Shown here one piece after another: positions 1-30,214 of a DNA stretch of 30,214 bases. The notes under the pieces were generated by a model. The model did not search any database and was not told where the DNA came from. It saw only the letters and a list, made by a program, of their open reading frames with translations. This DNA is from a virus, in IMG/VR virus record IMGVR_UViG_3300042892_003081, positions 1 through 30,214 of that record; one strand, given 5' to 3'. The first letter of the stretch is position 1; the number at the start of each line of letters is the position of its first letter. The translations under genes were made by a program, and so were the position numbers.

Positions 1-720
1 AATCAACATGTTTCGCTTGGCGATGAATCGCGATTCTTTCATTACACCGCCAGCTTGGCTGTACATGTGTTGAAATAATCCCAATAGTTCTCTATTGACT
101 GACAGATCAAATTTACCACCAGCAGCATTTAGGCCACCAGCTGAGCTATTTGGATCCTTGATAAATTTATCCCATGCTGCTGTAAACGTTGCTGGATCCG
201 CAAATAGGCCAGTATCCGCCACTGGTGCAGCAGCAGGGGCCGGGGCAGTAGTACCGCCCACTGGGGCCATGGGATCAGGTTTAGCTGCACCAGCTGCACC
301 AGCTGCACCAGCTGCACCAGCTGCACCACCAGCAGTTGGATCATTGTTTTTGCCCAAGGCGTCAATTCCTCGCACGGCTTTGTCGGCTGTGTCGTTGCCC
401 AATGCTGCGGCTGTTTTTAATATCCCTTTACCGATATTACCCGCGACGCCTAACTGTGGGTTGGAAAAAGAATCACGTTTATTGGAATATTTTGGAGCAG
501 CTTGCCCTGCTATTTTACCAGTGATAGGATCAGGTACAGCAGTGGCTGGTGGTGCTGGTGGTGGTACTGGTGCTGGTGCTGGTGCTGGTGCTGGTGCCGA
601 AGTAGCAGGTGGTACACCTGGTTGCTTGGCTGCTGATGCCGCACGATTCTTAGTCAGTGCTGCACGTTGTTGTGCTGGTGTAGCCTCTGATACTGATTTT
701 CTTGTGTTATTCGTTTTCAT
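1..720 (-). CDS. Ala/Pro-rich protein, partial (C-terminus beyond left edge)
   Basis: This frame is open from an ATG at 720 to base 1, so 240 residues are visible and the C-terminus lies outside the window. The protein starts MKTNNTRKSV and is basic for about 40 residues. It then has an Ala-Pro repeat (about residues 41-60), a mixed segment, a Gly-Ala-Ala repeat (about 129-146) and an Ala/Pro linker. The last visible part, from about residue 170, looks folded, with FTAAWDKFIKDPN and VNRELLGLFQHMY. No signal peptide or membrane segment is seen. It overlaps the upstream 84-aa gene by 14 bases, so the two are probably co-transcribed. Flexible Ala/Pro/Gly linkers suit a structural or internal virion protein, but I do not recognise a family. 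The plus-strand frame opposite it is judged a compositional shadow. Confidence 0.7.
   Translation of the reverse strand, partial: MKTNNTRKSVSEATPAQQRAALTKNRAASAAKQPGVPPATSAPAPAPAPAPVPPPAPPATAVPDPITGKIAGQAAPKYSNKRDSFSNPQLGVAGNIGKGILKTAAALGNDTADKAVRGIDALGKNNDPTAGGAAGAAGAAGAAGAAKPDPMAPVGGTTAPAPAAAPVADTGLFADPATFTAAWDKFIKDPNSSAGGLNAAGGKFDLSVNRELLGLFQHMYSQAGGVMKESRFIAKRNMLI
284..328. repeat. Tandem 9-bp repeat, five perfect copies
   Basis: The unit gctgcacca occurs five times head to tail without a mismatch. On the minus strand it encodes Gly-Ala-Ala repeats inside the Ala/Pro-rich protein. The unit is a multiple of three, so copy-number change would lengthen or shorten the linker without shifting the frame. 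Confidence 0.9.
569..598. repeat. Tandem 6-bp repeat, four perfect copies plus one variant
   Basis: The unit ggtgct is repeated four times and followed by ggtgcc. On the minus strand it encodes an Ala-Pro dipeptide run in the same low-complexity protein. This is an in-frame repeat, and copy-number variation would change only linker length. Confidence 0.85.
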
Positions 721-961
721 CGTTACCAAATCTCCTTACGCCACGTATGAATTTATTGGGGTCTTGGCTTCGAATGCTATTAATCAATCTGCGTTCCAAC
801 TCTTCTGCTGCATCAGCATCATAGTTTTCACGGATATACCTGACCAGATTAATGGCTCCAGCGATGACATTACTAGCACGACTTTCCACTAGATTTGCTC
901 GATCGCGGTGTGCCAACAAACTATCCAGTTCGTCAAGTATGCTGCGAGTACGCTTTTGCAA
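707..961 (-). CDS. Small hypothetical protein (84 aa), TTG start
   Basis: The protein is charged and probably mostly helical (QKRTRSILDELDSLLAHRDRAN, then a Glu/Arg-rich segment around RYIRENYDADAAEELERR). I do not recognise it. The start chosen is TTG at 961 because GGAG lies eight bases upstream (970-973) and an in-frame TAA closes the frame further up without an ATG. A T4-late-like box (CATAAATA, 983-990) stands in front. Its 3' end overlaps the start of the Ala/Pro-rich gene by 14 bases, suggesting one late transcript for both. It may be a virion or assembly component by position only. Confidence 0.65.
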   Translation of the reverse strand: MQKRTRSILDELDSLLAHRDRANLVESRASNVIAGAINLVRYIRENYDADAAEELERRLINSIRSQDPNKFIRGVRRFGNDENE

Positions 962-982
962 AATTTTAACTCCAATATGTGG

Positions 983-990
983 TATTTATG
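983..990 (-). promoter_or_regulatory. Late promoter candidate (CATAAATA)
   Basis: On the minus strand CATAAATA matches the T4 late consensus TATAAATA at seven of eight positions. It lies 21 bases before the TTG start of the 84-aa gene, with the GGAG ribosome site in between. It pairs with the divergent perfect box at 1034-1041. Confidence 0.5.
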
Positions 991-1033
991 GAAATTCAGA
1001 TTTAATTAAATTATAAGACTGATAATATGCTAC

Positions 1034-1041
1034 TATAAATA
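1034..1041 (+). promoter_or_regulatory. Late promoter TATAAATA
   Basis: This is a perfect match to the T4 late promoter element read by gp55-programmed RNA polymerase. If transcription starts about six bases downstream, as in T4, the mRNA would begin at about 1047, two bases before the ATG at 1049. The first gene of the plus-strand operon would then be translated from an essentially leaderless mRNA. No Shine-Dalgarno is visible. Confidence 0.75.
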
Positions 1042-1048
1042 CAGCACG

Positions 1049-1759
1049 ATGCACCAATCCTTTCCACAACCCTACCACAGTCAGTTCGATCTCAGAGGTG
1101 AATCATTTGCCTGCTATGGCAGCGATTTCCGTGGCATAATTGATTATACTTTTAATAACCAAGGTTACCGATCTGACTTTGATTTCGACGTCGATGATAC
1201 TGATCCCATTGTAGTATGCCTGGGCAGCAGTATAACCACAGGCCATGGATTGCCAGTGACGCGATCATTTCCTGGACTGATTGCTGCCAAATATCAGAAG
1301 AAACTCTGGAATCTGGGCCAAGGATGTTTCCGGTCATCTAATCAAACTATGGTGGATCAAGTACGTTTTCTTACCGAGTCTGGTCTAAATATTGATATGT
1401 TGATGGTGCAATTTACGCATATCAACAGGCAAGGTACTAAGTCTAACAGTTATTTAGAATTAAATCAAGAAATCTGTATTCAAAACTTTGTTGATAACCT
1501 ACGTGACATGACAGAAATGCTGACAGGATGTCAGTGGTGTTGGATGTTGATGGATTACAGTGGTGCTGAATTTCCACAGTATGTTACTGACCATCCCAAC
1601 AAATTGGCCATTGATCCTGACATCATTGACAATATATCAGTGGCTGACTACGAACATTTGGCACCCACCACAACCGCACTGGCAGCACTCAGAGCCCATC
1701 CTGGCCCACTTTGGCATCTGTATACTGCTCGAGACATAATAAATTTCATGAAATCATGA
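1049..1759 (+). CDS. SGNH/GDSL-type hydrolase-like protein
   Basis: This 236-aa protein has the layout of an SGNH hydrolase. VVCLGSSITTGHG (residues 55-67) matches the GDS nucleophile block, with Ser61 in the nucleophile position and Ser60 in place of Asp. NLGQGC (88-93) fits the second, Gly-containing block. The usual GxND block is not obvious (LMVQFTHINR may stand in its place), and the C-terminal Asp-x-x-His dyad is not certain. Family members remove acyl groups from carbohydrates or lipids, so acetyl-group trimming of a surface glycan is a reasonable guess. It is first in a coupled four-gene plus-strand operon behind a perfect late box. A second SGNH protein lies at 28782-29510. No signal peptide is seen. 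Confidence 0.6.
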   Translation: MHQSFPQPYHSQFDLRGESFACYGSDFRGIIDYTFNNQGYRSDFDFDVDDTDPIVVCLGSSITTGHGLPVTRSFPGLIAAKYQKKLWNLGQGCFRSSNQTMVDQVRFLTESGLNIDMLMVQFTHINRQGTKSNSYLELNQEICIQNFVDNLRDMTEMLTGCQWCWMLMDYSGAEFPQYVTDHPNKLAIDPDIIDNISVADYEHLAPTTTALAALRAHPGPLWHLYTARDIINFMKS

Positions 1760-2232
1760 GCATACACACACATTGGCGCAATAAACAATTGGGATCTGAT
1801 GCCAGTCTACTCTGGCAGGAAACCCTGTGTCTGGATTTCTTAAAACGACATCCTGACATCGATTGGCGATGGTATGGCCAACGTGGTGATTTTTATCGGC
1901 ACTGCCAACAGCTCATGCCCATGTCTGATCTGGGCCAGGGTGTGGTCATCATCAATTACCCTGTGCAAGTCGCACCCAAGAGATTCATTGACACCATCAA
2001 CATCCTATTACACAGGAATCCACCAGCAGTATATCTGGCTGTCAATCGCTTTGAATTTGTAGCAACGTCAGATCTATCGTGGCCAGAATCTCTGCCTGAA
2101 TGTCTGGATCTAATAGTCAGTCAATTGAAGTATCCATTCAAGCGAGTGACTGATCCTGCCATGGATGTGGGTGGATTTAATTTTGTAGGAGTACACGGTC
2201 TGGATATCTATACATATGAAAATAATCAATAA
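1756..2232 (+). CDS. Hypothetical protein (158 aa) in late operon
   Basis: The start is the ATG at 1756, whose ATGA overlaps the stop of the SGNH gene; an earlier in-frame start at 1711 lies deep inside that gene and is less likely. The sequence is soluble, rich in Trp, Asp and hydrophobic strands (VVIINYPV, PAVYLAVNRFEFVA), with no membrane segment or motif I recognise. The alternating strands and helices could be a Rossmann-like fold, but this is only an impression. Coupling to the SGNH hydrolase and to two further unknowns suggests a shared late function. Confidence 0.6.
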   Translation: MSIHTHWRNKQLGSDASLLWQETLCLDFLKRHPDIDWRWYGQRGDFYRHCQQLMPMSDLGQGVVIINYPVQVAPKRFIDTINILLHRNPPAVYLAVNRFEFVATSDLSWPESLPECLDLIVSQLKYPFKRVTDPAMDVGGFNFVGVHGLDIYTYENNQ

Positions 2233-2776
2233 CTATCAGGATATTCAGCCAGGGCCATTACAACGTGCCAGATTGTATTTGTCTGGGCATCCATTGGCTG
2301 CGATGCATCGTAAAAAAATCAAGAACATATCATATGTCGAGCCCGATTACATATCTGCCATCGATCAGGAGCTCACTGATGACTATATCAGTGTAGATTG
2401 TGCTGGCTGGTACTTTGCTGCTGGTCGCCAGTGTACTGCCATTGAGTGCCACCCTGCAAGTTCAAGTCAGTGGCCAGTGCTGTTTGAATACGACTATATG
2501 ACCTGGCGTCCCACATACTTGCCTTGCGACGCTGTATTGTGCTATCACAGCACAGAATTCAGATATGCCACATTGGCACAGTTTGCTGGTTTCTTTAACA
2601 CCTGGGGTCCACAACACAAAAAGTACATCGTGGGACTGGATCCAACTAAAATTAAATTCAATTATCTCAAGTATCGTCTGTTGGATCAGTTAAGCCAACA
2701 GATATCTTGGCCACATGCCATTAGAACATTGTACTCAGCTGATTTTGAATTATTGTTTGTCCTGGAGTCTGTATGA
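2216..2776 (+). CDS. Hypothetical protein (186 aa), possibly a degenerate methyltransferase fold
   Basis: It overlaps the preceding gene by 17 bases and the following gene by ATGA. The central part reads as alternating strands: YISVDCAGWYFA (about 58-69), TAIECHPA (74-81) and DAVLCYHSTEFRYATLAQF (about 106-124), ending near KYIVGLDPTKIKF. This order recalls a class I methyltransferase with a weakened glycine-rich loop, but no intact SAM motif is visible, so the function is unassigned. There is no signal peptide or transmembrane helix. It belongs to the four-gene late operon at 1049-3528. Confidence 0.55.
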   Translation: MKIINNYQDIQPGPLQRARLYLSGHPLAAMHRKKIKNISYVEPDYISAIDQELTDDYISVDCAGWYFAAGRQCTAIECHPASSSQWPVLFEYDYMTWRPTYLPCDAVLCYHSTEFRYATLAQFAGFFNTWGPQHKKYIVGLDPTKIKFNYLKYRLLDQLSQQISWPHAIRTLYSADFELLFVLESV

Positions 2777-3528
2777 AGACTCTGATACTGTTCAGAGAAG
2801 GACTAAGTGGACATTATCTAAAATCATTAATAGATGATGAACCTGTTGATGTAAAGTTTCGCATGGATCCCTGGTATCCTGGCATTTACGATACATTGAC
2901 GCCACCTGCTGAGGATCAATCGTGTGTATGCTTACACCAACTACCTGATGCAGTATATGCTGATAAATTTGATCGTGTGTTCACTGTGTTAGCCAATAAA
3001 TCCATATATCATGCCATATACAATGTGTTTACCAAGAAGGTGTTGGTGGAACAATCCAGCCCTGATGAATTTGCCTGTTGGCAGGACCACATGGTCACAT
3101 GGTATGATCGCTGTTATTACAACATAGAAGAATATTGGGGATTATTCCAGCAGGACACGGCGCTGGGCCAGGTCATCGATTTCGACCAGATTCTGGATGC
3201 AGACTACATGGATCAGTTGTTCCAACAACATTACGGCCGTACACTGAGTGACAATCAACGGCGCATTGTGACAGAATATAGTGCCAAACAATTGAATTTA
3301 ACTTTGAGTACTGCCGGCACCAGTATGCAGGAGATTGTTGATGCCATACCTGATCAGTTATTTCAGGAAAATCCCTGGTTTGCGGCCTATTGCCTGTTCA
3401 AGTTTGAAAAAAATAACCAGCTGCCGGAAAGCAATAGGCTGTGGACCATTGATGATGTCACACAGCCCATTGACAAACAATTTTTATTGTCTGTTGCACA
3501 ACAATATCGCATTAACCAGCAGTCTTGA
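2773..3528 (+). CDS. Hypothetical protein (251 aa), faintly sulfotransferase-like
   Basis: It is the last gene of the late operon, joined to its neighbour by ATGA and ending 17 bases inside the 3' end of the convergent helicase gene. The N-terminus LILFREGLSGHYLKSLI (residues 4-20) sits where sulfotransferases have their PAPS-binding loop. A later segment with a VIDFDQIL strand and a QLFQQHYGRTLSDNQRRIV helix resembles the end of such enzymes. There is no classical P-loop and no clear second PAPS motif, so this is weak. An alternative is a phage-specific glycan-modifying or structural protein. Confidence 0.55.
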   Translation: MKTLILFREGLSGHYLKSLIDDEPVDVKFRMDPWYPGIYDTLTPPAEDQSCVCLHQLPDAVYADKFDRVFTVLANKSIYHAIYNVFTKKVLVEQSSPDEFACWQDHMVTWYDRCYYNIEEYWGLFQQDTALGQVIDFDQILDADYMDQLFQQHYGRTLSDNQRRIVTEYSAKQLNLTLSTAGTSMQEIVDAIPDQLFQENPWFAAYCLFKFEKNNQLPESNRLWTIDDVTQPIDKQFLLSVAQQYRINQQS

Positions 3529-4900
3529 GCCCAGCCAACATATTCTTTAACTTGGCACTGTTGACTTCGGCCACTGGCACTGATCTGTTGGCCATGCTGT
3601 TGACCACTGTGCTGGTTTTGATCTGATCCAGTACTGCACTCATGGGCTTGGCTGGTCCACGATCCTGATTTTCCAGTCCGGGATCAGTTATACGCATGGT
3701 TTCAATGTTATAGTCCAGATCCACCTTCTGCCCTGCACCAGCACCTGACCGATTCTTCATACACTGAATCTGATACTTGCCACGTTCCTTCATGGCGCGG
3801 CTGGTAAAGATACCAAACACATTATCTGCTGTGTTGATCTTGCTGATACCACCGGAGATGTGACTGTGATCAAATTCAATCTCTTCCACAGCACTACGGT
3901 TCAACTGACTGGCTGTGATGAAAAATACATTCAATTCTTCTGCCAGGTTACGTAATTCTTCTGATACATATTTGTCCTTGACGAACAAGTCGTTGGGGCT
4001 GACCTTGGCACTGGCCGGCATCAACAAGTCCAGATAGTCCACCATGACAAAGTCAACTTTAGTACCAGATTGAATCTCCATTTCCTTGATGTAGGCACGT
4101 ATGTCATTGACATTGTTCTGTGCTGGCATGGCCTTGATGCGATATTCACCATATTTCTTCTTGGCCACATTCAGTTTCATCACTGCGTCGTCTATGTTCC
4201 GACGAATCTCTTTGGTGCCCATGTTGGATATCATGGCATCAGTTCTCAAGGATGTCAGTCCCTCACTGAGTTCCAGACTGATGTACACGCCGCTTAATCC
4301 AGCCTGTAGCCAGTTGATGGCAATGTTCATCATGAACAGTGATTTACCTGATCCGGATCCGCCAGCGAAGATGTTGAGTTCCCCACGGCTGAATCCCCCG
4401 TACAGTATGTGATCCAGGCTGGGCCAGCCTGTGCTGACTTTATAACCGTTGTCAAAGTATGCCGTCAATCGGGCCTTGGGGTCTTCAAAATAATCAGTAC
4501 CCATGTCCTTGGTCAGGCTGATCTGTACTGCGTCTTTGATCAAACGCTCAATAGATCCAAAGTCCTGCTCGGGCTTCTCCAACAAGTCCACCGACTCCAT
4601 GATGGCTCTGTATAGCTCTTTGCGTCGTGTAAACTTCTCAAACTCATCCAGTAACCATCCGTCGCGGACTTCTCCTGCGGGTATGGGTTTTAATTGTACA
4701 TCTGCCACTGCATTGATTTGATCCAATGTGGGCAGTATTTTGTATCGGTCACTGTGCTCTAATAAAAATGTTGCTGCTTTGACCAGACTGCGATCAAAGT
4801 TCTTGGGATTGAAAATATTTTTAATTCGTACGAAACTCTCTACATCTGACATCATCATTTCTAAAAACATCTTTTGTACTTGTACGCTGTATTCTTCCAT
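3512..4900 (-). CDS. 41: Replicative DNA helicase, DnaB/T4 gp41 type
   Basis: This is the ring helicase that unwinds the replication fork and works with the gp61 primase. The 462-aa length fits T4 gp41. The N-terminal helical domain is followed by a RecA-like core: Walker A GGSGSGKS (180-187), Walker B strand FVMVDYLDLL (284-293), SQLNR (331-335) and the Arg/Gly-rich loop KNRSGAGAG (382-390) near the end of the core. About 55 residues beyond form a tail rich in Ala/Ser/Val, perhaps for partner contacts. The start ATG at 4900 has AGGAG five bases upstream. The primase gene lies eight bases upstream on the same strand, the usual T4 pairing. Its 3' end overlaps the convergent operon by 17 bases. 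Confidence 0.95.
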   Translation of the reverse strand: MEEYSVQVQKMFLEMMMSDVESFVRIKNIFNPKNFDRSLVKAATFLLEHSDRYKILPTLDQINAVADVQLKPIPAGEVRDGWLLDEFEKFTRRKELYRAIMESVDLLEKPEQDFGSIERLIKDAVQISLTKDMGTDYFEDPKARLTAYFDNGYKVSTGWPSLDHILYGGFSRGELNIFAGGSGSGKSLFMMNIAINWLQAGLSGVYISLELSEGLTSLRTDAMISNMGTKEIRRNIDDAVMKLNVAKKKYGEYRIKAMPAQNNVNDIRAYIKEMEIQSGTKVDFVMVDYLDLLMPASAKVSPNDLFVKDKYVSEELRNLAEELNVFFITASQLNRSAVEEIEFDHSHISGGISKINTADNVFGIFTSRAMKERGKYQIQCMKNRSGAGAGQKVDLDYNIETMRITDPGLENQDRGPAKPMSAVLDQIKTSTVVNSMANRSVPVAEVNSAKLKNMLAGLKTAG

Positions 4901-4908
4901 GTATTCTC

Positions 4909-5952
4909 CTATAGACTATTATATAGCCTGCGCTTGATGATCTCAATCTTTAATCTGCTGGTTTCCACCGCAGCCAATATGCTCTTTAATGCAAACAGTT
5001 TGCCATATCTGGTCACTGCTTCGTTGACGTCCTTGCATGTCTCTTGCCAGACTGGAAAACTCACGTCCCATCCGTACTCCAAGGCAGCATCCACCATCTT
5101 GCGTCCAGGTTTATCGGTGTCTGGCACCACTATGACCTGACGGCCCAGACGGTCTATGATATCAGCCTGTTGTTCACTGACTTCGTTGCCTAGGATGGCC
5201 ACGCCGTCAATAGCCATTGCATCGAATGGCCCTTCGCATACAATGACAAAGCGACTTGCAGGAAGTTGTCTATCCACATTGAAAACATAGTTGGGCTCGT
5301 GTTGTGTAAAATATTTGGGTTTGATGTCGTCTTGTACGGCACGGGCACTGTATCCAATGATCTGGCCCTGCCAGGTAAATGGAATAATTATCCGCCGATG
5401 TAAGTTGTATTGTGTTTCAGGTGTCCAGTAAAAATCATACTTCTTGACGTCTACATTGCGTTCTGCGGCGTACAACACAGATCGATGCCAGTCATCTGGT
5501 ACGTCCTGCTCGTCATTCAGAATGTAGAAAGTATTCAGTTGTTGAAAACTACAGGCTTCTTCTGGTAATGGTCTGGGTTTAAATGTGATTGGTGTTTCAG
5601 GCTCTGCTGCCCGTAACACTTCTGGCGATATCAGTTCTCGAACTCTGATGGCGTCGATTGTCAGTTTTTTAATGGTGTTATCATCAGCACCCAGCCAGCT
5701 CAATAGTTTTCTGAACTTGTATGTTAAATGACGACCGGGTTGATAGCTGGCTTTGAAGTTGCAGTTAAAACAATGATAGCTGACACCACCGTCGGCATTC
5801 ATCATCATACCACCGCGGCCACGGGTGTCTGCTGATTCTCCATTGTGATGGCAACACACAGCATTAAACGATATCCATCCTGACGATGAATTAGTTTTAC
5901 GTTTTCCAGGAAGGATCAGACGCACAGCGTCCTGAATGGTATTCAACATCAT
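4909..5952 (-). CDS. 61: DNA primase, T4 gp61 type
   Basis: It makes the RNA primers for lagging-strand synthesis with the gp41 helicase. An N-terminal CHC2-type zinc site is seen as C33-x2-H36 and C61-x2-C64. The TOPRIM catalytic core follows, with CEGPFDAMAIDG (239-250, Glu240) and VVPDTDKPG (275-283, Asp278/Asp280). The length of 347 aa fits the family. Two tandem ATGs (5952 and 5949) compete as start. The promoter's -10 box ends three bases before the first and six before the second, and there is no Shine-Dalgarno, so the transcript is probably leaderless and may use the second ATG. Confidence 0.95.
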   Translation of the reverse strand: MMLNTIQDAVRLILPGKRKTNSSSGWISFNAVCCHHNGESADTRGRGGMMMNADGGVSYHCFNCNFKASYQPGRHLTYKFRKLLSWLGADDNTIKKLTIDAIRVRELISPEVLRAAEPETPITFKPRPLPEEACSFQQLNTFYILNDEQDVPDDWHRSVLYAAERNVDVKKYDFYWTPETQYNLHRRIIIPFTWQGQIIGYSARAVQDDIKPKYFTQHEPNYVFNVDRQLPASRFVIVCEGPFDAMAIDGVAILGNEVSEQQADIIDRLGRQVIVVPDTDKPGRKMVDAALEYGWDVSFPVWQETCKDVNEAVTRYGKLFALKSILAAVETSRLKIEIIKRRLYNSL

Positions 5953-5955
5953 GCT

Positions 5956-5984
5956 AGTATAGCAGAATTATTGGACTAAATCAA
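5956..5984 (-). promoter_or_regulatory. Sigma70-like early promoter of the primase-helicase operon
   Basis: On the minus strand: TTGATT (5979-5984), a 17-base spacer ending in TGC (extended -10), then TATACT (5956-5961). The predicted start of transcription falls on or beside the start codons of the primase gene, so a leader is essentially absent. Confidence 0.75.
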
Positions 5985-5993
5985 CTGGTCAGA

Positions 5994-6461
5994 TTACCGA
6001 TACAGCGGAGTCCAATATGCCGTTGTACCCACTGTTATTCGAGCCCAGGCAACCACTGCTGTGGTATCGGCAGGGAATCCAGTATTACCACTCAAAATTA
6101 CATTGGCTGTAGATACATTACCAGAATACACCGGCAGATAACTAGCCACATTGCTATTACTGTATGAACTATCAGTAAAATGCAAATTAGCGTAGGTGTA
6201 GAAGCTGCCAATATTAGCAGTAATGCTGTTGATGTTGGCAGTCTGAGTGGCGGCATTGGCATTGGCATAAGTTTGGTATGCAGTTAATGTTGTTTGGTTA
6301 ACCAGTATAACATTACCGCCCACGGTGCTGCCATCGTGTACACGTATAGTTCTTAAATCAGTATCATACGTAAGTTCACCCAATGGGCCTGTGTATGCTG
6401 TGCTTTGTATGGTATTGCCACGCTTTAATAGTATGTGGCCTACATTTGCGTATATGGTCAT
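5994..6461 (-). CDS. Tail-fibre/tropism-determinant type virion protein
   Basis: The first 50 residues (ILLKRGNTIQSTAYTGP, then GELTYDTDLRTIRVHDGST) are the short beta module found at the N-terminus of many phage fibres and major tropism determinants: an LKRG start, a GEL strand and an RVHDGST turn. The rest is a Thr/Asn/Ala-rich, low-charge beta sequence (TANINSITANIGSFYTYAN) typical of fibre shafts. It ends with a small aromatic C-terminus (WTPLYR). At 155 aa it is short for a full fibre, so it may be an adaptor or tip protein. Its ATG overlaps the stop of the upstream virion gene (ATGA). Confidence 0.7.
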   Translation of the reverse strand: MTIYANVGHILLKRGNTIQSTAYTGPLGELTYDTDLRTIRVHDGSTVGGNVILVNQTTLTAYQTYANANAATQTANINSITANIGSFYTYANLHFTDSSYSNSNVASYLPVYSGNVSTANVILSGNTGFPADTTAVVAWARITVGTTAYWTPLYR

Positions 6462-6946
6462 AGTGTTCCGCCATCAATTATCACTTCAGATTGTTCAGCT
6501 ATGGTTTCAGCATAGTAAGCTGGTAATATTTCCAACTCCAACGGGGCAGAATAATTATCGTCTACGTAAACAGGCTGTTCTGTGTTATCTGATGTTTTGA
6601 TTGTTTTAAATGTCAGTTTGTAAAAACGTTGTTCCAATGAATTTATTGTGCCTTTATCAATGGTGAAATTGCCCTGTCCTGCTGCAATATTGGCAAATGT
6701 CACAGCGTAGGTTTCCACAGTGAGTTGGTTGATGGGATCCTGTATACTGGCCTGCATGACGTAACCAGTGAGATTGACCTTCTTCTGATCCTGATTTTTA
6801 ACAATAACTTGTATGGGATTATCTACACCCTGGTAGACCTTGATGGGGCGGCTGTACACTTGGCGGTTCCTTGTCGTGAATATACTGGAGTCGAATATTT
6901 GAACTTCGACCGAATTCGGATAACTAAATAGTTTGACAGTAATCAT
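6458..6946 (-). CDS. Virion/baseplate-type beta protein (162 aa)
   Basis: The sequence is strand-rich with few charges. It contains a phrase like those of phage baseplate upper-protein N-domains: VYQGVDNPIQVIVKNQD, then KVNLTGYVMQASIQDP (about residues 38-73), i.e. a GD-like turn followed by an LTG strand. The C-terminal part resembles an Ig-like sandwich (KLTFKTIKTSDN). It is coupled by ATGA to the downstream fibre-type gene, which supports a structural role. The ribosome site AAGG is present. The start at 6946 is the first ATG of the frame after the candidate late box. Confidence 0.6.
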   Translation of the reverse strand: MITVKLFSYPNSVEVQIFDSSIFTTRNRQVYSRPIKVYQGVDNPIQVIVKNQDQKKVNLTGYVMQASIQDPINQLTVETYAVTFANIAAGQGNFTIDKGTINSLEQRFYKLTFKTIKTSDNTEQPVYVDDNYSAPLELEILPAYYAETIAEQSEVIIDGGTL

Positions 6947-6966
6947 TTTTACCTTGTCTTTTTCTA

Positions 6967-6974
6967 TATTTAGC
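6967..6974 (-). promoter_or_regulatory. Weak late promoter candidate (GCTAAATA)
   Basis: It matches six of eight positions of TATAAATA, with the invariant-looking TAAATA half intact. It lies 20 bases before the ATG of the two-gene virion operon and leaves room for a normal leader with AAGG. Confidence 0.35.
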
Positions 6975-6981
6975 GGAAACC

Positions 6982-7353
6982 GTGGAACAAATAAAACAGC
7001 TTTTAGACTCTTGGCCCTTTATGACCTATCTAGTGTATGGGGGCAATGACTATGTGGGCATCATACAGAATGCCGACGAGCAGATCACAACGATCTACGA
7101 TTACGCCAGCTTGCGTACACCTGAGCAGAAGAAGAGGTTCCTGGAATTGGGAGAGACATGGTGGTGGGAAAGCAACAGAATCATACCCATCAATGTGTTT
7201 CTAAAAGCTGATTGGGCAGATTTCAAGTTCTGTGTCAAAACCATGAACAGCAAGGATGTGGACATCAAGGTGGGCCATCAGGTCAACCTCAAAGATATGG
7301 CCATGAAGCGCAGCAAGCGCCGTAGTATCACCCTGGTGCGACGAGTTCCGTAG
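6982..7353 (+). CDS. Hypothetical protein (123 aa), GTG start
   Basis: The product is soluble. It has an aromatic N-terminal half (SWPFMTYLVYGGNDYVGII, residues 10-28), a helix ending in ETWWWESNRIIPINVFLK (53-70) and a strongly basic C-terminus (MAMKRSKRRSITLVRRV). I do not recognise a family; a nucleic-acid-binding role would fit the basic tail but is inference. GTG at 6982 is the first possible start; an ATG at codon 14 is the alternative, and no clear Shine-Dalgarno decides. It is a single plus-strand gene between two minus-strand blocks and overlaps the convergent gene by 26 bases. Confidence 0.6.
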   Translation: MEQIKQLLDSWPFMTYLVYGGNDYVGIIQNADEQITTIYDYASLRTPEQKKRFLELGETWWWESNRIIPINVFLKADWADFKFCVKTMNSKDVDIKVGHQVNLKDMAMKRSKRRSITLVRRVP

Positions 7354-7924
7354 CGTTACTCAACAGATTCATGTTGACTGCCACCAGATGTGCATAGGCC
7401 ACTGCGTGACTTTTCTTGAAGTAATAACCATCATCAGAGGGGCGGTCCCATACTGTCTTGGCTACATTGGCCCATTTTTCACCTATTAGATGACGTTTGG
7501 CCGGGCGTATCACAGCCAAAAACATGGCCATTCTGACCATACTATTAACTGCCTCGGGCATTTTAATCAGCGTATCGTAATGGTTACCGATGTGAATTAA
7601 CTGAGCACAAAACTCAGGGTCGTACAATTGATCCCAAGCAGGTTCCTGTGCCATCAACAGATTCAGATGCTGTTCACTCTGCACCCGCTGATACAAGCTG
7701 ACGTTCAGAAAGTCTAATTTAATGTAGCCACGAGATTCAGCATCGTGGTGATCTATACTAGCGACCCCAGTGAAGGGATCAGTGGGTATTCTAGTGGCAT
7801 AAATGCCGGTATTGTGCCGTATTAGTCGACCATCACGCTGAATTCCAGCCGGATGATGACGCAAATGTTCCAGGGCAGCGTCTCTGTTGGCAAAGTCGAT
7901 GTCAATGTCTGATGTGAATTTCAT
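7328..7924 (-). CDS. Miniature DNA polymerase III alpha-like protein (198 aa)
   Basis: It carries, in the right order, the diagnostic pieces of the bacterial C-family polymerase palm and fingers. SDIDIDF (5-11) matches the PDFDVDF strand bearing two catalytic Asp. RHNTGIYA (36-43) matches the KHAGGVVIA segment. GYIKLDFLNV (67-76, Asp71) matches the VKFDFLGL strand bearing the third catalytic Asp. Next come AVIRPAK (137-143), like the ALFRPGP loop, and YYFKKSHAVAYAHL (167-180), like the FNKSHSAAYA fingers motif. Bacterial alpha subunits exceed 1,000 aa; the PHP, beta-binding and OB domains are all missing here. Whether it polymerises is unknown. It is the last gene of a coupled block downstream of uvsW, joined by ATGA to the zinc-finger gene. 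Confidence 0.75.
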   Translation of the reverse strand: MKFTSDIDIDFANRDAALEHLRHHPAGIQRDGRLIRHNTGIYATRIPTDPFTGVASIDHHDAESRGYIKLDFLNVSLYQRVQSEQHLNLLMAQEPAWDQLYDPEFCAQLIHIGNHYDTLIKMPEAVNSMVRMAMFLAVIRPAKRHLIGEKWANVAKTVWDRPSDDGYYFKKSHAVAYAHLVAVNMNLLSNATELVAPG

Positions 7925-8604
7925 AGTCCGGCTGTCTTTAAAATGTGTTTGACTGTCTGGGTATCTTCTGCACAGTCGCTAAATCTTTTAGGCCAGTAAT
8001 CTGGGTCGATCCAGGGTAACACAATGTTGATTTGTTCTGAGTTGAGTGAACCCAAAAACTCGACGCCAGTATCGCAGTTACACACAACCCAAGCACTAAT
8101 ACGGCCGGTGCTGATGTTATAGCATATGCGGTTAGGGCTGCCATAACGGAAATAATCAGAAAGACCATTTTTAAGATCAGTATTATTGCTTGCATAGTCT
8201 TCCATCTCCAGAATAGAACGCTGTACCCCATCCTGCCAGGCTTCACGTTGTAGATATGTCGGCAACCATTCACCGTACAATTTATCGCTGCACCAGTTGT
8301 CCAGCTTGCGGTTGTTTTTCAGCAGCCATTCCAGATAGTTGCTGAAATTGATACAACGTATCTGCTGACAATAGCTACCAAATTTCACAAAAGCATTATA
8401 ATAGGGACTGACGACAAAATCACTATAACTTTTATTTTTGGCACTGCCTTGTGTGATTTCAAAGAATTTCAGATAGGCTTTGAGTCCCAATTGGACCCAG
8501 GTGCTGTTCTCCTGCTGCCATCTGCGCTTGGGCTCACACATGTGAGAAGTCAATGTGGACTCACGTTTGAAATCTCGGGTGCAATAACGACAGGTAAAGC
8601 TCAT
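7921..8604 (-). CDS. Zinc-finger-bearing hypothetical protein (227 aa)
   Basis: The N-terminus has a classical-looking zinc finger: C5-x2-C8, Phe10, then H21-x-C23 (FTCRYCTRDFKRESTLTSHMC). The remaining 200 residues form a helical, aromatic-rich domain (SPYYNAFVKFGSYCQQI about 66-82, FSNYLEWLLKNNRKL about 87-101) that I cannot place. Zinc finger plus basic patch suggests nucleic-acid or protein binding. ATGA overlaps join it to the genes on both sides: the unknown 156-aa protein upstream and the Pol III alpha-like protein downstream. The three are therefore probably translated in step and may act together. Confidence 0.7.
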   Translation of the reverse strand: MSFTCRYCTRDFKRESTLTSHMCEPKRRWQQENSTWVQLGLKAYLKFFEITQGSAKNKSYSDFVVSPYYNAFVKFGSYCQQIRCINFSNYLEWLLKNNRKLDNWCSDKLYGEWLPTYLQREAWQDGVQRSILEMEDYASNNTDLKNGLSDYFRYGSPNRICYNISTGRISAWVVCNCDTGVEFLGSLNSEQINIVLPWIDPDYWPKRFSDCAEDTQTVKHILKTAGL

Positions 8605-9071
8605 AGATACTCTTTGATCTTTTTATCATCCCAGCCCAGGTCCCGGGCATATTGTTTTAATTCGTCCCGACTGTTGATTTCAGCCATGAGCTGGATATCA
8701 TCTTCCTTGTAATTGGGATATACTTCACGTAAAAACTTCACGGCCTTGGTGTTGCTGGACTCCCGCTTCTTGGGTGCCAGCCAGTCATGTCGCTGTACAC
8801 CCATGCCCGGACTCACAGTAGTGGCCATGAGCCATTGCATCTTTTTATGCTGGGTACCGCTGATGTCAAAAAAGTTTTTGTTCAGTCGCTCGTTGGTGCT
8901 CATGAGATAATATGCCTGCATGTCAGCATCACCACGCACTGTTGATCCCCAACGAATCATGAGAAATGGGCTGAACTTTTTACGTTCCTCTTCAGTCAGA
9001 CTGTCGTAAAAATCACGGTTCTTGAGATCAAGCTGACGCATCTCATTGCCAATATTTAATTTATCACTCAT
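8601..9071 (-). CDS. Hypothetical protein (156 aa), possibly clamp-loader small-subunit (gp62)-like
   Basis: The start is set at the ATG at 9071 (MSDKLNIGNEM), eight bases inside the end of the upstream gene; the longer reading upstream translates the neighbour out of frame. The protein is helical: DFYDSLTEEERKKFSPFLMIRWGS (about 21-44), a central YYLMSTNERLNKNFF, an Arg/Trp segment (RHDWLAPKKR) and a C-terminal helical bundle ending GWDDKKIKEYL. The spacing of these helices is reminiscent of T4-type gp62, but the match is by eye and weak. The neighbours are DNA-metabolism-like genes, which fits. Confidence 0.55.
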   Translation of the reverse strand: MSDKLNIGNEMRQLDLKNRDFYDSLTEEERKKFSPFLMIRWGSTVRGDADMQAYYLMSTNERLNKNFFDISGTQHKKMQWLMATTVSPGMGVQRHDWLAPKKRESSNTKAVKFLREVYPNYKEDDIQLMAEINSRDELKQYARDLGWDDKKIKEYL

Positions 9072-9378
9072 CTTCTGATGGTCTTCCGTTGCTGTGTCGG
9101 TTGCGTACTTGTTCCACGTCCTGCATGGCCCGTTGCTCCTGCATGGTGCGTTCATTAAAAAACTTTCTGGGATTGCCACATGCAAAACATTTTGAGTTGC
9201 CACAGGTAACACCACTTACTTTATGATAACGATGTGGATTATTTGAATTGCCGATAATGACACCAGCGCCACCAATATCAAAGGCATGGGCTCGGCGTAT
9301 ACCCATCTGTCGATCAATATGTGCCAACTTGCGATGCAACCTACGGCTATGTTTATAGCGTTCTACTTGTGTACCCAC
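9064..9378 (-). CDS. Small Cys-containing basic protein (104 aa), GTG start
   Basis: The basic N-terminal helix is rich in Arg/His. It is followed by a compact motif VTCGNSKCFACGNPRKFF (58-75), with three cysteines in a C-x4-C-x2-C spacing followed by GNPRK, and then TMQEQRAM. The same CGNPR...T.QE.R phrase occurs in small proteins of many phages and mobile elements, whose function is not known to me. Zinc or RNA binding is likely. GTG at 9378 is chosen because AGGAG stands six bases before it. The gene overlaps the next by eight bases. Confidence 0.65.
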   Translation of the reverse strand: MGTQVERYKHSRRLHRKLAHIDRQMGIRRAHAFDIGGAGVIIGNSNNPHRYHKVSGVTCGNSKCFACGNPRKFFNERTMQEQRAMQDVEQVRNRHSNGRPSEDE

Positions 9379-9387
9379 AGCAATCTC

Positions 9388-9681
9388 CTATACTGGATGC
9401 CACATTAATGGTTCGTCGTCATCTGTTCGAGACAACTCGTATAGTACTATAGCACGATCCACTGCTTCTTGTAAAGCAGGATTTCGCTCACTCATTTTCA
9501 GTATGGCTATCCACTGCTGTTCACGCTGTACTCGGTCCATTTCTGTTGTAAGTTCACTGCTGATAGAATGTAACTCACGCATGGCAGTGCCATTGGTTCG
9601 GCTGTATACGGTCTTGCCACCGTCGGGACTTTCGAATATCGTTATTTCGGTTAGTTTTTTCACCTGCACGGGCATCACCAT
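9388..9681 (-). CDS. Hypothetical protein (97 aa)
   Basis: The N-terminus forms a beta hairpin (VKKLTEITIFES, PDGGKTVYSRTNG). It is followed by a long helical stretch (about 34-85: ELHSISSELTTEMDRVQREQQWIAILKMSE) with coiled-coil-like spacing. The acidic tail ends DDDEPLMWHPV. I do not recognise it. It starts seven bases inside the upstream gene and lies nine bases before the next, so it belongs to the uvsW downstream block. Confidence 0.6.
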   Translation of the reverse strand: MVMPVQVKKLTEITIFESPDGGKTVYSRTNGTAMRELHSISSELTTEMDRVQREQQWIAILKMSERNPALQEAVDRAIVLYELSRTDDDEPLMWHPV

Positions 9682-10142
9682 ATTAAATTATAATTTACCA
9701 CCTCACTCTGGCGGCTGATGTCTTTGACAAAATACACGCACATGGGACCGTCTACTCCGGCCTCCAGGGGCACTGCCAACATCTGGCCGGGTTTTAGTTT
9801 GGGAAAGTACCACTTGACATCCTGATAGATGTCCACGATCTCAACTGGAAAGAAATCCGGCCTGAAACTGGTACGAGGGTTAAATGCAAAGGCACTGAAG
9901 CCACGGTCATTGATGCTGGTCAAGGGCACCACTTCCAGGTCACCCACATCCTTCTCACCAATCAGCAGTTGCCAATCCACCGGCATCTTGATGATCTGAT
10001 TGCCAATTCTCAACACCAGTGCTGGACTGTTGAAGCTTTCCATGAAGATCAAGGGGATAAAGAAGTAGTCGGGCTCTTTGGGATTACTGTTATCCAACAC
10101 ACAAAAATTGAGTTCATCGATCTCGTTGGGTATTTCATTCAT
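9675..10142 (-). CDS. Hypothetical protein (155 aa), acidic beta-rich
   Basis: The product reads as a compact strand-rich domain: FFIPLIFMESFNSPALVLRIGNQIIKMP (about 27-54), DLEVVPLTSINDRGFSAFAFNP (about 68-89), and a terminal KWYFPKLKPG...PMCVYFVKDI. The N-terminus is acidic. I know no function for it. It has a normal ATG but a weak ribosome site, and lies 51 bases downstream of uvsW on the same strand with nothing promoter-like between, so it is probably co-transcribed with uvsW. Confidence 0.65.
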   Translation of the reverse strand: MNEIPNEIDELNFCVLDNSNPKEPDYFFIPLIFMESFNSPALVLRIGNQIIKMPVDWQLLIGEKDVGDLEVVPLTSINDRGFSAFAFNPRTSFRPDFFPVEIVDIYQDVKWYFPKLKPGQMLAVPLEAGVDGPMCVYFVKDISRQSEVVNYNLIW

Positions 10143-10193
10143 TTCGTACGATCGGTTTTCTAGGGTAAGGATTCTGATTTTAATTCTCCATGA

Positions 10194-11648
10194 TCACTGC
10201 CAGTCCGTCTTTTCCACAGCGAAAGGATAATTCGCCTCGGTGTAGAATTTTTTACGGGCTGTTAAATGTCTTTTTGCGAACTTGCAGGTACTGGTGATGT
10301 CCCAGATTTGCACGAAGTCTTTGTCTTCGGCTCGTCTAATACCTCTGCCAATGCTTTGTATAACGCGGATAAAGCTCTTTCCGGGCTCAAAAAGAACCAC
10401 ATTAAAAATACGGGGCACATTAATACCCACAGCGGCCACACCGTAAGTCGCCAGAGTAATCTTGTTATCACCGGTGGCAATGTCGTCGTACTCGTCTTTA
10501 CGGTCTTGGGCTTTGGTTGCACCCGATACAAATACAGCATTTGGCAATCTCTCTAGAAGCAGTTGGCCGGTTGCGATGCGGTCTATCAGTACCAGAGTAT
10601 TGCCTGAGTCTTTGATTCTATCCACTAACTGTGCAATATAATCTATTCTGCCGGGATTCTCAGTCAGATATTTTAACTCTGCCTGATATTCTTTGTACTC
10701 CACATGGTCCACCAACTGTACTATATTTACGTGACAATTGGCCAAGTGGCCAGATTCCTGTAGATCTGATGCACTGAGCTTACCCACTACATTGCCCAGA
10801 CTACAGAAGATACTCAGCTGTTCATATTTCTCTTTGGGCACGGTGCCAGTCAAGCCCCAGCGTATGGGTACATGAGCAAACACACCAGCCAACAGAGTCT
10901 TTAATGCATCAGCCTTGGCCATGTGAACTTCGTCCACCATGACCAGAACTACATCTTCAATAAACTCATGTATGGGCACTGCTGCCTCATCATTGCGAGT
11001 ATTTTTCAACATGATGTTCAGACTCTGCCAGGTGCAGATGGTGTGCTGATGGCCGTATTCTTTTCTATCACCAAAGTATACACCCACATCCAGACCCATG
11101 TTGATGTAGTCGGCTTCAGTCTGTGTGACCAGACTCTTGTTGGGCACAATGATGATGCTACGCCCATAGGGCTCCACGCTCTTGCTCAGTGCGGCAGTTA
11201 TAATGGTTTTACCAGCACCAGTGGCAATCTCCTGTATGCTTTGTGGATTTTGCAGAAAGTTATTGATAATCTCCACCTGATAGTCGCGAAACTTAATGGG
11301 CTCACCAGCAGCTGGATGGCCCTGGGGCCATGTTACATGACTGAATGTGTCGGCATGGAACTCTGTGAATTCAAACTGTGTACAATATGTACGCTGATCT
11401 TCCACATCAATATCATAGCCCATGTTGTCCAGCATGGGCAGAATCTCTGGCAACAGATTGATGTAGCTGCTGCCACCCAGCTGAAAGAAGGCCACTTTGC
11501 CGTCCCATCTGCCCAGACGAACAGCTGGTTGATAACGTGCGCCTGGTATTTCAAATTTAAATGTGTCCACCAACTTCTTACGGTCAGCCAGATCCAGCCC
11601 TTCAATCTTTACATTGACCTCGTCCCGGATGATGAGTTTAACCTTCAA
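10194..11648 (-). CDS. uvsW: UvsW-type recombination/branch-migration helicase
   Basis: This is an SF2 helicase that in T4 unwinds R-loops and branched recombination intermediates at the switch to recombination-dependent replication. Numbered from the TTG chosen here (484 aa), an N-terminal substrate-binding domain (LKVKLIIRDEVNVKIEG) has the same strand pattern as the T4 UvsW N-terminus. Motif I ATGAGKT is at 142-148, the DEVH box at 239-242, motif III as GLTGTVPK, and motif VI QSIGRGIRRA at 431-440. TTG at 11648 overlaps the upstream stop by 11 bases and aligns with the T4 start; starts up to 11720 are open but would lie inside the neighbour. Confidence 0.93.
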   Translation of the reverse strand: MKVKLIIRDEVNVKIEGLDLADRKKLVDTFKFEIPGARYQPAVRLGRWDGKVAFFQLGGSSYINLLPEILPMLDNMGYDIDVEDQRTYCTQFEFTEFHADTFSHVTWPQGHPAAGEPIKFRDYQVEIINNFLQNPQSIQEIATGAGKTIITAALSKSVEPYGRSIIIVPNKSLVTQTEADYINMGLDVGVYFGDRKEYGHQHTICTWQSLNIMLKNTRNDEAAVPIHEFIEDVVLVMVDEVHMAKADALKTLLAGVFAHVPIRWGLTGTVPKEKYEQLSIFCSLGNVVGKLSASDLQESGHLANCHVNIVQLVDHVEYKEYQAELKYLTENPGRIDYIAQLVDRIKDSGNTLVLIDRIATGQLLLERLPNAVFVSGATKAQDRKDEYDDIATGDNKITLATYGVAAVGINVPRIFNVVLFEPGKSFIRVIQSIGRGIRRAEDKDFVQIWDITSTCKFAKRHLTARKKFYTEANYPFAVEKTDWQ

Positions 11649-12822
11649 TAGTTCTGACCTTTTTATTAGTTTGTCCCTTAGTATACACATCCTGGGCCGC
11701 ATATACAATCTTTTCGGCATTCTGAATCATCATTGCTCGATCACCACCAAAGATCAGACCTGCTGCTGTTATCAGCAGAGGTATACGGTCGAGATTCCGT
11801 ATGCCCTTGGTGGTGTGTATGTACCTGGGTTCAGTTGCTGTGGGTAATCCTGCAGGATTCGCACTGATCAGTTCAGCAGGATATCGTGATCGTAACTTAC
11901 TCAACATGGCACCAAATAAATCAGGCTCAAAGCAAACCACAGGCCATCGCTGTAATGTATCAGCATAATCCAGGATGGCGTCCAGATCCTGGGCTGGCAC
12001 TGAGCCATCGGGTAGTACTTTGAGTTCGCGATTACTCAACAGACTGTAAAATTTCACACCATATTCTGCTCGTACTGCCTGTGCTATCCCCTCACCGACT
12101 GTGTATCCCAGTGGGCCACTGTGGTCAATCAGTCGCAGCAGATTGTCCTCAGCAAAGCCACCCAGATGCTGCTGTATATATTCCCTGAGACTGTCACTGG
12201 CATTGGTGATGTCCAGGCCAGTGAGTGACCAGACCAGCTCAATGGCATAAGGTTGGCGTTCGCAGGCCTGTACGGTCTGGAATAATTTGCACACTTCAGC
12301 ATCTACTTCGAATTCATGATGAGTGGCCCAGGTGTATATCCAGCTGACGTTGTATTCAGTTATATCATTGACCCAGACTTTCTGATCACGATCCCACTGA
12401 CTACGTCCCTGACTGTCCTTGCCAAAACGACGAAACTCTTCAATCAATGTGACATCGTAGGGAAATTTCACCTGTATGTCATTGCCCACCACACTGACAC
12501 GACGACTATAGTCCATGGGACGTATGGGATTGCGCCATTGAGGATCAGACACTGGAGTGACATCAATATTTTTATTGGCCAGTTGACGTCGATATTTTGT
12601 AATGATTTTACACAACAGGTCTGCTTGCCGTTGCGTCAAACTGTCATTGTTGGCCGTGGTGTTGGCCATGCTGTTGAGTACTTCAACATCGTAGCGGGCC
12701 AAGTTTATGATGGAGGTGCCACCAAAAATCATACCATGGGCTGAGGGCCATTTGCCAGTCACTGGATCACGGTAACCTACAATTACTTCCAGATAGTCTT
12801 CTACTGTGGGGAATGTTTTCAT
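11638..12822 (-). CDS. Unknown protein with HARP-like segment, upstream of uvsW (394 aa)
   Basis: The middle of the protein (about 110-175) reads as a strand VVGNDIQVKFPYD, a helix LIEEFRRFG, then a WDRDQKVW turn followed by a helix and a WIYTWATHHEFEV strand. This is the pattern of HARP/SMARCAL1-type DNA-annealing modules (PYD..LI..FR....W....K.W). The N-terminal part (about 55-85) has a Q-rich helix, and the C-terminus has PLLITAAGLIFGGDRAMM. Fold and function are inference. It immediately precedes uvsW with a short overlap, so it may be a partner in handling branched DNA. The ATG at 12822 has no Shine-Dalgarno, and a promoter -10 box ends six bases before it. Confidence 0.75.
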   Translation of the reverse strand: MKTFPTVEDYLEVIVGYRDPVTGKWPSAHGMIFGGTSIINLARYDVEVLNSMANTTANNDSLTQRQADLLCKIITKYRRQLANKNIDVTPVSDPQWRNPIRPMDYSRRVSVVGNDIQVKFPYDVTLIEEFRRFGKDSQGRSQWDRDQKVWVNDITEYNVSWIYTWATHHEFEVDAEVCKLFQTVQACERQPYAIELVWSLTGLDITNASDSLREYIQQHLGGFAEDNLLRLIDHSGPLGYTVGEGIAQAVRAEYGVKFYSLLSNRELKVLPDGSVPAQDLDAILDYADTLQRWPVVCFEPDLFGAMLSKLRSRYPAELISANPAGLPTATEPRYIHTTKGIRNLDRIPLLITAAGLIFGGDRAMMIQNAEKIVYAAQDVYTKGQTNKKVRTIEG

Positions 12823-12828
12823 CTGAGT

Positions 12829-12858
12829 ATTCTAGCACACTTGACAGATTTAAGTCAA
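12829..12858 (-). promoter_or_regulatory. Sigma70-like promoter of the HARP-like/uvsW operon
   Basis: On the minus strand: TTGACT (12853-12858), an 18-base spacer ending in TGC, then TAGAAT (12829-12834), six bases before the ATG at 12822. Transcription would start at or next to the ATG. The -35 box is fused to the T-tract of the terminator at 12857-12883. Confidence 0.7.
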
Positions 12859-12883
12859 AAAAATACCGGACCTGAGTCCGGTA
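12857..12883 (-). terminator. Rho-independent terminator for the early-gene block
   Basis: Read on the minus strand, an 8-bp stem TACCGGAC/GTCCGGTA (12864-12871 and 12876-12883) with a 4-base loop is followed by seven T (12857-12863). It begins three bases after the stop codon of the 83-aa gene. It should end transcription coming from 16724 leftward just before the next promoter. Confidence 0.9.
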
Positions 12884-12886
12884 AAA

Positions 12887-13138
12887 TTATTCTGCACTCA
12901 ATGTGCCACCCAGTAGCCAGGCTGTTAGATCTGCTTCAGTATCGAAATAAAAACGCCAGGCGCCACTCTCACGTAGACTGTAATAGCGGCAACGAGGATA
13001 TCCGATATTTTTGTTCCAGTACTGACTAAAATCGTCATAATTGTCGCTGTCATGCCATTGGTCAAATACTCGATCGACCCATGGGTGACCTCCAGCGTTG
13101 GATAACCACACTGCAATGACCTTTGATCTTACGCCCAT
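12887..13138 (-). CDS. Hypothetical protein (83 aa)
   Basis: A small soluble protein with many aromatic residues. The middle (DNYDDFSQYWNKNIGYPRCRYYSLRESGAWRFYFD) looks like a mixed alpha/beta mini-domain ending in a helix DLTAWLLGG. No family is recognised. Its ATG lies ten bases inside the upstream 47-aa gene, and its stop is followed at once by a strong terminator, so it is the last gene of the block starting at 16724. Confidence 0.6.
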   Translation of the reverse strand: MGVRSKVIAVWLSNAGGHPWVDRVFDQWHDSDNYDDFSQYWNKNIGYPRCRYYSLRESGAWRFYFDTEADLTAWLLGGTLSAE

Positions 13139-13272
13139 TCCTGGGCGATCTCCTGCGCCTCGATTACTGCTTCATCAAAGGTTTTAGACCGTAGGATAAT
13201 CATTTCACTCGCACAATGCAAGATGAACTGTTGAATTTCCTCATCATATTCCACTGTAAATGTCATGCTCAT
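13129..13272 (-). CDS. Small hypothetical protein (47 aa), translationally coupled
   Basis: A short gene starting at the ATG at 13272, whose ATGA overlaps the stop of the upstream gene. A second in-frame ATG follows at 13266. It encodes an acidic alpha/beta peptide (MTFTVEYDEEIQQFIL, then a helix TFDEAVIEAQEIAQEW). The start sits in the stop of its neighbour and its end overlaps the next start by ten bases, which argues it is real despite its size. Its function is unknown. Confidence 0.55.
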   Translation of the reverse strand: MSMTFTVEYDEEIQQFILHCASEMIILRSKTFDEAVIEAQEIAQEWA

Positions 13273-13541
13273 ACACGGCTCCGGATGTCAGCTGATACCT
13301 GCTCGGCGTTCATGGCACCAGTGTGGCTGGCGACGTCGAGTGGAAATGCAGTCTGCACAATGTCACCACGGTCACTGACCTGAAACGTACCATATTTGGT
13401 AACGACCTCACCGGGCCGTTTAACAGCCGGCACAGGTTTAACTGTCTTTTTTGTAGCCATGTTTTTAGATCCTCTGAGTGCGTAAAGTGGGCCCAATAGA
13501 CAACATGTTACCAGGCCTGTGATTAATAAAAACGACATCAT
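13269..13541 (-). CDS. Small protein with N-terminal membrane segment (90 aa) or shorter soluble form
   Basis: Two starts are credible. The ATG at 13541 forms TAATG with the upstream stop and gives a 90-aa protein with an N-terminal hydrophobic helix (FLLITGLVTCCLLGPLYAL, residues 4-22). The in-frame ATG at 13460 has AGAGGA nine bases upstream and gives a 63-aa basic-to-neutral soluble form (MATKKTVKPVPAVK...). The soluble part has KYGTFQVSDRGDIVQTAFP, a small beta hairpin. One gene could make both a membrane-anchored and a free product. The family is unknown. Confidence 0.5.
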   Translation of the reverse strand: MMSFLLITGLVTCCLLGPLYALRGSKNMATKKTVKPVPAVKRPGEVVTKYGTFQVSDRGDIVQTAFPLDVASHTGAMNAEQVSADIRSRV

Positions 13542-14020
13542 TATCGAACTACCATGCCTAAACTTTGCAACTCTGTTCTGGCTTGTTGGGCACGTTCGCG
13601 ATTCTGGCAGTCCAGCCAAACCATGTTGTATGCAGTCTCGTCCCACTTGTCCTTGGCTTCTTTAAGGCCCATGCCTGTGGCTGCTCGTATGGCTTTGATC
13701 ACCGGTACAGCAATATTGTGCAGAGGAGCTGAGTACGGCGTAGCAGGACGGCTTAATTGTAGACGCATGGTGGCGGTATTGCCCGACAACATACTCATGA
13801 ACACCTGCCCTTTGACGTCTTCACCCATGGCAGGGCCCAGAGCTGACCAGACTTCCATGGCACGGTCAACACCGTAGAATTCATTGACGCTCTGCAAGAA
13901 GCGAATGCCATCATTGATCATGCCGCGGTAGACATCACCGCGGTCCGACTGCTCGTACAGGATCTCGCCACTGTCGGACAAGGCCTGCATCATATCATCA
14001 GTTACTGGTATCTGGTTCAT
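13541..14020 (-). CDS. Protein with ribosomal protein bL12 (L7/L12) C-terminal-like domain (159 aa)
   Basis: Residues 104-159 match the bL12 C-terminal domain, with VIKAIRAATGMGLKEAKD (107-124) almost identical to the bacterial AVIKAVRGATGLGLKEAKD helix pair that binds translation factors. RAQQARTELQSLGMVV (143-158) matches the final helix-strand. The N-terminal 90 residues are a different helical domain (GIRFLQSVNEFYGVDRAMEVWSAL), replacing the bL12 dimerisation domain and hinge. bL12-like domains are reported in environmental phages. A role in recruiting host elongation factors, or mimicry of the ribosomal stalk, is inference. The ribosome site AAGGAGG stands four bases before the ATG. Confidence 0.75.
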   Translation of the reverse strand: MNQIPVTDDMMQALSDSGEILYEQSDRGDVYRGMINDGIRFLQSVNEFYGVDRAMEVWSALGPAMGEDVKGQVFMSMLSGNTATMRLQLSRPATPYSAPLHNIAVPVIKAIRAATGMGLKEAKDKWDETAYNMVWLDCQNRERAQQARTELQSLGMVVR

Positions 14021-14034
14021 ACTGCCTCCTTGGG

Positions 14035-14283
14035 CTATTTCAACATGTTTTTAAATACAGGAACCAAACGGCGCCGCAAACGTTCTTGACGAGCTTCCGA
14101 AGGGCCAATACCATAACGATCGTAGTATTCTCCAATTGAAAGTTCTGTGTAAAACTTAACGGCTTGGTGTGCTGATTTAAATCGTTTCTTATACTGGAAT
14201 ACTTGACCCCGAGATTCCAATTGCCAGTTAACGACAATTTGCTTAACAGTCTCAACTCTAAGCGGCAGCAGCTGGGTTTGCAT
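14035..14283 (-). CDS. Small basic hypothetical protein (82 aa)
   Basis: A basic protein with a strand-strand-helix beginning: VKQIVVNWQLESRGQVFQYKKRF (13-35), then SAHQAVKFYTELS. It continues into an Arg-rich helix (SEARQERLRRRLVPVFKNML). The N-terminal part has the look of a small double-stranded-RNA- or AP2-like hairpin, but this is not assignable. The start ATG at 14283 has AAGGAGG four bases before it, the same 14-base start region as the next gene. It lies between the AAA+ ATPase and the bL12-like gene in one operon. Confidence 0.6.
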   Translation of the reverse strand: MQTQLLPLRVETVKQIVVNWQLESRGQVFQYKKRFKSAHQAVKFYTELSIGEYYDRYGIGPSEARQERLRRRLVPVFKNMLK

Positions 14284-14292
14284 ACTGCCTCC

Positions 14293-15321
14293 TTATGCTT
14301 GACGCATACAAGTGATCTGAGCCATTGCCTTCCACTTGACAGGAAAGCTCTTACGCAAATCAGCAATCTTGATGGCCATACGCAGGCTCATTTCACGAAG
14401 CGAGTCTTTGTTCTCGTTCAGGAAGTCGATGATCTCGTCTTCCACGCACTTGTCAAACTCGTAGTCTGCAAACAACTCACCGTCGTCAGCAATCTGCTTG
14501 ATACGCAACACTTTGTCACGCATGGTGTCCAGGGTCAGGTCCAGGTAATGGCAACGTGACTGGAGTGCATCCAAGTGATCACGCAATTTCTGCGATTTCA
14601 TCTGGTCAAACTTCAAGTTGGTGATGAAGATCACACTGCCCTTGAACTCAAAACTGTCTGGGATTCCTTCACGGCGCAGTACGCTGGATTCTGACAACCA
14701 AGAAATCTTACGCTTCTTGCCCGAATCCAGAGCACCTTTCAGCAAGTTCAAGCTGACATCATCCAACAGGATGCTGTCGCAGTCATCAAACACAACCATG
14801 CAATTGGCGTCGGAAAACTTGTACAGAGTCTGGTACAAGCCAATGGGAGTAGCCGAACCCTTGACCACTTCACACTTCAAGCGGCGGCTAGCAACCACGT
14901 CCATCAGGGTGTTCTTTTCCACCACACGCTCAACACCATAGCTCTTGCCCACACCAGGAGGGCCAGACACGATGGCAGCACGGATGTCACCGTTGACTGC
15001 GGCCTGGGTAATCTCGTCCAGGATTTCAAAACGCTCACGGATGCGAGCCATGATCTGCTCGTCTGTTTCCACAGGCTTCACAGACTTTGTTGCCACTTGT
15101 ACTGCGGTGGCGCTGGCATTGACAAACTCATAGTCCATGGGACCTGAGCAAGTGACACGCATGGTGCTGGGTCCGCCGGGGACCTGGTCTGTGTTGCGAA
15201 CTGCAACAAACCCCTGGCCGCGAGTGCCCATCTCAAATGCTTTAACCAAGGGGAAAACCATGCCGGCAACGTTGGTGTCTTTGTAGAAACCTGCGTTAAT
15301 GCGGATTGTGCCTTTAGCCAT
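14293..15321 (-). CDS. AAA+ ATPase (342 aa)
   Basis: Residues 1-80 form a beta-rich N-domain (GTIRINAGFYKDTNVAG, then MRVTCSGPMDYEFV). The AAA+ core follows: Walker A GPPGVGKS (120-127), Walker B MVVFDDCD (175-182), sensor-1 Asn235 in FITNLKF and an arginine-finger candidate Arg256 (LQSRCH). A helical lid follows (LNENKDSLREMSLRMAIKIADL). It is shorter than, and different from, a clamp-loader gp44, and has no nuclease or helicase motif. Such ATPases remodel proteins or DNA complexes, and the target is unknown. It is first in an operon with the bL12-like gene; the ribosome site AAGGAG is eight bases upstream, and a TATAAT promoter precedes it. Confidence 0.85.
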   Translation of the reverse strand: MAKGTIRINAGFYKDTNVAGMVFPLVKAFEMGTRGQGFVAVRNTDQVPGGPSTMRVTCSGPMDYEFVNASATAVQVATKSVKPVETDEQIMARIRERFEILDEITQAAVNGDIRAAIVSGPPGVGKSYGVERVVEKNTLMDVVASRRLKCEVVKGSATPIGLYQTLYKFSDANCMVVFDDCDSILLDDVSLNLLKGALDSGKKRKISWLSESSVLRREGIPDSFEFKGSVIFITNLKFDQMKSQKLRDHLDALQSRCHYLDLTLDTMRDKVLRIKQIADDGELFADYEFDKCVEDEIIDFLNENKDSLREMSLRMAIKIADLRKSFPVKWKAMAQITCMRQA

Positions 15322-15353
15322 TTTTACTGCTCCTTGTCTTTTACGATACCACT

Positions 15354-15383
15354 ATTATACAATTAAAGTGATTTATGGGTCAA
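15354..15383 (-). promoter_or_regulatory. Sigma70-like promoter of the AAA+ ATPase operon
   Basis: On the minus strand: TTGACC (15378-15383), an 18-base spacer ending TTTAATTG, then TATAAT (15354-15359). The -35 box overlaps the stop of the 60-aa gene. The region after the -10, TAGTGGTATCGTA, resembles that at the next two promoters to the right. Confidence 0.75.
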
Positions 15384-15562
15384 TCAAAGAAGTTACCGGA
15401 TGCCATGCGAAATACGGTGGGCTTGTTGGTGTCCTGCCAGGCCATGGGGTGCAAATCCAAGCGGTCAATGACCTGACGGTTGCACATGGTCATGGCTGCA
15501 CCAGCTGACAGGGCCTGGAATTTGTAAGTGTCAGACCCGACTAAGAAAGTGTAAGTATTCAT
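15380..15562 (-). CDS. Small hypothetical protein (60 aa)
   Basis: The protein begins MNTYTFLVGSDTYKFQALSAG, a beta-hairpin start followed by a helix (AAMTMCNRQVIDRL) and a neutral tail. The ATG at 15562 is chosen because GGAG stands six bases upstream; a longer reading upstream would translate the promoter region. It is probably a single-gene early unit, with its own promoter on one side and the AAA+ promoter overlapping its stop. Its function is unknown. Confidence 0.6.
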   Translation of the reverse strand: MNTYTFLVGSDTYKFQALSAGAAMTMCNRQVIDRLDLHPMAWQDTNKPTVFRMASGNFFD

Positions 15563-15592
15563 GTTTCGCTCCGTGTTCTCTACCATAACAAC

Positions 15593-15621
15593 AGTATACA
15601 ATTAATGGAATTTACTGTCGA
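15593..15621 (-). promoter_or_regulatory. Sigma70-like promoter of the 60-aa gene
   Basis: On the minus strand: TCGACA (15616-15621), a 17-base spacer ending ATTAATTG, then TATACT (15593-15598), followed by GTTGTTATGGTAG. It shares the AATTGTATA core and downstream TGnTATnGTA with the promoters at 15354 and 16038. Confidence 0.75.
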
Positions 15622-15626
15622 ATCAT

Positions 15627-16004
15627 TTAGAAGAAATCACCTGCAAAATAGCCGTATTCCAGGCCCAACAGGAAGCACAGATAATCTGCGTCCCGGCCGG
15701 CTTCTTCAGCCTCAGCAACCCAACGGATGGCCGTGGCACGGTCACCAGCACCTGAAGCCATCAGGGTTACAATACGGGCTTCGAAACGCACCGCAGCGGC
15801 GGCCTCGGATTCCTTGCGGAACTCTGCATTCTGCTTGCAGACACGTGCCAGCTGCTCGAACTCCGAGTGGAACTGCTCTACTGTCCAGCTGGTGGTATCC
15901 ACATGACGTGGACGGAAGCCGTGGGCTTCCTTGTAGAAGTCCCAAAACTCGCAGGCCAGCTGCTCGAGTTCTGACATTTCTTCCCAGCTTTTGAATTCAC
16001 TCAT
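15627..16004 (-). CDS. Small acidic helical protein with HGFRPR motif (125 aa)
   Basis: The start ATG at 16004 has CTGGAG six bases upstream; earlier in-frame codons lie in the promoter. The protein is almost all helix. The motif ACEFWDFYKEAHGFRPRHVDTTSW (residues about 17-40) is of a kind found in small proteins of many unrelated phages, for which I know no function. The middle is Glu/Ala-rich (EFRKESEAAAAVRFEARIV), and the C-terminus is aromatic and acidic (GLEYGYFAGDFF). No membrane segment is seen. It is an early gene by promoter type. Confidence 0.65.
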   Translation of the reverse strand: MSEFKSWEEMSELEQLACEFWDFYKEAHGFRPRHVDTTSWTVEQFHSEFEQLARVCKQNAEFRKESEAAAAVRFEARIVTLMASGAGDRATAIRWVAEAEEAGRDADYLCFLLGLEYGYFAGDFF

Positions 16005-16037
16005 TTGTTGCTCCAGTTGTTTTGCTACCATATCAAC

Positions 16038-16066
16038 AGTATACAATTAAATGAATTATACGTCTA
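16038..16066 (-). promoter_or_regulatory. Promoter of the HGFRPR-motif gene, weak -35
   Basis: On the minus strand TATACT (16038-16043) is preceded by TTTAATTG and followed by GTTGATATGGTAG, matching the neighbouring promoters. The -35 (TAGACG, 16061-16066, 17-base spacing) is poor, so the conserved surrounding motif may matter more than the -35. Confidence 0.6.
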
Positions 16067-16096
16067 CAAATGAATCCATGTTGTTTTTACGCAACA

Positions 16097-16303
16097 TCAG
16101 CTGTTTGACGTATTAAATGGGCTGAATTCGTCATCTTGGTCGTCCTGCTCAAATAGCAAGCGATCTCGGCCCAGCTGAACTGTGATCGCAGCACGATGAG
16201 CGTTCTCGTGCATCTGACGCTGCTCCAACGCCTCAACCCACTGGCGGAATTCCTGCTCGTAGGGGTATAATTCTTCGTATTCTAAGTCTAATTTAGACAT
16301 CAT
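16097..16303 (-). CDS. Small acidic hypothetical protein (68 aa)
   Basis: A very acidic helical peptide (LDLEYEELYPYEQEFRQWVEALEQRQMHENAHRAA). The tail is FEQDDQDDEFSPFN. It starts 11 bases inside the end of the upstream cyclotransferase-like gene, with two tandem ATGs, so the two are co-transcribed. No family is recognised. Its charge would suit an inhibitor or DNA mimic, but that is speculation. Confidence 0.55.
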   Translation of the reverse strand: MMSKLDLEYEELYPYEQEFRQWVEALEQRQMHENAHRAAITVQLGRDRLLFEQDDQDDEFSPFNTSNS

Positions 16304-16724
16304 ATTGATCCATAGAAAGTTTTAGTGCCTCAAGGATTTGAGCTGTATCTACCCCATGCTGTTCAAATCCATCCAGTACCATGTTAAGGTACCCTTGATT
16401 GGGTGGTGAGTTCTGGCTGTCGTAGGTCATGTAATACACCAGGGCTTCTTTTAGAGCGCCGCGATGCTGTACTAAGACTATCTTGCGTTCGTAGTAGTCA
16501 GGATACCCTTCCAGCCTGTCAAGTGCAGCTAAATCGTCTTTAGTAATATCCCAAAGGACACCATGTACTATATTGTGCCCAGGCACCACATCAGCGTGGT
16601 GTGAAAAACGATATTGGTGGTCAGGCAGGGTGGCTGGACCTAAATCCAGAGCAGTGGGACACCGACGTGCCATGCTGTCCACGTTGGTGTTCATGCCGTA
16701 TGCGAAGTACAAGTAATTTTCCAT
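16293..16724 (-). CDS. Gamma-glutamylcyclotransferase (GGCT/AIG2)-like protein
   Basis: Family enzymes cyclise gamma-glutamyl groups to release 5-oxoproline. Seen here (143 aa): the N-terminal YFAYGMNTN (6-14), matching the YGSN substrate loop; a mid-chain VLWDITKDDLAALDRLEGYPDYYER (56-80), whose Glu72 sits in the catalytic position; and the closing GYLNMVLDG (111-119). The size is typical of the smaller family members. The substrate in the phage is unknown (glutathione or a gamma-glutamyl amine). It is first in a two-gene operon. The promoter -10 ends six bases before the ATG, with no Shine-Dalgarno. Confidence 0.85.
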   Translation of the reverse strand: MENYLYFAYGMNTNVDSMARRCPTALDLGPATLPDHQYRFSHHADVVPGHNIVHGVLWDITKDDLAALDRLEGYPDYYERKIVLVQHRGALKEALVYYMTYDSQNSPPNQGYLNMVLDGFEQHGVDTAQILEALKLSMDQYDV

Positions 16725-16730
16725 ACCGCT

Positions 16731-16759
16731 ATATTACATTATAGCGATTTTACTGTCAA
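16731..16759 (-). promoter_or_regulatory. Sigma70-like promoter of the GGCT-like operon
   Basis: On the minus strand: consensus TTGACA (16754-16759), a 17-base spacer ending ATG, then TAATAT (16731-16736), six bases before the ATG at 16724. The predicted start of transcription falls on the start codon. It abuts the stop codon of the last gene of the sugar operon. Confidence 0.65.
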
Positions 16760-17518
16760 TTAGAAGTAGTTGACATTGGTGCGAGGAAAGAAGCACTCAT
16801 TTTGCTGTAGTGGTTTGATTTTGATGGTCTCACATACTGCTGGACGGCCCAGACCCATGGCCAGACTGAAAACAAAGTTCTGATTGGCCATGACCAAATC
16901 TGCACCAGCCACAATGTTGGCCAATTCCAGGAAGTTGTCAACTCGATGATGTGCTATGGTACTGATGTTCTTTTCAAAATCTTCATGCTCTGCGGTGGTG
17001 CCGATAAAAACAGCACTGTCTGCAGCACCTGGTTGTGCCATCAGGCTCTGCCATACGGCATCACCATTGGGACAACGATACCTGGGAGTACGGCTAACCA
17101 CAATCTTGGCCACAGGATTGGCGTCGGCCTCCAGCCAGGGTGTGTCATAATCTGACATCAGGAACGGCAGATTGAATGTACGGTGGTATGCTTCCACATA
17201 GTTGCCTTCAAAGCCACGGAACAGGACTCCACGGAAACGATCCAGGTCTACATCCGGCTCTGCATCGCCCTGGTGCCACTGGCCCACTGTTTGGATATAG
17301 CTTTGTCGACGTAGTAATGGTAATAGTAATTCAAAGTCCTGCAGAGTAAAGCGACCCTGGTGTGCAGGGTCTACTTCGTCAGGACGATAGCCATATTGAC
17401 TGACACAATTCTCAATGTTGTTTATGGCTACCAAGAACTGACCAGGTTCCATCTTCCTGACCACACTGAGGCTGTATATGAGGTCACCCAGCGTACCTGA
17501 ATGTCTATATTGCATCAT
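16760..17518 (-). CDS. GT-B-type glycosyltransferase-like protein (GT9-like), 252 aa
   Basis: The start ATG at 17518 overlaps the upstream stop (ATGA); a second ATG follows at once. The N-terminus YRHSGTLGDLIYSLSVVRKM has the glycine loop of heptosyltransferase-like GT-B enzymes. The C-terminal half has AVFIGTTAEHEDF, then a VDNFLELANIVAGADLVMANQNFVFSLAMGLGRPAVCE stretch, the layout of the donor-binding site (a ..DLVM.N..F...LAMGLG.P loop). It is the last gene of the seven-gene leftward sugar operon and probably transfers a sugar to a glycan. The substrate cannot be told. Confidence 0.7.
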   Translation of the reverse strand: MMQYRHSGTLGDLIYSLSVVRKMEPGQFLVAINNIENCVSQYGYRPDEVDPAHQGRFTLQDFELLLPLLRRQSYIQTVGQWHQGDAEPDVDLDRFRGVLFRGFEGNYVEAYHRTFNLPFLMSDYDTPWLEADANPVAKIVVSRTPRYRCPNGDAVWQSLMAQPGAADSAVFIGTTAEHEDFEKNISTIAHHRVDNFLELANIVAGADLVMANQNFVFSLAMGLGRPAVCETIKIKPLQQNECFFPRTNVNYF

Positions 17519-18063
17519 GGCTTGATGTACACCCATAGTCCCAGATGACCAATAATATCTGCATCAGGTAATAATTCATCCACTGCCTTCTTGACACCGG
17601 GCCATGCGTAATCATCACCTGCCAGCATGGCACCGGGCTTGAGTCTTTTAAGCCACTCAGTGATGTCGTCAACGACATCCTGATACTCGTGACTGCCATC
17701 TACTAGTACGAAATCCAGACTATTGTCAGCATATTGCTTCACTGCCTCCATGCTGGTCATACTCACGGGTCGGATAAAATCAAATGGCTCAATATTGGCC
17801 ATGAACTCGTGATAGAGAGTACCAGCAAGCACGGCAGGGTCATTGACGTGTGCTTCTTCGTTACTGCCCAGCCAGGTGTCCACACAATCCAATCGGATTT
17901 GTTTGCCGCTGTTGACAATCTGTACACCCAGATAACAGCTACTTTTACCTCGCCATGACCCAACCTCCACAAACCAGGCGTTATCCGGTGCCAACTGTAC
18001 TGCTGTATCGTAGATGGATTCGTAATTGAACCAACCCTGAATGTTTTGATAAAAATGTTCCAT
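17515..18063 (-). CDS. Class I SAM-dependent methyltransferase (Methyltransf_24 type)
   Basis: The SAM-binding motif is FVEVGSWRGKSS (31-42), followed by an acidic strand LDCVDTW (58-64). The later core has SLDFVLVDGSHEYQDVVDDI (115-134), with the DGSHEY signature of this family, then LKPGAMLAGDDYAWPGV. At 182 aa it is a bare catalytic domain. Family members often O-methylate sugars in capsule or rhamnan clusters. The start forms TAATG with the upstream glycosyltransferase stop, so translation is coupled. An O-methylation step on the cluster's sugar is a reasonable inference. Confidence 0.85.
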   Translation of the reverse strand: MEHFYQNIQGWFNYESIYDTAVQLAPDNAWFVEVGSWRGKSSCYLGVQIVNSGKQIRLDCVDTWLGSNEEAHVNDPAVLAGTLYHEFMANIEPFDFIRPVSMTSMEAVKQYADNSLDFVLVDGSHEYQDVVDDITEWLKRLKPGAMLAGDDYAWPGVKKAVDELLPDADIIGHLGLWVYIKP

Positions 18064-18959
18064 TATTTTAATTGTCCTAAAATGGCAGTGGCAATGCGCT
18101 GTGTATCCCAGTTACTGGCACAGGGGAATGTCTGTTTCTTACACACCAACTGCCTGACAGGTCTGACCTGATCGTCATTGCAGCCAGCACAATCTTCTGA
18201 TGTCTGAATGGCTGTGCAATTATGTCCCATCTCATGCTTGCGGTAGGGCAGAATACATTCAGGGCGTAAATGTGTCAGCAGAGCAATGATATGCGTATTG
18301 CTGGCAGCGGCACATTGAAATGGCCCTGAGTCAATGCCCACAAATGCCTGAGCATGGTCACACAGATATTTCAACTGTTGACTGTTATAACGACCACGAG
18401 CATCAAATATCAGTGGATGGTCCTGTACTGCAAAGTCAGTGTCGCCGCCCACGCACACAATGGTGAAGTCGGTACGCTGTTCAAACAACAGACCAAAAAC
18501 TTCAAACCAAGTGTCCAGGCTGATGTTCTTGCTGGCCCAATGCCATTGTCTCATGTGGACCACGACGAATTGTTGTCCCAGATCTTCCATGTCCTGAACT
18601 ACGTCACGGCGATCTTCATCGCTGGGCCATAACTCCACACGCTGATCCAGATTGCGGAAATTGTCACCAAACGCACGATAAAACATGCTGTCCACATAGT
18701 GTTGCGTGGGATTGAGTTCATATGCATCGTCCAGATTGATGTACAGATCGTATGCGGCAACATCTGGCATCATGTGTGGCAGATATATGTTGCGGATATG
18801 CGGATTGTTGCGATAGACCTCCACAAACTCAGTGGCAATATCAATGTTGCAATTGTTGTATCGCTTGGTGAGTTCTCTGACCACAGCAGTACTCATGATG
18901 GTGTCACCAATGGCAGCACGGCGGCGCACCAGTATGTTAATGGGTTGTTCTAATTTCAT
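18063..18959 (-). CDS. GT9-family glycosyltransferase (heptosyltransferase-like)
   Basis: This family adds a sugar from a nucleotide donor. The N-terminal VRRRAAIGDTIMSTAVVREL (11-30) has the GDxxx loop of LPS heptosyltransferases. Then come VVVHMRQWHWASKNISLDTW (about 132-151) and VGGDTDFAV. The donor-site helix is AFVGIDSGPFQCAAASNTHIIAL (205-227). The length of 298 aa is close to the bacterial enzymes. Overlaps of four bases or fewer join it to the C-methyltransferase and the small methyltransferase. The acceptor is unknown. Confidence 0.88.
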   Translation of the reverse strand: MKLEQPINILVRRRAAIGDTIMSTAVVRELTKRYNNCNIDIATEFVEVYRNNPHIRNIYLPHMMPDVAAYDLYINLDDAYELNPTQHYVDSMFYRAFGDNFRNLDQRVELWPSDEDRRDVVQDMEDLGQQFVVVHMRQWHWASKNISLDTWFEVFGLLFEQRTDFTIVCVGGDTDFAVQDHPLIFDARGRYNSQQLKYLCDHAQAFVGIDSGPFQCAAASNTHIIALLTHLRPECILPYRKHEMGHNCTAIQTSEDCAGCNDDQVRPVRQLVCKKQTFPCASNWDTQRIATAILGQLK

Positions 18960-20194
18960 TGTCCAATCTCAATTGTGGGAAAATATTTCAAGAAACGATC
19001 GTTGGGGCTCTTACGTAGTGTACGTATTTTACCACGGATCTCCCGGAAGACATTCCAGGCCAGCGGTACGAACAATACCTTGTCTGACGATTCCAATTGG
19101 TCTGTCAGATAACCACTATCAGTAATGGGTGTGTCCAGACCTGGTACATAACGGCCTTGCTTGAGAGGATTATCGTCGATGATAACGTCACATTCAATAT
19201 GTGCTGATGTGATGAATGTCATGCCCTTGGCGGCTGCACCATAACCAACAATCTGATATCCTTTTGCTCTGTATTCTGCCACCACATTGTGGGTTTCCTG
19301 CATGATGGTCCTGGCACGGTCAGCCCAGCGGCCATATGTTTCGGCATCATGTAATCCCTGTGCTTGTTCCAGGGCCAGGATATTGGCAATACGTTGCTCA
19401 TTAAATTGGCTGCGGCTCAGTACAAAGATATAGCTGATGCCATGGATGGGAGTCTTGATCACGTCCACCAGATGTAATCCAGCACGTTCTGCCAGACATT
19501 TCATACTGTAGGAATTGTAGTAGCTGATGTGTTCGTGATATATGGTGTCAAATTCACCGTTAAGTACCATGTCGGCCTGACTGGTGCTGATAAACATCAA
19601 TCCATCGTCGTGTAGACTTTCACGTACCAATTGCAGATAAGACAGCGGATCAGGAATATGACTAAAAGCATTCTGACTGGTGATGATATCATACTTGCGC
19701 TGAGTGGCAGGATTGGTCTTGTTCCAGTATCCCAATTGGACTTTGTGCTTGGCTGAAGATACAGGATACAGATTTTCTGCTGGATCAACTCCGTATGTGT
19801 CAATGGTCTTGTAATTGTCACCCAGCCGTAGGAAGGCGTCCAATTGACTGCCATCATTGCATCCGATGTCCAGAACCGAGTCCGGCATGCCGGTATACAT
19901 TTCGCACACGAAGTTGGCATACCAATCCATATAGTCCATGTATGTCTGACTGGTGCCCGACACATACAGATAGTTCTTGTACAGTATGTCGGGATTGACA
20001 ACGACATTCAATTGCAGATGGTCGCAATGCTTGCATCTGATGACATTCAATGGAAAGTCTGGTTCAACATCAGCAATGGATGTTCTGAGATTGTTGGCTG
20101 GAGGTTGGTTGCCCAGGTCCAGGCAGGGGTGTAGAGAGTAGCTGCCACATGCGATGCACTCATCGTTTATAATTGTGTTGTTAAGATAAACCAT
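18956..20194 (-). CDS. Sugar C-methyltransferase (TcaB9/TylCIII type)
   Basis: These enzymes add a methyl to C3 of a keto-deoxysugar nucleotide. Three domains are seen in 412 aa: a zinc-binding N-terminus (C13-x2-C16 and C54-x2-C57, with LGNQPPANN between), a SAM core (VLDIGCNDGS, 107-116) carrying the catalytic YHEHISYY loop (219-226), and a C-terminal Rossmann-like domain (VGYGAAAKGMTF about 315-326). The match is close along the whole length. Its substrate would be a dTDP-4-keto-6-deoxysugar from the RmlB-like enzyme encoded two genes upstream. Its ATG overlaps or abuts the neighbours on both sides. Confidence 0.93.
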   Translation of the reverse strand: MVYLNNTIINDECIACGSYSLHPCLDLGNQPPANNLRTSIADVEPDFPLNVIRCKHCDHLQLNVVVNPDILYKNYLYVSGTSQTYMDYMDWYANFVCEMYTGMPDSVLDIGCNDGSQLDAFLRLGDNYKTIDTYGVDPAENLYPVSSAKHKVQLGYWNKTNPATQRKYDIITSQNAFSHIPDPLSYLQLVRESLHDDGLMFISTSQADMVLNGEFDTIYHEHISYYNSYSMKCLAERAGLHLVDVIKTPIHGISYIFVLSRSQFNEQRIANILALEQAQGLHDAETYGRWADRARTIMQETHNVVAEYRAKGYQIVGYGAAAKGMTFITSAHIECDVIIDDNPLKQGRYVPGLDTPITDSGYLTDQLESSDKVLFVPLAWNVFREIRGKIRTLRKSPNDRFLKYFPTIEIGQ

Positions 20195-20913
20195 TAGTTT
20201 TTAATCGCCTGTCCGTTGGGTGCAATGGTGCCTTCAACGCCCAGCAATGGTACTTCCAGCACATGTTGGGCTGGTAGGAATTTGTATAATACGTGCTCAA
20301 TGTCTGCGTAGCCACCCTGCGCCACACGATTGGCTATGTAGGACAGACTGTCGAAATACACAACAATCATTTCTGGAGTCATATGGGCCGGCCATGACCA
20401 CAGACGTGCCATGTATTGAAGCTCAATGCCAGTGACGTTAAGTGGAAATTGGCTGCTGTGTTTCGGGCCCACAATGATGCGATCGGGATTATTTTCGTAT
20501 AATGACAGATCAAAGTCATCCGTCAACAGATATCGGCCGGACATTTTATGTATGCGATCTACGCCTGCAAAGTCGCCATCGTCCCAGCACATCTGCAGAG
20601 TGCGACCGAAACACATGATCTCTGTGGTGTTCTTGACCACGTCCCAGTTGTCGCTCTGATAGATGGATTGTACATCAGCATCAGTAGTCCAGTCCACTAA
20701 GATGTCTGCGGCCACATCCAGTGCCGATTCTTGTTCAGCACTCAGCGCGATACCTGTACATTCCATGACAATGACTTTGCAACCCGGTACACGAGTACGC
20801 AGACTGCGTATGGTGTCCAGTGTTTGTTCCAGTCTGACTTCAGGTTTGTATACACCAAACTTACTGTTGATGGCACTGGTTACTACAAAGGCATGCTTCA
20901 CTTCTTGAGCCAT
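20194..20913 (-). CDS. Unknown protein of the sugar operon, possible glycosyltransferase (239 aa)
   Basis: The start is ATG at 20913 (MAQEVKHAFVVTSAI), with GGAG eight bases upstream and 16 bases of overlap with the RmlB-like gene. After a short strand-helix beginning, a Rossmann-like stretch KVIVMECTGIALSAEQESAL occurs, then VDRIHKMSGRYLLTDDFDLSLY. The phrase KMSGRYLLTDDF is of the kind seen in small phage or capsule-cluster GT-A enzymes. There is no firm family match. Its position between a dehydratase and a C-methyltransferase supports a sugar-related role. Confidence 0.6.
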   Translation of the reverse strand: MAQEVKHAFVVTSAINSKFGVYKPEVRLEQTLDTIRSLRTRVPGCKVIVMECTGIALSAEQESALDVAADILVDWTTDADVQSIYQSDNWDVVKNTTEIMCFGRTLQMCWDDGDFAGVDRIHKMSGRYLLTDDFDLSLYENNPDRIIVGPKHSSQFPLNVTGIELQYMARLWSWPAHMTPEMIVVYFDSLSYIANRVAQGGYADIEHVLYKFLPAQHVLEVPLLGVEGTIAPNGQAIKN

Positions 20914-21938
20914 CTGTTGTTCTCCAAGGTCCATTGTACCATTTCGGCGATACGTTCTGACAGTTTGATCTTGGGCTCCCAACCCAGGCTAGCCAGCAGT
21001 CCACCATCCAGGGCGTAACGCATGTCATGTCCTGGGCGGCTGGTGTGGAAGTCAGTCATTTCATAGATCAACTCTTGACCCACTCCGGCTGCAATCATCT
21101 GGGCCAGTGTCAGGTTATCAATTTCTTCTGTACCCACCAGGTTAAATTTGGGGCAATGTGCGTGGCCATAGTCACCAGTGTGCTTATAGTCTTTGGGCAG
21201 TTCAGTTAATATAAACATCAGTCCTTCTGCCACATCTTTGGCATGGATATACATGCGTGTGCCAGCATGTGTGCGTGAGGGATCTGCGTGAATGATTACT
21301 TTTTCTCCATCGCGGACTTTCTGAATAGTAGCAGGAATAAACTTCTCAGGATGCTGTCGTTCACCAAAAACATTCATGGTGTGTGTGACGATGATGGGCA
21401 TCTTGTAGGTATTTTCATAAGCCACACAAAATTCTTCAGCAGCCGCTTTACTGGCTGAGTAGGGATTTGTGCTATTGTAACGATCATACTCTTTATACGA
21501 CACACCTGGTGGTGCCACACCAAAGATTTCGTCTGTACTAAAGTAGACGAACTTTTCCAAGTCAGGAAAGTTCTTACGTGCATAATCCAGTATATTAACT
21601 GTGCCCACAACATTGTCTTGTACAAACTCCATGGGATATGTGATGCTGCGGTCCACGTGGCTGCCTGCTGCCAGATGCAGAATAATATCAATGGGTCCAA
21701 TGTCTTCCACAATCTGACTGTTGAGCTCTGCTTTGAGATCATGAAATATGATGCGTAGACGTTTCGACACCATTTTGGCATCGTGGTCCAGAAGCATGTC
21801 ATGCAAGCGGTTTAAGTTGCCTGAAATATCCAGTCTGTCCAGACAAACGACATTCCAGTCAGTGTCTGCTAAAATTTTATCAATTGCGTGATGGGCAATG
21901 AAGCCGGCACCACCTGTTACTAGTACGTTTTTTGCCAT
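20898..21938 (-). CDS. NAD-dependent dehydratase, dTDP-glucose 4,6-dehydratase (RmlB)-like
   Basis: The extended SDR enzyme has NAD loop TGGAGFI (8-14), HLAAGSHVDRSI (88-99, the RmlB-type substrate strand), STDEIFG (134-140) carrying the catalytic Thr-Asp-Glu, and YSASK (160-164) with Tyr160/Lys164. SRPGHDMRYALD near the C-terminus is also RmlB-like. The length of 346 aa is normal. It should turn a nucleotide-glucose into the 4-keto-6-deoxy intermediate used by the C-methyltransferase and epimerase. A second, shorter paralogue lies at 26696-27640. No nucleotidyltransferase (RmlA) is in the window, so the donor comes from elsewhere or from the host. Confidence 0.9.
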   Translation of the reverse strand: MAKNVLVTGGAGFIAHHAIDKILADTDWNVVCLDRLDISGNLNRLHDMLLDHDAKMVSKRLRIIFHDLKAELNSQIVEDIGPIDIILHLAAGSHVDRSITYPMEFVQDNVVGTVNILDYARKNFPDLEKFVYFSTDEIFGVAPPGVSYKEYDRYNSTNPYSASKAAAEEFCVAYENTYKMPIIVTHTMNVFGERQHPEKFIPATIQKVRDGEKVIIHADPSRTHAGTRMYIHAKDVAEGLMFILTELPKDYKHTGDYGHAHCPKFNLVGTEEIDNLTLAQMIAAGVGQELIYEMTDFHTSRPGHDMRYALDGGLLASLGWEPKIKLSERIAEMVQWTLENNRWLKK

Positions 21939-21956
21939 GTTGGACCTATAGTATTG

Positions 21957-22823
21957 TTAAGTATTGTAAGGGTAAGCGGGTAAGAAGTCAAGAGCTTTGG
22001 CGACAGAATCGGATAATACCCCATTGCCAAAATGAGCAGTATTGGCTTGCAATGCCCTGGGAAAGTATGAATCCAATTCCACAATTTCATAACGGTCATC
22101 ACTGTCCTGCTGCCAGCTGGTGCGTTTGGCTATACTGGCTTCAGGATCAATTTGTGCAATAAATTCTGGAGTATTGACTTCAGTATGAGCAAAGGACTGG
22201 GCCTTGTCCACTAACCATTCTCGATCGCCCATATAACCAAAATGCCAGCCGCCATGTTCAATGACTTCACAGCCGTTATTTTGAAATTGGTACGGCGAGT
22301 TCATAAAGTTAAACCGCAGGGCACGGAATGCATCAGGCATGATGTCATCAAATAAATGACGACGACCAGCCATGCCCCAGATGTTGTAAACATCAGGACT
22401 GATCTTCATGTAATTGAATTTAAAATTATATATGGGCATACGCAGGGCAAAAAGAGTTTGTTCACTCTGACGCATGTATTCCACAGCAGCAGGACGAATT
22501 ATTTCATCCAAATCTGATATCATGATCAAATCCATGGGGTCAGCGTCGACAATGCCACGCATGATCTGATCTCGTTGAAAGCGATCATTTACCCAGGCAT
22601 CTCTATGGCATGGCATTTTATCCACTTTGATATGAATGATTTTGTCCGCAAATCGAGCGAATCGTGAGCGGGCCTTTTCGTACATAAAATATTTGGGTTT
22701 AGATGTGAATGTGGTGTCGGCTTCAACCAAGACAAAATAGTCGACATAGTCATACAATTCAGTTAATCTTAATTCAAGCAAGTCTAATTCGTTGTAAAAC
22801 GTAAAACAATCGTAAATTTTCAT
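21957..22823 (-). CDS. Glycosyltransferase family 17-like protein
   Basis: The start ATG at 22823 (MKIYDCFTFYNELDLLELRL) matches the conserved N-terminus of the GT17/N-acetylglucosaminyltransferase III-like family. The phrase YFVLVEADTTFT (29-40) and the metal-binding DLD (Asp104/Asp106) in MISDLDEIIRP are both present. The C-terminal half has GWHFGYMGD. It is 288 aa. It is the first gene of the leftward sugar operon, with a late-type box GGTAAATA ending five bases before the ATG; no Shine-Dalgarno is seen. Longer readings upstream would run into the divergent promoter region. Confidence 0.85.
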   Translation of the reverse strand: MKIYDCFTFYNELDLLELRLTELYDYVDYFVLVEADTTFTSKPKYFMYEKARSRFARFADKIIHIKVDKMPCHRDAWVNDRFQRDQIMRGIVDADPMDLIMISDLDEIIRPAAVEYMRQSEQTLFALRMPIYNFKFNYMKISPDVYNIWGMAGRRHLFDDIMPDAFRALRFNFMNSPYQFQNNGCEVIEHGGWHFGYMGDREWLVDKAQSFAHTEVNTPEFIAQIDPEASIAKRTSWQQDSDDRYEIVELDSYFPRALQANTAHFGNGVLSDSVAKALDFLPAYPYNT

Positions 22824-22828
22824 AACAG

Positions 22829-22836
22829 TATTTACC
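22829..22836 (-). promoter_or_regulatory. Late promoter candidate of leftward sugar operon (GGTAAATA)
   Basis: It matches six of eight positions of TATAAATA, with TAAATA intact, and ends five bases from the ATG at 22823. A start six bases downstream would make the mRNA begin at the A of the ATG. It faces a divergent box at 22839-22846, two bases away. Confidence 0.45.
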
Positions 22837-22838
22837 CA

Positions 22839-22846
22839 GTTAAATA
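22839..22846 (+). promoter_or_regulatory. Late promoter candidate of rightward sugar operon (GTTAAATA)
   Basis: It matches six of eight positions of TATAAATA. It would start transcription near 22852, leaving a short leader with AAGGA before the ATG at 22875. It forms a back-to-back pair with the leftward box. Confidence 0.45.
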
Positions 22847-22874
22847 CACATACAATAAAAAATTCAAGGATCTT

Positions 22875-23516
22875 ATGCACGCCGTTGCCAGCATCAATAC
22901 AGCTGATTACCAAGACCTAGCTGATCTTACTGACGCCACAAAAAGAGAATATTGCAACCGTTATGGTTATGAGTTCTTTGTCTTAAAAGAAACCAAGTAT
23001 AGCCCCATCATGGGATTCAACAAGATAGCCTATGTACTGGATATCTTTAATCAACGTCCGGATATTGAATGGTTATTGTTTAGTGAGTGTGATGCCATGA
23101 TAACAAATCTATCCATCAGTATCGATGAAAAAATTGATGACAATTATCATTTTATTTTGCCAGTGGATCGTCTTAATCTCAATGCCGGTAACTTTTTAGC
23201 TCGCAATTCTCCAGAAGGTCGTGTATACTTACAGATGATAATGGACAATGAACCAGCGTATGTCAATCAAGAATGGGCTGAGCAGCAGGTTATCATTGAC
23301 ACCATTGAAGACAACCTGGACATCGTTAAGATTGTCCCACAACGTTATATGAACAGTTACGAACCTGCAATCTATGATTACTGCGATGCCAGAATGGATA
23401 TTTTAGGCAACAGCGGAGCATGGGAATCTGGTGACTGGATTGTTCATTGGCCAGGAACATACAAGCCCACAAGAATTGCTCGGGCACTGGCCCTGACACC
23501 ACAGATCGTCAGATGA
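22875..23516 (+). CDS. Glycosyltransferase, GT34/galactosyltransferase-like (213 aa)
   Basis: The layout fits small GT34-type enzymes: a short first strand and helix (NRYGYEFFVLKET), then WLLFSECDAMITN (66-78) with the metal-binding acidic pair in the E-x-D form Glu71/Asp73, NAGNFLARNS (104-113), and the C-terminal GDWIVHWPGTY with His192 in an HxxG turn. The ribosome site AAGGA is four bases before the ATG at 22875. It is the first gene of the rightward operon, followed by an ATGA overlap with the epimerase gene. The acceptor is unknown. Confidence 0.82.
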   Translation: MHAVASINTADYQDLADLTDATKREYCNRYGYEFFVLKETKYSPIMGFNKIAYVLDIFNQRPDIEWLLFSECDAMITNLSISIDEKIDDNYHFILPVDRLNLNAGNFLARNSPEGRVYLQMIMDNEPAYVNQEWAEQQVIIDTIEDNLDIVKIVPQRYMNSYEPAIYDYCDARMDILGNSGAWESGDWIVHWPGTYKPTRIARALALTPQIVR

Positions 23517-24346
23517 AAATATTCATTACCGGCACAACAGGATTTTTAGGTCGCAGCCTTAAAGAACATTTTGCACAGCATCACGAGATAGCAGAATACC
23601 GCCGAGGATCAGATGTCTTCATGGCACTGGAAGCAGAAAAGCCCGATGTGATTGTCAACTGTGCTGGTGAGATATATGACGCCAGTAAGATGTACAGCAC
23701 CAATGTGGCGCTGGTAGAAGCTATTCTGGAATGGATCAAACGTAATCCCAAGACCCGACTGATACAGATTGGGTCCAGTGCTGAGTATGGTCCAGTGAAT
23801 CGTGCCACCAACGAACAGGACCGTATAAATCCCGTGGACGTATATCAGGCCACAAAAGGTGCAGCCACTCTGTTGTGCCAGGGGTATGCTCGACAGTTCG
23901 GACTACAGACATTAGTGGCACGTATCTATTCAGGGTACGGAGCATATGAACGCCCACACCGACTATTTCCACGACTGTATCGAGCATTTTTTCACAACGA
24001 GCCCATGACGTTGTATGATGGGGTCCATGACTTTATCTATATTGACGACTTTGTTCGCGGTATTGATCTGGTGTTGCAGCGTGAATGGCCTGTTGGTGAG
24101 ATTGTGAATTTTGGGTCCGGTGTGCAATATCAAAACCTGGATGTTCTGACTGCTTGGAAGAAAGCCACTGGCATAGTGGATGCACCAATAAAATATCAAG
24201 AACAATTCAGTAAAGCATTTGAAAGCCCAGTATGGTGTTGTGATATCAATCATGCTGCACTGACTTACGATTTTAAGACAGAATTCACCCTGGAACAGGG
24301 TATACAAGACTTTATACGGAAAACCAATGTTAAACAAAATCATTAA
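23513..24346 (+). CDS. NAD-dependent epimerase/reductase (extended SDR), 277 aa
   Basis: The NAD loop is ITGTTGFLG (5-13), the strand VIVNCAGEI follows, the catalytic Ser-containing segment is GSSAEYG (87-93) and Tyr111/Lys115 form YQATK. The late part has FIYIDDFVRGIDLVL, as in sugar-nucleotide epimerases and reductases. It probably acts on the 4-keto sugar made by a RmlB-like partner. The start at 23513 overlaps the preceding stop (ATGA); an earlier start at 23447 would lie inside the glycosyltransferase gene. Its end overlaps the FkbM gene by 20 bases. Confidence 0.85.
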   Translation: MKIFITGTTGFLGRSLKEHFAQHHEIAEYRRGSDVFMALEAEKPDVIVNCAGEIYDASKMYSTNVALVEAILEWIKRNPKTRLIQIGSSAEYGPVNRATNEQDRINPVDVYQATKGAATLLCQGYARQFGLQTLVARIYSGYGAYERPHRLFPRLYRAFFHNEPMTLYDGVHDFIYIDDFVRGIDLVLQREWPVGEIVNFGSGVQYQNLDVLTAWKKATGIVDAPIKYQEQFSKAFESPVWCCDINHAALTYDFKTEFTLEQGIQDFIRKTNVKQNH

Positions 24347-25046
24347 GACCAGCCAAAAACAATCACATGAACTCGTTAGTGATAACGAAGTCATTGTGGA
24401 TTGGTTCAACCGATCATCAGAAACACATACTGATATCATTATTGGTCAGATTAATCAGGGCATGTACAATCGCTTCTTCGATCATCGGCGAGACATGGTG
24501 GTAATTGATTGTGGTGCCAATATCGGACTCTGGTCCATTTATGCATATGATAGCTGCAAAAAGATTGTGGCAGTTGAGCCGGCACCACACAACGTATATA
24601 TCTTGGAACAATTGACATCAGGTCTGGACAACATTGTATGCGACATGAGCGCCATGAGTTCCCAGGATGGAGAGATCCAGATGAACATACACTCAAGTCC
24701 CACATGTAATTCCATCTTATACAATACTGATACCAGTTTGTCTATCCCAGTGCAAACCAAAACAATAGCAACTATAATGAAGGATCATGATTTAGAATAC
24801 GTGGATTTCGTCAAGTGTGATATCGAGGGTGCAGAAATGCTGGCCTTTAGTGCCGATACCCTGGATCCGGTCAAGGATAAAATTGGCGGGTGGTTGATCG
24901 AGGTGCATCAAACAGACACACATACCGGTACTGCATGGCCCGGCAATTTAGAACAAAACAGACAAAGCATTATGCAAGTAATGCTTGATGCTGGCTATCA
25001 AACAGAAGCAGTATTACATGATCAGATCTACGCATGGAAAAATTAA
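24327..25046 (+). CDS. FkbM-family methyltransferase
   Basis: The SAM-binding motif VVIDCGANIGLWS (58-70) and the family-typical VDFVKCDIEGAEM block near the middle are clear. The 239-aa length fits. FkbM enzymes O-methylate sugars or polyketides. The start ATG at 24327 lies 20 bases inside the epimerase gene, and the stop shares TAATG with the next gene. In this cluster it is likely to O-methylate a glycan sugar. Confidence 0.9.
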   Translation: MLNKIIKTSQKQSHELVSDNEVIVDWFNRSSETHTDIIIGQINQGMYNRFFDHRRDMVVIDCGANIGLWSIYAYDSCKKIVAVEPAPHNVYILEQLTSGLDNIVCDMSAMSSQDGEIQMNIHSSPTCNSILYNTDTSLSIPVQTKTIATIMKDHDLEYVDFVKCDIEGAEMLAFSADTLDPVKDKIGGWLIEVHQTDTHTGTAWPGNLEQNRQSIMQVMLDAGYQTEAVLHDQIYAWKN

Positions 25047-25618
25047 TGGATATCCAAAATAAAGTACTCAGCGGACATGTTTACGATGCAGTTCGCAACA
25101 GGTTAGAGTCCAGTCAGTACAATTATCTGGAAATTGGTTTGTTTAACGGATTTGGCTTTGCTACTATAGCCAATGAGAATCCACATATAAAATTCATTGG
25201 AGTCGATCCATTTATTGAAGATGGACACACTATTGGGACCAGCGGAGCCACTGCTGGTTCCAGAATATCACAACAACAGGCGTCATGTGAACATCACATC
25301 GCTGATCTGACTAATGTAGAACTTAATATAATGACCAGTCATGAATTTCTAGAGTCACTGACTAAAGAAAAAATTGATGCATACAATATTGGTACTGTAA
25401 TTATTGATGGCAATCACCATTATGAGTTTGTGGTCAATGATTATAAACTGGCCATGATGGTTATTGATCATCGTCCAGGTGCTATCATATTCGATGATAT
25501 CCAGGTATCTGGCGTCAGTCAAGCGTATCAGGAGTTTTGCATACAACACTCAGATAGAATCGACCGTACTGTAAATATACGTGATGTAGCCCAGATGGTA
25601 TATCTTAAATCACTATGA
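25046..25618 (+). CDS. Class I SAM-dependent methyltransferase (Methyltransf_24-like)
   Basis: The protein (190 aa) has a SAM loop YLEIGLFNGFGF and the downstream IIDGNHHYEFVVNDY, with PGAIIFDDIQ. This is the same family arrangement as the enzyme at 17515-18063, with NHHY in place of SHEY. Start: ATG at 25046 shares TAATG with the FkbM stop; an ATG 12 bases upstream is the alternative. It lies directly before the transketolase pair. This is a third methyltransferase of the O-methylating type in the island. Confidence 0.82.
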   Translation: MDIQNKVLSGHVYDAVRNRLESSQYNYLEIGLFNGFGFATIANENPHIKFIGVDPFIEDGHTIGTSGATAGSRISQQQASCEHHIADLTNVELNIMTSHEFLESLTKEKIDAYNIGTVIIDGNHHYEFVVNDYKLAMMVIDHRPGAIIFDDIQVSGVSQAYQEFCIQHSDRIDRTVNIRDVAQMVYLKSL

Positions 25619-26220
25619 ACCTATACAAACGAATAATTGATATTACATACGCCGAGAAACTCAGCCATTTAAGTAGTTGCCTGAGTGCTCTGCCCATCTT
25701 GGAGGAAATATATGCCAAGAAGAAAGATGACGAAGTTTTCATCCTGAGTAACGGACATGCTGGTTTAGCTCTATATGTGATGTTGGAGAAGTATTACGGA
25801 ATCGACCCGGTGATGTTATTACACAAGCATGGCATTCATCCCAACAGAGATTTAGAAAACCATCTGTATTGCTCAACAGGCAGTCTGGGGTCAGGATTGC
25901 CCATTGCTGTGGGCCATGCACTGGCCAATCCTGATAAAAATGTCTATGTTATGATCAGTGATGGGGAATGTGCTGAAGGTAGCATCTGGGAAAGCCTGCG
26001 TTACATACATGAACGAAAAATCAAGAACATCTATGTATACGTAAACATAAATGGCATAGGTGCTTATGATAGCATTGACATCAACTACTTGTCCAAGAGA
26101 TTATTGGCATTCCTGCCCACTGCCAATCTGAGGTATAGTGCTCCACCGGAATGGCCATTTGCCAAGGGTCTGTTGACACATTACTATGTACTTAAACCAG
26201 AAGATTATCAACAACTATGA
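25615..26220 (+). CDS. Transketolase-like subunit 1 (thiamine diphosphate-binding PP domain)
   Basis: The thiamine-binding half of a split transketolase is seen in only 201 aa. It has SNGHAG (45-50, like the SKGHA loop), TGSLGSGLPIAVGHAL (88-103), and the cofactor motif SDGECAEGS (115-123), in which the usual GDG is SDG, closing with NING (144-147). Bacterial two-piece transketolases have N-terminal subunits of about 270 aa, so this one is shortened. The ATGA overlap with the next gene ensures coupled synthesis. It presumably transfers a two-carbon ketol unit to or from a sugar. The cluster context suggests a branched or unusual sugar rather than central metabolism. Confidence 0.88.
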   Translation: MNLYKRIIDITYAEKLSHLSSCLSALPILEEIYAKKKDDEVFILSNGHAGLALYVMLEKYYGIDPVMLLHKHGIHPNRDLENHLYCSTGSLGSGLPIAVGHALANPDKNVYVMISDGECAEGSIWESLRYIHERKIKNIYVYVNINGIGAYDSIDINYLSKRLLAFLPTANLRYSAPPEWPFAKGLLTHYYVLKPEDYQQL

Positions 26221-26699
26221 GAAAAGAATTCGTTGAAGTTTTACGGCAAGAAATGTCGCAAGATCATCGCATACGGGTAATTACAGCCGATTTGGGATTT
26301 GGAGTTTTGGATCCTGTACGTGCTGAATTTGCTGATCGTTTCTATAACGTAGGTGCTGCTGAACAACTGATGGTGGGCGTGGCCATTGGCATGGCCAATG
26401 AAGGGATCATTCCAGTCTGCTACAGCATGAGCAGTTTTTTACTGTACAGACCATTTGAATTATTACGTAATTATGCCAATCATGAAGGCACACCAATCAA
26501 ATTGGTGGGCAGTGGACGTGATCGTGATTACAGCCATGATGGCATCAGTCACTGGGCACATGACGACGAGCAAGTGCTGTCATCGTTGCCTAATATAAAA
26601 ATTTATAAGCCAACATCATTATCTGATATGGAGATCCAGGCACGGGAATTTCTATACAGCTCAGATCCGGCTTACTTCAACCTAACGAGAAAAATATGA
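26217..26699 (+). CDS. Transketolase-like subunit 2 (pyrimidine-binding domain only)
   Basis: The Pyr domain is recognised by NVGAAEQLMVGVAIGMANEG (44-63), with catalytic Glu49, and by RIRVITADLGFG (18-29). A partner subunit normally carries a further C-terminal domain of about 130 residues; here the protein ends at 160 aa (...YFNLTRKI), so that domain is missing. The C-terminus meets the next gene in an ATGA overlap. The active site of transketolases forms between the PP and Pyr domains, so this gene and the preceding one would have to assemble together. Confidence 0.88.
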   Translation: MRKEFVEVLRQEMSQDHRIRVITADLGFGVLDPVRAEFADRFYNVGAAEQLMVGVAIGMANEGIIPVCYSMSSFLLYRPFELLRNYANHEGTPIKLVGSGRDRDYSHDGISHWAHDDEQVLSSLPNIKIYKPTSLSDMEIQAREFLYSSDPAYFNLTRKI

Positions 26700-27640
26700 A
26701 ACGTGTAGTATATGTAACTGGCTGTCTGGGCTTCATTGGATATCATGTGACCAAGGCGTGTCTGGACAAGGGTTGGTATGTTCGTGGCGTGGATAGTGAA
26801 ACTTATGCTGCCAATACTCAATTTGCCAACGACTTATTTGATTATCCCAATTTCTCTTATGAGGGGTGTGATATCAATGACCTGGAACGCATATATGAAT
26901 GCGACTACGTCATCAACACGGCTGCAGAAACTCATGTGGACAACAGCATAGCATCCAGTGATGTATTTCTTCGCAGTAATATAAATGGTGTTCATCGACT
27001 GCTGGAGTTGATTAAAAATAGTCGACATAAAATGCCCACCCTGCTGCACTTCAGCACAGACGAAGTGTATGGTGACATTGCTGTGGGTGCTCATACTGAA
27101 ACCGACTTGTTAAAACCCAGTAATCCCTATAGTGCCACCAAAGCGGCTGCAGATATGTTGGTACTGGCCTGGGCCCGTACATTTAATGTGCCTTATGTCA
27201 TTGTCCGCCCCACCAACAATTATGGCATTGGGCAGTATGTGGAGAAGTTTATTCCCAAAAGCATCAAGGCAGTGGCCCTGGGTCGCCCCATACCATTACA
27301 TGATGCTGGCAAACCTCGACGTACTTGGTTGCATGTCAGTGACACAGCCCAGGCGGTAATCACCATCATTGAGTCAGATGTACGGAATGAGATTTTCAAT
27401 ATTTCAGGTAACTACGAAGAAGAAAACTTATTCATTGCCAAGCAGATTCTTTGTGCTATGAATCCCAAAGAAACACGGTATGAAAATTATTTGGATTTAA
27501 GTATCAATCGTCCGGGTCAGGATGTACGTTATGCCATCGACGACAGAAAATTAAAGGCCCTGGGTTGGACGCCCAGAGCCAATTTTAATAAAGAACTAAT
27601 TGAAATAGTCAAATACTATCGAGACAATTTCATCTGGTAA
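26696..27640 (+). CDS. NAD-dependent dehydratase, RmlB-like paralogue
   Basis: It shows the NAD loop TGCLGFIG (8-15), NTAAETHVDNSI (74-85), STDEVYGD (120-127) with the catalytic Asp-Glu pair, YSATK (145-149) and a late NRPGQDVRYAID phrase. All are hallmarks of dTDP-glucose 4,6-dehydratases. At 314 aa it is slightly shorter than the paralogue at 20898-21938 and shares only the common motifs by eye. It is the last gene of the rightward operon, ATGA-coupled to the transketolase subunit, and ends one base before the stop of the convergent 50-aa gene. Confidence 0.9.
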   Translation: MKRVVYVTGCLGFIGYHVTKACLDKGWYVRGVDSETYAANTQFANDLFDYPNFSYEGCDINDLERIYECDYVINTAAETHVDNSIASSDVFLRSNINGVHRLLELIKNSRHKMPTLLHFSTDEVYGDIAVGAHTETDLLKPSNPYSATKAAADMLVLAWARTFNVPYVIVRPTNNYGIGQYVEKFIPKSIKAVALGRPIPLHDAGKPRRTWLHVSDTAQAVITIIESDVRNEIFNISGNYEEENLFIAKQILCAMNPKETRYENYLDLSINRPGQDVRYAIDDRKLKALGWTPRANFNKELIEIVKYYRDNFIW

Positions 27641-27793
27641 TTACTCTGCAGCGACTTTTTCGCCAAGGTAACCTTTTACAGCACGGAGCAATTTGCGTTC
27701 CGTATCGTAAACAAATTCCTTGGTGTCGTCTTCTGTATTGATGACCAAAATAAAACCATTTGACACACGACGGATTTCAAGATTTTCGAACAT
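27641..27793 (-). CDS. Small hypothetical protein (50 aa)
   Basis: The peptide MFENLEIRRVSNGFILVINTEDD folds by appearance into a beta meander, then FVYDTERKLLRAVKGYLGEK forms a helix. The ATG at 27793 is chosen because GGGAA lies about six bases before it; an in-frame ATG at 27805 is possible but has no ribosome site. It has its own promoter and no downstream partner on the strand. Its function is unknown. Confidence 0.6.
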   Translation of the reverse strand: MFENLEIRRVSNGFILVINTEDDTKEFVYDTERKLLRAVKGYLGEKVAAE

Positions 27794-27821
27794 GATATTT
27801 CCCATGAGTTGTTGATATACT

Positions 27822-27850
27822 ATAGTAGCATATGATGGATTTAAAGTCAA
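27822..27850 (-). promoter_or_regulatory. Sigma70-like promoter of the 50-aa gene
   Basis: On the minus strand: TTGACT (27845-27850), a 17-base spacer ending TGC (extended -10), then TACTAT (27822-27827). The -35 region is continuous with the downstream flank of the terminator hairpin at 27855-27886, as at 12853-12883. Confidence 0.65.
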
Positions 27851-27854
27851 AGAA

Positions 27855-27886
27855 ACAGCCCAGTCCGTGTTATCAGACTGGGCTGT
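27855..27886 (-). terminator. Hairpin terminator after tRNA-Val
   Basis: An 11-bp perfect stem ACAGCCCAGTC/GACTGGGCTGT (27855-27865, 27876-27886) with a 10-base loop. On the minus strand it follows the CCA end of tRNA-Val by four bases and is followed by TTCTTT, a short, imperfect T-tract. It probably ends the tRNA/dCMP-deaminase transcript. On the plus strand it is followed by ATTTT, so it could also stop rightward reading from the sugar operon. Confidence 0.75.
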
Positions 27887-27890
27887 ATTT

Positions 27891-27966
27891 TGGTACCTGG
27901 TGTTGGACTCGAACCAACATCGCTCTCCGTGTAAAGGAGACGTATCACCTCTCTACGCAACCAGGC
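27891..27966 (-). tRNA. tRNA-Val (anticodon UAC), CCA encoded
   Basis: The 76-base cloverleaf reads: acceptor GCCTGGT/ACCAGGT with A discriminator and encoded CCA, D stem CGTA/TACG, anticodon stem TCTCC/GGAGA with loop TTTACAC (anticodon TAC), and T stem GTTGG/CCAAC with TTCGAGT. The spacer base between the D and anticodon stems is missing, a small oddity. The 5' end is the base next to the stop codon of the dCMP deaminase gene, so it is cut from the same transcript. Confidence 0.92.
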
Positions 27967-28455
27967 TTAATCTATTTTACCGACGTCTACGCCACATTGA
28001 CGTAGAAATGATACTCCAGTATCTTCACGATAATCTTCACCGTAAAACAACCGTCTAATACCAGATTGGTATATCAGTTTGGCACAATCCAGGCAAGGAG
28101 CGTGAGTGACAAACATAGTACTACCGTCTCCGGATTCGCTACTGCGAGCCAACTTACTAACTGCGTTTGATTCTGCATGTAATACCTCTGGTCTGGTTCG
28201 TAATCGGTACATGGTACCGTCTTGTTCTTGTAATGGAAAATCATAACTAGCAAATTCGCCAGTATTGTTGGCCAGAGTCATATACTCTTTTTGCTCACAA
28301 TCGTTATCCCAGCCGGCCGGCATACCGTTGTAGCCAATGCTGATGATACGATCTTCTTTAACTACAATTGCACCAACATGCAGCCTTCGAGCATGACTGA
28401 GTTCGGCAAATATACGTGCTGTGGCCATGTAGGCTGCTGCCATTTTGGGTTTCAT
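27967..28455 (-). CDS. cd: dCMP deaminase
   Basis: It deaminates dCMP to dUMP, feeding dTMP synthesis for phage DNA. The zinc/proton-transfer motif HAESNAV has His93 and Glu95. The paired HAPCLDCAKL has Cys121 and Cys124. SIGYNGMPAGWDNDCE (39-54) is the family's substrate loop. The length of 162 aa is usual. The ATG at 28455 overlaps the upstream stop by ATGA, and the stop is followed immediately by tRNA-Val. Confidence 0.95.
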   Translation of the reverse strand: MKPKMAAAYMATARIFAELSHARRLHVGAIVVKEDRIISIGYNGMPAGWDNDCEQKEYMTLANNTGEFASYDFPLQEQDGTMYRLRTRPEVLHAESNAVSKLARSSESGDGSTMFVTHAPCLDCAKLIYQSGIRRLFYGEDYREDTGVSFLRQCGVDVGKID

Positions 28456-28634
28456 CGTCCACGTCCCGAAGATTTTTTAATGGGCCGCGCCGTGGCACCA
28501 GTCTGTCGGCGTTTGGCTGCTGTCTGTACCGGTGCTGCTCGAGCAGGCGATACTCGACTGTCTGCTGCTGCGGCCTTGGCGGCATTGACCAAGTTAATAA
28601 AAGGATTTTTACTGGGCTTTTTTTCTGTCATCAT
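28452..28634 (-). CDS. Small strongly basic protein (60 aa)
   Basis: The protein is Lys/Arg/Ala-rich: MMTEKKPSKNPFINLVNAAK, then a disordered Arg/Ala/Pro/Thr tail (AKRRQTGATARPIKKSSGRG). It may bind nucleic acid, and is too short for a domain call. Start: ATG at 28634, or the next ATG three bases on; both lie inside the end of the upstream gene. It ends in the ATGA of dCMP deaminase, so it is translationally coupled. The 16 bases from the second ATG (28616-28631) are identical to the start of the gene upstream. Confidence 0.55.
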   Translation of the reverse strand: MMTEKKPSKNPFINLVNAAKAAAADSRVSPARAAPVQTAAKRRQTGATARPIKKSSGRGR

Positions 28635-28785
28635 AATCCCAGTTAAGTTCTGATAGTGCTAGCCAATAAGCATTGGCAAAATCTATAATGTCCGTGGCCA
28701 GTATTTCACCACTGTGCCAATCCCATAGGTTAAGTATGTCATCTTGTTTTAAATCTTTAAGTAGCAATAGCTTTTTTTCTGTCAT
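28609..28785 (-). CDS. Small hypothetical protein (58 aa)
   Basis: It starts at the ATG at 28785, overlapping the SGNH hydrolase stop (ATGA), and reads MTEKKLLLLKDLKQDDILNLW. It continues with an acidic, Trp-rich helix (DIIDFANAYWLALSELNWDYDD) and ends KKAQ. It overlaps the basic 60-aa gene by 26 bases in another frame. The acidic helical product could pair with the basic one, but this is speculation. Its first 16 bases recur at the start of that gene. Confidence 0.5.
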   Translation of the reverse strand: MTEKKLLLLKDLKQDDILNLWDWHSGEILATDIIDFANAYWLALSELNWDYDDRKKAQ

Positions 28786-29510
28786 ATTGTATCAAAGTCC
28801 TGGTAATTTAATCGATATATTCCCAACGATTCATCACGGTATCGATCATAGTTGTCAATGATGTCTTTGACCATGTCCTTGATCAATTCATGATTGCGAT
28901 CATTTAGATGTCCGTAACGCCCACACCAGATGGGCATGACGCCTGGTGATCCTGGTTCACGGTTGCTCAGGGTTTCAAATGCGAAGTCCACCAATACACC
29001 GCCGTCGCCCCGGTAATGCTCAAGTGCTATCTTGCGAGCCACCTCAGTGTTGGGTAGAAATATAAATTTGGTTTGTTGGTGATGCTGTGGCAACTCCAGA
29101 CACCATCTGACCTGTTGTTCATAATTGAACATTTCCTGACCCGGACTACGCAGATATCGATAGTACAGATCCATGCCCTGCATGATGTCTGCCGTGTTGT
29201 CATCTGTTATCGTGGGCTGACGACGTTCGGCATGGGCACTGAGTATTTCCTGAAAGTTGTCCAGGTCACTGTACATGCGCTCAGGCCAGGTAAATGTAAA
29301 TATGGCCACGTCCAGGGGAACAGCACAATCCTGCCAGGTCCGAATGGCGTAGTATTGATTGCTGCCGCCTAACCCTGATGATATAACTGGACTGTCCAGG
29401 GCTTTGAGCAATCTACCACTCCAGGGAACATCTTGAGGATGTGGCGTGTGGTCAGGATGGCGATGCCAGATTAAATCTATATAACTATCGCCGAATAAAC
29501 CTATGTTCAT
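28782..29510 (-). CDS. SGNH/GDSL hydrolase-like protein (242 aa)
   Basis: The N-terminal IGLFGDSYIDLIW (3-15) carries the GDS nucleophile block with Ser9. SSGLGGSNQYYAI (44-56) provides the second block (Gly/Asn). VAIFTFTWPERMY (68-80) is at the third position. The catalytic dyad is clear as Asp204-x2-His207 in GHLNDRNHELI. Family enzymes are esterases or deacetylases, often acting on glycans. It lies 14 bases after tRNA-Gly with no visible ribosome site, so it probably shares that transcript. Confidence 0.8.
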   Translation of the reverse strand: MNIGLFGDSYIDLIWHRHPDHTPHPQDVPWSGRLLKALDSPVISSGLGGSNQYYAIRTWQDCAVPLDVAIFTFTWPERMYSDLDNFQEILSAHAERRQPTITDDNTADIMQGMDLYYRYLRSPGQEMFNYEQQVRWCLELPQHHQQTKFIFLPNTEVARKIALEHYRGDGGVLVDFAFETLSNREPGSPGVMPIWCGRYGHLNDRNHELIKDMVKDIIDNYDRYRDESLGIYRLNYQDFDTI

Positions 29511-29524
29511 ATTTTTAAATTTGT

Positions 29525-29598
29525 TGGAGCAAGATATCAGAATCGAACTGATGACACCTACTTGGAAGGAAGGAGTTTTACCATTAAACTAATCTTGC
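29525..29598 (-). tRNA. tRNA-Gly (anticodon UCC), CCA encoded
   Basis: The 74-base cloverleaf reads: acceptor GCAAGAT/ATCTTGC, T discriminator and CCA; D stem GTTT/AAAC; anticodon loop CTTCCAA (anticodon TCC); T stem ATCAG/CTGAT with loop TTCGATT. The anticodon stem CCTTC/GTAGG has one T-T mismatch. The D-arm phrase GTTTAATGGTAAAAC is typical of bacterial tRNA-Gly. It lies three bases after tRNA-Thr. Confidence 0.92.
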
Positions 29599-29601
29599 GA
29601 T

Positions 29602-29677
29602 TGGTGCCCAGTAAAGGAGTCGAACCCTCGACCTTCTCATTACAAGTGAGCTGCTCTACCAACTGAGCTAACCGGGC
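29602..29677 (-). tRNA. tRNA-Thr (anticodon UGU), CCA encoded
   Basis: The 76-base cloverleaf reads: acceptor GCCCGGT/ACTGGGC with one G-T pair, A discriminator and CCA; D stem GCTC/GAGC; anticodon loop CTTGTAA (anticodon TGT); T stem GAGGG/CCTTT with wobble pairs. It is first in the transcript from the consensus promoter at 29696-29724. Confidence 0.92.
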
Positions 29678-29695
29678 ATTCAAACTATTTAATCT

Positions 29696-29724
29696 ATTAT
29701 ATACTATGTTAAAAATTATGTCAA
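29696..29724 (-). promoter_or_regulatory. Perfect-consensus sigma70-type promoter of the tRNA operon
   Basis: On the minus strand: TTGACA (29719-29724), an exactly 17-base spacer, then TATAAT (29696-29701). Both hexamers are the textbook bacterial sequence. The -35 overlaps the end of the upstream radical SAM-like gene. It should drive tRNA-Thr, tRNA-Gly, the SGNH gene and the genes to tRNA-Val. Confidence 0.85.
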
Positions 29725-30214
29725 CGATATTCCGAATGTCTTGGAAAAACTTTCATTCCTGACTGCGTCAGTTTCCTGAGTGAACTCACAAAACCGTTGC
29801 CAGTCTGCCGGATTAGCATTACTGGTCTGTAGCAATTTCAACAAATTCTGCAATTGAGCCTTTTGCTCAGTAACATGTGGAACCCAACGTCTATATAAAA
29901 ATTCTTCTAGCAACGATATAGCTTTCTGCAATCGTTGCTCAGCTTGTTCACGCAATGGGCCTATAAGATGCCCAGGAGATAACAATTGATATTCAGATAC
30001 GATGGTTATAGCTATTCCCAATCTGCCATACGTTTTCAATAAATCCAAATAATACTCCATCAATTGATCAATGCACTGAACTGAATATGCCGTAAGAGCT
30101 ACATGAAAGTTGATGTCAATGTTCTTGTGCTCCTTGGCATATTCCATGTATGCCAGTATATTTGCATGTACCACAGGCCAAACGGTACCGTGACGTTGAT
30201 ATTCCGCAATGGCG
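29716..30214 (-). CDS. Probable radical SAM (twitch-type) protein, C-terminal part only
   Basis: The frame is open to the right edge, so the N-terminus and any CxxxCxxC iron-sulphur motif are outside. The visible 165 residues begin with RHGTVWPVVHANILAYMEYA, like the stretch after the barrel strand in phage twitch-domain proteins (EYxRHGTxW...NI). They continue FHVALTAYSVQCIDQLMEYY and end with FCEFTQETDAVRNESFSKTF, close to the F...D..RN.SF end of such proteins. The family match is by pattern and the function is unknown. Its stop codon overlaps the tRNA operon promoter. Confidence 0.6.
   Translation of the reverse strand, partial: AIAEYQRHGTVWPVVHANILAYMEYAKEHKNIDINFHVALTAYSVQCIDQLMEYYLDLLKTYGRLGIAITIVSEYQLLSPGHLIGPLREQAEQRLQKAISLLEEFLYRRWVPHVTEQKAQLQNLLKLLQTSNANPADWQRFCEFTQETDAVRNESFSKTFGISLT

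Follow-up and report, generated by a model that had tools for sequence, protein, structure and literature searches.

The stretch of viral DNA analysed here, which is referred to as the window, comprises 30,214 nucleotides of the IMG/VR record IMGVR_UViG_3300042892_003081. An ORF on its minus strand (7924..7328) starts with ATG and encodes a 198-amino acid protein with the N-terminus MKFTSDIDIDF, which contains metal-binding palm strands and reduced fingers and is the C-terminal half (C-half) of a split minimal DNA polymerase III alpha subunit (Pol III alpha; phrog_11778). The gene lies in a cluster whose order is conserved between the window and its relatives, namely UvsW, phrog_11279, phrog_11758, phrog_11058, C-half, convergent phrog_11637, primase, and DnaB helicase. 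The upstream end of the cluster is formed by a UvsW-type helicase gene (10194..11720, minus strand; phrog_16, E = 2e-76, UvsW_N). It is adjoined by a gene for a 394-amino acid protein (11638-12822, minus strand), to which, judged by position, the UvsW neighbour of the related contig L240 (3157-4503, 448 amino acids) looks like a relative. The conserved neighbour phrog_11758 (8601..9215, minus strand), listed with a GTG start, for which downstream start codons would also be possible, occurs at 155 loci, and L240 has the same order. Downstream of the C-half, a convergent gene of the phrog_11637 family (6982..7353, plus strand), encoding about 120 amino acids, overlaps its 3' end by 26 bases; this orientation is kept in 136 of 153 testable relatives and likewise in annotated phages, making the tail-to-tail pairing unusually stable. 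A DnaG-like primase of the T4 gp61 type (4909..5952, minus strand; phrog_47, E = 4e-45, Toprim) and a DnaB-like replicative helicase of the T4 gp41 type (3512..4900, minus strand; phrog_19, E = 5e-69, DnaB_C) complete the cluster.

Directly upstream of the C-half, in the window as in 122 of 161 testable relatives, is the gene of phrog_11058 (7921..8604, minus strand; E = 1e-55), while several annotated phages have a small gene between the two. The original prediction had called its product a zinc-finger protein, translationally coupled to the polymerase-like gene. The protein does carry an N-terminal finger, which is of the C2HC type (CRYC...HMC) and which Pfam zf-C2H2 matches at E = 0.0019, below its curated cut-off. 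The stop codon of phrog_11058 overlaps the ATG of the C-half as a 4-base ATGA (7924-7921), an arrangement recurring in 52 of about 120 scorable relatives. From this stop/start overlap, translational coupling of the two genes is plausible.

The active-site marks of C-family polymerases, which had been predicted for the 198-amino acid protein, are all present and in the expected order: S-D6-I-D8-I-D10-F, IRHNTG (the equivalent of KHAGG), K69-L-D71-F-L-N, IRP-AK (the equivalent of RPGP), and F-K-K-S-H173-A-V-A-Y177. The codons of DIDID, residues 6-10, are located at 7895..7909 (minus strand) and specify the first metal-binding strand, which corresponds to residues 401-405 of E. coli DnaE; those of KLDFL (residues 69-73) lie at 7706..7720 and those of FKKSHAVAY (residues 169-177, E. 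coli FNKSHSAAY) at 7394..7420, both on the same strand. According to the DnaE alignment, D6, D8, D10, and D71 are the counterparts of D401, D403, D405, and D555, K69 is that of K553, H37 and G40 are those of H511 and G514, R140 and P141 those of R639 and P640, and H173 that of H760.

Searches with the C-half sequence alone gave no Pfam match and no relevant PDB match, so that its relatives were needed for verifying the assignment to DnaE. In PHROGs, the family phrog_11778 (197 positions), labelled "DNA polymerase", matches residues 4-190 of the 198 with E = 6.4e-59. Profile-profile comparison (hhalign) of the C-half with an alignment based on E. coli DnaE yielded 96% probability over E. coli residues 510-768 and a second, weak segment at 399-420, as had been anticipated for palm and fingers; five neighbouring families that served as negative controls in the same comparison stayed below 2%. 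When the C-half profile was run against all PDB sequences, the six matches were all Pol III alpha; their E-values were weak (0.08-2), and the matched stretches lay mostly in correct order. The AlphaFold2 model, built from 74 sequences, has a mean pLDDT of 93.5, and the relationship of its fold to DnaE is borne out by the first eight PDB fold matches, which are Pol III alpha (probability 0.72-0.99, E = 0.025-0.13, query TM-score at most 0.52). Against a viral library, the first matches of the model are mostly named phage DnaE-type polymerases. E-values of the fold searches are modest overall (0.005-0.13); yet Pol III alpha was ranked first by every method. The C-half is homologous to bacterial Pol III alpha and is a piece of a C-family polymerase.

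Conservation was assessed on 168 aligned relatives, with a single gap each in the first and the last segment. D6, D8, and D10 are identical in 167/167 relatives having that region, H37, G40, K69, D71, R140, P141, and K143 in 168/168, and H173 and Y177 in 167/167. This invariance implies that the motifs are not a product of chance, and the three aspartates D6, D8, and D71 turn out to be as conserved as had been foreseen. Within the C family, D401, D403, and D555 are absolutely conserved, and D405 is a feature of DnaE (PMC3919608). The C-half is under purifying selection; in comparison with close relatives, pN/pS is 0.11-0.15, amino acid-changing sites having diverged about 6.5-9 times less than silent ones.

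The original prediction correctly described the PHP, clamp-binding, and OB regions as absent; the C-half has none of these, nor (HhH)2, and comprises the core region only. Its chain begins at E. coli position ~399, five residues ahead of DxDxD, so that the initial portion of the palm, with the nucleotide-binding motif GRGS, is missing. In addition, E. coli residues ~642-744, located between RP (639-640) and FNKSH (near 757), have shrunk to about 25 residues, with deletion of the fingers segment bearing R709, an arginine that is invariant in the DnaE alignment. The C-half does not amount to a complete one-chain polymerase core, with GRGS palm and full fingers. The missing palm part is encoded by a second, distant gene in the relatives, so that the protein, contrary to what had been thought, is not stand-alone and is, as judged from these sequences, one half of a two-gene enzyme. 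The partner (N-half) is phrog_11127, a protein of ~172 amino acids represented by CBB_328 of phage CBB (172 amino acids). Its profile matches Pol III alpha at E. coli residues 322-392 (E = 0.0026), profile-profile comparison with the DnaE alignment gives 97%, and the first 14 PDB fold matches of its model (pLDDT 94) are all Pol III alpha or PolC. RGS of the GRGS motif is invariant in 93/93 N-half matches, while an acidic residue stands where E. coli has R390. Placed on the E. coli sequence, the last position of the N-half is ~392 and the first of the C-half ~399. Neither ORF extends more than a few residues beyond the homologous region, which leaves no room for an intein. A natural fusion of the two halves was not encountered among the loci examined, where four ORFs with N-half motifs near the C-half turned out to be separate PHP-less DnaE genes of ~560 amino acids.

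Co-occurrence of the two halves was searched for in 32 large records. Each of the nine reference phage genomes contains exactly one C-half and one N-half at separate loci, together with a family B polymerase. In the ten IMG/VR records exceeding 250 kb, N-half and family B polymerase are present in 10/10 and the C-half in 9/10, the exception being G015. Of the large records, those most closely related to the window are G008 (329 kb, C-half 62% identical) and G005 (228 kb, 61%), each of which possesses both halves and a family B polymerase. Among the matches listed, 58 of 60 phage records with a C-half also have an N-half; the remaining two are Slicko01, where an N-half was found by profile, and a 109-kb record that is not among the N-half matches listed. 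The halves are separated by about 11 kb to more than 180 kb within one genome. Their divergence is correlated (r = 0.72, 0/2000 permutations, 21 genomes), which constitutes weak evidence, since shared phage descent alone predicts such a correlation. The N-half locus adjoins a GroES-like gene; in L091, L092, L095, and L097 the N-half is followed first by a gene for a 115-150-amino acid protein and then by a GroES-like gene of co-chaperonin size, after which several phages have the gp44/RFC clamp loader. Both loci are replication settings. Since the window is a 30-kb fragment from which the N-half is absent, the partner would have to be encoded elsewhere in this phage. The notion that a phage with T4-type replication should use a family B polymerase holds for the relatives, of which 29/32 records carry one, including all nine reference genomes; the 30-kb window itself contains none.

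The C-half family is present in 63 phage records, with about 33-50% identity among the matches listed; the phages carrying it include Atu_ph07, Phosso, the PA5oct group, relatives of RaK2/121Q/GAP32/CBB, SCTP-2, XacN1, and Slicko01. The family is also frequent in IMG/VR, where 195 of 198 candidate stretches belonged to it in one search and at least 595, out of 600 candidates, in another. In a set of one genome per prokaryotic species (84,980), the family occurs at just 11 loci, all in metagenome-assembled bins, which are best read as phage contigs. It follows that the C-half is a phage gene and not a cellular one. Slicko01 (OQ508956.1; L090, L297) is a circular genome of 141 kb that encodes a family B polymerase and a C-half, with a divergent N-half at a distance of 11 kb from the latter; being below the jumbo threshold, it indicates that the split enzyme also occurs outside genomes larger than 200 kb.

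The original prediction was not aware of a described function, but a split minimal DNA polymerase III alpha of group 2.2 jumbo phages has been described from genome comparisons (Iyer et al. 2021, PMC7824862), and PHROGs uses the label given above. As far as that description extends, the window gene is a further member of this family, matched by description, phage group, and motif content. Common to both are protein family, length, motifs, and a T4-type replication background with a family B polymerase in relatives, as well as the division into an NTP-binding N-terminal part and a Mg- and template-binding C-terminal part at distant loci. In the account of the system given by Iyer et al., nothing essential differs; the window is a metagenomic virus fragment with the partner gene outside. 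Its C-half is about 50% identical to that of Agrobacterium phage Atu_ph07, for which a Pol III alpha gene has been noted (PMC6102473), and the truncated alpha subunit CBB_328 was already mentioned in the paper on CBB (PMC5259590). A literature search for functional tests or activity assays of the split Pol III alpha found none, and one on YerA41 found nothing tying the YerA41 polymerase to the C-half family.

With bacterial DnaE, the C-half shares the aspartates 401/403/405/555, K553, HxxG, RP, and FNKSH in the same order as well as the predicted fold. In contrast to DnaE, it has one sixth of the length, the enzyme is split into two chains, and PHP, (HhH)2, OB, clamp, and tau regions as well as the R709 fingers segment are missing. 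PHP and (HhH)2 domains are nearly universal in cellular C-family members (PMC3919608). A C-family core without PHP domain is also found in phage DnaE-like polymerases of ~560 amino acids, which differ, however, in being single chains with longer fingers and an R709 equivalent, encoded by a separate gene and not representing a fusion of the halves. Four contigs carry such a gene a few kb downstream of the C-half (L240:13688-15376, L231:13998-15701, L254:8745-10442, and L216:8872-10572), so that some of these phages have both forms; in L240, it directly follows DnaB and an endonuclease III-like gene. In cyanobacteria, DnaE is likewise divided into two genes, whose chains are joined by a split intein; there, splicing produces one chain, whereas the phage halves offer no space for an intein.

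Taken as a whole, these data make it rather probable that the window protein is the C-terminal half of a two-chain, PHP-less C-family DNA polymerase core which assists a family B replicase. The C-half would constitute the metal-ion and template side of this minimal core, and the N-half would supply the first part of a Pol-beta-type palm with the GRGS motif. The two chains are proposed to associate non-covalently, by which a single palm would be completed. D6, D8, and D71 would bind two magnesium ions, and K69, K143/R144, and the KKSH helix would keep both template and incoming nucleotide in place. The most likely role would be auxiliary DNA synthesis, in which the enzyme, working beside the phage's family B replicase of the T4 type, would for example extend primers, fill gaps, or act in repair. 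With the R709 segment deleted and an acidic residue in place of R390, dNTP binding must differ from that of DnaE; the pair K143/R144 or the pair K170/K171 may stand in for the missing fingers arginine. Counted against the two-chain polymerase are the large distance between the two genes, which bears on co-expression, and the lack of a clamp-binding, OB, or HhH region.

Loss of the R709 fingers segment also means that templated polymerisation is not guaranteed. The halves might instead form a nucleotidyltransferase with a Pol-beta fold that does not polymerise DNA on a template; terminal transfer, end healing, or the modification of a protein or RNA would be examples of its activity. Such an enzyme could retain the metal site, GRGS, and K69 while dispensing with the R709 segment, the OB fold, and the clamp contact, and the related phages already own a replicase. 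It is nonetheless unlikely, because the equivalent of the KKSH helix and HxxG are kept without exception and the C-half gene lies within a primase-helicase cluster, both of which fit templated synthesis. Still more speculative is an extension of the two-chain polymerase, according to which the phages with family B polymerases possess the smallest known C-family enzyme, with a nucleotide site rebuilt in replacement of R709; it may be a dedicated primer-extending or hand-off polymerase, acting between the primase (C-half locus) and the clamp loader (N-half locus) in a role like that of eukaryotic Pol alpha.

There is little to be said for the C-half alone as a miniature polymerase or transferase. 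A confident single-chain fold prediction and the full set of metal-binding aspartates speak for it; the GRGS palm part, however, sits in a second gene in every reference genome tested, and the ends of both genes meet in E. coli numbering. Equally improbable is a non-catalytic mimic that binds parts of the host Pol III holoenzyme or DNA and thereby blocks or redirects host replication. While homology to the host replicase and small size would suit such a decoy, as had been considered in the original prediction, it would have no need of catalytic aspartates, which are invariant in 167-168 sequences. Moreover, Pol III alpha contacts its partners through PHP (epsilon), the clamp motif, and the tail (tau), and its partner-contact regions are missing from the C-half. 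A functionless, decaying relic of a captured host dnaE, for which the reduced size relative to DnaE might be adduced, is practically discounted by the low pN/pS, the absence of stop codons from the relatives compared, and the preservation of length and position across many contigs.

Returning to the two-chain polymerase, the ~370 residues of the two halves, if they give an active enzyme, would probably represent the smallest C-family polymerase. An active enzyme would further provide a tractable model for the origin of bacterial replicases and a case in which one phage combines polymerases of two unrelated families. The present data supply the split point, the missing fingers segment, and the residues to be mutated, and the well-annotated phages CBB, 121Q, RaK2, and Atu_ph07 are sources for expression of both genes.

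Elsewhere in the window, positions 16760-27640 are occupied by a long block of sugar-nucleotide, glycosyl-, and methyl-transferase-like genes, as read from the translations. Within this block, the ORFs at 25615-26220 and 26217-26699 read, at the same level of evidence, like two halves of a split transketolase. Three tRNA genes follow on the minus strand, for Val(tac) at 27891-27966, Gly(tcc) at 29525-29598, and Thr(tgt) at 29602-29677.
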